Of a stretch of 64,000 nucleotides of DNA, positions 1-64,000 are shown piece by piece. Location of the stretch: contig NZ_JAOTIK010000002.1 of assembly GCF_030116705.1 (NCBI RefSeq), positions 124,001 to 188,000 on the forward strand, in the 5' to 3' direction. The notes beneath the pieces are model-generated. The model was not told the origin of the DNA. It did no database searches and saw only the letters and a list, made by a program, of their open reading frames with translations. Position 1 is the stretch's first letter. Each line of letters starts with the position of its first letter. The stretch comes from Streptomyces sp. ML-6. GTDB taxonomy: Bacteria; Actinomycetota; Actinomycetes; Streptomycetales; Streptomycetaceae. The position numbers were made by a program, and so were the translations under genes.

Positions 1-605
1 TGGGCACCACGATCAGGTCGCCCCGGCCCACAGGTGCCGCCCGGGACTCCCGCCCCGTGCCGGTTTCACCTCCTCGCCTGCCCTCCCCTCCTCGGGGCGG
101 ATCGGCCGCGTCGTCCCCGACGGCACGGTCCGGCCCGATGGTGGCGAGCGTATCGCCGTTCCCCAGTTTTCTCCAGTCGGAGAAAATTGAGCACATACGG
201 AGGCAGCGGCCCGGAGCTCCAGCTCCCGCACCCGGTTCTCCGCCTGTCGCAGCGAGTACGACCCGCAGCGGACCACGCCGTCCGGGCCCTCGTCGCGGCC
301 ACCGGCAGGAGTGGGTGGCGGGGCCGTGCCCTGGCCGTGCCGCGTCCCACGCGCCCCGGCGCGGAGGCCGTACGGCGCCTGGCCGGGAAAAATTTTTCCG
401 CCGGGCACTTCCCGCCGTCTTCCCTGACGACCGGTCGATCAGGGCCGGGACCTGCGCCGGGCAGGAAGCAGCCGGCCAGGTCCACGAACTGCTGAAGCTG
501 CTTCCAGATGTCGGACCCACTGTTTCTCTACGGGGCTGATCACCCGGTCCAGTTGAGTACCAGCACTCAGGCAGGCCGTCCCGAGCCGCTCGTAGCGTTC
601 AGGCC
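1..605. other. Intergenic region, no recognisable gene
   Basis: Open frames exist on both strands, but only because GC is so high. None has a family signature, a convincing ribosome-binding site or consistent codon use. A 14-bp perfect palindrome (ggaaaaatttttcc, 386-399) is unusual in this GC background. The stretch just before 606 should hold the promoter of the operon that starts there. Confidence 0.5.
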
Positions 606-1634
606 ATGCACATAGACCACACTGCTCGCGGCCCCGTGCGCCGGGCGGGCATCACTGCGGTGGCCTCTTGCCTGCCGGAGCGCGAAGTGACGTCCCGGCA
701 GCTCCAGGAGGGCATTACCGCCGCCTCGGGGCTGTCCTTGCCGGCCCGGATGCTCGAACGGGCCACCGGCATCGTCTCGCGCCGGGCTGCGGCGGAGGAC
801 GAGTATGCATCGACGCTCGCGGTGCGGGCTGCCCGTGTCGCCCTGGCCAGGGCCGGGCTCGACCCGTACGACGTGGACCTGCTGGTGTTCGCCTCCGCCA
901 CGCGGGACGTGGTCGAACCGGCGACCGCGCACATCGTTCAGGCCGAACTCGGTTCCCGGGCACATGCGTTGGACGTGACGAACGCGTGCAACAGTTTCGT
1001 CAACGGCATCGACACGGCACGGGCGATGATCCTCTCCGGCCGCGCTCGCCGGGCTCTGGTCGTCACCGGGGAGACTCCGAGCCGCGCGGTGCGGCACGAG
1101 CCGTCCGGCCCCGGCCAGCTCCGGGAGGGGTTCGCGGGGTACACCTTCGGGGATGCGGGGGCCGCGGTCGTCCTGGAGGGGGTGGAGCGGGGCGGCATCC
1201 TCGACGTGGACACCGAGACCCACTCCGGGCACTGGTCGGTCGGGGGAATCTTCGGGGGCGGCTCGCGCCACCCCCGCGGGGACGAGTACACGTACTTCCA
1301 CGGGGACGGCAGCGAGCTGCGCGAGGTGTTCGAGAAGGTCGGCACGTCGGTGCTCGACCGGATGCGGCAGCGCACCGGCCTGGGGTGGAGCGACTTCCGG
1401 CACATTCTGGTGCACCAGGTCACCGTGCCGTACCTGGAGCGGTTCGTGGAGCTCACCGGCATCCCCCGGGACCGGCTCGTCGTCACCGTACCCCGGCTGG
1501 GCAACATGGCCAGCGCCACGCTCGGCGTGCAGCTCGACCTCGTCCACGAGGGTCTGGAGGCCGGCGACCGGGTTCTGTTCGTGGGCCTGGGCGGGGGCGT
1601 GAGCATCATGACGATGGTGTGGGAGCAGTCATGA
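606..1634 (+). CDS. OleA-like 3-oxoacyl-ACP synthase III / thiolase-fold condensing enzyme
   Basis: This 342-residue KAS III-fold enzyme should catalyse a Claisen condensation of acyl thioesters. The catalytic triad is visible: Cys128 in DVTNACNSFVNGID, His270 in LVHQVT and Asn300 in GNMAS, and the length is normal. The segment around Cys128 resembles OleA (head-to-head acyl-CoA condensation) more than FabH, which usually has a DxxAAC-type context. It overlaps the next gene by 4 bases and opens a six-gene operon with an OleC-like ligase and an OleD-like reductase, which fits an Ole-type role. The ribosome-binding site before this ATG is weak, so the start could lie slightly downstream. The OleA assignment is inference from motif and context. 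Confidence 0.85.
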   Translation: MHIDHTARGPVRRAGITAVASCLPEREVTSRQLQEGITAASGLSLPARMLERATGIVSRRAAAEDEYASTLAVRAARVALARAGLDPYDVDLLVFASATRDVVEPATAHIVQAELGSRAHALDVTNACNSFVNGIDTARAMILSGRARRALVVTGETPSRAVRHEPSGPGQLREGFAGYTFGDAGAAVVLEGVERGGILDVDTETHSGHWSVGGIFGGGSRHPRGDEYTYFHGDGSELREVFEKVGTSVLDRMRQRTGLGWSDFRHILVHQVTVPYLERFVELTGIPRDRLVVTVPRLGNMASATLGVQLDLVHEGLEAGDRVLFVGLGGGVSIMTMVWEQS

Positions 1635-2371
1635 GCGCCCTGTGGGTGGTGGTGCCCGCCTACCAGGAGGCCGCGCGCATCGGCGCCACGCTGGAAGCGC
1701 TCGCGGCCCAGCGCGACCGTGACTTCACCCTTGTCGTCGTGGACAACGCCTCCACCGACGCGACCGCCGCCGTCGCGTGCGACTTCGCCCGCTGGGCGCC
1801 CTTCCCGGTTCACGTCCTGTCCGAGCCGGACAAGGGCGTGGGCTGTGCGGTGGACACCGGGTTCCGGTACGCGATCAAGCACGGTGCGACGCTGCTGGCC
1901 CGCACCGACGCCGACTGCCTGCCGCGCCCCGGCTGGACGGCCGGTGCCCGCGATGCCCTGCACCGCGGTGCGGGTCTGGTGTGCGGGCGCATCGACGCAC
2001 GCCGCGACGAGCACGGGCCGCTCGGGCGGGCCGCGTTCCGCGCCCTGGTCCGCGTCGCCGCGTTCTTCGGCCGGATACGCCCCGCCCACCGCCGCCGGCA
2101 CGGATACCTCGCCCCCTACCGGATGCACGCCGGCAACAACATGGCCATCACCACGGCGCTGTACGAGGCCGTCGGCGGGATGCCGCGCCGTCCTTCCCCC
2201 ACCGACCGGCTCTTCCTGAACCGGGTGCGCCGCCGCACCACTGCCATCGTCCACGCCCGCGACATGGTCGTGGAGAACTCCACCCGCCGGCTGGGCGCCT
2301 ACGGCCTCGTCGGCACCGCCCGCTGGTACCTCGACAAGGGCCCGGGCCGTCACGGGGAGGACCCGCGCTGA
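1631..2371 (+). CDS. Glycosyltransferase family 2
   Basis: This 246-residue GT-A fold glycosyltransferase starts with the family-2 pattern VVVPAYQEAARIG. It continues with a nucleotide-sugar-binding VVVDNASTDAT stretch and a DxD-like DADCLP motif near residue 95. No membrane anchor is seen, so the enzyme looks cytosolic. The ATG overlaps the condensing-enzyme stop (ATGA), and its own stop shares one base with the ligase start, so translation is coupled. It is clearly a paralogue of the GT2 at 3846-4622, suggesting a local duplication and possibly two successive sugar transfers. The sugar and acceptor cannot be read from sequence. Confidence 0.85.
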   Translation: MSALWVVVPAYQEAARIGATLEALAAQRDRDFTLVVVDNASTDATAAVACDFARWAPFPVHVLSEPDKGVGCAVDTGFRYAIKHGATLLARTDADCLPRPGWTAGARDALHRGAGLVCGRIDARRDEHGPLGRAAFRALVRVAAFFGRIRPAHRRRHGYLAPYRMHAGNNMAITTALYEAVGGMPRRPSPTDRLFLNRVRRRTTAIVHARDMVVENSTRRLGAYGLVGTARWYLDKGPGRHGEDPR

Positions 2372-3849
2372 TGCTCGACACACTCGCCCACACCCTGCGG
2401 CGCCACCCCGGCCGGCCCGCCGTCCTCGGCACCAACCGCACCGGGGCCGTTCGCACCAAGGCCACCTGCGGGGAGCTGGCCGACCTCGCCGACCGCTGCA
2501 CCGCCGCCCTCCACGCACGGGGCATCGCACGCGGCGGCACCGTCGGCGTCGCCGTACGGCCGGGGCCCCGGGCGCTGGCCGTGATGCTCGCGGTGCACCG
2601 GCTCGGTGCCAGAGCCGCGGTGCTCGACCCCGGCGCCGGGCCGGATGTGCTGTGCGCCCGGCTCGCGCTGGCACGCCCCGACGTCGTCCTCGCCGACGCC
2701 GCCGCCCAGGCGGTCGCCGGGTGGGCCCGCCCGCTCGCCCGCCGGGCCCGCCTGGCCCTGCCGGACCTCGCCGGGCTGGGACCGGTGGCCACGGTCGGGC
2801 CCCGGCTGCCCGGGTGCGCCCCCGCCCTGGATGCGGACGTCCGGACCGTACCGCTGCCGCCCCCGGTGGACGGGGACGGGGACGCGGTCATCGTGTTCAC
2901 CTCGGGCACCACCTCGCGGCCCCGCGCGGTGGTCCACAGCCGGTCCTCGCTCGCCGCCGGCATGACGACGGTGGCCGAGCTGGTACGGCCCGAGGCGGGG
3001 CGGCCCGTCCTCGGCGGCACCTTCTTCGTCCTCGTACCGTCGCTGGCGAGCGGGGCACCGGTCGCGCTGCCCGCCCGCTCCGCGCCCGTACTGTCGAGGC
3101 AACTGCGCCGGCTCGACCCCCAGGCCACCTATCTGACGCCGCCGCAGATCCGGCGGCTGCTGGCAGCGGGCGGACGATTCACCGGCCGGGTATGGACCGG
3201 ATCGGCCCCGGCCAGTGCCGACCTCCTCACCCGCGTCAAGCGCGCGGGCGCTCAGGAGGCGTGGGGCGTGTACGCGCTGACCGAGCTGTTCCCCGCCGCA
3301 GCGGTCGAACAGGCCGACAAAGCGGGTTTCACCGGCGAGGGAGACCTGGTCGGTGCGCCCCTTCCCGGAGTGGCGGCCAGGACCGACGCTGCCGGGGAAC
3401 TGCTGCTGTCGGGCCCGGCCGCCCGGGACCGCTACCTGGGCGAGGCCCCGGCCCCGTGGGTCACCACCGGCGACCGGGCGCGCCTCGACGGCGGCCGGAT
3501 CGTGCTGGAGGGCCGCAGCAAGGACATGATCCTGCGGCGCGCGGAGAACATCTATCCGGGGCTGTACGAGCCGGCACTGCACGTACCGGGCGTCGAACTG
3601 GCCCTGCTCGTGGGCGTACCGGCCGGCGACGGCGACGAACGCCTGGTCGCCGTCGTCCAGCCCGGCCCCGGGGCCGACCGGGTCGCGCTGCGGGCGGCTC
3701 TGGCCAAACCGCTGGAACGCATGGGTGACGCCCGGCCGGACGTGGTGCTGTTCGCCGACATCCCGCTGTCCGGCCGTTCCCTCAAGCCCGACCGCGCCGC
3801 CGCCGCGCGCCTCGCCGCCCGGCGCCTGGCCGAACGGAGCCGGGGATGA
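2371..3849 (+). CDS. AMP-forming acyl ligase, OleC-like
   Basis: This 492-residue member of the ANL superfamily (acyl-CoA synthetase / adenylation) activates a carboxylate as an acyl adenylate. The P-loop IVFTSGTTSRPRAV lies near residue 175, TTGDRARLDGG near 365, and the hinge-core GRSKDMILRRAENIYPGLYEP near 385. The last part resembles OleC beta-lactone synthetases, which carry NIYPGLYEP where ordinary ligases have GENIxPxEIE. A C-terminal SLKPDR may supply the catalytic lysine. The gene sits between two GT2 genes, with 1-base and 4-base overlaps. By family it could close a beta-hydroxy acid to a beta-lactone or activate it for transfer. An ordinary acyl-CoA ligase is not excluded. Confidence 0.8.
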   Translation: MLDTLAHTLRRHPGRPAVLGTNRTGAVRTKATCGELADLADRCTAALHARGIARGGTVGVAVRPGPRALAVMLAVHRLGARAAVLDPGAGPDVLCARLALARPDVVLADAAAQAVAGWARPLARRARLALPDLAGLGPVATVGPRLPGCAPALDADVRTVPLPPPVDGDGDAVIVFTSGTTSRPRAVVHSRSSLAAGMTTVAELVRPEAGRPVLGGTFFVLVPSLASGAPVALPARSAPVLSRQLRRLDPQATYLTPPQIRRLLAAGGRFTGRVWTGSAPASADLLTRVKRAGAQEAWGVYALTELFPAAAVEQADKAGFTGEGDLVGAPLPGVAARTDAAGELLLSGPAARDRYLGEAPAPWVTTGDRARLDGGRIVLEGRSKDMILRRAENIYPGLYEPALHVPGVELALLVGVPAGDGDERLVAVVQPGPGADRVALRAALAKPLERMGDARPDVVLFADIPLSGRSLKPDRAAAARLAARRLAERSRG

Positions 3850-4622
3850 CCGCGCACGGCGCCGCGCCGACGCTGTGGGCCGTGGTGCCCGCCTACAACG
3901 AGGCGGCCGGGATCGGGGCGACCCTCGCCGCGCTCGCCGCCCAGACCGACACCGACTTCGCCCTCGTCGTCGTGGACAACGCCTCCACCGACGCGACCTC
4001 CGCCGTCGTACGCCGCTTCGCCGCCGGCGCGCCCTTCCCCGTGCACCTGGTCCACGAGAAGGAGAGGGGCACCGGCGCCGCCGCCGACACCGGCTTCCGG
4101 TACGCCGTCGCGCACGGCGCCGCGCTGCTCGTGCGTACGGACGCCGACTGCCTGCCCGCCGCGGACTGGATCGCCGCGGCGCGCCGGGAGTTCGCCCGGG
4201 GGGCGGAGATGGTCTGCGGCCGCAGCCTTCCGCGCCGCGACGAGTCGCCGTCACCGGCCGAGCGGTATCTGCTCCCGGCGGTCGTCAGGGCCACCGCGCT
4301 GTACGGGCGTTACCGCGCCCGGCACCGGCACCCGCGCCACCTCGCGCCGTACGTGCTCTGTCACGGCCACAACCTCGCCATCACGGCCGGGCTCTACCTG
4401 CGCTGCGGGGGCACGCCCCGCATCCCGCTGGAGGGACCGCCCGAGGACGTCGTCCTCCTCAACCGGGCGCGCGAGCACAGCGACCGCATCGCCCGGGCCG
4501 AGCGGATGGTCGTGCACACCAGCCTGCGCCGCCTGCGGGCCTGGGGCGCCCGCCGGACCCTGCTGTGGTGCTGGGACCGCCGCTACCTGCCCGGCGACCC
4601 GAAGCAGGTGCACATCAGGTGA
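3846..4622 (+). CDS. Glycosyltransferase family 2 (paralogue of the gene at 1631)
   Basis: This 258-residue GT2 enzyme has VVPAYNEAAGIG at the N terminus, VVVDNASTDATSAVV near residue 45 and the DxD-like RTDADCLP near residue 98. It shares its architecture and several near-identical segments with the first GT2 of the operon, including the HNLAIT/NNMAIT stretch followed by a GG loop. The ATG overlaps the ligase stop, and its TGA overlaps the GTG of the P450 gene. Two GT2 genes around an acyl ligase suggest a glycosylated or glycolipid-like product. Donor sugar and acceptor are unknown. Confidence 0.85.
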   Translation: MTAHGAAPTLWAVVPAYNEAAGIGATLAALAAQTDTDFALVVVDNASTDATSAVVRRFAAGAPFPVHLVHEKERGTGAAADTGFRYAVAHGAALLVRTDADCLPAADWIAAARREFARGAEMVCGRSLPRRDESPSPAERYLLPAVVRATALYGRYRARHRHPRHLAPYVLCHGHNLAITAGLYLRCGGTPRIPLEGPPEDVVLLNRAREHSDRIARAERMVVHTSLRRLRAWGARRTLLWCWDRRYLPGDPKQVHIR

Positions 4623-5772
4623 CCACCGTTCCCACCGCCCCTTCCTCCTCCGCCCTCCGGGCCGCCCGGCGCCGCGACCAGCGTGTGTACACCCGCTCCC
4701 ACCCCGTACTGTTCGCCCTCCTCGCCGCAGCCCGCCGCCGCGCAGTCACCCGCGTCGGCGGCGCGGTGCTGGTGCACGGCACCGAGCCCTACCGGCAGGC
4801 CCTCACCCGCATCCCGCTGGACCGCACCGCCGCCGGCACCACCGGCGGCGCCGCTCGGGAACTGTCCGCGGGCGGCACGCTGTTCGACCAGGAGGGCACG
4901 GGGCACCGGGCCACCCGGCGTGCCGTCGCCGCCGATCTCGGCGCGGCCGGGGTGGAGCGGCTGCGCCCGGTGTGGCAGGACGTCCTCGTCCGCCGGCTCT
5001 CCCCGCTCGCCGGGGGCCGCGACGTCGATCTCGTGCCGGTGGCCCGGGAACTGGCCGGGGCCACCGTCTGCGCGCTCCTGGGCATCGCCGGTGACCCCGA
5101 AGCCATCGCCGAGGCCGCTGCCGGGGCGGCGGCCGCCGCCGTGCGCGACCATCTGCCCCGCCCCGGCCACCGGGCGCCGCACGGGCCGCCGCCGCGGCGG
5201 CGGCCGGGCTGGAGTCCCTGCTCGACCCGGCCGGCCGTCCCGGCCCGGGAGCCGACACAGCCCTGCGGGCCATGCTCGCGGTCGCCGCCGTCAACACCAC
5301 CGTCGCCGCCCTCCCCCGTGCGACGGCCTGGTGCGCCGACGCGGGCTTCTGGGACCAGGCGGCCGACGACCGGCTGCGCCCGGCCCTGGTGGACGAACTG
5401 CTGCGCGTGACCGCCCCCTCCCCGCTGCTGCCCCGCGTGGCAGCGGCCGACGCGCAGCTGGACGGCTGCCCGGTTCGAGCCGGGGACCGCTTGATCCTGG
5501 TGGCCCGGCACGCCGCGCGGGCCCACGACCGACTGCCCGACGCCCGTCGTCCGGCTCCGCCCGCCGTGACCCAGCTCGTCTTCGGCGCCGGCGCCCACGC
5601 CTGCCCCGGCGCGCGCCTGGCCCGCGCCCAGCTCGAGGACACCCTCGCCGCGCTCGCCCCCCACCGCCCCACCGTCGTCCGTGCCCGGGTGGACCGGGGC
5701 TCGGCGCTGCCCGGCTGGCGCTCCCTCACCGTCCGGGCGGCTGACGCCCCTCGATCCCCGGAAAACCGATGA
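4619..5772 (+). pseudogene. Cytochrome P450, interrupted by a frameshift
   Basis: The N-terminal 190 or so residues are read in one frame from the GTG at 4619. The C-terminal half, with I-helix region VAAVNTTVAAL, ExxR helix DELLRVTAP and haem loop FGAGAHACPGARLARAQ, is in the frame that ends at 5772. The switch falls at about 5155-5195, near short C runs (ctgccccgcccc). Adding one C there would restore a single reading frame of about 384 residues, short for a bacterial P450. It is therefore a recent one-base loss or a sequencing error. The I-helix has AVNTT instead of the usual AGxDT. It sits in a co-oxidative position between a GT2 and an NAD-dependent reductase. Confidence 0.8.
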
Positions 5773-6680
5773 CCACGATCGCCGTCACCGGTGCGAGCGG
5801 CTTCTGCGGCTCGCACGTCGCCGCCACGGCCGCCGCCCGCGGCGCCGACGTCCTGTGCGTCGGACGGCGCCCCGGTCCGGTCGGCCGGCACATTCCCTGG
5901 GACGCCGCGTGCGAGGTGCCGGACCTGGCCGGTGCCGACCTCGTCGTGCACTGCGCGGCAGCCGTCGGCGACCCCGTGCCCGGCTCCCCGGCCGAGGCCA
6001 CCATGCGCGCGGTCAACGTCGACGGCACGGCGCGGCTGCTTCGGGCGGCCGGCAGCCGGCCGGTGGTGTGGGTGAGCAGCGCCAGCGTCTACGCGCCCGG
6101 CCCCGGACGGTCCCGGGTCACCGAGGACCATCCGGTGCGCGGGCAGTTGAACGCCTACGGCCGCACCAAGGCCGCCGGCGAGGCGCTGGCGCTCGCCGCG
6201 GGCGCCGTGGTGCTGCGGCCGCGAGCGGTCTACGGCGCCGGGGACCCGCACCTGGTGCCCCGGCTGCTGTCACGCGTCCGCCGCGGGCTGCTGTTGCTGC
6301 CGGGGCCGAGCGTCCGCCTGAGCCTGACGGCCGTCGAGAACCTCACCGAGGCGTGCCTCGTGGCCGCCGGCTGGCCGCCGGGCGCGTACAACATCGCCGA
6401 TCCGGCACCGTACGACCGGGACGAGGCGATCCACACGGTCCTGCGCGCCCATCGCATACGGGCGCGCATCGGCCACATCCCGCTGCCCGCCGCCCGCGCT
6501 GCGGCGGGCGCCGCCCCGAAACTGGCCCGGCTGCTCGGCCGCACGGAGCCGCCGCTCACCCACTACGCCATCGACCAGCTCGCCCATTCAGTCGTGTTGG
6601 ACGTGTCCAGGGCCAGGGCCCAGGGGTGGGCGGCCGGTCGCACACTGAAGGACTACGCACCTGTCATGGCGGGCAGATGA
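5769..6680 (+). CDS. NAD(P)-dependent epimerase/dehydratase family protein, OleD-like
   Basis: This 303-residue extended SDR has a Rossmann motif VTGASGFCGSH at the N terminus (TGxxGxxG type), WVSSASVY with the catalytic Ser near residue 105, and YGRTK, the catalytic YxxxK, near 130. Its fold matches 3-beta-HSD/epimerase proteins, the group that contains OleD, which reduces the beta-keto acid made by OleA. As the last gene of the operon, overlapping the P450 stop by 4 bases, it would act after the condensing enzyme. A sugar-nucleotide epimerase role is the alternative, given the two glycosyltransferases nearby. Confidence 0.8.
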   Translation: MTTIAVTGASGFCGSHVAATAAARGADVLCVGRRPGPVGRHIPWDAACEVPDLAGADLVVHCAAAVGDPVPGSPAEATMRAVNVDGTARLLRAAGSRPVVWVSSASVYAPGPGRSRVTEDHPVRGQLNAYGRTKAAGEALALAAGAVVLRPRAVYGAGDPHLVPRLLSRVRRGLLLLPGPSVRLSLTAVENLTEACLVAAGWPPGAYNIADPAPYDRDEAIHTVLRAHRIRARIGHIPLPAARAAAGAAPKLARLLGRTEPPLTHYAIDQLAHSVVLDVSRARAQGWAAGRTLKDYAPVMAGR

Positions 6681-6702
6681 GCGGGCCGTGACGCTGCTGG
6701 AC

Positions 6703-6745
6703 AGCGGGGCCAGAACGTCGGTCCGAAGGATGTTCTGGCCCCGCT
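6703..6745 (+). terminator. Hairpin terminator after the Ole-like operon
   Basis: A perfect 14-bp inverted repeat (agcggggccagaac at 6703-6716, its complement at 6732-6745) with a 15-base loop lies 23 bases after the reductase stop. No T tract follows, as is common in Streptomyces. Confidence 0.75.
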
Positions 6746-6871
6746 CGACGGCCTACGGGCCATGGTCCAACGGGGAGTTGGCATCGGCGGCGTTCACAAT
6801 ATTCAGTGGATCAAACGGGCCGCGTTCCGGACAGTAGGGGGCGATGAGAACCCCACCGGAGGAGCCCTGAC

Positions 6872-7939
6872 ATGTCGACGCTGCGCGTGACCGCCGAAAC
6901 GCTGACGATCCACGAACACCCGAACGCCGACGCCCTCGAACTGGCCCAGGTGGGCCTGTACCGGGCCGTCGTCGCCAAGGGCGCGTACCGCAGCGGTGAT
7001 GTTGCCGTCTACATTCCGGAGCAGTCCGTCCTCCCGCAGGGGCTGATCGAGGAACTGGGCCTGACCGGCCGGCTGGCCGGAAGCACGGCCGACCGGGTGA
7101 AGGCGGTCCGGCTGCGCGGGGAGTTGTCGCAGGGCATCGTCTGCCGCCCGGGGGCGCTGGCGGACGTCGACCTGGCCCGGGCGGCGGCGGACGGCACCGA
7201 CTTCGCCGAGCTGCTGGGCATCACCAAGTGGGTGCCGCCGATCCCGCCCACGATGAACGGAGAGGTGGAGTCGGCGCCCGAGCTGCTGCCCTGGTGCGAC
7301 ATCGAGAACGTCCGGCGCTATCCGGGCATCTTCGAGCCCGGGGAGCAAGTCGTCCTCACCGAGAAGGTTCACGGCTCGGCCTGCCTGGTCACGTACACCG
7401 TGGAGGACGGTCGTACATGGGTGTCGTCCAAGGGGTTCGGGGCCAAGGGGCTCGCTCTGAAGGAGGACCCGCGCAATCTGTACTGGCGCGCGGTCCACGC
7501 CCACGGCGTGCCTGCGGCGGCGGCGCGTCTCGCCGAGAAGCTGGGCGCGACCCGCGTCGGCATCTTCGGCGAGGTGTACGGCGCCGGGGTGCAGGACCTC
7601 GACTACGGCGCGAACGCCCGCGGCGAGACGCTGGGGTACGTGGTCTTCGACGTGTCCGCAGAAATAGCCGGACAGGTCCGCCGGCTGAATCCGGCAGACC
7701 TGCTGGAGGGTGAACTGCCGCTCGTACCCAGGCTGTACGAGGGCCCGTACGACATCGACAAGGTGCTGGAGTTCGCCTCGGGGCGGGAGACCGTCTCCGG
7801 ACGTGAACTGCATCTGCGTGAGGGCGTGGTGATCCGTCCTGCCGTCGAGCGCCACAGCCCGGTGGTCGGCGGGCGGGCGATCGCCAAGGCGGTCAGCCCG
7901 GCGTACCTGACCCGCAAGGGCGGCACCGAGTACGAGTGA
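6872..7939 (+). CDS. RNA ligase, DRB0094 (Rnl5) family
   Basis: This 355-residue ATP-dependent RNA ligase has an N-terminal OB-like domain (HPNADALELAQVG to VAVYIPEQS, residues 14-55). The nucleotidyltransferase domain follows, with motif I EKVHG (adenylated Lys165), motif IIIa-like GIFGEVYGAG near 230 and motif IV REGVVIRP near 315. The arrangement matches the Deinococcus DraRnl family, which seals nicks with an RNA 3'-OH end. GGAGGAG lies 7 bases before the ATG, so the start is sound. The gene stands alone between two hairpins, suggesting its own promoter and a role in RNA repair or tRNA maintenance. The natural substrate is unknown. Confidence 0.88.
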   Translation: MSTLRVTAETLTIHEHPNADALELAQVGLYRAVVAKGAYRSGDVAVYIPEQSVLPQGLIEELGLTGRLAGSTADRVKAVRLRGELSQGIVCRPGALADVDLARAAADGTDFAELLGITKWVPPIPPTMNGEVESAPELLPWCDIENVRRYPGIFEPGEQVVLTEKVHGSACLVTYTVEDGRTWVSSKGFGAKGLALKEDPRNLYWRAVHAHGVPAAAARLAEKLGATRVGIFGEVYGAGVQDLDYGANARGETLGYVVFDVSAEIAGQVRRLNPADLLEGELPLVPRLYEGPYDIDKVLEFASGRETVSGRELHLREGVVIRPAVERHSPVVGGRAIAKAVSPAYLTRKGGTEYE

Positions 7940-7942
7940 GCC

Positions 7943-7984
7943 CCGGCCGCGGGGGCCCGCACGGGGAGGGCTCCCCGCGGCCGG
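7943..7984 (+). terminator. Hairpin terminator after the RNA ligase gene
   Basis: A perfect 12-bp inverted repeat (ccggccgcgggg at 7943-7954, complement at 7973-7984) begins 3 bases after the stop codon, with an 18-base loop. Confidence 0.7.
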
Positions 7985-8136
7985 TTCAAGTCAGCCGCCG
8001 GCTTCGTTCAGAGGCCGTCCGCTTTCCGAACGTGATCGTTCGGTTCGGGCTGGGTGGGTGGGTGGGCATGAACTCCGGCTGACGGCGGGAGTGATGCGGG
8101 CGGTTCGTTCGCTCGCGTCGCTCGTGGAGGTGGCTG

Positions 8137-8607
8137 GTGCCCTCGGTGTTCGGTCTGTTGGAAGCCCGGGAGAAGAAGGTGCGGGAAGAGGTCGCACGGT
8201 TGCAGGAGGAGGCGGAGCGGGTGCAGGCCGCGCTCGGCGCGGCGGAATGGGCTCTTCGGCGGCTGGGGGATGCCCGTGCAACGGTGGCCGAGGCGCTGGC
8301 CGAGCAGCCTTCCGCAGTCGAGGAGCCGCATCGGGGTTCAGTGGCCGGCTCGGTGGTGCCCCACCGGACCGACGGCATGACGGTGTCGGTCCTGGCGCCG
8401 GACTACCAGCGGATCGTGTCGGTGCTGGAGTCGGAAGCGGGCAGGGAGGGCATGCGCTGTCAGCAGTTGGCCAGGGCTCTGGGGCTTCAGGTCGTTCCAG
8501 CGAAGGTCGAGGGGCTGCGGTCGAAGGCAGAACGCCTGGTGGAGCGGGGGTGGGCTCGGCAGACGGGGCCGGGAGTGTTCATCGCGCTCGTGGTGCCGGC
8601 CGGCTGA
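8137..8607 (+). CDS. Coiled-coil / winged-helix hypothetical protein, IS-associated
   Basis: The 156-residue protein has an N-terminal heptad-rich coiled coil (residues 8-65, ending AALGAAEWALRRLGDARATV). A linker leads to a small winged-helix-like C-terminal domain (DYQRIVSVLESEAGREG to GWARQTGPGVF). The architecture matches the protein at 24618-25013, which overlaps a transposase end, so this looks like the passenger gene of a streptomycete insertion sequence. A decayed transposase lies immediately downstream on the other strand. The likely role is DNA binding, but the function is unknown. The GTG at 8137 is preceded by GGAGGTGG. Confidence 0.6.
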   Translation: MPSVFGLLEAREKKVREEVARLQEEAERVQAALGAAEWALRRLGDARATVAEALAEQPSAVEEPHRGSVAGSVVPHRTDGMTVSVLAPDYQRIVSVLESEAGREGMRCQQLARALGLQVVPAKVEGLRSKAERLVERGWARQTGPGVFIALVVPAG

Positions 8608-8624
8608 GGGCACCGGGGCGGCGT

Positions 8625-8880
8625 CCGGCCAGGCGGCCGCTCATGAGCATCGTCATCGGCCACAGCACCATGGCCTGGTGCATGACGGGCAGGGTCTCGT
8701 CGTCGCGCCCCAGGCGGGGCGAACGCATCAGCCAGCTGAGCGTTCTTTCCACCACCCGCCTGCGTGGCAGCACCACGAAGGCCGTGGTGTCGTCGGTGCG
8801 TCTGACGATCTCCAGGGTGAGGTGGAGGTTGGGCCTTGGGTCAAGGTCCACCTCTACGAACCCCGCACCCCACCGAAGCC
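8625..8880 (-). pseudogene. IS5-family transposase remnant (C-terminal end)
   Basis: On the minus strand the frame reads LEIVRRTDDTTAFVVLPRR, then RVVERTLSWLMRSPRLGRD. This is the conserved C-terminal signature of IS5-type DDE transposases and includes the catalytic Glu in VVERTLSWL. The upstream catalytic Asp regions are absent, so only the last 80-90 residues remain. It is convergent with the coiled-coil protein gene. Confidence 0.75.
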
Positions 8881-8889
8881 GCTGCCGCA

Positions 8890-9500
8890 TGACCGAGACA
8901 AAGGCATATCAACCCCACACCGTCGACTTGACGAAGGGCATAGAGGCGCCCCCAACACGCCACTGCGGCTGCGCTCACCCCGGCCTGCAGGCACAGCGGC
9001 GAGATGGGGCACATCATCGCCGCCGATGTCGATCTTCACCGCTCCCGTGTATGGATGCACGGGACCGGCAAGGACGCCCTCGCTGGTGTTGCCTGGACGC
9101 ACGGGGCCGTCATGTCCTGGCCGAGCGGGCCACGCAGGTGACGGCGCGGCACCCCGGCATGGCCACCGCCCATCTGGCTGTCTCCTCCCGGCCGGCGTCG
9201 GATGCCGCACTCGCCGTCGTCGCCTTCGACCGCCCGGAAACACTCGTCCGCAACCGGCTCAGACTCCTCCGGTTACCGGCCCGACACCCTCGACGGCTTC
9301 ATCACCGGGACCGGCCTCACTCTCGACATCCCAACGTCACCCTGACGAGCCGAAGTCGGGAAGTCACTGGCGTGCCTCTGCACCGCAACCGTCGAGCAGG
9401 CCGGCCCCCTGCCGGAGCTCGGGTCCCACAGCCTCAAGAAGTCGCGGGGGACGGGGCATTCGTGAATTTGGTCCGCTCAGGCAACAGTTCGGCGCGCGCT
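8890..9500. other. Degenerate intergenic region, no intact gene
   Basis: About 600 bases between the IS5 remnant and the LPMO promoter. Plus-strand readings give scraps such as ADVDLHRSRVWMHGTGK, faintly like a recombinase beta-hairpin, but no frame runs long enough and no family can be named. It probably consists of decayed mobile-element sequence. Confidence 0.4.
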
Positions 9501-9505
9501 GCCTC

Positions 9506-9563
9506 TTGACCGGGCCCCGTTCATCGCTATGGTCTAGACCTAGTGCACCCCGGGTCTAGACCA
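9506..9563 (+). promoter_or_regulatory. Chitin-regulated promoter with two DasR (dre)-like palindromes
   Basis: TTGACC at 9506-9511 and TATGGT at 9528-9533 make a plausible sigma-70-type promoter with a 16-base spacer. Overlapping the -10 is tggtctagacct (9530-9541). A second copy, gggtctagacca (9552-9563), starts 22 bases later, two helical turns away. Both fit the dre consensus for the GlcNAc-responsive repressor DasR and the direct repeats of Streptomyces chitinase promoters. Placement implies repression of the LPMO gene that is relieved by chitin breakdown products. Confidence 0.8.
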
Positions 9564-9597
9564 AATCTCGCCAGAAGCATCGAAGGAAGTGCATGTC

Positions 9598-10308
9598 ATG
9601 AACGCGAAAAGACGGGCGGCCGTCGCCGTCGGAGCCCTGGTCGCTCCACTGCTCGCCATCAGCCTTCCGGCAAGCTCCGCCAGTGCCCACGGATGGGTGA
9701 CCTCGCCCAACAGCCGCCAGGACCAGTGCGCCGCGGGCGTCGTCCAGTGCGGTCAGATCAAGTATGAGCCGCAGAGCGTCGAGGGGCCGAAGGGCCTCAA
9801 GAGCTGCAGCGGCGGCAACGCCCAGTTCGCCGAGCTGGACGACGACGCCAAGGGCTGGCGCGTCACCCCCGTCAGCTCCACGTACACCTTCACGTGGCAC
9901 CACACCGCGCGGCACGCCACCTCCAACTGGCAGTACTTCATCGGCAACACGAAGATCGGTGAGTTCAACGGCAACAACGCCCAGCCCGCTCCCGACGTCA
10001 GCCACGAGGTGAACTTCGGCAGCTTCACCGGCAAGCAGAAGGTGCTCGCCGTCTGGAATGTGGCCGACACCGGCAACGCCTTCTACTCCTGCATCGACGT
10101 GAACATCGGCGGCACCGATGGCGGCGGTGGCACCGACCCGGACAACTGCACCGCAACGGCCTGGAGCTCCAGCAAGGTCTACACCGGTGGTGACACCGTC
10201 TCCCACAAGGGTCGCACCTGGCGCGCCAAGTGGTGGGTCGAGGGCGAGGAGCCCGGCACCACCGGCGACTGGGGCGTTTGGGAAGACCTCGGGCCCTGCC
10301 CCGCCTGA
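9598..10308 (+). CDS. Secreted AA10 lytic polysaccharide monooxygenase with C-terminal chitin-binding domain
   Basis: A Tat/Sec-like signal peptide (MNAKRRAAVAVGALVAPLL, cleavage after ASA at residue 30) exposes His31. His31 and His106 (in TWHHTARHATSNW) form the copper histidine brace of AA10 LPMOs, which oxidatively cleave crystalline chitin. The catalytic domain ends near residue 175. A Gly/Asp linker leads to a CBM5/12 chitin-binding domain with TAWSSSKVYTGGDTVSHKG and a Trp-rich end. AAGGAAG lies 8 bases before the ATG at 9598; an in-frame GTG at 9589 is less likely. Regulation by the two DasR-like sites upstream fits the substrate. Confidence 0.93.
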   Translation: MNAKRRAAVAVGALVAPLLAISLPASSASAHGWVTSPNSRQDQCAAGVVQCGQIKYEPQSVEGPKGLKSCSGGNAQFAELDDDAKGWRVTPVSSTYTFTWHHTARHATSNWQYFIGNTKIGEFNGNNAQPAPDVSHEVNFGSFTGKQKVLAVWNVADTGNAFYSCIDVNIGGTDGGGGTDPDNCTATAWSSSKVYTGGDTVSHKGRTWRAKWWVEGEEPGTTGDWGVWEDLGPCPA

Positions 10309-10319
10309 TCCCGCATGAG

Positions 10320-10359
10320 CCGGTCCGGCGCACGCCCGCCAAAGCGCTCGCCGGACCGG
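10320..10359 (+). terminator. Hairpin terminator after the LPMO gene
   Basis: An 11-bp perfect inverted repeat (ccggtccggcg at 10320-10330, complement at 10349-10359) with an 18-base loop starts 12 bases after the stop. Confidence 0.65.
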
Positions 10360-10360
10360 T

Positions 10361-10849
10361 GAATGGGGGCAGCCTCGGCCCCGTTCCACGCCAGTGCCGC
10401 ATCAGACAACGTTCGCCTCGCTGTGGCGTGTCGTCCGATCGGTCCGTCCGACGGCACCGGACGGTCAGAATGATCACCTGGCTGAACGGGTGCAGGTCTG
10501 GGAAATCGATAACGACGAAGGCAAGAGATCGCTGCGGACCACCGCAGGGGCTCGCGGACCCGGCTGAGCCCGGCGATCGCGATCCACACCGCCGAGATCA
10601 CCGCGGTCAGGGCCAGGGATGTGGCCGGCCTGCCGAGCGTTTCGCTCCAGCCAGTGATCGAGGAGACCGGTCGGAAGCAGGATCAGGGCGTGGCTGTCGT
10701 AACCGTCGATGAGCCGTTGCCCCTGACAGCCCGAAAGACGCTGTCGGCAGTTGCTGCCACGTGCAGCCCGACGTGGCCACGAACACGATCGCAGCCAGAA
10801 CCTCCCGGTCACCGTGCCGACGCCGGCCGCCCCCTGAGGCCGCGACGGC
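10361..10849. other. Intergenic region, no recognisable gene
   Basis: Nearly 490 bases between the LPMO terminator and the ISL3 remnant. The open frames on both strands show no family signature. It may include the outer part of the former insertion sequence, but no terminal inverted repeat could be picked out by eye. Confidence 0.4.
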
Positions 10850-12040
10850 GGGCGTAGGTGGTGGTCGTGGCCGGCGCAGAACTGTGCTCGCACGGTTCGG
10901 TGAGGCATTTGCGCTCGGTGTCCGTGAGGTGCTCGGGGCGTCTCATGATCCAACCGGTGACCCGACGGACGGTCATGTGGGGCAAGGGGGCGGTTTGTGG
11001 GATCGTCCCGTTGTGGTAAGGCTTCAAGTGCCGGCGGACGGTGTTGACGTCGCCGCGATGGCCGAGTTGCTGGATCTCCCGGGCAGGAGCGGAGGCGTTG
11101 GTGCAGCCCTCCGTCCAGCGGTGGTGCAAGTAGAGGCGGTAATCGTCGATCAGCGTGGGGCGGTGGGTGGCGGCAAGGAGGAGTTCCGTGAGGTCGGCGG
11201 CCCGTGCGAAGCGGTTGACCGTGCCGCGGCTGAGGTGGAGATCGCGTACGACGGCACGGAGGCTGTCGCCGCGTTCGATGCGTTCGTGGACCTGTTGGTG
11301 GCGTTCACGGGTGCGGGCGACCAGAGGCTGCGGCCGTCCATGGATGTCCAGCTCCGCGCGGCCTGGGTTCTCCTGAGTCCGGTCGTCGTGCGACGTGAGG
11401 CGTTCTCGCAGTACGGCGCGGTGTCGGCCCACGACGCGTTCGACTGCTTCGGCCGGATTGTGCAGCAGGTGCCAGGCGTCGGCCACCTGCCGGGCCCGCG
11501 GAGCACCCGTTTGGGCTCCGTCGCGGAAGGAGCCGGCGCGGTCGCGGCAGAGCATCCGCACCTCGGGGTGGTCTCGCAGCCAGGACGCGAGGTGTTCGCG
11601 GCACGATCGGCAAGAACGTCGACCGGAGGGTGGGTGGACATGTCGATGAGGATCGTCGCGTAGTTCCGTCCGCGTCGCACGGCGAACTCGTCGATGCCGA
11701 GGAGCGGGACCGGGCCCGAGGCAGGGAGCGGCAGCGCGCGGATCAGCCGGAGCAGAGTGTCTTTGCACGTGCTGATGGCCGTGCGTTCGGAGAGGCGTGC
11801 TCCTGCCCGGCCGTCCAGGAACAGGGCCAGGTTGGTGGGCTGGGCGGTGAGGGCGTGCGTGCGGCGTGCGTGGCGCCGGGTCAGGTTCGGTATCTGCTCG
11901 GCGAACGTCCGCCGGTCGCACCGGGCGTTCCCGCACACGAGTCGGCGGGCCCGTAGTTCCAGTCGTACACGCTTGGCTGCGACCGGACGGTCCGCCGGAA
12001 CCTCCGGCAGGACGGGCACCACCTGGACGCACCCCCGGCC
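10850..12040 (-). pseudogene. ISL3-family transposase, truncated and frameshifted
   Basis: The minus strand encodes an ISL3 DDE transposase in two frames. The first part holds RRLVCGNARCDRRTFAEQIP (zinc-finger tail) and LLGIDEFAVRRGRNYATILI (first catalytic Asp). A frame change near 11590 then leads to MLCRDRAGSFRDGA (second Asp), ADAWHLLHNPAEAVERVVGRH and VRRVTGWIMRRPEHLT. The N-terminal zinc cysteines and the C-terminal catalytic Glu region are missing. It cannot encode an active enzyme and has no intact partner gene. Confidence 0.85.
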
Positions 12041-12248
12041 GAGTTGAGCAAGGCGCTGCTCGGGCGGGTTGCCCAAGGTCCCTCCGGACTTGCCCGGGGT
12101 CAGGTCCGGGCGGCGGAACGGCCCGTGGCAGGGCTTGCCCGGCTCCTGGTCGCGAGCCTCGCCTCCGGTGATCGCGGGTGGGGATGCAGGAGGTGTCCTC
12201 CTGAGCGACAGTGGTGGGAGGGGGAAGCCCGTCACTCTCGGGAGAGCC

Positions 12249-12509
12249 ATGATCATCAAAATGCTGCATGAGAAGGGCCTGAAATCCGAGCACGCATACT
12301 GCGCCGGCTTCCTTTCCGTCGGTTTGGCGGTGGCCTCGTGGGCCGGGTCGTTGAAAGCGGAGTGCCGCGGGCTCGGACGCGCGGATCACTGGGGCATTTT
12401 TGTCGGCGAGTGGGCACCGACCTTCTTCGCGATCGGCCTGGCCCTGGCGAACTATGAGCACGACGACCGGGAGTCCCCATCCGAGTCGCTGAGCTCCGTG
12501 GCCGACTGA
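12249..12509 (+). CDS. Small membrane protein of unknown function
   Basis: An 86-residue protein with two predicted membrane segments: YCAGFLSVGLAVASWAGSL (about residues 17-35) and GIFVGEWAPTFFAIGLALAN (about 49-68). A polar tail follows. The motif DHWGIFVGEWAPTFFAIG is typical of a family of small streptomycete membrane proteins with no assigned role. GGGAGAG precedes the ATG closely. It is divergent from the ISL3 remnant and has no operon partner. Confidence 0.65.
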   Translation: MIIKMLHEKGLKSEHAYCAGFLSVGLAVASWAGSLKAECRGLGRADHWGIFVGEWAPTFFAIGLALANYEHDDRESPSESLSSVAD

Positions 12510-13035
12510 GGCCGGGGGCGCGAAACGCGCAGCCGGCAGACGGCGCGGTCAAAACACACGGCGTCCTTGGCGAACGGATTCGGCACGGAAAGGGATGCCG
12601 GGCGACGACACGGCCGATGGCGAAAACACAACATCGGGTCGGCGAACGGCACGCGTCGGGCACCTCGCAGGACCGGCCCGGCGCACCCGTCAACAGGCGC
12701 TATCGCGAAAGCATCGACGACGGCGCGGGACGTCGAGAAAGTCCCCAGGTGTACGCGGCGCGCAGCCGCCTTCCGCAGCCGACCGAGCGCCACCCACCCT
12801 CCCTACCCCGTCGGCGGGACATTGCAGGGAGCCTGGGGGCGCTCCTGGGGCCCTGCCACGGTCCGCGGCCGACGGACGACCGGTCGGCCTCCTCGGTCCC
12901 GCAGCGCACCAACGGAGACGGCGCTGCCACGTCGGCGCAGTACACCACGGATCCGATTCTCGGGTCCTCGGGACCGACGCGTTCGCCCGGCAAAATCATG
13001 TCCCATACCCATACCGCGGATGGGTGATATCCCCC
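12510..13035. other. Intergenic region, no recognisable gene
   Basis: About 525 bases between two small membrane-protein genes. All long frames here are GC-driven, lack a start context and match nothing recognisable. The last 60 bases contain relatively AT-rich DNA (cccatgaatataggaaat) leading into the DUF6480 gene. Confidence 0.4.
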
Positions 13036-13257
13036 ATGAATATAGGAAATCCTGACCCTGATCCGCGCAACACCCCGGGCCTGGAGCCCGGCGGCGGCGT
13101 CCCTCCCGGCGAAACCCCACCCGCCGAAAGCAGCACCTCGGAAGCGGGACCGCGCCATGAACCCCCGCGAGGATGGGGCTGGGGCCCGCTGAGCGTGATC
13201 ATTGTCGTCGCGGTGCTTGTGGCCGCCTTCTTCCTCGCCTACGCCTTTCTGATATGA
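13036..13257 (+). CDS. DUF6480 family small membrane-anchored protein
   Basis: The 73-residue protein begins MNIGNPDPDPRNTPGLEPGG and continues VPPGETPPAESSTSEAGP. This is the characteristic proline/glycine-rich head of the DUF6480 family, common in Streptomyces. A single C-terminal membrane helix (PLSVIIVVAVLVAAFFLAYA, residues 50-70) anchors it, probably with the head in the cytoplasm. Function is unknown, and it stands alone. The longer frame that extends upstream has no family support, so the ATG at 13036 is preferred. Confidence 0.8.
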   Translation: MNIGNPDPDPRNTPGLEPGGGVPPGETPPAESSTSEAGPRHEPPRGWGWGPLSVIIVVAVLVAAFFLAYAFLI

Positions 13258-13924
13258 CCAGGGGACTGTGGTTCCGCGCTTGACGGTGCGGTGGAGGGCC
13301 CCAGTGGCTTCTGCCGGTCGTCGTTGCCCCCTGGGCCTTCCGGGGGAAGAAACCGTGCTGTCGAAGCCAGGGTGCCCCTGCCTTCGTCCGGTGCCGGACA
13401 GGGTGGGAAGAGCTCCTTCGGATTCGTCGACGGTGAAGACGCTGCCCACCGCGATCCCCGAACACGGATTGGTCGCCGCCCGGACCGAGGGGATCGTGCC
13501 GACGCTCCAGGCGGTCGGCGGTCGGCCGTCGGCCCAGCACGTCGCAGCCATGGAGTGGGGAGTGCGCGGTGTCCGTCGCAGGCCGGTCGTGCCGACGCCG
13601 GGACCCGGCCGGGCGGGGCAGGCGGCGGGCCCGGGGTGCCCGTCGGGACTCGCCGAGGCGATCGCCGCTCTGGAGTCGTCGGCCTCGTCGTGAGGGGTGG
13701 CCGTCCGACGGCGCTTGGTCGTGGCGCCTGGGCAGCGGCCGGGAAACATGGTCCGCTGGACCAGTGGTCGCGGCCGCGTCGTTCGTCCACCGGCGAGCGT
13801 TGCCTTCGCACCACGTTCCGGCACGGGTCCGTGCCCACTGGGTCAGTGGTACGGCCGAGGAAGGGGCCGGGCGGACGGCCGTGAGGTGCGGGTGCCACGG
13901 GTACGGCGTCGACCGAGGAGAAGC
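13258..13924. other. Intergenic region upstream of the carotenoid operon
   Basis: About 670 bases with open frames on both strands but no recognised family. The end (ccgaggagaagcatg) carries the ribosome-binding site of the next gene. The promoter of the plus-strand carotenoid operon should lie in this stretch; no clear -35/-10 pair or MerR-type spacer was seen. Confidence 0.4.
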
Positions 13925-15175
13925 ATGAGCGAGGAGCATCGCCGGGCACCGGACGTGGTCGTCGTCGGTGCGGGCCTGGCCGGCCTGGTGTGCGCGCTGG
14001 ACCTGTGCCGTGCGGGATGGCGGGTGATCCTGCTGGAGGCGTCCGAAGGCGTGGGCGGGCGCATGCGCACGGACCGGCGGGACGGGTTCCTGCTGGATCG
14101 TGGTTTCCAGGTGTTCAACACCTCGTATCCGCAGGTGAAGCAGCGCATGGATCTGAGGAGCCTGCGGCTGCGGCCGTTCACCGCGGGCGTCGTCGCGCAC
14201 ACGTCGAAGGGGCCGGTCCGCCTCGCCGACCCGACGAGGGAGCCCAGTGCGGCGGGGGCTCTGCTGACGGGGCGGGTTGTCTCGCCGCGCGACCTGGCCG
14301 CGCTGGCGGCTCTCACCGCGCGGGACGCCGTTCTGCCCGCTTCCGCCGCCGAACGGCGCAAGGACGGCTCCACCTCGGCGGCCCTGGCCCGGGCGGGAGT
14401 GTCGGACGCCGCAGTCGCCGACATCCTGCGACCGTTCCTGTCCGGCGTCTTCCTGGAGGACCGGTTGGAGACCTCCGCACGTTTCTTCCACCTGGTCTGG
14501 CGGAGCATGGTCCGAGGAACTCTGTGCCTGCCGGCAGAGGGCATCGGCGCCGTTCCGGCCCAGCTCGCCGACGGCCTGCCCGACGGGGTATTGCGGCTCG
14601 GCGCCCCCGTGGCCGAGGTCACCGACGCCGGAGTGCTGCTGGAGGACGGGAGCGAGGTGCCGGCCCGGACGGTCGTGGTCGCGACGGACCCGGCGACCGC
14701 CACCCGCCTGCTGCCGGACCTGACCGTGCCGGACACCCGCACCGTCACCACCTACTACCACGCCACCGGCAGGACACCGCTGGCCGAACCGACCCTGATG
14801 GTGGACAGCACCGGAGCGATCCTGAACACCTGCGTACTCAGCGAAGTCGCTCCCACGTACGCGCCCCGCGGCACTGCGCTGGTCTCCACCTCCGTACTGG
14901 GAACCGACCTCCCCGGCAGGGCACAGGCGGTGCTGTGCCGTCTGGCCGAGTTGTACGGCACCGACACGAGCGGCTGGCAGCAGGTCGCCGCCGGCACGGT
15001 CGAGGGTGCGCTGCCCGCGATGCTTCCCCCCTGGCCGTTGAGCCGCACCACCCGCCTTCGCCCGGCCAGGTACGTGTGCGGGGACCACCGGGCGACCGGA
15101 TCGGTGCAGGGCGCCATGGCGTCGGGGGCGCGCGCCGCGCGTGAGGTGGTCGCCGACCGGGGGGCGAGGAGGTGA
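13925..15175 (+). CDS. FAD-dependent oxidoreductase (amine oxidase/phytoene desaturase-like fold)
   Basis: This 416-residue flavoprotein has the ADP-binding motif [21 protein letters not shown] at the N terminus, then EASEGVGGRMRT, the usual beta-alpha-beta plus second glycine motif. A C-terminal FAD contact follows (YVCGDHRATGSVQGAMASG, near residue 395). The family oxidises amines or polyenes. GAGGAG precedes the ATG. It leads the plus-strand carotenoid operon, followed after about 100 bases by a degenerate SDR and then crtY, so a role in carotenoid tailoring or in the light-responsive cluster is plausible. The substrate is not evident. Confidence 0.8.
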   Translation: MSEEHRRAPDVVVVGAGLAGLVCALDLCRAGWRVILLEASEGVGGRMRTDRRDGFLLDRGFQVFNTSYPQVKQRMDLRSLRLRPFTAGVVAHTSKGPVRLADPTREPSAAGALLTGRVVSPRDLAALAALTARDAVLPASAAERRKDGSTSAALARAGVSDAAVADILRPFLSGVFLEDRLETSARFFHLVWRSMVRGTLCLPAEGIGAVPAQLADGLPDGVLRLGAPVAEVTDAGVLLEDGSEVPARTVVVATDPATATRLLPDLTVPDTRTVTTYYHATGRTPLAEPTLMVDSTGAILNTCVLSEVAPTYAPRGTALVSTSVLGTDLPGRAQAVLCRLAELYGTDTSGWQQVAAGTVEGALPAMLPPWPLSRTTRLRPARYVCGDHRATGSVQGAMASGARAAREVVADRGARR

Positions 15176-15274
15176 CGCCGGGGTGTGAACGGTGTCCGGC
15201 CGCCTCCGCGGACAGTCCTGGACGCGAAGCAATGACGATCGGATGAACCCGTTGGGCGTATCGAGGGGTGAAGC

Positions 15275-15808
15275 GTGGAACTGAGCGGTGCCCGTGTTCT
15301 GGGGGCCGGTGCCACGGGGACGCTGGGCGGTGCCCGGGTCCTGGGGACTGGTGCCACGGGGGCGCTGGGCGGTGCGATCACTGCCGAACCGGCCGGCCGG
15401 GGCGCCCGCGCGGCCCTCGCCGGGCGCGACCGCGACCGCCCGGCCCACACCGCGCAGGTGTGTCCCGGTGTTCCGACCGCCGGCTTCGGCGCCTACGATC
15501 CCGGGTCGTGCGCCCGGGCCGTGCACGAAGCGGCAGCCCTCCCAGGACAGGACGTCGTCGTCGCGTTCGGGTCGGTGGCCTTCGGCGCGGCCGAGAAGAA
15601 CGGTGTCGAGGTCGCGGTACTGGAGATCCGGCCGGGTCATCTCGGCACAGGCTTCGCGACTCGCCCCGGGGCGGGCACCGCCCCGCCCCTGCCGGAGGGC
15701 GGCGGCCCGCGTCACGTCGTCGGCGCCGTCGCGGACGCGCCGGAGGCCGGCGCCGGGCTGCACCCGGGCCCCGGCAAAGGCCCCGTCCTCGAACGGCGAG
15801 CCCGGTGA
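15275..15808 (+). pseudogene. Short-chain dehydrogenase, internally deleted
   Basis: The 177-residue frame has the SDR dinucleotide motif (TGATGALGGAI) and RDRDRPAHTAQVCPGVPTAGF. It then jumps from the ALPGQDVVVAFGSVAFG region to EVAVLEIRPGHLGTGFATRP, the segment after the active site. The whole centre with the catalytic Ser and YxxxK is gone, about 70-80 residues against the usual 250. The N terminus is a 42-bp tandem duplication that repeats the nucleotide-binding turn. The frame stays open and overlaps the crtY GTG by 4 bases, so it may persist only for translational coupling. A functional dehydrogenase is very unlikely. Confidence 0.75.
15287..15370 (+). repeat. 42-bp tandem duplication in the SDR remnant
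   Basis: Two adjacent 42-base units (15287-15328 and 15329-15370) begin ggtgcccg and end cgctgggc, differing at a handful of positions. They duplicate the codons for GARVLG(A/T)GATG(T/A)LG, so the frame is kept. Confidence 0.85.
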
Positions 15809-17019
15809 CGCCCCGCCCCGCCGGGGAATCCGACGTGATCGTCATCGGTGGTGGTGCGGCCGGTCTCAGCCTCGCCCACCGGCTGACGGAGAACGGTGCC
15901 GTCACGGTGACCGTGGTCGAGCCGCCGGACGGTCCGCTCCGCCCCCCGGAACGGACCTGGTGCTACTGGGGCGCGGGCGTCGACGGCCTGGAAGAGGCGG
16001 TCAGCGCGTCCTGGTCCGTGCTGCGTCTGCACGGCGCCGACCGCCGGCCGGTCGTGGTCGGGCCTGCCCCGTTCACCTACCGCATGGTGCGCTCCGCCGA
16101 CTTCGAGCGGCTGGTCCACGGCCGCCTGGCCCGCTCGGACGGCGGGCGTCTCCTGCGCGCGAGGGTGGAATCGGTGCGCGGTGTGCCCGAAGGCGCGGAG
16201 GTGCGATGCACACTGCCCGGGGGAGGGTCCTCGACGCTGCGCGGTCGGCGGGTGTTCGACTCGCGGCCGCTGTCTGTCCTCCCGCCGGCGCGCACGCGGT
16301 TGCTGCAGCACTTCCGCGGCTGGTTCGTACGTACTGCCACCGACCGGTTCGACCCCTCGGTCGCGGATCTGATGGACTTCCGGGTTCCTCAGCCGGCGCA
16401 CGGACTCGCCTTCGGTTACGTCCTGCCGCTGGCGCCGGACCGGGCGCTCGTGGAGTACACCGAGTTCTCCGGCCGCGCGCTGACCACCGAGGCGTACGAA
16501 TCGGCTCTCGGTCACTACTGCCGAGACGTCCTCGGGCTCGGCGCACTCAGCGTGGAACGGGCGGAGCAGGGGGTCATTCCCATGACCGACGCCCGCTTTC
16601 CGCGCCGGGCCGGTCCCGCCCACTTCCGTGTCGGAACCGCGGGGGGCGCCACTCGTGCGGCCACCGGCTACACCTTCGCGGCGGTGCAGCGACAGAGCAG
16701 AGCCATCGCCGCCGCCCTGCGCGACGGGCGCACCACCGTCCCCGCCCCCCACGGGCGGAGGGCCTCGGTCATGGACGCGGTCCTGCTGCGTGCCCTGGAC
16801 ACCGGGCGCATCGACGGCCCGCGCTTCTTCACCGACCTGTTCCGCCGGATCCCGGCGGAGCGCCTGTTGCGCTTCCTCGACGGCGCCACCTCCCTGCGGG
16901 AGGAGTGGGGCATCGGGCTGCGCACCCCTGTCCTGCCGATGCTTCGTACGGCCGCCGAACTGCCCTTTGTGCCCCGACGCCCCCAGCCCTTCGCAAGAAC
17001 CGGAGACGATCACCGATGA
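15805..17019 (+). CDS. crtY: Lycopene beta-cyclase
   Basis: This 404-residue FAD/NAD(P)-binding cyclase has DVIVIGGGAAGLSLAHRL at the N terminus, then RTWCYWG (residues about 50-56). A LVEYTEFS stretch near residue 213 takes the place of the FLEET catalytic segment, and VGTAGGATRAATGYTFA near 275 is a lycopene-cyclase signature. CrtY closes the ends of lycopene to beta-ionone rings, giving beta-carotene. The GTG overlaps the SDR remnant stop, and its TGA overlaps the crtT ATG. The following crtT and crtU genes turn the rings aromatic. Confidence 0.92.
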   Translation: MTPRPAGESDVIVIGGGAAGLSLAHRLTENGAVTVTVVEPPDGPLRPPERTWCYWGAGVDGLEEAVSASWSVLRLHGADRRPVVVGPAPFTYRMVRSADFERLVHGRLARSDGGRLLRARVESVRGVPEGAEVRCTLPGGGSSTLRGRRVFDSRPLSVLPPARTRLLQHFRGWFVRTATDRFDPSVADLMDFRVPQPAHGLAFGYVLPLAPDRALVEYTEFSGRALTTEAYESALGHYCRDVLGLGALSVERAEQGVIPMTDARFPRRAGPAHFRVGTAGGATRAATGYTFAAVQRQSRAIAAALRDGRTTVPAPHGRRASVMDAVLLRALDTGRIDGPRFFTDLFRRIPAERLLRFLDGATSLREEWGIGLRTPVLPMLRTAAELPFVPRRPQPFARTGDDHR

Positions 17020-17762
17020 GCCTGCTGCGCGAGCACGACCTGGCCCGCGCCTTCGACCACGCCGCCCGCACCTACGACGTCCTCACCTCTCTCAACCCCG
17101 GCCACCGCACCGACCTCCTGCGCTCGGCCCGCCGGCTCCGGCTCCCCGACGGCGGCGCCGGACTGCACGTTCTCGACCTCGGCTGCGGTACCGGCGCCTC
17201 CACCCGGGCCCTGCTCAGGGCCGCGCCCCGGGCCCGGATCACGGCCGTGGACGCGTCGGCGGGCATGCTGCGCCGCGCCCTGGCCAAGCCGTGGCCCGCA
17301 CGCGTGCGGTTCCTGCACCTGACCGCCGAGGAGATCACGACGGCCGGCGAGGGCCCCTTCGACGCGGTCTTCGCCGCCTACTTGTTCCGCAACGTCACCG
17401 ACCCGGACGCGGTCCTGGGCGGCGTCCGGACCCTGCTGCGGCCGGGCGGACGTATCAGCGCCCACGAGTACGCCCTGAGCGGCCGGCGGCTGCACCGGGC
17501 GTTGTGGACGGCGGTGTGCCACGGCCTCGTCATCCCGGCGGGCACACTCACCGGCGACCGGGACCTGTACCGTCACCTCTGGCACAGCGTCATCGCCTTC
17601 GACACCGCCCCCGCCTTCGCCGACCGGCTGACGCGAGCCGGCCTGACCGGGGTGCGCGTCGCCCCGGTCGCCGGATGGCAGACGGGCATCGTGCACACCT
17701 TCCTCGCCCGCAACGGCCCGGGCCCGGCCCGCCCGGTCACGGCAAGGGACCGGGTCCGGTGA
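17016..17762 (+). CDS. crtT: Carotenoid-cluster class I SAM methyltransferase (CrtT-like)
   Basis: This 248-residue methyltransferase has SAM motif I VLDLGCGTGASTRALL near residue 52, ITAVDASAGMLRRAL and post-motif FDAVFAAYLFRNVTDPD near 120. It is UbiE/COQ5-like. Streptomyces isorenieratene clusters carry crtY-crtT-crtU in this order, and the same overlaps are seen here. The precise methylation target of CrtT has not been clear, and ring aromatisation is credited to CrtU. The symbol rests on position plus family. Confidence 0.82.
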   Translation: MSLLREHDLARAFDHAARTYDVLTSLNPGHRTDLLRSARRLRLPDGGAGLHVLDLGCGTGASTRALLRAAPRARITAVDASAGMLRRALAKPWPARVRFLHLTAEEITTAGEGPFDAVFAAYLFRNVTDPDAVLGGVRTLLRPGGRISAHEYALSGRRLHRALWTAVCHGLVIPAGTLTGDRDLYRHLWHSVIAFDTAPAFADRLTRAGLTGVRVAPVAGWQTGIVHTFLARNGPGPARPVTARDRVR

Positions 17763-19345
17763 CGGCCCGCCGTACCGCTGCCGCCCGACGTACCGCTGCC
17801 GCCCGACGAGGCCGCGACCGCAGGGCCGAGGTCCTGGCGCCGCCACCCGGCAGGGACCGGTTCCAGCGCGGGGACGAGCCGTCCATCGCGGTGATCGGTG
17901 GCGGGATCGCCGGTCTCGCCGCGGCCACCCTGCTGGCCGAGCGGGGTGCCCACGTGACCCTGTACGAGAAGGAGGACGCACTGGGCGGCCGGCTCTCCGG
18001 CTGGCCGACCAGGCTGGCGGACGGCTCCTGCGTGACCATGACCCGCGGGTTCCACGCCTTCTTCCGCCAGTACTACAACCTGCGCGGGCTCCTCCGCCGT
18101 ACCGACCCCGCCCTTTCGCGGCTCACGCCGCTGCCCGACTACCCCCTGCGGCACAGTGGCGGCCTGACCGACAGCTTCGCCCGGGTTCCGAGAACGCCGC
18201 CTTTCAGCGCGCTCGGCTTCGTCGCCCTCAGCCCGAGCTTCGGCTGGCGGGACCTCGCCGCCATGGACGCCCGGGCGGCGCTGCCTCTGCTCGACGTGCG
18301 GGTGCCCGAGGTGTACGAACGTTTCGACGAGGTCACCGCAACCGGCTTCCTGGACGGCGTGAGTTTTCCGGAAGCCGCGCACCACCTGGCGTTCGAGGTG
18401 TTCTCACGCAGCTTCTTCGCCGACCCGTGCGAACTGTCCGCCGCCGAACTGCTGCTGATGTTCCACATCTACTTCCTCGGATCGGCCGAGGGACTGCTCT
18501 TCGACGTGCCGGGCGAACCCTTCCCCCAGGCGCTCTGGTACCCGCTCGGCGACTACCTCCAGCGCCTCGGGGCGGACATCCGCACCGGTACCGCCGTGCA
18601 CGGTGTGCTCCCCCTCGACGACGGTGGAGCACATGTGCACACCGACACCGGCACCGGGCGCCACCAGGCCGTGGTGCTCGCCCTCGACCCCGGGGGCCTG
18701 TGCCGGATCGTCGGCGCGTCACCCGGCCTGGGCACGCCCGGCTGGTGCGAGGACGTCGCGGCCCTGCGCACCGCACCGCCGTTCCTCGTCTCCCGGTTCT
18801 GGCTCGACCGGCCGGTCCGCGCCGGCCGGCCCGGATTCCTCGGCACCAGCGGCTACGGCGGGCTCGACAACATCAGCGTCCTGGAGCGGTACGAGGGCGA
18901 GGCCGCTCGCTGGGCCGCACGGACCGGGGGCTCGGTGGTGGAACTGCACGCCTACGCCGTGGACCCCGCGGCCGAACCGAAGGAGGTGCAGGACGTGCTT
19001 GTCGACCGGCTGCACCAGGTGTACCCGGAGACCCGCGAGGCGCGCGTCGTCGACGCCCGGCACGAGTGGCGCTCGGACTGCCCGCTCTTCGAGGCCGGCT
19101 CCCACCGCCGGCGGCCCACTGTGCGCACCCCTCATCCGTGGCTGACCCTGGCCGGTGACGGAATCCGCTGCGACCTGCCCGTCGCCCTCATGGAGCGGGC
19201 CGCCACCACGGGCTTCCTGGCCGCGAACGCCCTGCTCGCCGACCGGGGGGTGCGCGGCCAGGTCCTGTGGACGGTGCCCCGGGCGGGCCGTTCGCCCTTG
19301 CTCCGGGCGCTCGGAGCCGTCGCGGGGCGCCACTCCCCCGGCTGA
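17759..19345 (+). CDS. crtU: Carotene desaturase/methyl-shift enzyme (beta-carotene to isorenieratene)
   Basis: This 528-residue flavoprotein follows a 40-residue Arg/Ala-rich leader containing a short in-frame repeat (RRTAAARRTAAAR). The FAD motif IAVIGGGIAGLAAATLLAERG starts near residue 43, followed by GGRLSGW, MTRGFHAFFRQYYNLR near 90 and a C-terminal LTLAGDGIRCDLPVALMERA. These segments are typical of CrtU, which desaturates the beta-rings and shifts a methyl group to give the aromatic rings of isorenieratene. The GTG overlaps crtT. The leader is atypical, and the true start might be internal. Confidence 0.9.
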   Translation: MTARRTAAARRTAAARRGRDRRAEVLAPPPGRDRFQRGDEPSIAVIGGGIAGLAAATLLAERGAHVTLYEKEDALGGRLSGWPTRLADGSCVTMTRGFHAFFRQYYNLRGLLRRTDPALSRLTPLPDYPLRHSGGLTDSFARVPRTPPFSALGFVALSPSFGWRDLAAMDARAALPLLDVRVPEVYERFDEVTATGFLDGVSFPEAAHHLAFEVFSRSFFADPCELSAAELLLMFHIYFLGSAEGLLFDVPGEPFPQALWYPLGDYLQRLGADIRTGTAVHGVLPLDDGGAHVHTDTGTGRHQAVVLALDPGGLCRIVGASPGLGTPGWCEDVAALRTAPPFLVSRFWLDRPVRAGRPGFLGTSGYGGLDNISVLERYEGEAARWAARTGGSVVELHAYAVDPAAEPKEVQDVLVDRLHQVYPETREARVVDARHEWRSDCPLFEAGSHRRRPTVRTPHPWLTLAGDGIRCDLPVALMERAATTGFLAANALLADRGVRGQVLWTVPRAGRSPLLRALGAVAGRHSPG

Positions 19346-19366
19346 CCGGTGCCCGGTCAGCCGGGG
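19336..19366. terminator. Bidirectional hairpin between the convergent carotenoid operons
   Basis: A perfect 14-bp inverted repeat (ccccggctgaccgg, loop tgc, then the complement) spans both stop codons: crtU TGA at 19343-19345 and the Rieske-gene stop at 19357-19359. It is symmetrical, so it can end transcription from both sides. Confidence 0.85.
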
Positions 19367-20367
19367 AACCGTCCGGTGCTGCGCAGCGTCCAGCGCCGTT
19401 CGGCGTAGGCCAGGTCGTCACGCCACAGGCGGCCGGCCGTACGGCGCATCAGCGGGCGCAGCACGGGGGCGGCGGCCCGCGCCAGGGCGAAGCCGGGCCG
19501 GTCCGACGCGGCGACGACCGCCTCGACCACGGCGGTGCGCGGACGCCCGTGGCCGGGCCCGGTCAGCGGCGTCGCGTGGGTCTCGACCACGGACGTGGCG
19601 CCCTCGCCGTCGGTGATGCGCATGACGACCGTGCGCGGCTCCGGCGCCGTGAACTCGGCCCTCACCGGAACCACGAGCCGCCCGGCCACCCGGAAGGAGA
19701 CATCGACGACGAAGGCATCGTCCTCGTCCCCCCGCGGCTCCCGCACCACCGACAGGTCGACGAACGAGTGCGGGTGGAACCACGAGCCGTGCCACGGATC
19801 GAGCCGGTTGGCCACCACGTCCTGCGGCTCGCACCGTCCCACCGCCGTGAACACCGCGTCCACCCCGCGGCCCCTCGCCGGTCGGGCGGGCACGACAGGC
19901 CGCTCGGTGGGCTCCTCGCCGCCCACCGCGTCCAGTCGCACCCAGACGAGTACGCCGTCGTCGTGCACGGGAAACGGCTGCCAGCCGACGGACGGAGAAC
20001 CGTCCAGGGCGAGCCCGTGCCAGTGGCAGACCAGCGTGCCGCACACCACCCGGCTGTCGCGCAGAGGAGCGCCCAGGTGCGGGCAGACGCCCGGACCGGC
20101 ATGGGGCTCGCCGTCCTCCGAGCGCCACAGCACGACCTCCGCACCACCGACCGTCCGGCCGTACGGGCGATCGTCCGCGCGCATGTTCCGGGAGGCACCG
20201 ACCACGAACCAGTTGCCGGACGGACGGGCGGACGCCCGCTCGAGTGCGTCGGCGACGAGCGCCGGCCGCGCCCGGCGCCAAGTCGGTGGCTGATCCGCCC
20301 AGTTCGGGCCGGATCTCCGTCGTCGCAACGGTGGCGACCAGCGCTTGCCGTCCCTTCGGCCACTCAC
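19357..20367 (-). CDS. Rieske [2Fe-2S] protein of the carotenoid cluster (DUF5914-like)
   Basis: The 336-residue protein has an N-terminal arm, then a Rieske domain with CPHLGAPL and CHWHG (the Cys-x-His and Cys-x-x-His cluster ligands, about 17 residues apart, near residues 105-125). A C-terminal half of unknown fold follows; it has no clear mononuclear-iron 2-His-1-carboxylate motif. This Rieske protein recurs beside crtB in actinomycete carotenoid clusters. It may pass electrons to, or itself be, an oxygenase that modifies the carotenoid. The GTG at 20367 overlaps the crtB stop by 3 bases; the longer frame upstream lies inside crtB and is a shadow. Confidence 0.8.
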
Positions 20368-21359
20368 CGCACCGGCTCCTTCCCCCCGGTTGCCGGACCG
20401 CCCGCCGGGGCCGCCCGGTGCGCGGGGCGAGTGAGCCACCGGGCACCGGCCACGCGCAGAGCCCCGGCCGCGGCCGTTGCCGCCCGGCGCCGGCGCGACA
20501 CCACCGCGCGGCGATGCAGCACGGTGTAGTCCTGCTCGGCGATCGCGTCGAGGATCCCGCCGTAGAGGGTGAACGCGGCACGGATGCAGGGACGCGCCCG
20601 CGGATCGAGCATCGCGATGCCCGGCTCCGCCGTCCGGTACACGCCCCGCGTCATGGCCTCCGCCGCGACGAGGGCGGCGCGGATCCGGGGATCGCGCCGC
20701 CCGGTGCGCCGGCTCCACTCCAGCAGGGACCGGTCCACATCGTGCGCGGCCAGCAGATCGCCGGGCAGGTAGACGCGGCCCCGGTCGAGATCCTCACCCA
20801 CGTCGCGCAGGAAGTTGGTGAGCTGAAACGCCACCCCGAGCGCCGCCGCGTGCGGTGCCGCCTCCTCCCGGGCCGTGACCGTACCGAGGACCGGCAGCAT
20901 CTGCAGGCCGATCACCGCCGCCGAACCGTGCACGTACCCCTGCAGATCTGCGTAGGTGGGGTAGTGGGTGACGGTCAGGTCGGCACGCATCGAGGACAGG
21001 AAGTCGGCGAAGAGGGCGTGATCGATGTCGTAGCGGTCGGCGGTGTCCGCGACGGCCCGGACCACCGGTTCGTCGCCCGCTCCGGCGCGCAGCCCGCCGG
21101 CCAGCTCGCTCTCCAGGCGTCGCAGCAGCCGGTCGCGTTCCTCGGGCGCGCGATGGCGGTCGTGGTCGTCCACGATGTCGTCCGCCCAGCGGGCGAAGCC
21201 GTACAGGGCGTGCACGGCGGAGCGGCGTTCGAGGGGCAGCAGGCGGGTGGCCAGGAAGTAGGTCCTGCCGTGGCGGGCGTTGAGCCGTCGGCACCGGGTG
21301 TAGGCGGCGCGCAGTGCGGGATCGGTGATCCCGGCGGCGTCCAGTTCACGACGGGACAT
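20364..21359 (-). CDS. crtB: Phytoene synthase
   Basis: This 331-residue all-helical prenyl synthase joins two GGPP molecules into 15-cis-phytoene. Two Asp-rich metal-binding motifs are visible: [10 protein letters not shown] near residue 60 and [18 protein letters not shown] near residue 180. The signature [13 protein letters not shown] lies between them. The ATG at 21359 is chosen; an in-frame GTG two codons earlier (21365) is equally possible. It overlaps the crtI end by 14 bases or more and the Rieske GTG by 4 at its own end, so the crtE-crtI-crtB-Rieske set is one transcription unit. Confidence 0.93.
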
Positions 21360-22917
21360 CAGCACCTGCCGGGGCCGGAACGGAGGATGCGTCGGTCGCG
21401 ATCGAGGACGGCGCCGTCCGCGCGGACCGGGTGCCGGTGGCGCCGGTGATGCGCGTGGCGGCGAGTTTGCCGCTGATGAGTACGGTCGGTACGCCGACGC
21501 CCGGAGTGGTGCCGCAGCCGCCGAGCACCACGTTGTCCAGTCCCCGTACGAGGTTACGCGGGCGGAACGGTCCGGTCTGGGCGAAGGTGTGGGAGACGGA
21601 GAAGGGGCTGCCGGCGGCGTGGCCCTGCCTCGCCCAGTCGAGCGGTGTCACCAGAAGCTCTTCCTGGATGCTGTCCGCGAACCCGTCCAGGCCCCGGCGC
21701 TCCAGTTCGCCCACGAGGCGGTCGCGGTAGCGCGGGCCGAGGCCCCGCCACGCGGTGGCCGTGGGACCGACCGCTGTGTTCGGGCAGGGGGCGAGGACGT
21801 AGTGGAGGTGGCGTCCCGGCGGTGCCAGGGCGGGATCGTGTGCGGTGGGACGGGTGATGAGCAGAGAGGGGTCGCTCATCAGCTCGCCCGTGCGGGTCAG
21901 CTCGTCGAAGGTGCGCTGCCAGGCGGCGCCGAAGGAGAGGGTGTGGTGAGCGAGGTGCGGCCAGGTGCGGTCGGTGCCCGCGTGCAGGATCACGGCGGAC
22001 GGTGAGTGACGCAGCCGGGCCGGCCGCCGGGGCGCCCGCCCCAGCAGCCCGTAGGCGGCGGGGAGTTCGCACGTGAGCACCACCGCGTCGCAGGGGATGC
22101 GCTCGCCGGAGGCCAGGTGGACGGCCCGTACCCGGTCTGCGGAGCGCTCCAGCGTGCGCACTTCGGCACTCCAGCGCAGATCGGCTCCGGCTTCCGCCGC
22201 CGCGTCGGCCATGGCGCGGGGAAGTGCGTGCATTCCGCCCTCGGGGAACCAGACGCCGGCCACGGTGTCCATGTAGGCGATCACGGCGTAGGCCGCGAGT
22301 GCTCGGGCCGGGGCCACCCCGGCGTACAGCGCCTGGAAGGAGAAGACCCGGCGCAGGCGCTCGTCGGAGAGGAAGCGGCCGATGCGGCCGTCCAGCCGTC
22401 CGAAACCGCCCAGCGCCACCAGCCGGGCCAGATCCGGGTGCAGCAGTTGGAGGGGCGAGTCGAAGTTCGTGTCGATGAAACGGCGCATCTGGACCCGGTA
22501 CAGGCGTTCCAGCCACTGCCGCAGGTCGCGGTACCCGGCCGCCTGCGCCGGTCCGGCGAAGCGCCGTACCTCCGCCTCCATCGCCTCGCCGTCGGTGTGC
22601 ACGTCGAGCGAGGAACCGTCCGCGAAGCACGCCCGGTAGGCCGGGTCCAGGGCCGTCAGCCCGACGCGGCGGTGGAGGCTGTCCCCGACGGCGGCGAACG
22701 CCTCGTCGGCCAGGTGCGGCATGGTCAGCACCGTGGGGCCGGTGTCCAGTTCGTAGCCGCCCAGGCGCACCCGGCCGGCCCGGCCGCCGGGACCGGCGTC
22801 CCGTTCGACGACGGTGACCCGGCGGCCCGCACCCAGCAGGTGCAGGGCACAGGCCAGCCCGGACAGCCCGGCACCCACCACGACGACGTGGTCGGTCGGC
22901 CCCGGCACCCGCTTCAC
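21346..22917 (-). CDS. crtI: Phytoene desaturase
   Basis: This 523-residue CrtI-type flavoprotein performs the desaturations from phytoene to lycopene. The FAD motif [19 protein letters not shown] is at the N terminus, with [20 protein letters not shown] next. The bacterial-type C-terminal signature ([20 protein letters not shown]) is near residue 480. Length is normal, with a 35-residue Ala/Thr/Pro tail. The ATG overlaps the crtE stop by 4 bases. Confidence 0.94.
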
Positions 22918-24056
22918 GCGACCTCCTCGGTACGGCGCCGGGCCACACCCGTCGCGCGCGAGACCAGCGCGGCGAACTCGTGCCGCACCGCAGGGCGGGC
23001 GCCGGCGCGCTCGAAGTGCGCGAGGCTCATGCCGGTCAGCTCCTCGATCTTCGCCTCCACCAGGTCCCGGGCGCCGGTGCGCTGCAGCGCGGACCGCACC
23101 TGCCGTACGGCCTTCCCGGACTTCGGGTCCGTCTCCGGAGCCAGCGCCGTGGCAGCCCGGTGATCACCGGCGGCGTCGGCGAGCCGGACGGCGACGGCGA
23201 GGAGGTAGGTGAGCTTGCGGGAGCGCAGGTCGTCGTCGGCCGGCTTGCCGGTCAGCGCCGGGTCGCCGAAGGCGCCGAGGAGGTCGTCACGGAGCTGGAA
23301 GGCCAGCCCGGCGCACCGGCCGGCGGCCCGCAGCGCGTCCAGCACGGGCCCGTCGGCGCCGGCCAGCAGAGCGCCCAGCGTGAGCGGCCGGGCGACGGTG
23401 TACAGGGCGCTCTTCAGCGTGGCGATGGTCAACGCCTCGTCGACACCGGAGGACCGGGCGGCCTGGGCGTGCAGATCGCGGTACTGTCCGGCGACCATCT
23501 CGGTGCGCATCGCCCGCCACTCCTCGTGCAGGCGCGAGCCGTGCGGCGTGCCGAGTGCCGTCTCCGTCAGCAGGTCGTCCGCCCACGCCAGCGCCAGGTC
23601 ACCGGCGAGCACGGCGGCCGACGTGCCGAACGACTCCGCTCGGCCGTGCATGCCCCTCGCCCGGTGCACGCGCGCGAAGTGTACGTGCAGGGCCGGGGCG
23701 CCTCGTCGTTGTGCGGATCCGTCCATCACGTCGTCGTGGACGAGGGCGCATGCCTGGAGCAGTTCGAGGGCGGCTCCCGTGCGCAGGACGGCTGTGGTGT
23801 CTCCCGAGCCGCCTGCGGCGCGCCAGCCGCAGTGGGCGAACGCGGTGCGCACGCGTTTGCCTCCCCGCACGGCCAGCGTGGCCAGGCGGTCGGCCAGTTC
23901 CAGGGCGAAGACGGCGTCGACGGTACGGGAGTGACGCAGTCGTTCGTCGAGTACCCGCTCGAGGACTGTGCCGACGGCGTTCGCTGCGTCGATCGCGGTG
24001 AGAGGGTTGTCGACGAGTTCGGCCGGTGGGGCCGCCATCGGTGGCAGTCCAGGCAT
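22914..24056 (-). CDS. crtE: Geranylgeranyl diphosphate synthase
   Basis: This 380-residue trans-isoprenyl diphosphate synthase makes the C20 GGPP precursor. The first Asp-rich motif is LVHDDVMDGS near residue 100 and the second is QLRDDLLGAFGD near residue 245. GGKRVRTAF lies before the first motif. The ATG at 24056 is preceded by a GAGAAGGGG ribosome-binding site. The open frame continues upstream to 24470, but that part belongs to a photolyase remnant. As first gene of the minus-strand operon, its leader carries short and long direct repeats. Confidence 0.93.
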   Translation of the reverse strand: MPGLPPMAAPPAELVDNPLTAIDAANAVGTVLERVLDERLRHSRTVDAVFALELADRLATLAVRGGKRVRTAFAHCGWRAAGGSGDTTAVLRTGAALELLQACALVHDDVMDGSAQRRGAPALHVHFARVHRARGMHGRAESFGTSAAVLAGDLALAWADDLLTETALGTPHGSRLHEEWRAMRTEMVAGQYRDLHAQAARSSGVDEALTIATLKSALYTVARPLTLGALLAGADGPVLDALRAAGRCAGLAFQLRDDLLGAFGDPALTGKPADDDLRSRKLTYLLAVAVRLADAAGDHRAATALAPETDPKSGKAVRQVRSALQRTGARDLVEAKIEELTGMSLAHFERAGARPAVRHEFAALVSRATGVARRRTEEVA

Positions 24057-24068
24057 GCACAACCCCTT

Positions 24069-24178
24069 CTCGCTCTTGTTCTCGCTCTTGGTCCATCCGC
24101 ACGGCACTGTTTCCGCCGGGTGTCCCGTCGCGGATGCACGGCACCGTTTCCGCCCGGTGTCCTGTCGCGGATGCACTG
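24069..24178 (-). repeat. Tandem repeats in the crtE leader/promoter region
   Basis: Two 37-base near-identical units (24099-24135 and 24136-24172) begin gcacggcac and end tcgcggat, and a third copy starts at 24173 (gcactgat). They differ at four or five positions. Nearer the gene, a 12-base unit (ctcgctcttgtt, 24069-24080) is repeated with changes at 24081-24092 and overlaps the ribosome-binding region. They may be operator copies for a crt regulator or simply slippage products. Confidence 0.8.
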
Positions 24179-24259
24179 ATTCCTTGCCCGTCCGGCACCC
24201 GACACAGACCGAGCTCACCTCAGCGGCGCAACGGGCGGGATCGACTGGTGGTGCGCCGC

Positions 24260-24534
24260 CCCGCCCGCGTTCCTGTCCGCACACGTCCGCGAGGTCGGTG
24301 GGCCGGTCCGACTGCCGCACCGGCCGGGCGACGCACTGGTGGCCGGCCGGCAGGCCCCGGCGTCGGTGGAGGAAGACCCGGTGACCGGCGGTGTACGGGC
24401 ACGCGTGCTCGCCGGCGCGGTCGCCCGGCCGGTGGACGCACGGGGCGCACAGGTCGCTCATGCGGTTCACCTGGGCGCCGCCCGACGTTGCAGGGCTTGG
24501 CCGGCGTCCGGACGGCGTCGGCGTACTGAGCCAT
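24260..24534 (-). pseudogene. Photolyase/cryptochrome-like (FeS-BCP, DPRP type) C-terminal remnant
   Basis: The minus strand reads MAQYADAVRTPAKPC in one frame. After a frame change near 24485 it continues as QVNRMSDLCAPCVHRPGDR, then AGEHACPYTAGHRVFLHRRR and SDRPTDLADV. NRMSDxC, CxxC plus 12 residues plus CP(F/Y)T, and a final LxDL stretch are the C-terminal Fe4S4-ligand region of FeS-BCP photolyases. Three of the four expected cysteines are present. Everything upstream (antenna and most FAD sites) is missing. Photolyase genes often accompany crt genes in light-responsive actinomycete clusters, so this is probably the decayed local partner. Confidence 0.7.
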
Positions 24535-24617
24535 GCCGACGACGTTGAGTGGATGGTTCGTAAGGTGATGTCCGTTTCTGCTCGAGGCTGGGCAAGGCCG
24601 CTGAACGGCTATGTCGA

Positions 24618-25013
24618 CTACGGCCTTCCGGCGAAGTTTCCGGTGTCGGCTTCGATGAGAATCCCGAGCTTGACCAGGCGTTTCAGCTTGGCACGGGCCC
24701 CTTCGGCGTTCTTCGGCAGCAGTTCGTGCCCCAAGGCTTGGCAGACGTCCCTGGCCCGTAGGGGGCCGGTCGGGTGATTGAAGACGGCGAGGATGCGGGG
24801 GTGGTCCGGGTGCTCGGGCAGGTCCGGTGCGGCGGGCAGTCGGTCGGCGATGCCGGTGACGGTCGTGCGGCTGATCGCGAGACGCTCCAGGTGGGTCTCG
24901 GCATCCCGTAGCCGGTTCCGCAGGCCGTCGATCTGTTCACGGAGGCCGTCCGCCACGGCCCGGGCAGCTTGTTCCTGCAGTTCCAGGGCTTCGAGCAACG
25001 GCTGGATGTTCAC
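24618..25013 (-). CDS. Coiled-coil / winged-helix protein, IS-associated
   Basis: The 131-residue protein starts VNIQPLLEALELQEQAARAV. An N-terminal coiled coil (LREQIDGLRNRLRDAETHLE) leads to a winged-helix-like end (ILAVFNHPTGPLRARDVCQA to KRLVKLGILIEADTG). It has the same layout as the protein at 8137-8607. Its GTG overlaps the stop of a transposase remnant by 4 bases, so the two were an IS operon. It probably binds DNA or modulates the transposase. Confidence 0.65.
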   Translation of the reverse strand: MNIQPLLEALELQEQAARAVADGLREQIDGLRNRLRDAETHLERLAISRTTVTGIADRLPAAPDLPEHPDHPRILAVFNHPTGPLRARDVCQALGHELLPKNAEGARAKLKRLVKLGILIEADTGNFAGRP

Positions 25014-25280
25014 GCTGCGCCCCTCAGCGCCTTGCGCCAGGTGGGGGCGTTCGCGCCGGTGAGCCGGCGGGTCATGACATGGGTCATCGCCCAGTAGACG
25101 CGTGAGGCGAAGGAGGAGGGGTGGTGTTCGTGGTCGCGGACCAGGCGCCGGTGCAGTATCAGGATCCCGTAGGTCTGCTCGGCCCTTCACTGCTTCGGCT
25201 GCGGCACGAACCCCTTGAGCTGCGGGTCGCGGGCGACGATCTCGATGTCGATGCCCAGGCCGGCACCGGGTGCGACGACC
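25010..25280 (-). pseudogene. DDE transposase remnant with in-frame stop
   Basis: The minus strand reads FKNQVVAPGAGLGIDIEIVA, KGFVPQPKQ, a TGA where the family has Trp, then EQTYGILILHRRLVRDHEHH and VYWAMTHVMTRRLTGANAP. This is the C-terminal third of a streptomycete IS transposase. The frame is otherwise intact, so the TGG-to-TGA change is a nonsense mutation. The stop overlaps the GTG of the coiled-coil gene. Confidence 0.8.
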
Positions 25281-25289
25281 TGGTTTTTG

Positions 25290-25440
25290 AAGCCTTGGCC
25301 GACTACGAACGGCTCGTCCAGCACTCCGAAACCCTCATCGCCTGGGCCGCGGCCACGCTGATGACCCGCCTTCTCACCCGCAAGCCCCTCCGCATGCGCA
25401 AGCCGGACTCGCCCCGAGGGCCTCACACAAGCCGCTTGAA
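25290..25440 (+). pseudogene. Second transposase C-terminal remnant, opposite strand
   Basis: The plus strand reads DYERLVQHSETLIAWAAATL and MTRLLTRKP, the closing helix of another DDE transposase type (DYERLxxHxExxIxWA). It abuts the minus-strand remnant at about 25280, so two insertions or an inversion met here. Confidence 0.65.
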
Positions 25441-25480
25441 CCACTCTCAGCAGCCCAAAAGTAAGCAAGAAACTCAGATC

Positions 25481-26005
25481 TCAGCTCACCTTCACCAGCC
25501 GCGTTTCAAGGAGCTCGATGCCACCTTCTTCATCTGTGCGAGTGGTGTCATCGGGCCGGAATCCCGCTCGTTCATAGAAGCGAAGCGCCGGAGTGTTGGG
25601 AACGTACGCGTACACGCACAACGGGCCGTAGCCTCGCGTCTCAAGATCGCTTACCGCGTATGCAAAGAGCTGCCTGCCCAGCCCAGTGCCGATGCGATCC
25701 GGATCGATGTACAGACCGTAGACCTCGGCAGCGCGAGGGCCGAGATCCGGATCCTGGTCCCGGTCGGCCGGCCCTGTGCGGCAGAACCCGACTACGACAT
25801 CGGACTCCTGGGCGATCCACAGACGGTGCTCATCCGGGATCTCGGCCAGATACTCGGCCCACTCGTCGGCCTCCCTCACTGGGTCGAGCCCATGGAGGAA
25901 GTCCCGGCTCATGAATCCTGCATAAGCCTCTTGCCATGCGCGGACTTTCAGGTCCCCGATGGCCCGTGCGTCTCTGGAAACAGCAGGGCGGATCATGGGG
26001 GCCAA
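25481..26005 (-). CDS. GNAT family N-acetyltransferase
   Basis: This 174-residue GNAT protein has strand VVGFCRTGPA, then the acetyl-CoA loop VYGLYIDPDRIGTGLGRQLF (the R/Q-x-x-G-x-G/A site, near residue 105). It ends NTPALRFYERAGFRP near residue 140. Length is typical. The substrate is unknown; it could be an amine, an amino acid or an antibiotic. It stands alone between IS and integrase remnants, suggesting it came with mobile DNA. Confidence 0.85.
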   Translation of the reverse strand: MAPMIRPAVSRDARAIGDLKVRAWQEAYAGFMSRDFLHGLDPVREADEWAEYLAEIPDEHRLWIAQESDVVVGFCRTGPADRDQDPDLGPRAAEVYGLYIDPDRIGTGLGRQLFAYAVSDLETRGYGPLCVYAYVPNTPALRFYERAGFRPDDTTRTDEEGGIELLETRLVKVS

Positions 26006-26059
26006 GTATAGGAGCGTTCAGGGAAACCCGATCGGCTGCGTCAGGATCAGAAACGGTTT

Positions 26060-26300
26060 CCGAGTTCGGGGGGACGTCGCAGGTGGCCTGCCGGCTCTTG
26101 AGCTTTCGACGATGGCTGCCGCCCGCGATCCGGAAGGTCCCGGCAACGTTCGCGAGCGGCCCCGGGAGGAGAACCGGAGCCCCCTGGCCAACGGGTGAGG
26201 ACGTCTCGTTGCTGTTCTCGGATCGCGGCCTGGAGTTCCTGGTCGACCGGGACGGCTGCTTCCGTTTCATCTTGGTGTTGAAATACCGGAGGCAGGGGGC
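26060..26300 (-). pseudogene. Tyrosine recombinase/integrase fragment
   Basis: The minus-strand reading VPVDQELQAAIREQQRDVLT, RWPGG and, after a frame change, LLPGPLANVAGTFRIAGGSH matches the mid-C-terminal region of large tyrosine recombinases found in actinomycete mobile elements. The catalytic HxxR and Tyr are absent. The fragment is frameshifted and bounded by no start. Confidence 0.5.
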
Positions 26301-26310
26301 GTTTTGACCT

Positions 26311-26350
26311 CCCGGACGAGGCAACTGGTGACAGCGTTGCCTCGTCCGGG
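26311..26350 (-). terminator. Hairpin terminator after the GNAT gene at 26357
   Basis: A perfect 15-bp inverted repeat (cccggacgaggcaac at 26311-26325, complement at 26336-26350) with a 10-base loop lies just past the stop of the minus-strand gene. Confidence 0.8.
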
Positions 26351-26356
26351 GCTGAG

Positions 26357-27283
26357 TCAACGTACGGCCCGGTGCTCCCATCCACGCTCCATGCGGGACA
26401 GTTCCTGGAAGCCGTGACGGCCCAGTTGTTCGGTCTCCTCGATGTCGTCCGCGGTGGCGTAAGCCAGCAGCCGGTCGACGCCGGCCAACTGCAGCCACTG
26501 CGCGGCGTGCGCGAGGAGCTGTTCCTCCAGCCCTGAGCCCTGGTAGGGCTCGGTGACATGCAGGCCGGCCAGGTCTGCCAGTCCTCCATTGCGTGCGTAT
26601 CGTTCGGGGCGGTCCAAAGACGTGTCCACCTCGACGTATCCGATGACCTCGTCGCCCAGCCGGGCGGAGAATCGGGTTCCGCACTCGCCCAGGGTGCGAT
26701 GGATGTCCGAGCCCGGCACCGCTGCCCCGGCCGACCTTCTCAGGTCGGCCACTGGGGCAATCAGCAGGACCTCTGTGGGGCCGGTCGGGGTGAATCCGGC
26801 CCTCCGGTAGGAGGCACGGATGTGCTCCCACTGGTCCGGGACACCGCAGATTCCGGGCGCCGGGAGCTGTCCGTCGGCGTGGCGTCGTGACACGTCCCAG
26901 CGCGTCAACTGCGCGAGACAGGCGGCCATGAGAAGGTCGGCCGCCCGCTCGGAGTCCGGCCAGAAGGAGGCCGGGGGCCGGAAGACGAACCACTCGATCA
27001 CGCCCGCGTTGCGGTAGTCCGCACCGGTCGCAGCATCGGCACGGTAGCGCAGCAGGTGGGCGGCGGCGACGACGTGCTGCCGCTGCTCGGCGACGAGTGT
27101 GACGCGCTCGGCGACCCAGGGGTCGAGGATGAACTCCTGGGGACGTCGTTGCAGTTGGCTCAGCACCGTGTTCACGGAGACGGAGAGGCCGGGGACGACG
27201 GCGGCGACATGAGCGTTGACCAGTTCTGTCACCTGGTCGCGATCGTCGCGGTGGAAGGGGCGCACCTTCAGTGAGGACGGCAT
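26357..27283 (-). CDS. GNAT family acetyltransferase, two-domain
   Basis: This 308-residue protein holds two GNAT-like domains. The N-terminal one (LKVRPFHRDDRDQVTELVN to about residue 160) is degenerate at the CoA loop. The C-terminal one carries VIGYVEVDTSL, LAGLHVTEPYQGSGLEEQLL near residue 245 and a closing GRHGFQEL. Tandem GNATs of this size occur in actinomycetes for small-molecule or aminoglycoside-type substrates. Nothing nearby identifies the target. The gene is monocistronic with its own terminator. Confidence 0.8.
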   Translation of the reverse strand: MPSSLKVRPFHRDDRDQVTELVNAHVAAVVPGLSVSVNTVLSQLQRRPQEFILDPWVAERVTLVAEQRQHVVAAAHLLRYRADAATGADYRNAGVIEWFVFRPPASFWPDSERAADLLMAACLAQLTRWDVSRRHADGQLPAPGICGVPDQWEHIRASYRRAGFTPTGPTEVLLIAPVADLRRSAGAAVPGSDIHRTLGECGTRFSARLGDEVIGYVEVDTSLDRPERYARNGGLADLAGLHVTEPYQGSGLEEQLLAHAAQWLQLAGVDRLLAYATADDIEETEQLGRHGFQELSRMERGWEHRAVR

Positions 27284-27640
27284 GGCAAACCTCTGAATGG
27301 AGAGATACAGGAGGCCGTCAAGAGGTACGGTATGCGGCTACTTTAGCAGGGTGGCACGTGAAGCGGCAGCGCACCCCTCCCGCGTCCCCGCCCCGAGCTG
27401 TACGGGGCCGGCCAGGTCGAAACGGGTGGATGGAGGCCGGCCCCGGCCGGCTCACCATCACGCGGAGGTCCGCTCCCCAAGGGCGACTCCCACCGCATGA
27501 AGGGGCGAGAAATCGGATGGGCCCCCACCACCGATGACAAGGACAACGGCAACGGCTGAAACCGGGACCAACCCCATCACCATGTCACTTTTCAACCGGC
27601 CGGGCCGGTCCCGTTCTCAGCCGACGTCGGCATGCGGTCG
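27284..27640. other. Intergenic region, no recognisable gene
   Basis: About 350 bases between the two-domain GNAT and the end of the M28 remnant. Frames are short and unrelated to known families. Short direct copies (gaaccggaaggtc twice near 27640-27665) mark the end of the remnant coding sequence. Confidence 0.4.
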
Positions 27641-27651
27641 GAACCGGAAGG

Positions 27652-29340
27652 TCAGAACCGGAAGGTCCGTACGACGAAGGTCCGACCGGCGACCGACGGC
27701 CAGGTTGCCCAACTCCGGTCTGCGGTCAGGGCGGGCGCGCCGACTCCGTCCGGCAGGCCGACTGCTGTGGACACCACGCGGAGGGGCAGGGGGCCCTTGC
27801 CGCGGGTGCGGATGACGACGTCGATGCCTTCGGTGGGCGGGGCGGCGTAGGTGAAGCTCCAACCCCAGGTGCTCTCCGAGTGCTTGGGGCCGCCGGTGAG
27901 CTTCGCGCCCTCCACGGTGGCATCGAGGATCTGGTGAGCGCCGGTGCCGGCGTGGATGTCGATGCTGTGGGCGTTGGCAAGGGCCTGGATACGGACCCGG
28001 ATCGTGCGGATACCGTCGGCCTCGGTGGCCGAGGCGTTCTTGGCACGCGGGGCATCCAGGGGGGCGGCCTTGGCCACTCCGTTCGCGAGTGCGGTGCCGC
28101 CCAGCGGGGGATGCGGTCGTCATAACGGGCCGGCTCACCGGTGAGCAGCTCACCGATGTCGGGCTGGGAGGTGTCGCCGAGGCTGACCCACGTGGCCTTG
28201 CCCGTATCGGACTCCAAGGCATATCCGAGGCTGACCGGCCGAGGCTCGTCGGCGTCGTAGCCGTCGAGGGCCGTACCCACGACCAGCGTGCCCACCCCTG
28301 CCACCGCCACCGCGAGCATCCCGGCGGTGACCGTCCTGCGCGAGGGAAGCAGCTCCAGGAGGCTCAGCAGCAAGGCTCCGAGCAGCGCCGCGAGGACCAG
28401 GGGCGCCGCGGTGGACGACAGCCCGAAGGCAGGCAGCAGCAGGAGCACGACCGGCAGGAGAAGTGCCACGGCCGGTACGGCGGTCGCCGTCACGGCCACT
28501 GCCCGCCACGGCGATTGCTCAGCCGTGAACCGCAGCGTCATGGCAACAACCGCCGGTCCGATCAGCGCCGGCCAGGTGAAGAGGTAGGCGCCCTCGGGCA
28601 GCAGCACCGCGCAGACCACGGCGAGCAGCGCGAACCATCCGAGCACACCCACCGCGATGTCCAACGGTGACGCCTTGCGGCGGGCCCAGCGGTACCAGGC
28701 GACGAGCAGCACCAGGAGCAGCAACGCGCCGCCCAGCAAATACCGGCCGCCGTGGTGGACACTGCCCTCGGTGAGGGCGAAGTCCGGTCGGACCCGACTC
28801 AGCACCCACCACCCGGCCAGGCCGATGGCCGCCGCGCCGATCAGGGTGAGCGGGAAGGTCGCGGCGGCCCGTCCGGCCCCGCCGGGGGACAGCCCGCGGC
28901 ATCGGCCGAACCACAGCAGCAGGAACATGCCCAGGACGACCATCACGGCGAGCGACGGGGTCAGCCATGCCGGGTACGACACGATGGTGCCGAACAGCGA
29001 GAAGTACGTGGCGTCCGTACCGTTCTGCGAGAGGTCCGCCCCGCCGAGCCGGCGGGCCGCCGCCAGTGCCGCGTCCCCCATGTCCTGCACGCTCGCGCGG
29101 TCGAGTCGGGAGATGCTGTCGTGCTCGGTGTGGTAGTGCGCGGAGCCGTCCATGAAGGCGAAGTTGAGACCCCGCATGCCGGCTTCGTCGAAGATCGTCA
29201 AGTCGGTGTCGTTGGGCAGTCGTTCGTAGACCGCGCTGGAGAGCGACGTGGTGAGTGCGCCGGAGGCCCGCAGGGCGGAGGCCAGGCCGATGCCGAGCTG
29301 GAACGCGGAGGTGGTGGTGGCCCCGGCGAGGGTCGGCGCG
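27652..29340 (-). pseudogene. M28 family metallopeptidase, C-terminal part, frameshifted
   Basis: The minus strand encodes VYERLPNDTDLTIFDEAGMR, FAFMDGSAHYHTEHDSISRL, then about nine membrane helices (from WLTPSLAVMVVLGMFLLLWF on). This is the C-terminal architecture of membrane M28 aminopeptidases. A frame change near 28095, in a C run, moves the last 140 residues to another frame (MAKAAPLDAPRAKNAS onward). The N-terminal signal and most zinc ligands are missing because the gene begins abruptly at the MFS junction near 29340. It is not functional. Confidence 0.8.
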
Positions 29341-29923
29341 TCCCGCGCACGGAGAGCGCGCCGAGGACCGTGAGGACGACCACTACCCGGAATCCGCCCC
29401 GCCATCCCGTGAAGTGGCTGATCAGCGCGCCGGCCGGTCCGCCCGCGGTCATCGCGAGGCTGAGCCCGCTGACGACGACACCGGAGGCACGGGCGGTGCG
29501 GTCGGGTGTGACCAGGCTGATCGCGGTGACCGTCGAAACCGCAAAGAATCCGGCATGGGCGAGACCGCAGAGGAAGCGGGTGACAATCAGCACCGTGTAG
29601 CTGTCGGTGAGAAGACCGGCTGCCACGGATACGGCGAAGATGGCCTGGGTGGCGATGAGCGTGGTTCGTCGCGGCCAGTGCAGGGTCAGGATGGCCGGCG
29701 GAGGCCCGCCCATGACGACGCCGATGGCGAACGCCGAGATCAGGGCGCCGGCGGATGACAAGGTGATGTGCAGGTCGTCCGCGATCGCCGGCAGCACTCC
29801 GGCGACCAGGAACTCCGCGCTGCCCATGGCGAACAGGCAGAAGGCGAGCAGATGGACGCCGAACGGCAGCCGCCCGCGGGTGACTTGCGCCCGCGGTGCG
29901 GCCTGTTCGGCTGCGGCTCTCAC
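29340..29923 (-). pseudogene. MFS transporter (DHA1, AraJ/Cmx-like), truncated
   Basis: From the GTG at 29923 the protein reads PFGVHLLAFCLFAMGSAEFL and contains six membrane helices. The last is VVVVLTVLGALSV, after which the frame enters M28 peptidase sequence out of frame and ends at 29198. MFS drug transporters have 12 helices, so the C-terminal half was removed by the deletion that fused the two genes. The GTG overlaps the thioredoxin stop by 4 bases, showing the original operon. Confidence 0.8.
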
Positions 29924-30279
29924 CAGCCGTCGCTCCCGGCCCGCAGGATCGAGGCGAGCTTCTTCTCCAGGGCGTGCTTGGGCGCCGCACCGACCCACGA
30001 GCCCACGGGCCGACCGCCCGAGTAGACGACGAAGGCGGGCACGGAGGTGATGCCGAGCTGGGCGGCCAGCCCGGGCTCCTCGTCCAGGTCGACCTTGACG
30101 ACGTCGAGCCGGTCGGACTGTTCGGCGGCCAACTGCTCCACGATGGGGGTGACCATCCGGCACGGGTGGCACCAAGTGGCCCAGAACTGGACGAGGACGG
30201 GTCGCTCCGCCTGGAGGACGCGTGCGGTGTACGTCTGCTCGGTGACGCTGTCCACCGGGCGGGGGGCGTGCGCGGTCAT
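29920..30279 (-). CDS. Thioredoxin
   Basis: This 119-residue thioredoxin has the redox-active WCHPC at residues 36-40 (His in place of the usual Gly) and the cis-Pro segment ITSVPAFVVYSGG near residue 75. It reduces protein disulphides in the cytosol. It lies 81 bases downstream of a thioredoxin-reductase-like flavoprotein on the same strand, so the two probably form a pair. The truncated MFS gene follows with a GTGA overlap. Confidence 0.9.
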   Translation of the reverse strand: MTAHAPRPVDSVTEQTYTARVLQAERPVLVQFWATWCHPCRMVTPIVEQLAAEQSDRLDVVKVDLDEEPGLAAQLGITSVPAFVVYSGGRPVGSWVGAAPKHALEKKLASILRAGSDGW

Positions 30280-30360
30280 ACGGGGGCTCCTGACTTGTAC
30301 AAGGGGGAATGTGAGGTCTGACGTCTGGGAGTGTGCGGTCTGGCGTCGCCGTGCTGTGGG

Positions 30361-31341
30361 CTATCGGGTGACAGCTGCCGCGTGGCGGTGCTGCTCGACG
30401 GCGCGGTCGACGTCCTCGTCCAGCAGGTCGGTGTTGATGGCGAAGGCGGCTGCGGACCCCATGCCGGCTGCGGCGATGGCCTGGTCCCGTGGGTCGACGA
30501 CGTTGCCGGCGGCCCAGACGCCCGCGACGCTCGTGCGGCCGGTGCGGTCGGTGGTGACCCAGCCGGCGTCGTCCTTGTCGCAGCCCAGGTGGGTCAGCAG
30601 TGCGTCGTGCGGGACAGGGCGGGGGAAGAGGAAGGCGGCGGTACGGGGCACGACGCGGCCGTCGGCGAGTTCGATTCCGCGGAGCCGGTCACCGTCGACG
30701 ACGAGGTGCTTGATCTCCCCCTCCAGCAGGTGAAGACCGCGCGCCTCCAGCTGTTCCCGGTCCTGCGCGGTCAGCTCCAGGGTGTGCGGGAGGAGGACGA
30801 CGTCGTCGCTCCACTGACGCAGGAGCAGCGCCTGGTGAACCGCTCCCGGGTGGGTGCCGAGGACGGCGAGGGGCTGGTCGCGGACTTCGTGGGCGTGACA
30901 GTACGGGCAGTGCAGCAGGTCCTTGCCCCATCGTTCGCGGACGCCGGGGATGTCGGGCAGTTCGTCGCGCAGCCCGGTCGCGATCAGGACGCGGCGGGCC
31001 TTGAGCACTGTCCCGTCGGCCATGCGGACGTAGTAGCCGTGGTCGATCCGCTCCACCCGCCCGTGGATGAGCTGGACACCGTAGCGGTCGATCTCGGCCC
31101 GCCCGAGCTCGAGCAGGGTCGCGGGCGGCAGGCCGTCGCGGGACAGGAAGCCGTGCATGTGCGCGGCGGGCGCGTCGCGCGGCTCGCCGGCGTCGATCAC
31201 CACCACCTTGCGGCGAGCGCGGCCCAGGAGCAGGGCGGCGTTGAGTCCAGCCGCTCCGGCGCCGACCACCACCACGTCGTGGACCTCGTCGACGTCACCG
31301 TGCCGCGCCCTGCTGTTCTTGCCGTTCGTCGTTTCGATCAT
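30361..31341 (-). CDS. Thioredoxin reductase-like NAD(P)/FAD-dependent oxidoreductase
   Basis: The 326-residue flavoprotein has VVVVGAGAAGLNAALLLGRA for FAD, the dithiol CPYC in LLHCPYCHAHEV near residue 140, and a C-terminal GVWAAGNVVDPRDQAIAAAG FAD contact. The NADPH-site glycine motif is degenerate (AVLGTHPGAVHQA in place of GxGxxA), as in many TrxR-like proteins of natural-product loci. AGGAGG precedes the ATG at 31341. Its partner is probably the adjacent thioredoxin, but it could be a dithiol oxidase. Confidence 0.85.
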   Translation of the reverse strand: MIETTNGKNSRARHGDVDEVHDVVVVGAGAAGLNAALLLGRARRKVVVIDAGEPRDAPAAHMHGFLSRDGLPPATLLELGRAEIDRYGVQLIHGRVERIDHGYYVRMADGTVLKARRVLIATGLRDELPDIPGVRERWGKDLLHCPYCHAHEVRDQPLAVLGTHPGAVHQALLLRQWSDDVVLLPHTLELTAQDREQLEARGLHLLEGEIKHLVVDGDRLRGIELADGRVVPRTAAFLFPRPVPHDALLTHLGCDKDDAGWVTTDRTGRTSVAGVWAAGNVVDPRDQAIAAAGMGSAAAFAINTDLLDEDVDRAVEQHRHAAAVTR

Positions 31342-31976
31342 GAGAACAACCTCCTGCCCCAACAGTGCGCGCCGGGCGCTGGAACGACAACCTTTGTTGC
31401 CATTTCCGGGACGCGAGAGGTGGAGCGGAGATATGGACGGCCAATCACCCATCGCCGCCATGCCGGCCCGGGTGGGCCCCCGCCCCAGGCGCGTGCGTGC
31501 TTGGCGCGGTGTGTCCCTGTCGGCGCCGGCCGAGGTGAACGATGCGGTGGGCGACCGCGCCACTGGCCGCGTCGGCTGTTCGCCGGTCAAGGAACCCCCT
31601 TGCCCCGATGCCCAGTTCCGGTTCACCGATGCCGACGAACCCGAAGCACTCCCCCGGAGCCGTGGACCCGGCGCCCACCCGACGCGACAGCCGGGCCGTC
31701 AGCATCCCCACCACCAGCCCGCACCGCCGAAACGGCCTGCCGGAGAAACCGGCGGACCGTCACGAAAGATCGAGGTCGGCCGGCCCCGGAATCACGCGGT
31801 AACCACTGGAGAGCCCGCTGTCCCGAAAGGTGCACGGCGGATTCGGGCCGGGGCCACTGGAAAAGGACCTGCACGGCAGAAACCTCGCCCGCCGCGCCGC
31901 GTCCGCGACCGGCCACTCCCCCTGCCGCACTCGGACCGCCCGGACCGACCGCACTCGTACCGCCCCGGCCCCAACG
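31342..31976. other. Intergenic region, no recognisable gene
   Basis: About 630 bases between the divergent-facing promoter of the TrxR-like gene and the terminator of the permease gene. Frames on both strands are GC artefacts. The promoter of the redox pair should lie within the first 150 bases. Confidence 0.4.
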
Positions 31977-32034
31977 CCTTGGTGACGGAGCCCAGCCCGC
32001 GGCCTGCGGGGCCGGGGAGGGTCCGTCACCAAGG
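31977..32034 (-). terminator. Hairpin terminator after the NCS1 permease gene
   Basis: A perfect 13-bp inverted repeat (ccttggtgacgga at 31977-31989, complement at 32022-32034) encloses a 32-base GC-rich loop that can itself fold. It lies about 30 bases beyond the stop of the minus-strand permease gene. Confidence 0.6.
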
Positions 32035-32063
32035 GTCGGGGCCGAATCGAGCTCGCCGGCCGG

Positions 32064-33509
32064 TCAGGCCTTGACCGCGGGCTGCGCGCGTTCACCGGGT
32101 GCGTTCGCGTGGGCCATGGAGTCGCCCCGCCATGACGAGCGCATCCTGACCGTGAACACGTAGCCGACCCCACTGCCGAGCGCCACAAGGGGAATCGGCA
32201 TCGCTGATTCGGGCACGGCGAAGAAGACGGCGGCGCCGATCACCGCCCAGCCGATGGCGAGGACGTTCACGCCGCCGGTGTAGCGGTAGGGACCGTGCGG
32301 GTCGAAGAGGGCCGGTACGTCGATGCGGCCCCGCTTGATGAAGACGTAGTCGGCCAGGACCACGCCGATGATGGGGGCGAAGAAGTTGCCCATGACTGAC
32401 ATGTAGTCGCTGAACTGGTCGATGAGCGAGGGGAAGGCGGCCAGCGCCGTCCCCACAGCGGCGACCACCAGGGTCGACCAGAAACGCCCCAGCCGGGTGG
32501 CGAGGTTGGCCAGCGCCAGGCCGCCCGTGTAGACGTTCATCACGTTGATCGTCCAGTTGTCGAGGACCAGCACGATCAGGACGAGGGCCAGCGTGACCGA
32601 GCCGACACCGAGGCCGGGGATCACCTCGAAGGCGTTCGCCGTCCTGCCGCCGGTCGCGGCGGCTGCGTAGGCGCCGAAGACGGTGGCTCCGACCGTTCCG
32701 ATCAGCGCGGCGGCCATGGTGCCGGTCCACATGTCCTTGCGGGACTTGGAGTAGCGGCAGTAGTCGGCCGCGTCCGTCACCTGGCTGAACCACGCCGCCG
32801 CGATGGCGTTCACCCATGCCGCGAACACCGCCCATTTCCAGCCGACCGAACCGGAGTAGGAGAAGACCTCACCGGGTGCGAATCCCGGCGCCTGGTGGGT
32901 GGCCATCAGCCAGAAGAGGTACCCGAGAATCACGAGTTTGACCGGGAAGGCGATCTGCGACAGCCCCTTGAGGAACTTGTATCCGAAGAGGGCGACGGAT
33001 GCCTGGAGCACCGCGAAGACGATGCTGACGCCGATGAGCGACAGCTTCACCCCGAGCCAGGCATCGATGACGGCCAGGATGCCCATGGCGCCGGCCAGGG
33101 TCTGGAAGGCGAACCAGAAGGCCGAACTGATGGTGCGCAGTACGGAGACGATCCAGCGGGAGGCCTCGATGCCGAGGAATGCCCGGGTCGCCACGATTCC
33201 GGGCAGGCCGTAGTCGACGCCGACCGTGGCCATGACGGTGTAGGCGATGAAGGCGATGAGGATGCCCAGTACTTGGGCGGTGACCGCAGCCCAGAACGAG
33301 AGCCCCGTCAGGATCGCGAGTCCTCCCATGAGGATCAGGCCGGGGTTGAGCATCACGTTGAAGATGATCTGGAACAGGTCGTACCAGCGCACGGTCCGCT
33401 GGTCGTCCGGCACGGGTTCGACGCCGTACTGCTCCACTCCCGTCGGCTGGCGGTAGGACTCCGGTGTGTTGCCTTCAGGGCCTGGTCTGCGGGGAATGTC
33501 AGTGGTCAT
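32064..33509 (-). CDS. NCS1 family nucleobase/cation symporter (purine-cytosine permease type)
   Basis: This 481-residue membrane protein has about 12 helices. It carries the NCS1 hallmarks: an N-terminal VEPVPDDQRTVRWYDLF, LNPGLILMGGLA in helix 1, GLPGIVATRAFLGIEAS and VTDAADYCRYSKSRKDMW in the central loop. The family imports nucleobases, hydantoins, allantoin or related compounds with protons or sodium. It follows the M20 deacylase on the same strand, though a hairpin separates them. The island suggests it imports the nitrogen compound that the neighbouring hydrolases break down. Confidence 0.88.
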   Translation of the reverse strand: MTTDIPRRPGPEGNTPESYRQPTGVEQYGVEPVPDDQRTVRWYDLFQIIFNVMLNPGLILMGGLAILTGLSFWAAVTAQVLGILIAFIAYTVMATVGVDYGLPGIVATRAFLGIEASRWIVSVLRTISSAFWFAFQTLAGAMGILAVIDAWLGVKLSLIGVSIVFAVLQASVALFGYKFLKGLSQIAFPVKLVILGYLFWLMATHQAPGFAPGEVFSYSGSVGWKWAVFAAWVNAIAAAWFSQVTDAADYCRYSKSRKDMWTGTMAAALIGTVGATVFGAYAAAATGGRTANAFEVIPGLGVGSVTLALVLIVLVLDNWTINVMNVYTGGLALANLATRLGRFWSTLVVAAVGTALAAFPSLIDQFSDYMSVMGNFFAPIIGVVLADYVFIKRGRIDVPALFDPHGPYRYTGGVNVLAIGWAVIGAAVFFAVPESAMPIPLVALGSGVGYVFTVRMRSSWRGDSMAHANAPGERAQPAVKA

Positions 33510-33716
33510 GAGAGCCTCTGATCCGGGCGAGGGGGAAGACGGAGGTAAGAGGAGAAGGACAGAGAGGGGGCGGCGAGCGGCGCCTCAGGGGAGTGGGCTG
33601 TTCGCCTCGGCGCCGGACACAGGAGCCGGGCGCAGGAGCCGGACACCGCCCGTCCGCAGTGCCTCACACGGGCACGGGCATGGATGCGGACACGGCCGGG
33701 CGAGGAGGGGAAGTGC

Positions 33717-33749
33717 CTCGGGCGGGCGGAGACACCGCCCGCCCGAGGA
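33717..33749 (-). terminator. Hairpin between the M20 deacylase and permease genes
   Basis: A perfect 14-bp inverted repeat (cctcgggcgggcgg at 33717-33730, complement at 33736-33749) with loop agaca lies 58 bases after the M20 stop. It could end or attenuate transcription before the permease gene. Confidence 0.7.
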
Positions 33750-33806
33750 AAAGAGGCACCGCGCACGAGCGGGCATGCCGCCCGGCGAGGGAAAGGGGCG
33801 CTCGGG

Positions 33807-35153
33807 TCAGGACGCGGCGGAAGCGGTGCCGCACCACCGGGTGGCGAGCACGGCGTAGGTGCGGGCCGCGAGCCAGACCTCGTCGAGGTCGACGTACTCG
33901 TCATTGCCGTGGGCGACGCGCAGGTCACCGGGGCCGAAGACGACGGACGGCACACCGGTCCGGGTGAACACGGTCGCGTCGCACACACCGTAGAGCCCGG
34001 TGTAGGAGGGCTGGTCGGAGAAGTCGGTGCCCTGGGCCGCGGTCCGGTACGCACCGGCGACGGCCTGGCTGATGGTGTCGTCGGGCGAGGTGAGGAACGG
34101 GTCCCAGTTGAGCTTCCACTCACAGCGCGGGCGGTGGCGGCGGAGCCACGGGTCGGCGTCCGCCGCACGGTCGATGACGGCCTGGATCTCGGCCATCACG
34201 TCGTCGGCGGAGCGCTCGGGGTGGTACATGACCCCGTACTCGATGGTGGCCGAGTCGGACAGGGCGAACGGGACGGTCAGTTCGCCGGGGCCGCCGCGCA
34301 TGGCACCGGGCAGCAAGGAGAAGTGGCCGTTGTACCAGAGGTCGTGCCGCTGGGTGTGGGCCCATTCGTCCTCGAGCGCCCGCAGCGCCTGGTAGAGGAG
34401 GAAGACCTTGTCGATGGCGTTCACGCCGATCGAGTCGCCGGACTGGGTGGGGTGGATGGTGGTGCCCCGCATGGAGCCGTGCACCTTCTTGCCCTCGACC
34501 GTGACCGAGAACCACAGCAGTCCGGGGCTGCCGACCACGATCGACAGCGGTGTGGGCGGCGCGCTCGGCTCCGAGACGACCGCGGCATCCGCGACGTACC
34601 CGCGCTCGACCACCGCGCCCGTCCCGCAGGCGTGATCACCGGTCTCCTCGCCCACCACGCACTGCAATTGCAGCTCGCCGCCCAGCTCGATGCCGGCCTC
34701 GCGCAGGGCGATCGCGGCATAGGCCTGGGCGACGAGCCCGGACTTCTGGTCGGTGGTCCCGCGGCCGTACATCCGCGAACCGATCACCTCGCCGGAGAAG
34801 GGCGGGGCCTTGGCCCACTCGGCGGGGTCTCCACCAGGGACGACGTCCACATGACCGTTGAAGATCAGTGAGTTCCCCCCGCTCTTGCCGGCGATCCGGC
34901 CGACGGCGTTGTCGCGTCCCTCCTCCACGGCGAAGACATCCACGGATGCCCCGGCGCGGCGGTAAAGGCCGGTGAGCAGCGCGGTGGCCTCACCTTCCCG
35001 GCCGACATGTTCCCGGTACTCGATTCCTGGATATTTCGGGCTCACGGACGGGATCCGGACCAGGTCCTGCAGGGTCGCCGTCATCTCGTCGCGCAGCCCG
35101 TCAACGACGGACATCAAGCGGTTCAGCTGGGAAGTTTCTTCGGGCGAGCTCAT
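33807..35153 (-). CDS. M20 family metallopeptidase (ArgE/DapE-type deacylase)
   Basis: This 448-residue zinc hydrolase has NGHVDVVPGGD (His and Asp ligand region, near residue 95), YGRGTTDQKSG (bridging Asp) near 130, CVVGEETGDHACG (catalytic Glu) near 165 and a C-terminal HGNDEYVDLDE His ligand. The family removes acyl groups from amino acids or splits dipeptides. GGAGG lies just before the ATG at 35153, which is preferred over an in-frame ATG upstream at 35258. It is divergent from rocD, and the shared 350-base region holds two candidate RpiR operators. It probably releases an amino acid for the aminotransferase. Confidence 0.88.
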   Translation of the reverse strand: MSSPEETSQLNRLMSVVDGLRDEMTATLQDLVRIPSVSPKYPGIEYREHVGREGEATALLTGLYRRAGASVDVFAVEEGRDNAVGRIAGKSGGNSLIFNGHVDVVPGGDPAEWAKAPPFSGEVIGSRMYGRGTTDQKSGLVAQAYAAIALREAGIELGGELQLQCVVGEETGDHACGTGAVVERGYVADAAVVSEPSAPPTPLSIVVGSPGLLWFSVTVEGKKVHGSMRGTTIHPTQSGDSIGVNAIDKVFLLYQALRALEDEWAHTQRHDLWYNGHFSLLPGAMRGGPGELTVPFALSDSATIEYGVMYHPERSADDVMAEIQAVIDRAADADPWLRRHRPRCEWKLNWDPFLTSPDDTISQAVAGAYRTAAQGTDFSDQPSYTGLYGVCDATVFTRTGVPSVVFGPGDLRVAHGNDEYVDLDEVWLAARTYAVLATRWCGTASAAS

Positions 35154-35268
35154 CACGCCTCCACTGGCGCACTCGGATGGTGCGGTGCCCGTCACCGTCT
35201 CGGTACCGGGCCTCGCCGCTTGGCCAGAATGAAACAGGCGATTGGATTCACGCGTCAATAGCCAATCT

Positions 35269-35432
35269 CGAAATATGCGTTACACATCGAGATCGCGGAC
35301 GAACCGCGCACGGAGACACCGAACTTCGCACGCGGAGTCACATCGAAGCCGCACCTGGACCTCCGGAACCACAGCAGACCCCTTCGCGCCCTCCCCGCCC
35401 CTGCCCCACCCTTGATGAAATGAATTTTTCAT
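35269..35432. promoter_or_regulatory. Two candidate RpiR operators between the divergent M20 and rocD genes
   Basis: On the minus strand 35283-35269 reads gtaacgcatatttcg. On the plus strand 35417-35431 reads gaaatgaatttttca. The first closely matches the sequence in front of the RpiR gene (gtaacagatgtttca); the second matches at 10 of 15 positions. One lies before each divergent gene, at 116 and about 80 bases from the starts. Confidence 0.5.
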
Positions 35433-35510
35433 GTTAGGCGTTAAGTGAAGCATGTGTATCCGAGATTTCGGACGCCCGAACGCCGGGCGGCCAGGAAGGC
35501 GTGGACTGGG

Positions 35511-36788
35511 ATGAACCAGAACGATGAGGGCCGCGGAAGCGTCGAAGACGGGGGACGGACGTTCGCACAGGCTCCTCCGCACGGCGCCCGGGAGCATGTC
35601 GAGCAGACGGAGCGCTTCGCGGCGCGCAACTACCATCCGCTGCCCGTCGTTCTCTCCTCCGGGGACGGCGCCTGGGTGACCGACGTGGACGGACGCCGAT
35701 ACCTCGACTGCCTGGCGGGTTACTCCGCCCTGAACTTCGGCCACCGCCCGCCGCGCCTGGTCCAGCGCGCCCACGAGCAGCTCGACCGGCTCGCCCTGAC
35801 CAGCCGGGCCTTCTACAACGACCGGCTCGGCCCGTTCGCCGAGGCGCTCGCCCGGCTCACCGGGAAGGACCGCGTCCTGCCGATGAACAGCGGCGCCGAG
35901 GCGGTCGAGACGGCCATCAAGGTGAGCCGCAAGTGGGGCTACACCGTGAAGGGCGTGGAGGCCGGCCGGGCCACCGTCATCACGATGAGCGGCAACTTCC
36001 ACGGGCGGACGACCACGGTCGTCAGCTTCTCCGACGACCCGGTCGCCACCGACCACTACGGGCCGTTCACGCCCGGGTTCTTGCGGGTGCCGTACGGCGA
36101 CGTCCGGGCGGTCGCCGACGCGATCGACGACACGGTGGTCGCCGTCCTCTTCGAACCCGTGCAGGGCGAGGGCGGGGTGGTGGTCCCGCCGCCCGGATTC
36201 CTGAAGGAGCTGCGCGAGCTGTGCACGCGCCGCAACGTGCTGATGGTGGCCGACGAGATCCAGTCCGGCCTGGCCCGCACCGGCCGTACCTTCGCCTGCG
36301 ACCACGAGGGCGTGGTCCCGGACGTCTACGTGCTCGGCAAGGCCCTGGGCGGCGGTCTCTACCCGGTCTCCGCCGTGGCCGCCGACGACGACGTGCTCGG
36401 TGTCATCACCCCCGGTACCCACGGCTCGACGTTCGGCGGGAACCCGCTGGCGGCCGCGATCGGCCATGAGGTGGTGGCCATGCTGTCGACGGGCGAGTAC
36501 CAGGAACGCGCCCGCTTCCTGGGCGAGCGACTGGAGACCCGCCTGCGGAAACTGGTCGGTGCCGGAGTGCTGGCGGTACGGGTCAGGGGGTTGTGGGCCG
36601 GGGTCGACATCGACCCCGCGCTGATGACCGGACGCGAGGCCTGCGAGGGCCTCATGCGGCGAGGCGTGCTGGCCAAGGACACCCACGGGTCGACCGTACG
36701 GTTCGCCCCTCCGCTGGTGGCGACCGAGGACGAGATCGACCTGCTCGTGGACGCCCTGGCCGGCGTCCTCGACGATGCGCGGAGCTGA
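35511..36788 (+). CDS. rocD: Ornithine aminotransferase (ornithine--oxo-acid transaminase)
   Basis: This 425-residue class III PLP aminotransferase converts ornithine to glutamate semialdehyde. NSGAEAVETAIKVSRKWGY binds the PLP phosphate, EPVQGEGGVVVPP follows, ADEIQSGLARTG contains the PLP-contacting Asp, and VLGKALGGGLYPVSA carries the Schiff-base Lys. Together these are the RocD pattern. The ATG at 35511 follows AGGAAGG; an in-frame ATG at 35445 would add 22 unsupported residues. The catabolic neighbours suggest it feeds released ornithine or a similar omega-amino acid into glutamate. Confidence 0.9.
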   Translation: MNQNDEGRGSVEDGGRTFAQAPPHGAREHVEQTERFAARNYHPLPVVLSSGDGAWVTDVDGRRYLDCLAGYSALNFGHRPPRLVQRAHEQLDRLALTSRAFYNDRLGPFAEALARLTGKDRVLPMNSGAEAVETAIKVSRKWGYTVKGVEAGRATVITMSGNFHGRTTTVVSFSDDPVATDHYGPFTPGFLRVPYGDVRAVADAIDDTVVAVLFEPVQGEGGVVVPPPGFLKELRELCTRRNVLMVADEIQSGLARTGRTFACDHEGVVPDVYVLGKALGGGLYPVSAVAADDDVLGVITPGTHGSTFGGNPLAAAIGHEVVAMLSTGEYQERARFLGERLETRLRKLVGAGVLAVRVRGLWAGVDIDPALMTGREACEGLMRRGVLAKDTHGSTVRFAPPLVATEDEIDLLVDALAGVLDDARS

Positions 36789-36805
36789 CCACGCGTCGGC
36801 CCGGA

Positions 36806-36841
36806 CCGTTGCGTGGGGGCGTGGTGTCCCCCACGCAACGG
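36806..36841 (+). terminator. Hairpin terminator after rocD
   Basis: A perfect 14-bp inverted repeat (ccgttgcgtggggg at 36806-36819, complement at 36828-36841) with an 8-base loop starts 17 bases after the stop. Confidence 0.8.
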
Positions 36842-36973
36842 GCCGGGCCCGCGGTCGCGCCCCGCGTGCCCGCCGCGTTGTTCCGGGCAGACGTCCGGGA
36901 CGGCTCGTGCGCCGTTCCGTTTCCGCCCCGTACAGTCTCCTGGGCCCGTTCCGGTCTCGTGCGGCGGCCTGAT

Positions 36974-36988
36974 GTAACAGATGTTTCA
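36974..36988 (+). promoter_or_regulatory. Candidate autoregulatory operator of the RpiR gene
   Basis: gtaacagatgtttca lies 31-45 bases before the RpiR start. Its first 14 bases are nearly palindromic (GWAACA..TGTTWC), as expected for a dimeric helix-turn-helix regulator. The same sequence recurs near the M20, rocD and glutamine-synthetase-like genes. Confidence 0.55.
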
Positions 36989-37018
36989 GTGCGCGCCCCG
37001 TCTTGGTAGCCTTGAAAG

Positions 37019-37876
37019 ATGGAGACGATACCGGGAGGTCACGCATCGGTTCGGAAGCTGCTGCTCTCCGCCATGGACGGCCTGAGCAATGGTGAACGCA
37101 AGGTCGCCCGGGCGGTGTTGGCCCAGTACCCCACGGCCGGCCTGACCACCGTCGCGGATCTGGCCGTCGGTGCGGGGGTCAGTTCGGCGACGGTGGTCCG
37201 TTTCGTCACTCGGCTCGGCTTCACCGGATTCCCGGCCTTCCAGCGTTGCCTCGTCCACGAGTTGAACGGGGAGTCGGGCTCCCCTCTGAAGCAGTACGCC
37301 GAGAAGGCCTCGACCTCCGCGAAGGGCGTGCTTCCGGAAACGCACCACGCCTTCGCACAGTTGCTGGACGCCACCTATGCGGAGCTGCCGGAGTCGGAGT
37401 TCGCCACCCTCGTCAAGCTCCTCGCCGACCCGGCGCGAAGTGTACGGGTGACCGGGGGCCGGTTCAGCCGGCTGCTGGCCGAGTACCTGGTCATCCACCT
37501 GTGGCAGCTGCGCGAGGACGTCGACGTGGTCGGCCCCGAGGAAATGCAGCGCCGCAGGGCACTCGCCGACGCCGGCACCGGCACGGTCCTGCTGATGCTC
37601 GACTTCCGCCGCTACAGCGAGTCCAGCCTCCGTTTCAGCGAGGAGATGGCCGCCCGGGGCGCCACCGTGTGCCTGATGACGGACAACTGGCTCTCCCCCA
37701 TCGCCAAGGTCGCCAAGGTGGTCCTCCCCGCACGGGTGGAGTCCGCCTCGCCGTTCGATTCCCTCGTGGGTGCGATGGCACTGAGCGAGAGCCTGGTGGC
37801 CGCCGTGACGGACGCCGCGGGCCGCGCGGGCCGGGAGCGGATGGAACGCTTCGAGGCGGCCACCGAGCACGCCTGA
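37019..37876 (+). CDS. MurR/RpiR family transcriptional regulator
   Basis: The 285-residue protein has an N-terminal RpiR helix-turn-helix (LSNGERKVARAVLAQYP then LAVGAGVSSATVVRFVTRLG, residues 20-70). A C-terminal SIS domain (VRVTGGRFSRLLAEYLVIHL near 140; LLMLDFRRYSESSLRF near 190) binds a sugar-phosphate-like or other small ligand. It sits amid the catabolic genes and probably controls them. A candidate operator precedes it and a strong terminator follows. Confidence 0.88.
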   Translation: METIPGGHASVRKLLLSAMDGLSNGERKVARAVLAQYPTAGLTTVADLAVGAGVSSATVVRFVTRLGFTGFPAFQRCLVHELNGESGSPLKQYAEKASTSAKGVLPETHHAFAQLLDATYAELPESEFATLVKLLADPARSVRVTGGRFSRLLAEYLVIHLWQLREDVDVVGPEEMQRRRALADAGTGTVLLMLDFRRYSESSLRFSEEMAARGATVCLMTDNWLSPIAKVAKVVLPARVESASPFDSLVGAMALSESLVAAVTDAAGRAGRERMERFEAATEHA

Positions 37877-37913
37877 ACGCATGGCCCCGGACATCCCGTC
37901 CGGGGCCATGCGT
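37877..37913 (+). terminator. Strong hairpin terminator after the RpiR gene
   Basis: A perfect 16-bp inverted repeat (acgcatggccccggac at 37877-37892, complement at 37898-37913) has a 5-base loop and abuts the stop codon. It is followed by ttcctctt, the nearest thing to a T tract in this window. Confidence 0.9.
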
Positions 37914-38075
37914 TTCCTCTTCCCGGACCCCGAACCCGCCCTCCAGGGCAGCGCGCGCCCGGCCGCCGGCCCCGTGCTCCGTGAAGTCGCCCGGCTCCCC
38001 GAGCGGCCCGGGGCCGGCCCCGCGAAGCAGCGGTGGCCGGCCCCGGGCCGTGGAGTTGACGGGCTGCCCGGACTG

Positions 38076-39296
38076 TCACGGCCGTCCGTCCGTTGTTCCC
38101 CGAACACCGGGGGCGCCGGAAACACCGGCGGGACTCTCCATGGCGGCAACCGTTCCCAGGTAGCCGGCCAGCAGGGCTGCGGCAAGGACACGTACGTCCT
38201 CGTCATCGGGCAGGAAGCGGGAGGAGTGCAACGGCTCGGACGTCCTTGTGCCGACGAACAGCATGACCGAGGGCACCCGTTCGCAGAAGTACGAGAAGTC
38301 GTCCGAGCCCAGGGAGCGCAGGTCCCCGGAGACGGCGAGCCCTCTGCGGTCCAGCTCGTGCGCGATGCTCCGGACCAGCGCCGGGTCGTTGTCGAGCACG
38401 GGTTCCCCGCGGGTGATGGTCACCGATGCCGTGCAGGCGTGGGCCCGGGCGACGGACTCGGCGACCTCCGTGATCCTGCGGTGGACCAGCTCCCGGGTCG
38501 AGGACGCCAGCGCCCGTACGGTGCCGGTCGCACGCGCCGAGCCGGCGATCACGTTCGCGGCGTTGCCCGCCGAGAACGACGACACTCCCAGCACGGCGGG
38601 CATCATCGGGTCGACGGACCGGCTCACCACGCTCTGCAGCGCGACGACGATCTCGGACATCGCCAGCAGCGCGTCGTCCGTCAGATGGGGATACGCCGCA
38701 TGTCCGGGCCTGCCCCGCACGACGATCTCGAACTCGTCGGAGGAACCGTTGACGCCCCCCGGCGTACACGCCACCTCGCCGGGGGCGAGCAGGGGCTGGA
38801 CATGCGCACCCACCATGGCGACGCACTGCTCGGACTCGACGAGACCGTCGGCGACGATGTCCCGCGCCCCGGACGGGTACGTCTCCTCGCGCGGTTGCAG
38901 CACCGCGAGCAGGGGTACGGGAGGCCCGGTCTCCGCCAGGGCTCCCGCCACGGCGACGAGTGCGGCGAGGTGGGTGTCATGACCGCACGCGTGCATGACA
39001 CCCGGCCGGGCCGAAGCCCAGTCCACACCGGTGTCCTCGGTGACGGGCAGCGCGTCCATCTCCCCGCGCACGCCGATCGCCGGTCCCGGCCCGCCGATCC
39101 TCAGTACGGCACCGGTGTCGGCCGTCTTCGTCGCCGCGCCGGCCCCCGGCAGCGCGGCCAGCACCGTGTCCCGGGTCGACGCCTCGTCCCCGGACAGGTC
39201 GGGCTCGCGGTGCAGCCGGCGTCTGAGGTCGAATGCGGCGGGCAGGTGCCGGTCCAGGGCTGCCCACAGGGCTTCGTGAAGGGCGAGGTCAGTCAC
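38076..39296 (-). CDS. M20 family amidohydrolase (hippurate/aminoacyl-amide hydrolase type)
   Basis: This 406-residue di-metal hydrolase of the M20D group has GVRGEMDALPVTEDTG near residue 75, the metal-binding HACGHDTHLAALV near 103, LQPREETYPSGA with the catalytic Glu near 135 and a C-terminal SDDFSYF. The group hydrolyses N-acyl or N-aminoacyl amides such as hippurate. It overlaps the TIM-barrel amidohydrolase upstream by 8 bases, so translation is coupled in the order GS-like, amidohydrolase, M20. Confidence 0.87.
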   Translation of the reverse strand: MTDLALHEALWAALDRHLPAAFDLRRRLHREPDLSGDEASTRDTVLAALPGAGAATKTADTGAVLRIGGPGPAIGVRGEMDALPVTEDTGVDWASARPGVMHACGHDTHLAALVAVAGALAETGPPVPLLAVLQPREETYPSGARDIVADGLVESEQCVAMVGAHVQPLLAPGEVACTPGGVNGSSDEFEIVVRGRPGHAAYPHLTDDALLAMSEIVVALQSVVSRSVDPMMPAVLGVSSFSAGNAANVIAGSARATGTVRALASSTRELVHRRITEVAESVARAHACTASVTITRGEPVLDNDPALVRSIAHELDRRGLAVSGDLRSLGSDDFSYFCERVPSVMLFVGTRTSEPLHSSRFLPDDEDVRVLAAALLAGYLGTVAAMESPAGVSGAPGVRGTTDGRP

Positions 39297-40428
39297 GGGT
39301 CAGTCCGTAGAGGCGCTGCGCGTTGGTACGCCCGATCATCGTGGCGACGCGGATGGCCTCGTCCTCGGCCCACTCGCCCTCCTCCACCCAGTCGCCGAGC
39401 GCCCGGGCCATTCCGCGCCGCCAGAGCACGGCGCCCAGGTGGTGCAGCTCGGGCGGCCCCCAGGCGTCGGAGGAGTACAGCACCTTGGTGAAGGGGGCCA
39501 GTTCGAGGCTTTCGGCGACGACGGCGGTGGAGGCGGCACCGGTGTAGTTCACCCCGAGACCGACGTCGAAATAGACGTGCGGAAACACCTGCGCGAGGAA
39601 CCCCGCGTTGCGTTGATACGGATAGCAGTGCAGCAGTACGACATCGGTTCCGGCGCCCTCGATCTCCTTGAGCCAGGGCATCAGCAAAAGCGGGTCGCAC
39701 CGCCGCAGGTCCAGGTCGGGGTCGCCGTATCCGGCGTGCAGTTGCAGGGGGAGGCCGGTGTCCACGCCCGCCCACAGGACCATCCGCAGCAGCACCGGGT
39801 CACTCACGCGGGCGTGGGTGGCCGTCGCCGGCTCGCGCAGCCAGGCGCCGGCCGCCCGTTCCACCTCCTGGGCGGAGGGGCGGGCGGGGTCGAAGTCGAA
39901 GCCGTACCGGTAGGCGATGATCGACTTCAGGCCGACCGCCGACACGGTGGCTTCGGCCAGCGCCGCCCGGAAGTCGTCGGCGAGGCTCGCGGCGCTGCTC
40001 GTGGCGGCGATCTTCTCCAGGACGGTCTCCAGGCGCACGATCTCCGAGAAGCGGGCGGGTATGCGGGCGGCGAGCGTCTCCGTCGGCAACAGCTCGTCGC
40101 TCTTGAAACCGGTGTCCAGCAGCCAGTCGGAGGCACGGGCCTCGGTCAGGAAGAGGTCCGACAGCTCCTCCGGGGTGCGCTCACGGCGCGCGTTCCAGTA
40201 CGCGTCCGCCGGCGCGTGGGCGGGCAGGCCGAGCAGCGGTGCGCAGTGTCGTCGGATCGCGAACCCGATCTGGGAGTCGAACTGGGTGACCCCTGCCGGG
40301 ATCGGACGGTCGGACTCGGTGATCATCGTCTCGAACCGGCCTCGGCTCACCGTCGCGGCGAGCGGGGCGTGCACATGGTGGTCGACCAGCGGCAGCGTGG
40401 CGATATGGCGGCGAAGTTCAGTAGACAT
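39289..40428 (-). CDS. Amidohydrolase family protein (amidohydrolase-2 TIM barrel)
   Basis: This 379-residue TIM-barrel hydrolase has N-terminal LVDHHVHAPL (HxH metal site, residues 14-23), a GLPLQLHAGYGD strand with a metal His near 227, HCYPYQRNAGFLAQVFPHVY near 265 and a C-terminal VLYSSDAWGPPE with the metal-site Asp. The family cleaves C-N or C-C bonds of cyclic or carboxylated substrates. Such a barrel next to a glutamine-synthetase-like ligase recalls the two halves of fungal FluG. It overlaps the ligase stop by 11 bases. Confidence 0.85.
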   Translation of the reverse strand: MSTELRRHIATLPLVDHHVHAPLAATVSRGRFETMITESDRPIPAGVTQFDSQIGFAIRRHCAPLLGLPAHAPADAYWNARRERTPEELSDLFLTEARASDWLLDTGFKSDELLPTETLAARIPARFSEIVRLETVLEKIAATSSAASLADDFRAALAEATVSAVGLKSIIAYRYGFDFDPARPSAQEVERAAGAWLREPATATHARVSDPVLLRMVLWAGVDTGLPLQLHAGYGDPDLDLRRCDPLLLMPWLKEIEGAGTDVVLLHCYPYQRNAGFLAQVFPHVYFDVGLGVNYTGAASTAVVAESLELAPFTKVLYSSDAWGPPELHHLGAVLWRRGMARALGDWVEEGEWAEDEAIRVATMIGRTNAQRLYGLTRD

Positions 40429-41713
40429 CGGCGACCCGTCCGCACACGGCGAGCTCGTCCAGACCGGAGACCGCTGCCAGCTCCGTCCGTTTCACCGAGC
40501 GGTGGGTCTCCAGCAGGTCGTCGGAGAACCAGCCGGACACCACGTCGTCCTTGTCGAGTTCGAGCAGGGCTTCCTCCACTCCGCGGGGCAGGGAGGGGAC
40601 ATCCGCGAGGTCCGCTTCCCCGGCCTCCTCCGGCCACACCTGCGGCTGCCCGTAGTCCGCCTCCAGCCCCTGCAGACCGGCCCGCACCAGTACGCCGAGG
40701 ACCAGCCACGGGTTGGCGGTCGCGTCCGCGGCGCGGTACTCCAGGTTGAACTGGTCGGCCGTGACACCGCCGCCCAGGCTGCTCGTCGGGCAGATCCGCA
40801 GCAGGGCCTCCCGGTTGCGTTCGGCCAGGAAGACCCCTGCGGAGCTCCAGCGCCGGGGCGCCAGACGCAGGTACGAGCTGGGGCTGCCCGCCGTGAACGA
40901 GAGCAGCGCGCGAGCGTGCCGGAGGATGCCCGCGCCGAACCGGCCGCCCAACTCGGAGAGCTCGCCGGGGCGCTGTTCGTCGTGGAGGACCGGGCGTCCG
41001 GTCTGCGCGTCGCGCAGGGAGAGGTGGACGTGCACGCCGTTGCCGCTGCCGTCGGGGTGCAGCAGCGGCGCGAACGTGGCCCGGTGTCCGTGCCGGGACG
41101 CGAGGTCGCGGACCACCTCCCGCAGGATGACCGCGCGGTCCGCGGCGGTCAGGCCGTCGGACGGGCGCAGGGTGATCTCGAACTGGCCGGCGCCGAACTC
41201 CGGCAGCCATGTCTCCGGTTCGAGTCCCATCCGGTCCAGCAGCGCCACCAGTTCGCTGCCGAACGGCTCGGCGGACCGGAACCGCTCGAAGGAGAACGGG
41301 GCGCTGCCGTCGAGTCCGGGAAGCATGAACTCGTGCTCGAAGGTGGCCACCACCTCGAGCCCGGTGACACGCCGGAGGTCGTCGAGCGCCCTGCGGGCGA
41401 AGGTCCGCGGGCAGTTGTCCCATGGGGTACCGTCCGGCAGCACCTGGTCGGCGAGATACAGACGCACACCCGGCACATCACCACGGGCGGGGATGTCGAC
41501 GCCGGTGGACTCCGCCGGCAGCAGCTTCAGGTCGCCCGTCGCGCCGAACGGGTTCGGAGCGATCTCCCCGAAGGCCGTCACCGCGAGATCGGCCGGAACC
41601 CACCCCACTCCGCGGCGCAGCACCCCCTCGGCCGCGTTGCCCGGTGCGGCACGCCCCCGGGTGAAGCCGGACAGGTCGTTGGTCGCCACGAACACCGTGG
41701 ATGAAGAACTCAT
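40418..41713 (-). CDS. Glutamine synthetase-like gamma-glutamyl ligase
   Basis: This 431-residue type I GS-fold protein has EVVATFEHEFMLPG and EFGAGQFEITLRP (metal and glutamate ligands), GNGVHVHLSLRD near residue 230 (the HVH ATP/metal segment) and FNLEYRAADATANPWLVLG near 340. True GlnA loops such as the adenylylation Tyr region are not obvious, so it more likely joins glutamate to an amine, as GlnA2/3/4-type streptomycete enzymes do. It starts the minus-strand operon. Two candidate RpiR sites lie upstream. Gamma-glutamylation followed by hydrolysis is a known amine-catabolic strategy. Confidence 0.85.
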   Translation of the reverse strand: MSSSSTVFVATNDLSGFTRGRAAPGNAAEGVLRRGVGWVPADLAVTAFGEIAPNPFGATGDLKLLPAESTGVDIPARGDVPGVRLYLADQVLPDGTPWDNCPRTFARRALDDLRRVTGLEVVATFEHEFMLPGLDGSAPFSFERFRSAEPFGSELVALLDRMGLEPETWLPEFGAGQFEITLRPSDGLTAADRAVILREVVRDLASRHGHRATFAPLLHPDGSGNGVHVHLSLRDAQTGRPVLHDEQRPGELSELGGRFGAGILRHARALLSFTAGSPSSYLRLAPRRWSSAGVFLAERNREALLRICPTSSLGGGVTADQFNLEYRAADATANPWLVLGVLVRAGLQGLEADYGQPQVWPEEAGEADLADVPSLPRGVEEALLELDKDDVVSGWFSDDLLETHRSVKRTELAAVSGLDELAVCGRVADVY

Positions 41714-41789
41714 GTCTACCTCTTCGGTCGGGCCGCGCCTCCGTGCCGCAGGTCCCACAAGGGCGCGGGAGGGCCGCGGGACTCAGAGA

Positions 41790-41907
41790 GTTACAAATAT
41801 TTCATCCATGGTCAAGAGCGCATGACACGCAACTGGCATTTCAGCAGCTGTCCGGAGCCGACATTTCGGAAACTTAATATTCAACTATTGCCGTAAGTTA
41901 TATTTCG
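41790..41907. promoter_or_regulatory. Two candidate RpiR operators upstream of the GS-like operon
   Basis: gttacaaatatttca (41790-41804) and gtaagttatatttcg (41893-41907) match the sequence in front of the RpiR gene at 11 and 9 of 15 positions. They lie in an AT-rich island 77 and 180 bases before the start of the GS-like gene. The AT richness alone makes them stand out here. Confidence 0.5.
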
Positions 41908-42024
41908 CCCCACGGTCACACACCCGCCCCGAGTGTGGCCCCGCCCACCAACACCGGGCACGCCTCCCCGCACGGACCACCGGGCGGACAGGCGAAGGGA
42001 ACGAACCATGACGACCCGAGTGCC

Positions 42025-42230
42025 GTTCAGAACCTGGCCGAGGCGGAACGCCTCACCAAACGCAAGCTGCCGAAGGCCGTCCGGCCGTCCGTGAAGGTCG
42101 GCAACGAGCAGGGCCGGCCCCTCGACGAGAACCTGAGGGCCTTCAACGAACTGGGGGCTCGCCGACGGCCTTCGACCGGCCGACCTCCTTCGACCCGCGC
42201 ACCACGGCCCTCGGGATCGACATCGGCATC
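42025..42230 (+). pseudogene. Alpha-hydroxy-acid dehydrogenase (MftD/LldD-like) N-terminal remnant
   Basis: The plus strand reads NLAEAERLTKRKLPKAVRPS, then LDENLRAFNELGARRR, and in another frame FDRPTSFDPRTTALG. This matches the N terminus of FMN-dependent alpha-hydroxy-acid oxidoreductases (LAxxRLPKxVxDYVxGG, then a RTTxLG stretch). Only about 60-70 residues remain and no FMN site is present. Confidence 0.45.
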
Positions 42231-42339
42231 GCCCGCATCGCACGGCCCCACCGCGTCACCCAGCAGGACACCTTCGATCGCAATCTCGCCCATGCCCGCG
42301 CGTACGCTGCCCAGCACGGCCCCCCTCACCGAACCCGCG

Positions 42340-42648
42340 AACACCTTCCACAACGGCCATGGGCCGGACTCCTGGCTCGACCAGCAGCGCCAACGGGCAG
42401 CCTCGAACCGGCTGCCCGCCGACCGCGCCCAGGTACTGCACACCCTCGCCCCGTACTGGAACCCGCCCCGGCACATCAGCCGGCAACGGATGTACACCCG
42501 AGTTCGTCTCCTGAACGGCAGAGCACTCACCCCACCGCTACGCCGGTGGATCAACACCCGGCACCGGAACTGGCAGACCCTCCACCCCGACCAGCAGACC
42601 CTTTTGCACAGCATCGGACTCGGCCTGCCGAGGTCCGCGACAACTTGA
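42340..42648 (+). pseudogene. Helicase-associated-domain protein fragment
   Basis: The readable frame contains DSWLDQQRQRAASNRLPADR, WNPP and RRWINTRHRNWQTLHPDQQT. This is the W-x(2)-QR...LxPDQxxLL repeat pattern of helicase-associated (HA) domains in streptomycete mobile elements. It has no start and no helicase core. Confidence 0.4.
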
Positions 42649-42850
42649 TCACCCGAAGCGCCGAAGCCGAGACGGAAGGCCGGCTCGGCGAGGTCGAGGG
42701 GCTCCAGATCAGCCTGGCCGGCGCCGAGGAGAAGCTCAGCCGACTCGAGCGGGGCCACGGACAGCATACGGCCGTGGGCCTTGGCATCCCCCCATGCGTG
42801 GTGATCGATGAACCCACGAAGGTGGGCTGCCGCATGGCCCTCGACCGCGA
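42646..42850 (+). pseudogene. Possible recombinase C-terminal tail fragment
   Basis: After a frame change from the helicase-like fragment, the plus strand reads RSAEAETEGRLGEVEGLQIS, then LAGAEEKLSRLER. This is an (E)GWLGEVEGLxxSLAGAxDKLxxL tail seen at the end of several actinomycete integrases and recombinases. It is a fragment without a catalytic region; the assignment rests on recall of this tail and is weak. Confidence 0.3.
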
Positions 42851-42877
42851 TCGAGAACAGGTTTACAGAAGCGTGTC

Positions 42878-43774
42878 TCACACGCCCTTCAGAACACGAT
42901 CAAGTGCCGCCCGGCCTGCAGGTCCCCAGTGCGGCTTGCCGCCGGGAAGACCCCGATCCCCGTTCTGCCCCATGAGCATCAGGAAGAGGCTCTTCATCGC
43001 GGCCAGCCCGCGGGCGCGCCGGATCGCCGCCTCGTCCGCAAGCGCGTACATGTCGAAAAACCGTGAGGCCGTAGCCGCGGGCAGCAGCACCCACGCGGCG
43101 GCGAGATCCCACGCCGGATCGCCGGCGAACATGCAACCGAAGTCGACTATGCCCGAGAGCGTTCCGTCCGAGACGACGACGTTCGCGGGATGGAGGTCGC
43201 CGTGTGCCCACACCGGCGGGCCCTCCCACGCGTCGGCCGCAACGGCATCGTCCCAGACGGCTCGGACGTCAGCAGCGATGCCGTCGGGGACAACGGCCTG
43301 GAAGAAGTTCTCGAAGGCGTCCGTGCAGTTCCTGGGATGGGAGCCGAAGTCCGTAGAGATCGGCGCCTCGGCGGGCGCCTCCACATGGAGCGCCCGGAGG
43401 AAACCCGCCAGGGTGTCGGCCGCGTGGGCGCCGCGGCTGATCGAGCCGTGGTCCAGCGGCTCACCGGGAACCCACGTCATCACGGTCCAGTGCTTGGGAA
43501 AGCGCTCGGACGGGTCACCGAACCGCACCGGGAGCGGTACCGGGAGCGGCAAGCGCGGGGCCAGCACCGGGAGCCACCGCCGCTCCTTGAGCTGGAGCTC
43601 CGGAGTGGGGTCCATGCGCTGCATGCGCACAGCCAACTCGTCCCCGAGGCGCCACATTTGGTTGCCCCAGCCGCCCGCCACCTCCCGGATGGTCAGCCCT
43701 GCAAGGTCTGGGTGTTGCTCCTGCAGCAGGTCGCGGACCAGGTCTGCGGTGATCTCGATCTCGGTGTCGGTCAT
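42878..43774 (-). CDS. Aminoglycoside phosphotransferase (APH) family kinase
   Basis: This 298-residue APH-fold kinase has EVAGGWGNQMWRLGDELAVR (nucleotide loop and the ATP-contacting segment, residues 27-50), the Brenner motif VWAHGDLHPANVVV (catalytic Asp) near residue 195, and GIVDFGCMFAGDPAWDLAAA (metal-binding DFG-like Asp) near 215. Family members phosphorylate antibiotics, sugars or metabolites. Nothing around it names the substrate, and there is no adjacent resistance context. It is monocistronic. Confidence 0.87.
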   Translation of the reverse strand: MTDTEIEITADLVRDLLQEQHPDLAGLTIREVAGGWGNQMWRLGDELAVRMQRMDPTPELQLKERRWLPVLAPRLPLPVPLPVRFGDPSERFPKHWTVMTWVPGEPLDHGSISRGAHAADTLAGFLRALHVEAPAEAPISTDFGSHPRNCTDAFENFFQAVVPDGIAADVRAVWDDAVAADAWEGPPVWAHGDLHPANVVVSDGTLSGIVDFGCMFAGDPAWDLAAAWVLLPAATASRFFDMYALADEAAIRRARGLAAMKSLFLMLMGQNGDRGLPGGKPHWGPAGRAALDRVLKGV

Positions 43775-44002
43775 GTGAAGTCACAGTACTGAGGCGGAAG
43801 GAACCGGTTCTCTCAGCTGAGGACCGTTGTCAGGACACCCATTGCCACCCGGGGAGTGCGGGTCGCACGTTGGAGGGCAGCCGGAATACGCCGGAAACGT
43901 GCCGTAGGCCCGGTGGAGTGGTCAGTAGCCCGTCACTACTGCGCGGGGCAGCCAGGTGTCGGCTGCCCCGCGCGGCTACTCCTGTAGTGGGACTGGCGTC
44001 CG

Positions 44003-44150
44003 TCAGGTCAGTCGGCGGCGGATCCACCAGGCGCAGAACCCCGTCAGGGCGAGGCCGAGGCAGAGCCCGGTCTCGACCCATTGAAGGGTCCAGAAACTGC
44101 CGGCGGATTGGTAGGCGACCTGTTGCCGGTACCCGGCCTTGGTGAGTGCG
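44003..44150 (-). pseudogene. ABC-2 type permease C-terminal remnant
   Basis: The minus strand reads AGYRQQVAYQSAGSFWTLQW, then VETGLCLGLALTGFCAWWIR. A polar YQxASxFWxxQ segment before one final membrane helix and RRR end is characteristic of streptomycete ABC-2 permeases. Only the last 48 residues or so are present, fused upstream to resolvase sequence. Confidence 0.5.
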
Positions 44151-44340
44151 GCGGTCCCCGCCGACGTGGCCTCGGGCCCGCGCGGAGGCGAGCCCGTCAT
44201 TCGTATTGGCCACGATGAGCTCCCGCTGGAGCTCGGCCATCACACTGAGCATGCCGAACATGGCGCGGCCCTCCATGGTGGAGGTGTCGATGCCCTGCTC
44301 GATGACGTGCAAGCCGATGCCGCGCTCGCGCAGGCCCGCC
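44130..44340 (-). pseudogene. Serine recombinase (resolvase) fragment
   Basis: The minus strand reads GIDTSTMEGRAMFGMLSVMA, then ELQRELIVANTNDGLASARA. This is the E-helix region of the serine recombinase catalytic domain (TxxGRxxFxxxxxxAExERxxI), followed directly by loss of frame. The N-terminal catalytic Ser and the DNA-binding hinge are missing. At its upstream end it meets the truncated tyrosine integrase. Confidence 0.7.
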
Positions 44341-45210
44341 GCAGGGCATGCGGGCTGAACCGGTCGGCGGCCGGGCGTCCTTCGAGTTCCATCAGATAGC
44401 GCAGGCGGTTGCGGATTGTCCCGCGGTGCAGGCTGCCGCCGGACTCGTCCGCGAACAGCACCGGTGAGTCGGGGAACTTGCCCCGCACATCGTCGAGGAA
44501 CCAGGGCAGGAGGAGGTCGAGGCTGTCCAGCATGGGTACCCAGCGCGGCCTGGGGCCGGAAGTGCGGGCGCCTTTGCCAAAACGGACGTGGAGTTTCCCG
44601 AACGGGCCCCGCGAGAAGTGGACGTCGGGACGCTCCAACAGGGAGATTTCTTCCGAGCGCAGGCCGACGTGATACAGGGTCCGGAACATTGCGTAGTCCC
44701 TGGCCGCGGGCCCGTACTTGCGGGCAGTGGCGATCCGGGCCTTGAGGAAGTCGAAGAACTCCGCCGCCCGTTCCGGGGTCGGCGGCGGCAGCTGAGCCGG
44801 GGAATCGTCCCCGACATGCCGCGAGGCATTGAACTCGTCCGCCGGGCAGACCGGGCGGACACCGACCCCCGCTTCAATCTCAACGGCCTTGCGGACCTGC
44901 AGGAACCGATGAAAGCCCTTGAAGGTCTGCACATACTCGTGCCGGCTCGATGCCGTCCGCCCGCCGAGGGCCAGGTCGCCCACGACGCGGTCGATGTCCT
45001 CCGGGGTGAGGTCCCACGCGGGCCGCCCCAGCGCAGTCAGCGTCCGTTCCAGTAGCCCAATGTCGTTTTCGACCGTCACCGGGCTGAACCCGCGGGCCCC
45101 CACGAGGCGACGAACGCCTCGACCCACTCGGCCTGGAATTCCCACGGGTCGGCGGTCACCGGCTCCAGCAGGACGGCACCGTCCTTGATCACCCGCAACT
45201 GGGATGTCAC
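44330..45210 (-). pseudogene. Tyrosine recombinase/integrase, frameshifted and truncated
   Basis: From the GTG at 45210 the minus strand reads VTSQLRVIKDGAVLLEPVTA and AEWVEAFVASW. A frame change at a G run near 45100 leads to GFSPVTVENDIGLLERTLTA, then YAMFRTLYHVGLRSEEISLL (catalytic Arg box) and RFSPHALRRAC (HxLR box). The final HxxY region is gone, replaced by resolvase sequence near 44335. Core-binding and most of the catalytic domain are recognisable, but the active-site Tyr is lost, so the element cannot move by itself. Confidence 0.8.
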
Positions 45211-45356
45211 CGGCACGGACTCCTATCGCCTCGCCACCGTCCGCGCCCGCGCAGAACAACAGGCCGGCACGAGCTGATCAGGACCCATGAGGGTTCGTGA
45301 GCATCGTCAGCGTTCACGGATCCTTGACCACCACCAGCCGCCCTCCCTCCAATCGC

Positions 45357-45740
45357 TCACCGACCCAGGACCCGGCAAGTGCGACGCTCAAACTCGTCGT
45401 TGATGCGAGCAATCAACCGGCCGAGATCATGCTGGGCACCGTGAGGGAGGTGCAGCATGGCCTCCTCCAGGTTTTCGCGGGCATACTCCACCTCCAGTCC
45501 GGGCTGCCAGGCCTCGGACGCGTTCAGATAACGGCCAGGTTGCTTGAACGCATCCTCGAAGCAGGCAAGCGCGTGGGCGGAGCGCCGACGCGGCGTGGGG
45601 CGGCTCGAACTGTCCGTGCTTGCCTGCGGCTTGTACGTGCGCGGGGCTTGACGAGGAGTCCGTCGCCGGCAGGTCGTCAGAGCATCGGCGGCACCGTATT
45701 CCCGCAGGGCGCGCGGTTCGTCGGGCCGATTGACCGCCAA
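45357..45740 (-). CDS. Conserved hypothetical protein (actinomycete)
   Basis: The C-terminal 75 residues (ALACFEDAFKQPGRYLNASE, then LEVEYARENLEEAMLHLPHG and ARINDEFERRT) match a common small actinomycete protein of unknown function with a conserved PxxxxxL...LDxEFERRT ending. The N-terminal 50 residues look random and Arg/Thr-rich, so the start is unsure and the gene may be truncated. It lies at the edge of the recombinase graveyard. Confidence 0.5.
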   Translation of the reverse strand: MAVNRPDEPRALREYGAADALTTCRRRTPRQAPRTYKPQASTDSSSRPTPRRRSAHALACFEDAFKQPGRYLNASEAWQPGLEVEYARENLEEAMLHLPHGAQHDLGRLIARINDEFERRTCRVLGR

Positions 45741-46417
45741 TCAGGTCGGGACTCGCGGTGGGCGGCGGCCGGGTGAGCCCGCATCGGTTTCCGACGCTGC
45801 GTGAGTCTGCGCGAAGTCAGTACCGAGTCAGTACCCGCACCGTCTTCGGCGGTCGTGCTGCGGGGTGGAGCGAATGCTGTACATCCGGTCCGGAGTCGAT
45901 GCCTCGGACCGGAAGGGCTTCCATCTCGCCTCCCGCTTCTGGGCACGTTTGTGAATTCCTTGTCAAGAATTCCCGTCACTCGCTTTCTTGACGACAGGGT
46001 GCTGCGATTGCACGGAAAAGTGATTCCCCGGACTGTTTTTGTCATCTTGACCAGGGGGCGACATGGGGGATTTTTCGGAAATGGGTAATGGCGGGTTTTT
46101 GCCGGAGGTAACGCCGAACACGACTACGTAACGTGCCTGCTGCTTCTCAGGTATCGGCCGGTTCGCTCAACCAATTCAGCCAATCCACGGCCGTTCCGGT
46201 GGCCAGCGCCCTTCCATCCAGCGGGCACTTTCGACTTCCGCGGGATTCGGTGTGCGGAGGGCATTGATCCATGAGCCGGCCGCTTCGTGCGGCCTCATGG
46301 GGGCAGGGCCGGAGCAGTGGATTCATTCATTTTGCTTGCCGCAGGATCCTGTATTTTCCGATGACTTCAGGTCTTTGCCCCGGTGGTCGGCGTGTCGGAG
46401 AGCGACATGGGCCCTCC
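45741..46417. other. Lower-GC intergenic region left of the peptide cluster
   Basis: About 680 bases with noticeably more A and T than the rest of the window. It includes a direct repeat gtcagtacc (twice near 45818-45837). No frame has a family match. The change in base composition marks the left border of the SARP-led cluster and may be an old insertion boundary. Confidence 0.4.
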
Positions 46418-46444
46418 TTGACATCTCCGTGACGGCTCGATGAC
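46418..46444 (+). promoter_or_regulatory. SARP-type 11-bp-spaced TGAC direct repeats (first set)
   Basis: TGAC occurs at 46419, 46430 and 46441, exactly 11 bases apart, within ttgacatctcc-gtgacggctcg-atgac. Heptamer direct repeats with 11-bp periodicity are the standard binding pattern of SARP activators. The site lies about 460 bases before the SARP gene. The promoter it would serve is not clear. Confidence 0.5.
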
Positions 46445-46527
46445 AGCAGGTTCAGTTTTGCGCCATCCCAGCACAAGACCAGCAGCGCCATGTGGCCCTT
46501 CAGGGCGAAAATGAGACCCTGTCCGGA

Positions 46528-46698
46528 ATGTCGGATCAGCTGCGAAACCACACCCGGGCCGACATCGAAGAACCCGTCATTCAGATGTTTTGGATTGGCT
46601 CATCGGTGGAACTCAGCTGCAGGGGCTGCTCACGGCGGAATCTCTCCTGGAATAGCACCTCCCATCGGATCCACCCGATTCACATCTCGCTGTGCTAG
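46528..46698 (+). CDS. Possible small peptide gene
   Basis: A 56-residue open frame starts MSDQLRNHTRADIEEPVIQM and ends in a Cys/His/Ser-rich stretch (SCRGCSRRN, IHPIHISLC). It lies between the two sets of TGAC repeats. Third-position GC (about 75%) is higher than the local average but below normal Streptomyces coding DNA, and the ribosome-binding site is weak. No family is recognised, and it may be non-coding. Confidence 0.2.
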   Translation: MSDQLRNHTRADIEEPVIQMFWIGSSVELSCRGCSRRNLSWNSTSHRIHPIHISLC

Positions 46699-46706
46699 CT
46701 TGATCC

Positions 46707-46746
46707 TTGACCAGTCATTGACCTGCCCTTGACCGGGGCATACATA
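46707..46746 (+). promoter_or_regulatory. SARP-gene promoter with three TTGACC repeats at 11-bp spacing
   Basis: TTGACC occurs at 46707-46712, 46718-46723 and 46729-46734, each exactly 11 bases after the last. The middle copy and TACATA at 46741-46746 form a -35/-10 pair with a 17-base spacer. This is the geometry of SARP-activated promoters, where direct repeats overlap the -35 element. It points to autoactivation of the SARP gene downstream. Confidence 0.7.
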
Positions 46747-46777
46747 GGCGCTACTTCCCGGATCCGAGGCGGTCCGG

Positions 46778-46807
46778 CCCCGGCTTCTCGAAATCGAGAA
46801 GCCGGGG
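46778..46807 (+). terminator. Hairpin in the SARP leader
   Basis: A 14-bp inverted repeat (ccccggcttctcga at 46778-46791, complement at 46794-46807) separated by only two bases lies between the TTGACC promoter and the SARP start. It could attenuate the SARP transcript or end leftover upstream transcription. Confidence 0.6.
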
Positions 46808-46899
46808 ATGCACTTTGCTCACCATCTCCGCAGGAGTGTTTATGCGATGCTTGAATTGGGTATCCCTGCGATTACGGGGGACAGGTGCCAGGGGGTTCG

Positions 46900-48690
46900 A
46901 TGTTCGGTAACGAGACCCCCTGGGAACTCGCCGAAATAATCCATCAATTGAGGCGCAGCGCCGGCTTCACCCAGCGTGAAATGGCCGAGCGTGCCAAGAT
47001 CAGCGTGGCCGGGCTGCGTGACCTCGAACAACGGCGGGTGACGCGGCCTCGGGTCAGCACGCTGCGCCGCATCGCGGCTGCGCTGGAGCTGTCTCCGGCC
47101 GAGACCCATGAGCTCGTGCGCGTCGGGTCACTGGGGCCGATGCTGGCCCATGACCTGCGTCTTCGGGTGCTCGGCCCCCAGTCGATCTCGGTCGACGGCG
47201 AGCCGGTCAATCTCGGCTCGGAGCGGCAGCGAACGATGCTCGCGCTGCTCGCGATCTCGCCCGGCGTCCCCGTCAGCCTGGATGCCCTGATCGACGTGGG
47301 CTGGGGGGAGGGAGCCGTCCCCAAAGTGGACCTGGTCCGCTCGCAGATGTCGCGGCTGCGTCGGCGGATCCAGCCCAGGGGGCAGAAGGAGCCGGTCCTG
47401 GTCTCGCTGAACGGTGGATACGCGCTCCAGGTGAACGACGGTCAGCTCGACCTGCTGGTCTTCCGCCGGCTGGTGGCCTCCGCCCGGCGCGACTGCGAGG
47501 CGGGCAGGACCGAGGCCGCGGTGATCTCCTACCGGCAGGCCATGGGCCTGTTGAGGGACAAGCCGCTCGTCGACCTGCCCGCGGTGCAGGAACTCCCCGT
47601 GATGGCGGGGCTCCGGCGCGAGCTGGAGACGGCGCTCCTGGAGTACGCCGACTCCGCGGCGGGCATCGGCCGGCATGAGGAGGTGCTCACTCCGCTGTAC
47701 CGCTTCGCGGAATCCAATCCTCTGCACGAGTCCGTGCACGCCCGGCTGATGACCGCTCTTGCGGGCTCCGGCCAGCCGGCCGTCGCGCTGGAGCTGTTCG
47801 AGTCGCTGCGGGGCCAGCTCGCCGAGGAACTCGGTGTCGATCCAGGGGAGTTGGTGCGCGAGACGCATCAGGCCATCCTGCGTGGTGTGCCCGCACGGGC
47901 GCAGTTGGTGTCGGTGCCGCCGTTGCAGGCGGGTACGGTCCCCTCCCAGCCGGTCCCGGCTCAGCTTCCGGCCGACGTCAACGGTTTCTCCGGCCGGCGC
48001 GAGGAGCTCGCCCACCTCGATGCGCTGGGGGAACAGGGTGAGGCCCAGTCGGCCGTGATGATCGTGACGCTGCCGGGCAGGCCGGGGGTGGGGAAGTCCA
48101 GTCTGGCGGTGCACTGGGCGCACCGGGTCGCCGAGAGGTTTCCCGATGGGCAGCTCTACGCCGAACTGGGCGACTCCTGCTCGGCCGACGTGGTGCGTGA
48201 CTTCCTGCTTGCGCTGGGGGTCGGAGCCGGACAAGTGCCGGACAGCCTGGCCGGCCGGTCGGCGTTGTTGCGCAGTCTGCTGACAGGCAAGCGGGTCCTC
48301 ATGGTGTTGGACAACGCTGTCAGCACCGATCAGGTACGTCCGTTGCTGCCCGGTTCCCGGGGCTGTGTGGCGTTGGTGACCAGCCGTGACCCGCTTACGG
48401 GGCTGGTCGCCTCGGAAGGGGCCCGGCCGTTGATCGTGGACGCGTTGCCGGAGGCCGACTCGCTGACCCTGCTTCAGCGCAGGCTCGGCGCGGCCCGTGC
48501 CATGGCCGAGCCGAAGGCCGTGCGCGAGATCCTGGCGCTGTGTGAAGGGCTGCCCGCGGCGTTGGTCGCGATGGCGACCCGGGCGCTCACCGATCCCCGG
48601 CTGTCGTTGACCGCTCTGGCCAAGGAGTTGCGCGAGGGGTACCTGCCGACCACCTGGGAGGTCGACAGCCCCTTGCGGCACATTTCGTGA
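46900..48690 (+). CDS. SARP-family pathway activator with N-terminal HTH and NB-ARC ATPase domains
   Basis: The 596-residue regulator has an XRE-type helix-turn-helix (LRRSAGFTQREMAERAKISV, residues 10-75). A SARP winged helix follows (LRVLGPQSISVDGEPVNLGS, about 90-185), then the bacterial transcriptional activation domain (YRQAMGLLRDKPLVDLPAVQ onward, to about 330) and an NB-ARC core with P-loop LPGRPGVGKSSLA near 390 and LMVLDNAV. It lacks the C-terminal TPR part of large AfsR proteins. ATG 46900 follows AGGGGG; GTG 46885 is an alternative. It is the likely switch of the NRPS cluster that follows. Confidence 0.9.
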   Translation: MFGNETPWELAEIIHQLRRSAGFTQREMAERAKISVAGLRDLEQRRVTRPRVSTLRRIAAALELSPAETHELVRVGSLGPMLAHDLRLRVLGPQSISVDGEPVNLGSERQRTMLALLAISPGVPVSLDALIDVGWGEGAVPKVDLVRSQMSRLRRRIQPRGQKEPVLVSLNGGYALQVNDGQLDLLVFRRLVASARRDCEAGRTEAAVISYRQAMGLLRDKPLVDLPAVQELPVMAGLRRELETALLEYADSAAGIGRHEEVLTPLYRFAESNPLHESVHARLMTALAGSGQPAVALELFESLRGQLAEELGVDPGELVRETHQAILRGVPARAQLVSVPPLQAGTVPSQPVPAQLPADVNGFSGRREELAHLDALGEQGEAQSAVMIVTLPGRPGVGKSSLAVHWAHRVAERFPDGQLYAELGDSCSADVVRDFLLALGVGAGQVPDSLAGRSALLRSLLTGKRVLMVLDNAVSTDQVRPLLPGSRGCVALVTSRDPLTGLVASEGARPLIVDALPEADSLTLLQRRLGAARAMAEPKAVREILALCEGLPAALVAMATRALTDPRLSLTALAKELREGYLPTTWEVDSPLRHIS

Positions 48691-48732
48691 GGTTCGGCCG
48701 AGCCGGCCGTCACCGGGCCGGGTGGGCCGCGG

Positions 48733-49716
48733 TCACGTGCGGGAAGTGCGGGGGACAGCGTAGGAGAACCTGTCCCCCGTCCACGCCGACCGGGAAGCGA
48801 CGGCATCGATGCGTGCGAGGGTCTCGGGTGTCAGGGTGACATCCGCCGCGGCGGCGTTTTCGGCGAGCCTGACCGCGCTGCGCGTGCCGGGGATGGCCGC
48901 CACGTCCTCGCCCCGTGCCAGCAGCCAGGCGAGCGCCAACTGCCCGGGGGTGATGCCGAGTTCCTCGCTCAGCTTGGTCAGCTCGGCGAGGTTCGCGTTG
49001 TTCGTCGCCAGTGCGTCGCCCTGGAAGCGCTGGTCGGGAAGGCGGTCGTCGTCGGTGCCCAGTTCCTCCAGCCTGAGCCTGCCGGTGAGGTACCCCCGGC
49101 CGAGCGGGCTGAAGCCGACGATGCCGATGCCGAGCCTCCGTGCGAGGGGCACCACGTCGTCCTCCAGCTCCCGCCAGAACAGCGACCACTCGTACTGGAT
49201 GGCGCTGATCGGGGCCGTGGCGGCGGCTCGTTCCAGTTCGTCCGGGCTGCTCTCGGAGAGGCCGAGGTAGCGCACCTTGCCCTCGGCCACCAGCTCGGCC
49301 ATGACTCCGACGCTTTCCTCCACCGGTACCGTCGGGTCGACCCGGTGCAGGTAGTACAGGTCGATGTGGTCGGTGCCGAGGCGGGCGAGCGAGTCCTCGC
49401 AGAAGCGGCGTATCCGGTCCGGGCGGGCGTCGAGGCTGGGCGGGTCTCCTTGCTTCTCCCGCCAGATGCCGAACTTCGTGGCGAGCACGACCTGCTCGCG
49501 CCTGCCGGCGATGCCGCGGCCGACGAGTTCCTCGTTGTGCCCGGCGCCGTAGCTCATCGAGGTGTCGATGAGCGTCACGCCGAGGTCGATCGCCCGTTGG
49601 ATGGTGCGTACGGACTCGTTGTCGTCGGCGGGCCCGTAGTCCTGCGACATGCCCATGCAGCCCAGGCCGATGGCGGAGGTGGTGAGGCCGTGACTGCCGA
49701 GTGCCCGGGTGATCAC
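48733..49716 (-). CDS. Aldo/keto reductase
   Basis: This 327-residue AKR of the AKR13/yakc type has GLGCMGMSQDYGPADD, LIDTSMSYGAGHNEELVGRG (catalytic Asp and Tyr), ATKFGIW (catalytic Lys) and LYYLHRVDPTVPVEE (catalytic His). It would reduce a carbonyl with NADPH, or oxidise an alcohol. The GTG overlaps the 2OG-oxygenase stop by 4 bases, so the two act in one branch. A joint role could be oxidising a hydroxylated side chain or reducing a product aldehyde from the NRPS reductase domain. Confidence 0.88.
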   Translation of the reverse strand: MITRALGSHGLTTSAIGLGCMGMSQDYGPADDNESVRTIQRAIDLGVTLIDTSMSYGAGHNEELVGRGIAGRREQVVLATKFGIWREKQGDPPSLDARPDRIRRFCEDSLARLGTDHIDLYYLHRVDPTVPVEESVGVMAELVAEGKVRYLGLSESSPDELERAAATAPISAIQYEWSLFWRELEDDVVPLARRLGIGIVGFSPLGRGYLTGRLRLEELGTDDDRLPDQRFQGDALATNNANLAELTKLSEELGITPGQLALAWLLARGEDVAAIPGTRSAVRLAENAAAADVTLTPETLARIDAVASRSAWTGDRFSYAVPRTSRT

Positions 49717-50456
49717 GACAGCCTCCCGGGCAGCGCACTGTAGTTGAGGACCAGGACGTCGCGGTGTCCCACCCGGGCCCGGTCGACCGCCTCGATCGGG
49801 GTGACCTGGTGGTAGGTGCGCTGGTCGTCCCCGAGCAGCAGGTCGCCGGGCTCGGACAGGGTGACGGTGCGCAGCAGGTTCTGCTTCTCGTCGTACGTGG
49901 TGCTCTCGCCGCCGGTGATGTTCAGCCGGTCGATGAGCAGCGAGCCGACGAAGGTGACACCGTCGCGGTGGCGGCCCTCGGGGGCCGGGTGGCCCGTCTT
50001 GTCGTCGGCGACGATGCGGACCGGGTGGAGTTTGATCAGCCACCGGCGGGTGTCGTCGACCGCGGTGAAGATCCGGCCGAGCGAGGTCAGCAGGCTGCGC
50101 AGCAGCGGGTCCTGGATGAAGGTGTCGGTGAGCGGCTCGTACACCCGGTCGACACCTCCGTTGAGGTGGTTGAAGAACTTCTCCTGGCGGTACGGCTCGT
50201 GCGGCAGGAGCGTGAGTTCTTCCGTGCCCGGGCTGTACTCGTACTGGCCATAGCGGCGGTACCGGTAGGAGCCCCCGTCCGCCATGAACGTGTCGGGCTC
50301 GAGGTCGTCCCAGTTCTTGGCGAACCGCTGCCAGTCCTGGGGGGTGGCACCGATGATCTCCGACAGTTCCCGGGATGACACCAGGTGTTCGCCGGTACCG
50401 GACAGCGCGTCCGCGACAGTGCGTGCGGGGCTGCTCAGAGTGGTGTTGCCTGACAT
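49713..50456 (-). CDS. 2OG-Fe dioxygenase (PF10014-type amino-acid hydroxylase family)
   Basis: The 247-residue protein carries EGRHRDGVTFVGSLLIDRLN (the HxD iron ligands), NITGGESTTYDE, GDLLLGDDQRTYHQVTPI (third His ligand) and a closing HRDVLVLNYS. This is the pattern of the 2OG-Fe dioxygenase family that includes bacterial isoleucine dioxygenase; characterised relatives hydroxylate Ile, Leu or Met as free amino acids. It probably prepares a hydroxylated aliphatic amino acid for the cluster. GGAAAGGA precedes the ATG. It is divergent from the KamA gene. Confidence 0.82.
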   Translation of the reverse strand: MSGNTTLSSPARTVADALSGTGEHLVSSRELSEIIGATPQDWQRFAKNWDDLEPDTFMADGGSYRYRRYGQYEYSPGTEELTLLPHEPYRQEKFFNHLNGGVDRVYEPLTDTFIQDPLLRSLLTSLGRIFTAVDDTRRWLIKLHPVRIVADDKTGHPAPEGRHRDGVTFVGSLLIDRLNITGGESTTYDEKQNLLRTVTLSEPGDLLLGDDQRTYHQVTPIEAVDRARVGHRDVLVLNYSALPGRLS

Positions 50457-50943
50457 GGCGGTCCTTTCCAGGTCGAACCGGTGCTTTGCCGGGGGCGCTC
50501 GAACGAGTTCCCCGGCCATCGATACTGGTGCGGCGTCCCGACGGCCGGCGTACACCTCTTGCGGGGGGCGCGGCACCGAGCATGCTGGTCAGCCGTGCCG
50601 TGACGGCGCTGCGGCGGAGGCGCTACGGGGCCGGGGCGCGGGGCCGGTCGTGGGGCGGTCCGCTGCCGCGGGTTCCGTAGGAAAACCGCAGTGGGCCCTG
50701 CTTCGCCGCGTGATCCGGTGCGTCACCAGGGCCGCTCGTGGGGCGGGCCCGGCGGTGGCGCGCCCGTGCGCGACCCGTTGCCCCTTCACGATGGAGTCCC
50801 TGATCCGACCGCAGCGGGGAGAAGCACGACCGGCCGGGGCCGCGAAGGCGCACGCCGCGGACGGCGGACCGGGTGCGCGGGGCCGTGCGGCGGTCATCGC
50901 CCCGACCCGTGGGTGGGCCCTGATCGCGAGGAGGCAGCACGTC
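50457..50943. other. Divergent promoter region between the 2OG oxygenase and KamA genes
   Basis: About 490 bases with no recognised gene. It must hold the promoters of both arms of the cluster. No 11-bp-spaced TGAC repeats like those upstream of the SARP gene were found by eye. Confidence 0.45.
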
Positions 50944-52059
50944 ATGGCCGGAGCGACAAACGGAGTGTTCCACGAGAAGACCTCGCCGTTCCTGCGCGAG
51001 AAGCTGGCGGGGACATCGGCCGATTTCCTGCGCCGGCAGTACCTCGTGGACCCGGCCGAGCCGTTGGGCAAGCCCCTGGAGGTCGACCGGCACTACCACT
51101 CCGAGGTCGAGGCGCTCTTCGAGGGCAGGGTGTTGCGCGGGGTGGAGAAGCTGTACCGGCGCACCGTGCTGGTCGAGCCGACGAGTGTGTGTGCGGCGCA
51201 CTGCCGCTGGTGCATCCGGGGTCAGTACGACACCTTCACCCTGGGCGAGGACGAGCTCGAGCTGATCGCCCGGTACTGCGGGACGGCTCCCGAGAACGCG
51301 GAGGTGCGGGAGGTTCTCGTGACCGGCGGTGATCCGCTGATGCTGGTGAAGCGGCTCGATTTTCTGCTGGACGCGCTGGAGCGGCACGCGCCCAATGTGG
51401 AGGTGGTGCGCATCGGTACGCGGGTGCCGCTCCAGGACCCGCGCCGTGTCGATGCGCGGATGGTGCGTGCCCTGCGGCCCCGGTCGGGTTTCCGGATCGA
51501 GATCGCCACCCATGTGAACCACCCGGGTGAGCTCTTTCCCGAGGTGCGGGAGGCCTATCGGCGGTTGTCGGAGGCCGGGGTGACGCTCTACGACCAGACC
51601 GTGCTGCTGCGGGGGGTCAACGACGATCTGGGAACCCTGGTCGACCTGGTCGAGGAGCTGCGCGGGCTGCGCATCGAGATGCACTACCTGTTCCACTGCG
51701 TACCGATCCGGGGCATGGATCACCATCGCACGACCCTGGACGAGGGGCTGCGGCTGGCCCGGCGGCTCACTTCGTCCGGCCTGACGTCGGGCCGGGCGAA
51801 GCCGATGTTCACCGTGATGACGGACATCGGCAAGATCACTCTCTACGAGGGCACCATCCTGGAGCGGGACGACCGCGGCCGGGTGCTGCTGGCGTCCGGC
51901 TACTCCTACGAGGACCGCCTGAGGTGGACTCCGGGCTGGCAGTTGCCGGACAACGCGCACGTCGGCGACGACGGTCTGCTGCGGGTCTGGTACCTGGACA
52001 GCAGTGCGGCCGCCGCGCCGCTCCCGGCCGTCGTGGCGGCCGAGGAGGGGAACAGGTGA
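50944..52059 (+). CDS. KamA-family radical SAM enzyme (lysine/arginine 2,3-aminomutase type)
   Basis: This 371-residue radical SAM protein has the cluster-binding CxxxCxxC at Cys83, Cys87 and Cys90 (CAAHCRWC). VTGGDPLMLVKRLD, IRIGTRVPLQDPRR-like strands and LFHCVPIRGMDHHRTTLDEG follow, all in KamA order. The PGGGGK segment that supplies the PLP lysine in classical aminomutases is shortened to DIGKI, though a Lys is aligned. It may make a beta-amino acid (beta-lysine or beta-arginine) for the adjoining NRPS. Its stop overlaps the NRPS GTG by 4 bases. Confidence 0.85.
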   Translation: MAGATNGVFHEKTSPFLREKLAGTSADFLRRQYLVDPAEPLGKPLEVDRHYHSEVEALFEGRVLRGVEKLYRRTVLVEPTSVCAAHCRWCIRGQYDTFTLGEDELELIARYCGTAPENAEVREVLVTGGDPLMLVKRLDFLLDALERHAPNVEVVRIGTRVPLQDPRRVDARMVRALRPRSGFRIEIATHVNHPGELFPEVREAYRRLSEAGVTLYDQTVLLRGVNDDLGTLVDLVEELRGLRIEMHYLFHCVPIRGMDHHRTTLDEGLRLARRLTSSGLTSGRAKPMFTVMTDIGKITLYEGTILERDDRGRVLLASGYSYEDRLRWTPGWQLPDNAHVGDDGLLRVWYLDSSAAAAPLPAVVAAEEGNR

Positions 52060-55000
52060 GCGCCCGGGGCCGGCTCGTGCCGAGCCGCGCCGACTCCGGC
52101 GGGCGGGTGCCGCTGTCGCCCGCCCAGGACGGCATCTGGATCGCCGATCAGCTCCACCCGGGCGAGCCCACCTACACGACGCCGATGGCGGTGCGGTTGC
52201 GCGGGCCGCTGAGCCGGGCCGCGCTGACCGGGGCCGTGGCCGACATCGTGGCGCGGCACGAGGTGTTGCGTACCGTGGTCCGCACCGTCGAGGGCAGGCC
52301 GTGGAGTTGCGTCCGGGCGTCCGAACCGTCGGCCGTGGCCACGACGGATCTCACCGGGCTGGCGCCGGCGGACCGGTACCCGGCCGCGGTGGCGGACGCC
52401 GTGGAGCGGGCCGGGCAGTACATCGACCCGGCCGGACCGATGGGCCGCTTCCACCTGTACCGGCTCGCCGACGACGATCACTTGCTGTTCCTGGCGGTGC
52501 ATCACCTGGTGTGGGACGGCTGGTCGATCAGCGTCTTCTTCCGGGACCTCTCGGAGTTCTACCGCTCGAGGGTCGCCGGAGGCGGTCCCGACCTGCCCGT
52601 GCTGCCGGTCCAGTACGCGGACTACGCCGTGTGGCAGCGCGACCGGTTCGCCGCCGCCGGCACCGCTGCCGCCGATCTCGGCCACTGGCGCGCGGAGCTG
52701 TCGGACGATCTGGCGCCGTTCGAGCTGCCTCGGGTGCTGCCGGCCGGCGGCGACGGCGCCAACGCGGGAGCGGTGACTCAACTGCTCGTCCCCACGGCCG
52801 AGTTGAGCAGGATCAAGGCGTTCGCCCGCGCCGAGCGGGTGTCGGTGTTCATGGTGCTCAAGACGGCACTGCACGCGGTGCTGCACCGGCTCACCGGTGT
52901 GCCGAAGGTGTCGACCGTGTTCCCGTCGGCCAACCGGGACGCGGCCGAGCTGGAGGACCTCATCGGGCTGTTCGTCAATCAGCTCGTGCTGCGTACCGAC
53001 TGCGCGGGCGATCCGTCCTTCCGTGACCTGCTGCATCAGGTCCGGGGGAAGGTGCTGCGCGCGTTCCGTCATGCCGAGTTGCCGTTCGAGTGGCTGGTGC
53101 GCGAGCTCGGTATCGACCGTGACTCCAGCCGCAATCCTCTGGACCAGGTGCGGCTGGGCTTCCAGAACGCCACCGACGCTTCGCTGCTCGACCTGCCGGG
53201 CGTGCACGGCGAGGTCGTCGAGCTGCACAGTGGGGCCGTCAAGGAGAAGCTCGACCTGGTGGCGTGGGAGCAGCCGGCCGGGCTGGAGCTGGTCGCGGCC
53301 TACAACACCGGCGTGTTCGACGAGCTCGCGGCGAACCGGCTGCTGCGCAGGCTGGCCCGGGTGATGTCCGCGGCCTGCGCCGATCCGGGGCGGCCGCTCT
53401 CCGAGCTGCCGCTGCTGGTGGAGGGCGAGCGGGCGGAGCTGGTGCGGGCGGGCGGGAGCGCGCCGGGCGGGGAGCCGGCGGCCACGGTGCACGAGCTGCT
53501 CGACGCGCAGATCGCCCGCGTGCCCGGGGCGAGGGCGTTGGTGTGCGGCGCCGAGTCGGTGTCCTACCGGGAACTGGGGGCGAGGGCGGATCTGCTGGCC
53601 GGGGTGCTGCGTGGGCGGGGGGTGCGCCGCGGCGACGCGGTCGGGGTGTACCTCGGGCGCTCGGTCGACTTCGCGGTCGTCGCGCTGGCCGTGTTCCGGG
53701 CCGGTGGGTACTACGTGCCGCTGGACCCCGATGTGCCGCCCGCCCGTACCGCGTTCCTGCTGGCCGACGCCGCACCCGCGGTGGTGGTCACCTCCGCCGG
53801 GCTCGCGCCGGCGCTGCCGGTGACGGACTGCCCCGTGGTGCGGCTCGCGCCCGGTTGGCACGAGCGGGCGCAGGACCGTGCCGAGGCGCCCGCCGGTGAC
53901 GGGTCGGAGGCGGACTACGCCTACGTCATGTACACCTCCGGTTCCACCGGTCGACCCAAGGCGGCGACCCTCGCGCACAGGAGCGTCGTGGAGGTGATCC
54001 GCCATCAGCAGAGCGTCCTGCCGCTCGGTGTCGGCGACCGGGTGCTGCAGCGGGCGCCGCTGACGTTCGACGTTTCCGTCATGGAGCTGTTCTGGCCGCT
54101 GTGCTGCGGCGCCACTGTGGTCGTCGTACCGCCGGACGCGGCTGCGGACGTGCGGGCGCTGGCCCGGCTCGCCCGGGAGCAGCGGGTGACCGCGATGTTC
54201 CTGGTGCCCTCGCTGGTCCGCGCGTTCCTGGCCGCCGGCCCGTCGGTGCTGCCGCACCTGCGGGCGCTGTTCTGCACCGGTGAGGCGCTCACCCCGGAAC
54301 TGATCGGGCGGGTACGGGAGTCAGCGCCGGAGGCCGCCGTGGTGAACATCTACGGGGCGACCGAAGCATCGATCTACGCCACCACCTGGTCTCTTCCCCC
54401 GGGGGCCGAGGTGCCGGCCGAAATACCGGTCGGGGTGCCCAGGCCCGGAGTACGCTGCCATGTCCTCGACACCGCCGGACGGCCGCTGCCGGCGGGCAGC
54501 CGGGGCGAGCTGTACCAGGGCGGGGGCGCGGTCACCCCGGAGTGCGGTTACCTCGGCCGGCCGGCGCTGACCGCGGAGCGGTTCGTGCCCGACCCGTTCG
54601 GTTCCGTCCCCGGGGCCCGCCTGTACCGCACGGGGGATCTCGTACGGATGTGCCGGGACGGGAGTCTCTACTACGCGGGCCGGGCGGACTGGCAGTTCAA
54701 GCGGGACGGCGTGCGCATCGAGCCCGGGGAGATCCAGGCGGTGCTGGAGGGCCGTCCGGACGTGGCGCACGCCCATGTCACCCCGTACTCCGAGGGGGAG
54801 GTCGGTCACCTCGTCGCGTACCTCGTGCCGGCGCCCGGGGCGGGGGTGGACGTGGAGGCGGTCCGCAGGGCCGCGGCCACGGCGCTCCCCCGGCAGCTGG
54901 TGCCGTCGCGCTACGTGTGCCTGGACGCCCTGCCCCTGACGGCGAACGGCAAGGTCGACGCGCGGGCGCTGCCGCCGCCGGTGGCTCCGGCGCCGACCGC

Positions 55001-56468
55001 GAAGCGGCGCACGGTGCCCCGCGACGGCGCGGAGCGGACGGTGGCCGGGTGCGTCGCCGGGCTGCTCGGCCTGGAGGAGGTGTGGGCCGACGACGACTTC
55101 TTCCACCTGGGCGGGACGTCGTTGCAGGCCGCCGAGCTGGCGTACCGGCTGGGCAAGGAGTTCGGTACCGGGCCGGACGTGCGGGCGGTGTTCGAGGCGC
55201 GGTCCGTGGCCGAGCTGGCCGCGCGCATGGCCGGCGGGGGCGAACGCGGCCTGGCGGGGGGCGCGTTGCCGCTCGCCGCCGATGCCCGGCTCGATCCGGC
55301 GATCACCGCGGAGGGTGTGCGGCCGGTCGACGCGGAGCGGGTCGCCGACCCCCGGCACGTGCTGCTCACCGGGGCCACCGGGTTCGTGGGCGCGTTCCTG
55401 CTGCGCGAGCTGCTGGACCGTACGCGCGCGCAGGTGTACTGCCTGGTCCGGGCCGCGGACGACGGCGAGGCCGCGCGGCGCGTCGAGGAGGTGCTGCGGT
55501 CGTACGGGCTGTGGGACGACACGGTGCCCGCGCGGACGACGGCCCTCGCGGGTGACCTGGGTCTTGCGCTGCTCGGCCTCGGTGAGGAGCGGTTCGCCGA
55601 TCTGGCGGGGACGTTGGACACCATTCACCACAACGGTGCGAGGGTGAACCACCTGGAGTCCTACGGCCGGCTGCGGGCGTCGAACGTGTCCGGCACGGTG
55701 GAGGTTCTGCGGCTGGCCACCACCGGGCGGCTGAAGCCGGTGCACTTCGTGTCCACGACCGGCCTGGCGTACGGCACGGGCGACAATCCGCCGGTGCTGG
55801 CCGAGGACCGGCGGGTGCCGCCGGCCGAAGTGCTGCCCAACGGCTACGTGGCGAGCAAGTGGGTGGCCGAGGAGCTGGTCCGTGTCGCGGGCGGGCGCGG
55901 CGTACCGGTCGTGACGTACCGTCCGGGCCGGGTGAGCGGTCATTCCGTCACCGGTGCGGCGGGCACCGCCGACGCGTTCTGGAACCTGGTGCGTGCGATG
56001 TGCCTCATCGGCGCGGCCCCCGATGTCGGGCTCACCGCCGACCTGGTGCCGGTCGACCACGTGGCGGGCGCGATCGTGCACCTTTCGCGACGGCCGGGGT
56101 CGTTCGGCACCACGTTCCATGTGACGAACCCGCGGCCGGTGCCGGTGCGTCTGGTCGTCGACCGGCTGCGGGTTGCGGGCCGTCCGCTGGTGCGGCTTCC
56201 GGTCGCGCGGTGGCGGGAGCGGTTGTCCTCGGCGGCCGCCGAGGACCCGTCGCTGAGCCTGGTCGCCGCGCAGAGCGGGTCCAGCGGCGGGTTCGGCCCC
56301 GTGGTGTTCGCCCGGGACAACACCGAGCGCGCGCTGGCGGGGGCGCCCGTGCCGGCCGCCGAGGTCGACGAACCATTGCTGGACCGGTACCTGGAGTACT
56401 TCGTCCGGAACGGTTTTCTCCCCGCTCCGCCGACGTATGAAGGCGAATCGGCCGGAAAACGAAGGTGA
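52056..56468 (+). CDS. Nonribosomal peptide synthetase, C-A-T-R
   Basis: This 1470-residue module has a condensation domain (HHLVWDGWS, His150/Asp154), then adenylation motifs YVMYTSGSTGRPKAA, NIYGATEASIYAT, YRTGDL and NGKVD. The carrier follows with DDFFHLGGTSLQA (Ser1022), then a thioester reductase (VLLTGATGFVGAFLLREL from about 1098, catalytic NGYVASK). The R domain would release the chain as an aldehyde or alcohol. Hand alignment gives a code of about DVMFFTIIYK, which matches no common amino acid I recall. With only one C domain, the upstream donor must be the separate A-T protein or another carrier. Confidence 0.92.
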   Translation: MSARGRLVPSRADSGGRVPLSPAQDGIWIADQLHPGEPTYTTPMAVRLRGPLSRAALTGAVADIVARHEVLRTVVRTVEGRPWSCVRASEPSAVATTDLTGLAPADRYPAAVADAVERAGQYIDPAGPMGRFHLYRLADDDHLLFLAVHHLVWDGWSISVFFRDLSEFYRSRVAGGGPDLPVLPVQYADYAVWQRDRFAAAGTAAADLGHWRAELSDDLAPFELPRVLPAGGDGANAGAVTQLLVPTAELSRIKAFARAERVSVFMVLKTALHAVLHRLTGVPKVSTVFPSANRDAAELEDLIGLFVNQLVLRTDCAGDPSFRDLLHQVRGKVLRAFRHAELPFEWLVRELGIDRDSSRNPLDQVRLGFQNATDASLLDLPGVHGEVVELHSGAVKEKLDLVAWEQPAGLELVAAYNTGVFDELAANRLLRRLARVMSAACADPGRPLSELPLLVEGERAELVRAGGSAPGGEPAATVHELLDAQIARVPGARALVCGAESVSYRELGARADLLAGVLRGRGVRRGDAVGVYLGRSVDFAVVALAVFRAGGYYVPLDPDVPPARTAFLLADAAPAVVVTSAGLAPALPVTDCPVVRLAPGWHERAQDRAEAPAGDGSEADYAYVMYTSGSTGRPKAATLAHRSVVEVIRHQQSVLPLGVGDRVLQRAPLTFDVSVMELFWPLCCGATVVVVPPDAAADVRALARLAREQRVTAMFLVPSLVRAFLAAGPSVLPHLRALFCTGEALTPELIGRVRESAPEAAVVNIYGATEASIYATTWSLPPGAEVPAEIPVGVPRPGVRCHVLDTAGRPLPAGSRGELYQGGGAVTPECGYLGRPALTAERFVPDPFGSVPGARLYRTGDLVRMCRDGSLYYAGRADWQFKRDGVRIEPGEIQAVLEGRPDVAHAHVTPYSEGEVGHLVAYLVPAPGAGVDVEAVRRAAATALPRQLVPSRYVCLDALPLTANGKVDARALPPPVAPAPTAKRRTVPRDGAERTVAGCVAGLLGLEEVWADDDFFHLGGTSLQAAELAYRLGKEFGTGPDVRAVFEARSVAELAARMAGGGERGLAGGALPLAADARLDPAITAEGVRPVDAERVADPRHVLLTGATGFVGAFLLRELLDRTRAQVYCLVRAADDGEAARRVEEVLRSYGLWDDTVPARTTALAGDLGLALLGLGEERFADLAGTLDTIHHNGARVNHLESYGRLRASNVSGTVEVLRLATTGRLKPVHFVSTTGLAYGTGDNPPVLAEDRRVPPAEVLPNGYVASKWVAEELVRVAGGRGVPVVTYRPGRVSGHSVTGAAGTADAFWNLVRAMCLIGAAPDVGLTADLVPVDHVAGAIVHLSRRPGSFGTTFHVTNPRPVPVRLVVDRLRVAGRPLVRLPVARWRERLSSAAAEDPSLSLVAAQSGSSGGFGPVVFARDNTERALAGAPVPAAEVDEPLLDRYLEYFVRNGFLPAPPTYEGESAGKRR

Positions 56469-56482
56469 ATCGGCCGGAAAAG
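56439..56482 (+). repeat. 22-bp tandem repeat across the NRPS stop codon
   Basis: Two adjacent 22-base units (56439-56460, 56461-56482) share gaaggYgaatcggccggaaa and differ at two bases. The NRPS TGA falls inside the second copy. It probably arose by slippage. Confidence 0.8.
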
Positions 56483-56705
56483 GAGGCCGGAGTCGGGGGT
56501 GCGACGTTCGGCCAGATTGTTTCCGGCCATGGGATTTCACTTCGCGCGGGTACAACTGTGCTGATGGAAAGCGGGTGGTTGGACGAGAGGCCGTCCTGCG
56601 ACTAGCGTGCTTTCCCACGCTGCCGGGCCCAGGTTCACACCCCTTTTGGCTGCGCAGTCGCTCGTCAATTCCTGTCCGTACACACATTCGGCGATAAGGT
56701 AGAAA

Positions 56706-59201
<2,496 letters not shown>

Positions 59202-59210
59202 CCGGGCGGG

Positions 59211-59280
59211 CCCGGCTCGTACCCGGGGTCCTGGTCGTGCGCGTACCCGCGGTCGCGAAGGACCACGGGTACGGGCCGGC
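59211..59280. terminator. Long imperfect hairpin between LeuRS and the A-T NRPS gene
   Basis: Arms 59211-59232 and 59259-59280 pair at about 20 of 22 positions (one G-U included) around a 26-base loop. They lie between convergent genes, so termination in both directions is plausible. Confidence 0.65.
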
Positions 59281-59321
59281 TCCCCGCCGGGGCACCCACG
59301 CGGCGGGGCCGGGCGCCGGTC

Positions 59322-61151
59322 TCAGGCTTCGCCCAGTTCGGCGAGGAGCTTCTCGACCTCCTCGTCGGACATCGCCGCCACCCGGCGGTGGCGGTCCGTG
59401 ACGTCGGCGAGGTGTCCGGGGGCCGGTTCCCGCGCGCGCACCTCCCGGGCCAGGGCGGCGATCGTGGGGGCGCCGAACGTGCTCCGAAGCGGCAGGTCCA
59501 CGCCGAACAGGTCGTTCAGGCAGACGGTCAGCCGGCCCGCCAGCAGGGAGTGGCCGCCCAGGGCGTAGAAGTCGTCGTGGACGTGCGCCGGGCGCTCGGG
59601 CAGCTCCAGTACGGCGTACCAGGTCTCGGCGATCAGCTCCTCCAGCGCGTCCCTCGGAGGGACGACGACGTCCGGCGTCGGCGGCAGCGGGTCGGGGAGG
59701 GCGCCGTGGTCGATCTTGCCGTTGACGGTCAGGGGTATCTCGTCGAGCAGGAGGACGCGCGTGGGCACCATGTGCGCGGGCAGCCGGGCCGCGGCGTGCT
59801 CGCGGACGGCCTCCGCGAGGGCGGGGCCTTCGCCGGGGCGCGGCACCACGTACCCGAACAGGCTGCCGAAACGGGCGACGACGGCGGCCCGCGTCACCCC
59901 GGGGTGCCCGGACAGCACCGCCGTGACCTCGGCGGGCTCGACGCGGAAGCCGCGGACCTGCACCTGGTCGTCGGACCTGCCGTGGAAGGACAGGGCGCCG
60001 TCCGGCCGCCGGGCGGCCAGGTCGCCGGTGCGGTAGACGCGGCTGCCGGGCGGCCCCGACGGGTCGGGCAGGAAGCGCTCGGCGGTCAGGCCGGGGCGGT
60101 TCAAATAGCCCCGGGCGACCCCGGCCCCGCCGACGTACAGCTCGCCGCGTGCCCCGTCGGCGACCGGCCGCGCGTCCTCGTCGAGCAGCTGTACCCGCAC
60201 CTCGGCGATCGGACGGCCGATGGGGGGTACGCCGGGGGCGCCCGCCGGTACCGTGGCCGCCGTGGTGACGACGGTGGCTTCGGTCGGTCCGTAGTGGTTG
60301 ACCAGCTCGTACGGTGTGCCGGGGGGCGGGGCGGCGGTGAGCGTGTCCCCTCCGGTGAGGATCGTGCGCAGCCGCGAGGGCGCGGGGGGCAGCCGCAGCA
60401 CTTCCTGCGCCACCGGGGTGGGCAGGAAGGTCACGGTGATCCCCTCGGCCGCCAGCCATGCGAGCAGCCGCTCGGGCCGTGACCGGTCCTCCTCGTCCGG
60501 CAGGTGCAGCAGGGCGCCCGAGGCGAGTGCGGGCCACACCTCCCACACCGCGGCGTCGAAGCCGAGTGCCGCGACGTGCGCGGTGTGCTCGCCGGGCCCG
60601 AGCCCGTAGCGGTGCACGTGCCACGCGACCAGGTTGGCCAGGGCGCGGTGCGGCACCATGACGCCCTTGGGGGTTCCGGTCGAGCCCGACGTGTGGATGA
60701 CGTAGGCCAGGTTGTCCGGCAGCACCGGCACGTGGGGCGCGGTGGCCGGCCGGGCCGCGACAGCCGCCGCGTCGCGGATGAGGTCCAGGTGCGTCGCTCC
60801 GGGCGGGGCCGGCACCTCCCCGGGCCCCCGTGTGATCAGGACGGCGGGTGCGGCGTCCGCCAGTACGTGCGCGATGCGGGCGGGCGGCTGGGCCGGGTCC
60901 ACCGGGAGGTAGGCCCCCGCCGCCTTGAGCACGGCGAGCTGTACCACGACCGACTCGGTGGACCGTTGCAGGTGGACGGCGACCCGCGACTCCGGCCGGA
61001 CGCCGAGGGCGACCAGGTGGTGGGCGAGCCGGTTGGCCCGCTCGTCCAGTTCCCGGTAGCTCAGCACTCCCCGGGCGCTCGTGACCGCGGGGGCGTCGGG
61101 CCGGGCGGCGGCCCGCGCCGCGACCTGCTGGTGCACGGGGAGGAGGGTCAC
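59322..61151 (-). CDS. NRPS adenylation-carrier (A-T) didomain, leucine-type code
   Basis: The 609-residue protein has adenylation motifs YVIHTSGSTGTPKGV, FDAAVWEVWPA, NHYGPTEATVV, YRTGDL and NGKID, then carrier HVHDDFYALGGHSLLAG (Ser near residue 535). A helical tail ends MSDEEVEKLLAELGEA. Hand-read pocket residues are DAWFLGHVVK, one change from the Leu code DAWFLGNVVK, so it probably loads leucine or a leucine derivative. The GTG overlaps the desaturase stop by 4 bases, suggesting that the carrier-bound Leu is modified by that enzyme before transfer to the C-A-T-R module. Confidence 0.9.
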   Translation of the reverse strand: MTLLPVHQQVAARAAARPDAPAVTSARGVLSYRELDERANRLAHHLVALGVRPESRVAVHLQRSTESVVVQLAVLKAAGAYLPVDPAQPPARIAHVLADAAPAVLITRGPGEVPAPPGATHLDLIRDAAAVAARPATAPHVPVLPDNLAYVIHTSGSTGTPKGVMVPHRALANLVAWHVHRYGLGPGEHTAHVAALGFDAAVWEVWPALASGALLHLPDEEDRSRPERLLAWLAAEGITVTFLPTPVAQEVLRLPPAPSRLRTILTGGDTLTAAPPPGTPYELVNHYGPTEATVVTTAATVPAGAPGVPPIGRPIAEVRVQLLDEDARPVADGARGELYVGGAGVARGYLNRPGLTAERFLPDPSGPPGSRVYRTGDLAARRPDGALSFHGRSDDQVQVRGFRVEPAEVTAVLSGHPGVTRAAVVARFGSLFGYVVPRPGEGPALAEAVREHAAARLPAHMVPTRVLLLDEIPLTVNGKIDHGALPDPLPPTPDVVVPPRDALEELIAETWYAVLELPERPAHVHDDFYALGGHSLLAGRLTVCLNDLFGVDLPLRSTFGAPTIAALAREVRAREPAPGHLADVTDRHRRVAAMSDEEVEKLLAELGEA

Positions 61152-62101
61152 GGGGTCCCACCCGCCTCGCGGCGGTGCAGCAGCGGGCGGTCGCGGTGCA
61201 GGAAGCCCAGTACGGCGGGCACGGGGCTGATGATCCGGGCCCCGGGGGCCACCCCGTCCAGGCGCCGGGCGCGTACCTCCGGCAGCTGCGACCAGTGGCT
61301 GGCGGGACTGAGGTGGTGTTCCTGGTGGTAGCCGTCGTTGAACGCGATGCGGTTGTAGAAGGTGCCGTAGTAGCTGACCGAGTCGGTGGTCCGGTCCAGC
61401 GGGTCGGCGCCGTAGTGCCGGAAGTAGTTCTGGACGTTGACGAGGACCAGCGCGACGAAGCAGGCCGGCAGGTAGACCAGCAGCGTCCACTGCCAGGAGA
61501 CCCACAGGAGTCCGGCGAGCGCCAGGCAGTGCGCGGCGCGGTCGGCCTGTATCTGGCGCAGTTCGCGGGTGCGTCTCGGTTCCCGGTTGTGGGCGAGCGA
61601 GAGCAGCTTGTGCTCGTCCGGGCCGACCCGCCACAGCCGGTGCGCCCGCAGGACGTCCCGGACCCGGTCCGCGAAGGTCTCCAGCGCGCCGAGGAGGATG
61701 TAGCGGCCCAGCGGGGCGTGTTCGCCGTCCCGGCCGTCGCGGTAGGTCGAGGACGTGTCACGGGTGGTGCCGTCCTCGCCGACGGGGTCGTTGTTGAAGC
61801 GGTGGTGGTTGCGCACGTGGGTCAGGTGGTACGCCTGCACGGACTGCCCGATGTTGGCGGAGTTCAGCAGGGAGCCCACCGCGTTCAGCCCGGCGGAGGC
61901 GAACCACGGGACATGGGTGAACAGGTGGGAGACCACGATGATGTTGTAGGCGGTCATCACCGCGACGAGCAGCCCGCCGCCCACCCCGGCCCGGACCGGG
62001 GACGAGTGCCACTGTGCCGCCACCCAGACCGTCAGCACCGGCTGCGCCAGGCTGTAGCCGAGCAGCAACGCGTCCTTGGGCGTGTGCTTCCAGATCCGCA
62101 C
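61148..62101 (-). CDS. Fatty acid desaturase-type membrane di-iron oxidase
   Basis: This 317-residue membrane enzyme has several hydrophobic segments and His boxes HLFTH (near 60), HLTHVRNHH (near 92) and HQEHH with ASHW (near 265). These ligate the di-iron site of the FADS/hydroxylase superfamily. Members in NRPS clusters often desaturate or hydroxylate an amino acid held on a carrier protein. Its coupling to the A-T protein makes leucine on the carrier a likely substrate. A fatty-acyl substrate is the alternative. Confidence 0.87.
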   Translation of the reverse strand: MRIWKHTPKDALLLGYSLAQPVLTVWVAAQWHSSPVRAGVGGGLLVAVMTAYNIIVVSHLFTHVPWFASAGLNAVGSLLNSANIGQSVQAYHLTHVRNHHRFNNDPVGEDGTTRDTSSTYRDGRDGEHAPLGRYILLGALETFADRVRDVLRAHRLWRVGPDEHKLLSLAHNREPRRTRELRQIQADRAAHCLALAGLLWVSWQWTLLVYLPACFVALVLVNVQNYFRHYGADPLDRTTDSVSYYGTFYNRIAFNDGYHQEHHLSPASHWSQLPEVRARRLDGVAPGARIISPVPAVLGFLHRDRPLLHRREAGGTP

Positions 62102-62110
62102 GGTGACTCC

Positions 62111-63199
62111 TCAGAGGTAACTGCACAGCGTTCCGCGGCGGCGCACGTCGAGCGTCGCGCAGTGGAACGAGCCGCCGAAGCTGTTGAAGTTGCGGAAGTT
62201 GCACAGGATCGGGGTGAAGCCGAAGTTCTTGAGCACCTGGATCATCGGCTCGTCCTGGCGCTCGACGATCACCCGGTCCTCGTCCAGCATCAGGATGTTC
62301 ATGTTGATCCACTTGCTGGTCATGTACAGCGGGTGGGTGTCGGGCAGGACCGGCCGGGGGGCGGGCCTGACGTCCCAGCCCCTGAAGAGGTCCGGCACCT
62401 TCGGCACGCGCTCGGGGTTGACGAGGAGTTTCCCGGGGGCCATCGGCACCAGGGTCGCGTCGATGTGCATGGGGTGGGTGTCGTTGAACTCGAGTACGTG
62501 GATGCGGTATTCGTCGCCGAGGTGGCGCCGCAGCCACTCGATGCCGAAGTCGTTGGTCACGTTGCTCTTCTGCGCGATGATGTCGCGTCCGCACCGGGTG
62601 AAGTCCGCGGCGTCGAAGGTCGGTTCGAACTCGGTGACGACCAGGTGGGGGGAGCCGTCCGGGCGGGGGCGCTCGGTCCATTCCTGGTCGAACTGCTCGT
62701 CCGTCAGCTCGGGCTTCGGGCCGGCGCTCCACCTGGCGCCGCCCCGGAAGTACTCCTTGAGCAGGGGGCGGTAGGCGAGCGATTCGTAGTAGCGCGAGCG
62801 CCAGGCCATCGGGCACTCGATGATGTCGTCGCCGACCACCAGGAGCGCGTCGCGCGGCATCGCGGCGTACATGCCGCTGCTGGTCCAGTGCAGGGTGCTG
62901 TAGGTCGTGCGCTGCGCGAGGGGTTCGGGCCGCCGCACGACCACGCCCTCCGCCCGGAGGATGTGCGCGAACTCCTCCAGCTCCCGGCGCGCGGCCTCGA
63001 CCCGCTCGGCGGGGAAGGGCCGGCCCGCCTGGCTGCGGAACGTCTCGTGCATGTCCTGCGGCAGCACCGGGGGCAGCGCCTCGTGCCACGGCGGGAAGCT
63101 GGCGTCGTCGACGATCCCGACGATGACCTCCTCCAGCGGGTCCCATTCGGTGTACGAACACACGGGCCCGGCCGTAGCGGTGTCGTTGTGCCCAGTCAT
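62111..63199 (-). CDS. Amidinotransferase (glycine amidinotransferase family)
   Basis: This 362-residue five-bladed beta/alpha propeller enzyme moves the amidino group of arginine to an amine. Catalytic residues are visible: RDIIAQKSNVTNDFGIEWLR (Asp region), EFNDTHPMHID (His) and GGSFHCATLDVRRRG with Cys347. Together they match AGAT/StrB1. The cluster therefore probably makes a guanidino group on an amine of the product. Its ATG overlaps the thioesterase stop by 1 base, and it sits 9 bases ahead of the desaturase gene. Confidence 0.9.
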   Translation of the reverse strand: MTGHNDTATAGPVCSYTEWDPLEEVIVGIVDDASFPPWHEALPPVLPQDMHETFRSQAGRPFPAERVEAARRELEEFAHILRAEGVVVRRPEPLAQRTTYSTLHWTSSGMYAAMPRDALLVVGDDIIECPMAWRSRYYESLAYRPLLKEYFRGGARWSAGPKPELTDEQFDQEWTERPRPDGSPHLVVTEFEPTFDAADFTRCGRDIIAQKSNVTNDFGIEWLRRHLGDEYRIHVLEFNDTHPMHIDATLVPMAPGKLLVNPERVPKVPDLFRGWDVRPAPRPVLPDTHPLYMTSKWINMNILMLDEDRVIVERQDEPMIQVLKNFGFTPILCNFRNFNSFGGSFHCATLDVRRRGTLCSYL

Positions 63200-63966
63200 C
63201 ACATCTGCCTTTCGGTAGTACGGGACAGCCCTTCCGCGAGTTCCTGCCGCAGCACCCGGGGCGCGGCGAGGAACGAGTGGTGCGTCCCGGGGAGTTCGAC
63301 GTGCCGGAACTGTCCCGGCGCGGCGTACGGGGCCCAGCCGGCCATCTGCTGCGGCCGGATCTCCACGTCGTACCGCCAGCCGATCGACCGCACCCGGCTG
63401 GGCAGGACGACCGGTTCGTCGAGGCGGTAGAGCTGGTTGGCGGTGAGGTCGGCGCGCATCACCCGCAGGCTCAGCGCCAGGACGTCCGGGTGCGGTTCGC
63501 CTCCCATGACGCGGGTCTGGCGGGCGAGTTCGGCGGTCAGCTGCCGGTCGTTCATCGACAGGTAGCGTCCGTAGGGGCCCAGGTGCGGGGCGACCTGGGA
63601 GGAGACGAACACGCAGGCCGGGGCGGGGAGCCCGCTCCCGGCGATCGTCACCGCGGTGGCGAAGGCGGCCAGTGCGCTCCCGCAGTGGCCGAAGAAGCCG
63701 TAGGGGCGGTCCAGGTGGGGTTCCAGGCTGCCGACGAGTTGTTCGGCCAGTTCCTCGTAGGTGCCGAAGTGCGGTTCGCGCAGGCGGTTCTCCCGGCCGG
63801 GCGGTTGCAGCAGGCACACCTCGATGTCCGAGCCGCCGTCCGTGATCCGGCGCGGCCACCGGTTGAACATGGATGCGCCGAGTCCGGAGTACGGGAAGCA
63901 GAACAGCCGGGCCGTGCAGTCGTCGCGCACGGGCCGCAGGAAGGTCTTGTCGCGCGGGGCCCTCAC
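63199..63966 (-). CDS. Type II thioesterase (alpha/beta hydrolase) with Cys nucleophile
   Basis: This 255-residue NRPS-associated thioesterase has RLFCFPYSGLGASMFNRWPR near residue 20, LLQPPGRENRLREP and a C-terminal LPGTHHSFL with the catalytic His. The nucleophile elbow reads GHCGS (Cys95) where family members usually have GHSMG. Type II enzymes clear misloaded carriers; a Cys nucleophile can favour acyl transfer or lactonisation. It starts with a GTG that overlaps the upstream gene's stop by 4 bases and is part of the minus-strand arm. Confidence 0.88.
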   Translation of the reverse strand: MRAPRDKTFLRPVRDDCTARLFCFPYSGLGASMFNRWPRRITDGGSDIEVCLLQPPGRENRLREPHFGTYEELAEQLVGSLEPHLDRPYGFFGHCGSALAAFATAVTIAGSGLPAPACVFVSSQVAPHLGPYGRYLSMNDRQLTAELARQTRVMGGEPHPDVLALSLRVMRADLTANQLYRLDEPVVLPSRVRSIGWRYDVEIRPQQMAGWAPYAAPGQFRHVELPGTHHSFLAAPRVLRQELAEGLSRTTERQM

Positions 63967-64000
63967 ACGGTCACCGGTCCGTCCTCGGCCACCGCCGCCT
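63963..64000 (-). CDS. C-terminal end of a gene that continues past the window
   Basis: Only the last 12 codons are visible (ending AAVAEDGPVTV then TGA at 63965-63963). The GTGA overlap with the thioesterase start is the usual junction of this cluster, so a further biosynthetic gene probably lies to the right. The family cannot be told. Confidence 0.5.
   Translation of the reverse strand, partial: AAVAEDGPVTV

Follow-up and report, generated by a model that had tools for sequence, protein, structure and literature searches.

A second leucyl-tRNA synthetase embedded in a nonribosomal peptide gene cluster of Streptomyces sp. ML-6, a probable self-protecting target copy

The 64,000-nucleotide stretch of Streptomyces sp. 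ML-6 analysed here (the window) carries nonribosomal peptide synthetase (NRPS) genes with an embedded leucyl-tRNA synthetase (LeuRS). The cluster product probably inhibits LeuRS, and the embedded enzyme would be the less sensitive spare copy of the target kept by the producer. Target duplication for self-protection is the principle of agrocin 84 and its synthetase AgnB2, and by analogy its use in an unrelated NRPS cluster is the best reading; an NRPS cluster with this set of genes is apparently undescribed. The LeuRS, a second copy in the genome, comes from another lineage than the housekeeping LeuRS and differs from it by a remodelled active site; in relatives it seems to be linked to this gene set. 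All this fits a self-resistance target copy.

Gene calls and Pfam/NCBIfam searches found all the genes named in the sequence-only reading (LeuRS, C-A-T-R and A-T NRPS proteins, oxidase, amidinotransferase, KamA, aldo/keto reductase, 2OG oxygenase and thioesterase) present, open and where that reading had placed them (Table 1). The Pfam matches score well over their cut-offs, which excludes a chance pattern; active sites were placed by homology to solved enzymes. A regulator is the probable left edge of the cluster, its membership being inferred. The minus-strand operon extends beyond the window into a P450 gene and a Val-like A-T gene, and the two gene units meet head-on at 59.2/59.3 kb. Farther right are a 5333-aa protein with a ketosynthase at its start and another in which two acyltransferase-like parts were recognised by eye; these PKS genes are either separate from the cluster or of undecided membership. 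A phage-type integrase gene is found at 44240-45259.

Table 1. Genes of the cluster region, in window numbering
Feature	Coordinates	Strand	Basis and remarks
AfsR/SARP-like regulator (HTH, BTAD, NB-ARC)	46900..48690	+	Pfam, gene call
Aldo/keto reductase	48733..49716	-	PF00248, 238 bits; NCBIfam: generic AKR, under cut-offs
2OG-Fe(II) oxygenase (2OG-Fe_Oxy_2)	49713..50381	-	PF10014, 217 bits
KamA-like radical SAM/PLP enzyme	50944..52059	+	Radical_SAM, CX3CX2C, alignments; start set from relatives
C-A-T-R NRPS (Condensation-Adenylation-Thiolation-Reductase)	52056..56468	+	Pfam, motifs
Second leucyl-tRNA synthetase, 831 aa, editing domain	56706..59201	+	TIGR00396, motifs
Stand-alone A-T didomain, leucine-like code by eye	59322..61151	-	Gene call, Pfam, pocket reading
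Membrane di-iron oxidase (FA_desaturase)	61148..62101	-	HLFTH, HVRNHH, HQEHH
Amidinotransferase (HsvA/SxtG/AGAT family)	62111..63202	-	HsvA match, FHCATLDV motif
Stand-alone TEII-type thioesterase, Cys for Ser (GHCGSA)	63199..63966	-	Pfam, motif
Cytochrome P450	63963..65255	-	Only last codons (63963..64000) inside window
A-T didomain, Val-like code by eye DALWIGGTF	65252..66970	-	Past window

In the profile search the cluster LeuRS scores 898 bits against TIGR00396, whose cut-off is 548. The genome holds a second, full-length leuS of the long type in a 997-codon open frame of the main contig (C1:2279033-2281834), which reaches 901.5 bits in one frame, against 888.5 bits for the cluster copy (contig C2) in the same genome comparison. 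Thus the possibility raised in the sequence-only reading, that no other leuS exists and the cluster copy is the sole housekeeping LeuRS, is ruled out. The cluster type is rare in the genus: matches above 700 bits occur in 2 of 150 sampled genomes, ML-6 itself and one other (G045), whose copy is 46% identical and of another kind.

The catalytic and editing motifs of the cluster LeuRS are kept, with MYPYPSG before HMGH, and GKAMSKS containing MSKS. Its active-site motif reads GGKEHATGH, where the main-contig copy has GGSEHAVLH; the changes between the two are L to G, V to T, S to K and, in the leucine pocket, F to Y (Tyr53). The glycine aligns with L550 of NgLeuRS, the 'peptide-plane-flip' position, which is otherwise Leu or Met. 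The motif could be read in 80 of 88 LeuRS loci, with Leu at the flip position in 76 (GG.EHA[IV]LH) and KATG in four; in the alignment, Leu is found in 61 of 61 housekeeping-type sequences, a class itself picked by the motif. The cluster enzyme is also without the leucine-specific domain, a gap at 589-594 corresponding to residues 578-637 of Thermus thermophilus LeuRS. In NgLeuRS the L550G exchange reduces the rate of leucyl transfer 31-fold and that of overall aminoacylation about 25-fold, whereas kcat/KM of activation drops only about twofold, and the corresponding M536G exchange in the Escherichia coli enzyme is milder; the accessible part of that paper does not tie L550G to inhibitor resistance (PMC9424281). 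The signature as a whole (the flip-position Gly, the Thr that precedes it, the Lys in front of EHA, and Tyr for Phe) would preserve the charging of tRNA-Leu and bind the inhibitor poorly, and translation would go on during production. The known cost of L550G to activity counts against the self-resistance reading. As for expression, no Rfam family matched at the gathering threshold in 40001-64000, nor any T-box at E<=5 in 56440-56760, and T-box control of the cluster LeuRS was rejected; the fold of a 252-nt stretch has a z of -1.99.

The KATG signature also occurs outside such clusters, which is a further point against self-resistance. One case is another Streptomyces locus (G1119), where 18 query proteins from the region gave no matches but LeuRS and a P450 of 30% identity; the others are three f90-family genomes, one with the signature enzyme next to a siderophore-type gene set, and in this family it may be the housekeeping LeuRS. 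The tree was built from 90 LeuRS proteins, out of 120 listed, and from 61 loci, out of 63 chosen (the motif of L124 and L142 being unreadable), the genus loci L013-L041 being represented by four of 29 (L013, L014, L017 and L023) together with the main-contig copy. Its KATG-type clade has weak support (0.449), and locus L123, which also has Thr-Gly (IATG), lies outside it.

In relatives, the LeuRS seems linked to the KamA/oxidase gene set. This was judged from equal contig sizes among the best 120 of 4750, 8000 and 542 matches in the protein searches, which makes the co-occurrence counts lower bounds and, for whole chromosomes, is silent on distance. KamA (87%), LeuRS (87%) and di-iron oxidase (81%) matches are listed with one JGI contig size, 22,297 bp, and KamA (89%) and LeuRS (92%) with that of one S. 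albidoflavus contig. LeuRS and oxidase share contig sizes in S. sclerotialus, Actinophytocola xinjiangensis, Nocardia terpenica, N. ninae and Salinispora oceanensis, and oxidase and KamA in Kibdelosporangium phytohabitans. Otherwise the oxidase is rare, being present in one of 296 genomes of the class, ML-6. Beyond this strain, searches of public genomes found no KamA above 80% in overlapping sets of 392 genomes of the genus and 199 of related organisms, and no oxidase above 65% in sets of 296, 91 and 81 genomes. Close relatives on plasmids were likewise not found, the best matches there being a LeuRS of 65% (Nonomuraea gerenzanensis), oxidases of at most 32% and an amidinotransferase of 54%.

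The biosynthetic enzymes give a less definite picture of the product. The C-A-T-R protein has HHLVWDG in its condensation domain, DDFFHLGGTS in the carrier and TGATGFVG and YVASK in the reductase; its A code, read by eye as DVMFFTIIY, is not known to match any described code, and deducing the product structure from the A codes was set aside. The canonical leucine code is DAWFLGNVV, and that of the neighbouring A-T protein, DAWFLGHVV by eye, is one position off it. The 2OG-Fe(II) oxygenase belongs to the family of Ile/Leu hydroxylases (PF10014), scores only 30 bits against a cut-off of 350 for HilB, and has 3pl0 and 9dqp as its best solved relatives. The amidinotransferase has no Pfam or NCBIfam match; it aligns with HsvA over residues 11-363 (414 bits), including the catalytic Cys motif FHCATLD. 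In the thioesterase, GHCGSA replaces the GHSMGA of 3qmw, so that the Ser nucleophile of TEII enzymes is missing. The A-T proteins, P450, di-iron oxidase, amidinotransferase and 2OG oxygenase may modify aliphatic residues of leucine or valine type, and the C-A-T-R protein would join one such residue to a second amino acid and release the product reductively.

The KamA-like enzyme shares with lysine 2,3-aminomutase (2A5H) the radical SAM CX3CX2C motif, the equivalent of Arg134 and that of the PLP lysine Lys337 (Lys297 of the 371-aa protein). It differs in having Val for Asp293 and Met or Leu for Asp330, the pair that binds the lysine side chain, and a shorter Gly run in the PLP loop; its NCBIfam AblA_like_2 score is 162 bits, under the cut-off of 396. 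Judged from these residues it is not a lysine aminomutase, and a role as supplier of beta-lysine was rejected. Relatives of 67-69% in other Streptomyces belong to a different cassette, of KamA with a PreATP-grasp ligase and in several cases an MFS transporter; LeuRS, oxidase and amidinotransferase were absent from 29 of 29 KamA loci of the public genome scan, and these loci were rejected as the same cluster. Two NRPS/PKS clusters of family f6 (G1278 and G1258) combine an amidinotransferase (65%) with a di-iron oxidase (63-65%), stand-alone A-domain proteins, MbtH and short thioesterases with Ser; the 80 kb and 47 kb of sequence read there contain no match to LeuRS, KamA or the reductase domain, and identity with the ML-6 pathway was rejected. 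Both results, for the 29 KamA loci and for the f6 clusters, also weigh against the self-protection reading. The sequence-only reading had proposed a small peptide aldehyde or alcohol, derived from leucine and bearing a guanidino group, that acts on LeuRS. The action on LeuRS has gained from the second copy, its lineage, its remodelled site and the apparent linkage; the proposed structure is not supported, because the amidinotransferase and oxidase also sit together where no LeuRS is found in the stretch read, because the Cys thioesterase and P450 in the operon permit quite different chemistry, and given the KamA protein without its lysine-binding Asp.

Agrocin 84 is a nucleotide antibiotic, in contrast to the putative product of the NRPS cluster described here. 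Its system likewise adds to the housekeeping LeuRS another one encoded in the cluster, which is catalytically able, as the ML-6 enzyme would be from its motifs. The two proteins are 40% identical and share the Thr of EHAT. In AgnB2 the flip position is still Leu (GGIEHATLH), and the protein has KQSKS and MFPYTSG; the ML-6 enzyme lacks both KQSKS and the Thr42 that replaces Pro ahead of the HIGH motif. AgnB2, encoded on pAgK84, established the principle of a cluster-borne resistant LeuRS, and its tested determinants (T42, A102, Q573 and Q413) differ from the changes named here; it also is without the leucine-specific domain (PMC5059758). This last resemblance says little, since short-type LeuRS such as L098 lack the domain too.

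A further parallel is the obafluorin cluster, presumably an NRPS cluster with a resistant synthetase copy. There the target is ThrRS, covalently inhibited by the compound (PMC9880928), and the ObiF thioesterase has a Cys in a RifR-like triad (PMC6668435). The ML-6 thioesterase has Cys for Ser, as do the beta-lactone- and beta-lactam-forming thioesterases ObiF and SulM, but it is stand-alone, has GHCGS instead of the GXCXG of ObiF, and accompanies an NRPS with a terminal reductase domain; that a beta-lactone is made here is conjecture. An elaboration along these lines, which we consider improbable, is a strained-ring inhibitor built on beta-hydroxyleucine or beta-hydroxyvaline, for example an amino-beta-lactone, that traps LeuRS covalently, with KATG enzymes as a shared actinobacterial resistance lineage. 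The P450 or di-iron oxidase would hydroxylate residues on the stand-alone A-T proteins, the Cys thioesterase would close the ring, and the LeuRS glycine would delete a conformational switch needed by such inhibitors, making the product a leucine counterpart of obafluorin.

Other readings of the region have to be weighed. It is possible, if on the unlikely side, that two or three clusters have been taken for one: LeuRS/KamA/C-A-T-R, then A-T/oxidase/amidinotransferase/thioesterase/P450, then the PKS/NRPS genes at the right. The convergent units, the occurrence of oxidase and amidinotransferase in other clusters and the different kind of the right-hand genes all agree with this; the contig size of 22.3 kb shared by oxidase, KamA and LeuRS, and that shared by oxidase and KamA in K. 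phytohabitans, argue for joining the first two units and do not bear on the PKS. The same shared sizes, for the trio and for pairs, would not be predicted if the LeuRS were a horizontally acquired spare against the LeuRS inhibitors of others, or a neutral passenger merely neighbouring biosynthetic genes. This explanation is unlikely; it is favoured by the presence of the LeuRS type in other contexts (G1119 and the f90 genomes), by its place as the last gene on its strand, 237 bp past the NRPS stop and facing the convergent operon, and by the phage-type integrase.

Finally, the LeuRS might serve biosynthesis, the pathway including a tRNA-dependent ligase that draws on its leucyl-tRNA, a role consistent with its intact aminoacylation motifs and editing domain and with the tRNA-dependent steps known from natural-product pathways (PMC12945691). 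The genes scanned at 46.9-67.6 kb gave no match to families of the Fem-like, GNAT, cyclodipeptide-synthase or LanB-like kind, the 180-aa protein at 67016-67558 having no Pfam match at all; a GNAT gene at 26357-27283 lies 20 kb further left, amid genes of other kinds. Moreover, the housekeeping LeuRS could supply Leu-tRNA, and the remodelled active site would be left unexplained, which makes a biosynthetic role very improbable.

Few natural LeuRS inhibitors appear to be known together with both their gene cluster and a resistant enzyme to match, agrocin 84 being alone among the literature matches listed. Synthetic inhibitors of LeuRS are under clinical study, and if the self-protection reading holds, the cluster would offer a new scaffold against this target, while the LeuRS signature would serve as a sequence tag to find more such clusters. 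Natural enzymes with Gly at the L550G/M536G position also make the role of this switch in catalysis and inhibitor binding testable.

The genome of Streptomyces sp. ML-6 comprises 9.13 Mb in 5 contigs, and the window corresponds to C2:124001-188000. Gene calls based on codon-position composition, together with family scans, recovered all the genes named in the sequence-only reading and confirmed its observation of an NRPS gene set with an embedded leucyl-tRNA synthetase (LeuRS).

Genes of the LeuRS-bearing region of ML-6, in window numbering (C-A-T-R, condensation-adenylation-thiolation-reductase; A-T, stand-alone adenylation-thiolation protein)
Gene	Position	Strand	Remark
AfsR/SARP-like regulator	46900-48690	+	gene call and family scan
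Aldo/keto reductase	48733-49716	-	gene call and family scan
2OG-Fe oxygenase, PF10014	49713-50381	-	gene call and family scan
KamA-like radical SAM	50944-52059	+	start set from its relatives
C-A-T-R NRPS	52056-56468	+	gene call and family scan
LeuRS	56706-59201	+	gene call and family scan
A-T	59322-61151	-	convergent to LeuRS side
FA_desaturase-type oxidase	61148-62101	-	convergent set
Amidinotransferase	62111-63202	-	convergent set
Thioesterase	63199-63966	-	convergent set
P450	to 65255, beyond window	-	convergent set
Second A-T	to 66970, beyond window	-	convergent set

Directly left of the cluster (42878-45259) lie an aminoglycoside-phosphotransferase-family gene and a phage-type integrase; no tRNA genes were found within the window. 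Rightward of 68 kb a locus of another kind was read by eye (L009/L010, 68055-100000), trans-AT PKS/NRPS-like, with a DAO-type oxidase, a carrier, MbtH, an NRPS, a two-acyltransferase-like protein and a 5333-aa protein whose N-terminal part is a ketosynthase; it is probably a separate cluster and may be of the trans-AT PKS type.

The TIGR00396 profile detected two full-length leuS genes above the cut-off: the cluster copy, with 888.5 bits, and C1:2279033-2281834, with 901.5 bits summed within one 997-codon frame. The latter is a housekeeping copy, about 50% identical to the cluster enzyme across residues 157-588, and its presence bears out the sequence-only view of the cluster gene as an additional leuS. 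Housekeeping LeuRS of Streptomyces are of the long type. Above 700 bits, the cluster type was found only in ML-6 and G045 among 150 genus genomes, the G045 match being merely 46% identical; a later class sample added one further genus member (G1119, 72%). Outside the genus, short-type LeuRS are common in actinobacteria, with 194 of 394 class genomes matching at E<=1e-290. Because of this distribution the cluster LeuRS is, judged by sequence comparison, of a lineage alien to the ML-6 genome and no recent duplicate. The extra LeuRS of G045 (L042:14907-17372) is of a third kind, with EPHVGH in the HIGH motif region; shortly before it, after an AfsR-like regulator, lies a small ORF of DEHAGSEP repeats (L042:14148-14426), and this locus could yield a repeat-peptide product having its own LeuRS.

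Aligned to solved LeuRS, the cluster enzyme retains HMGH, MSKS, the editing motifs and the EHA...H motif; its leucine/adenylate pocket has Tyr53 versus Phe41 in T. thermophilus, and GGKEHATGH (KATG-type) replaces the reference GGVEHAVLH. The Gly corresponds to NgLeuRS L550 and E. coli M536; according to PMC9424281, leucine activation and transfer are set apart by a flip of the peptide plane at this residue. The reported losses for L550G are 31-fold in transfer, about 25-fold in aminoacylation and about twofold in activation kcat/KM, with milder effects for M536G. Thus the cluster LeuRS naturally has a change engineered elsewhere, with known conformational effects. Gly at the flip position may reduce inhibitor binding. 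The motif was readable in 80 of 88 LeuRS loci, with Leu in 76 and KATG in 4. In a 151-sequence alignment, position 555 is Gly in the five nearest LeuRS, cluster copy included, and Leu in 61/61 housekeeping-type sequences, a count that is not independent because this class was selected by its motif. The best 120 database relatives comprise 77 with [KR].TG, 3 with VATG, 15 with Lys and Leu retained, 23 with VAIL and 2 with the motif unread.

In the tree, the 87 tips with KATG or a related motif (K/R, or VATG) group together to the exclusion of all others; support at the base is low (0.449), and L123, a Thr-Gly sequence, falls outside. The group includes three genomes of family f90, in which the KATG-type LeuRS may be the housekeeping copy, and Streptomyces G1119. 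There the LeuRS is accompanied by a DegT aminotransferase and by genes resembling UDP-galactopyranose mutase and glutamine synthetase, and the locus matches the ML-6 region in LeuRS and a distant P450 only. The KATG signature is therefore compatible with resistance without proving it. The G1119 LeuRS also lies near a fusion of a dehydrogenase with an F420H2-type reductase (L155:8390-18281), and this locus is a different candidate LeuRS-inhibitor cluster. The LeuRS of G1019, one of the f90 genomes, adjoins a siderophore-type set of IucA/IucC, lysine/ornithine monooxygenase, decarboxylase and aminotransferase (L172:4407-15486).

Among the matches listed from open-access literature, the only described cluster-borne resistant LeuRS is AgnB2 of agrocin 84 (PMC5059758). 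AgnB2 has resistance determinants other than the changes of the cluster LeuRS, and retains Leu at the flip position where the latter has Gly. Since only open-access literature was compared, the ML-6 cluster is provisionally regarded as undescribed.

Co-occurrence in the protein database was taken from records of equal reported size among the best 120 matches listed per protein. By this measure KamA, LeuRS and the oxidase share one 22,297-bp JGI contig, KamA and LeuRS one 156,951-bp S. albidoflavus contig, and KamA and the oxidase one 11.76-Mb Kibdelosporangium phytohabitans record; LeuRS and the oxidase share at least five more (S. sclerotialus, Actinophytocola xinjiangensis, N. terpenica, N. 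ninae and Salinispora oceanensis). Because the oxidase occurs in only 1/296 class and 1/91 family genomes, ML-6 itself both times, its repeated pairing with cluster-type LeuRS is unlikely to reflect chance, although whole-chromosome records are silent on distance. Against linkage, 2 of 81 f6 genomes carry oxidase and amidinotransferase inside an NRPS/PKS cluster where the stretch read gave no match to LeuRS, KamA or the reductase. KamA matches above 80% were confined to ML-6 among 392 genus genomes and 199 relatives (overlapping sets), and the 29 loci from a KamA alignment scan of public genomes held no LeuRS, oxidase or amidinotransferase match. The amidinotransferase/di-iron oxidase NRPS/PKS clusters of G1278 (L163/L164) and G1258 (L167/L168) adjoin a locus that by eye is mycofactocin-like. 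In several Streptomyces a KamA-like enzyme forms a cassette with a PreATP-grasp/PGM1-type ligase and an MFS transporter (L046:10001-13623, families scanned in this locus only; L047, L048 and L050 similar, L045 partly).

As for chemistry, KamA aligned to lysine 2,3-aminomutase 2A5H retains Arg134, the lysine that carries PLP and the cysteines of the radical SAM motif, whereas Asp293 and Asp330, which bind the lysine side chain in the aminomutase, are replaced by Val and by Met/Leu; the substrate is likely neutral or hydrophobic, and could be leucine. Both thioester reductase motifs are present in the C-A-T-R reductase domain. The nearest solved enzymes are HsvA, SxtG and AGAT for the amidinotransferase and, for the 2OG-Fe oxygenase, 9dqp and the uncharacterised 3pl0, with a weaker match to isoleucine-4-hydroxylase 6lnh. 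In the thioesterase the catalytic Ser is exchanged for Cys (GHCGSA). Cys also serves as nucleophile in ObiF and SulM, described in PMC6668435 and PMC11298585 as closing beta-lactone and beta-lactam rings, yet the ML-6 thioesterase is a stand-alone protein with a different motif. Together, KamA, amidinotransferase, oxygenase, Cys thioesterase and reductase would be compatible with two outcomes, a small peptide freed by reduction or a strained-ring compound, and the product is narrowed no further than a putative small aliphatic peptide-like inhibitor. It is rather probable that ML-6 uses target duplication, the cluster LeuRS serving as the producer's spare, less sensitive copy of the enzyme hit by the cluster product.
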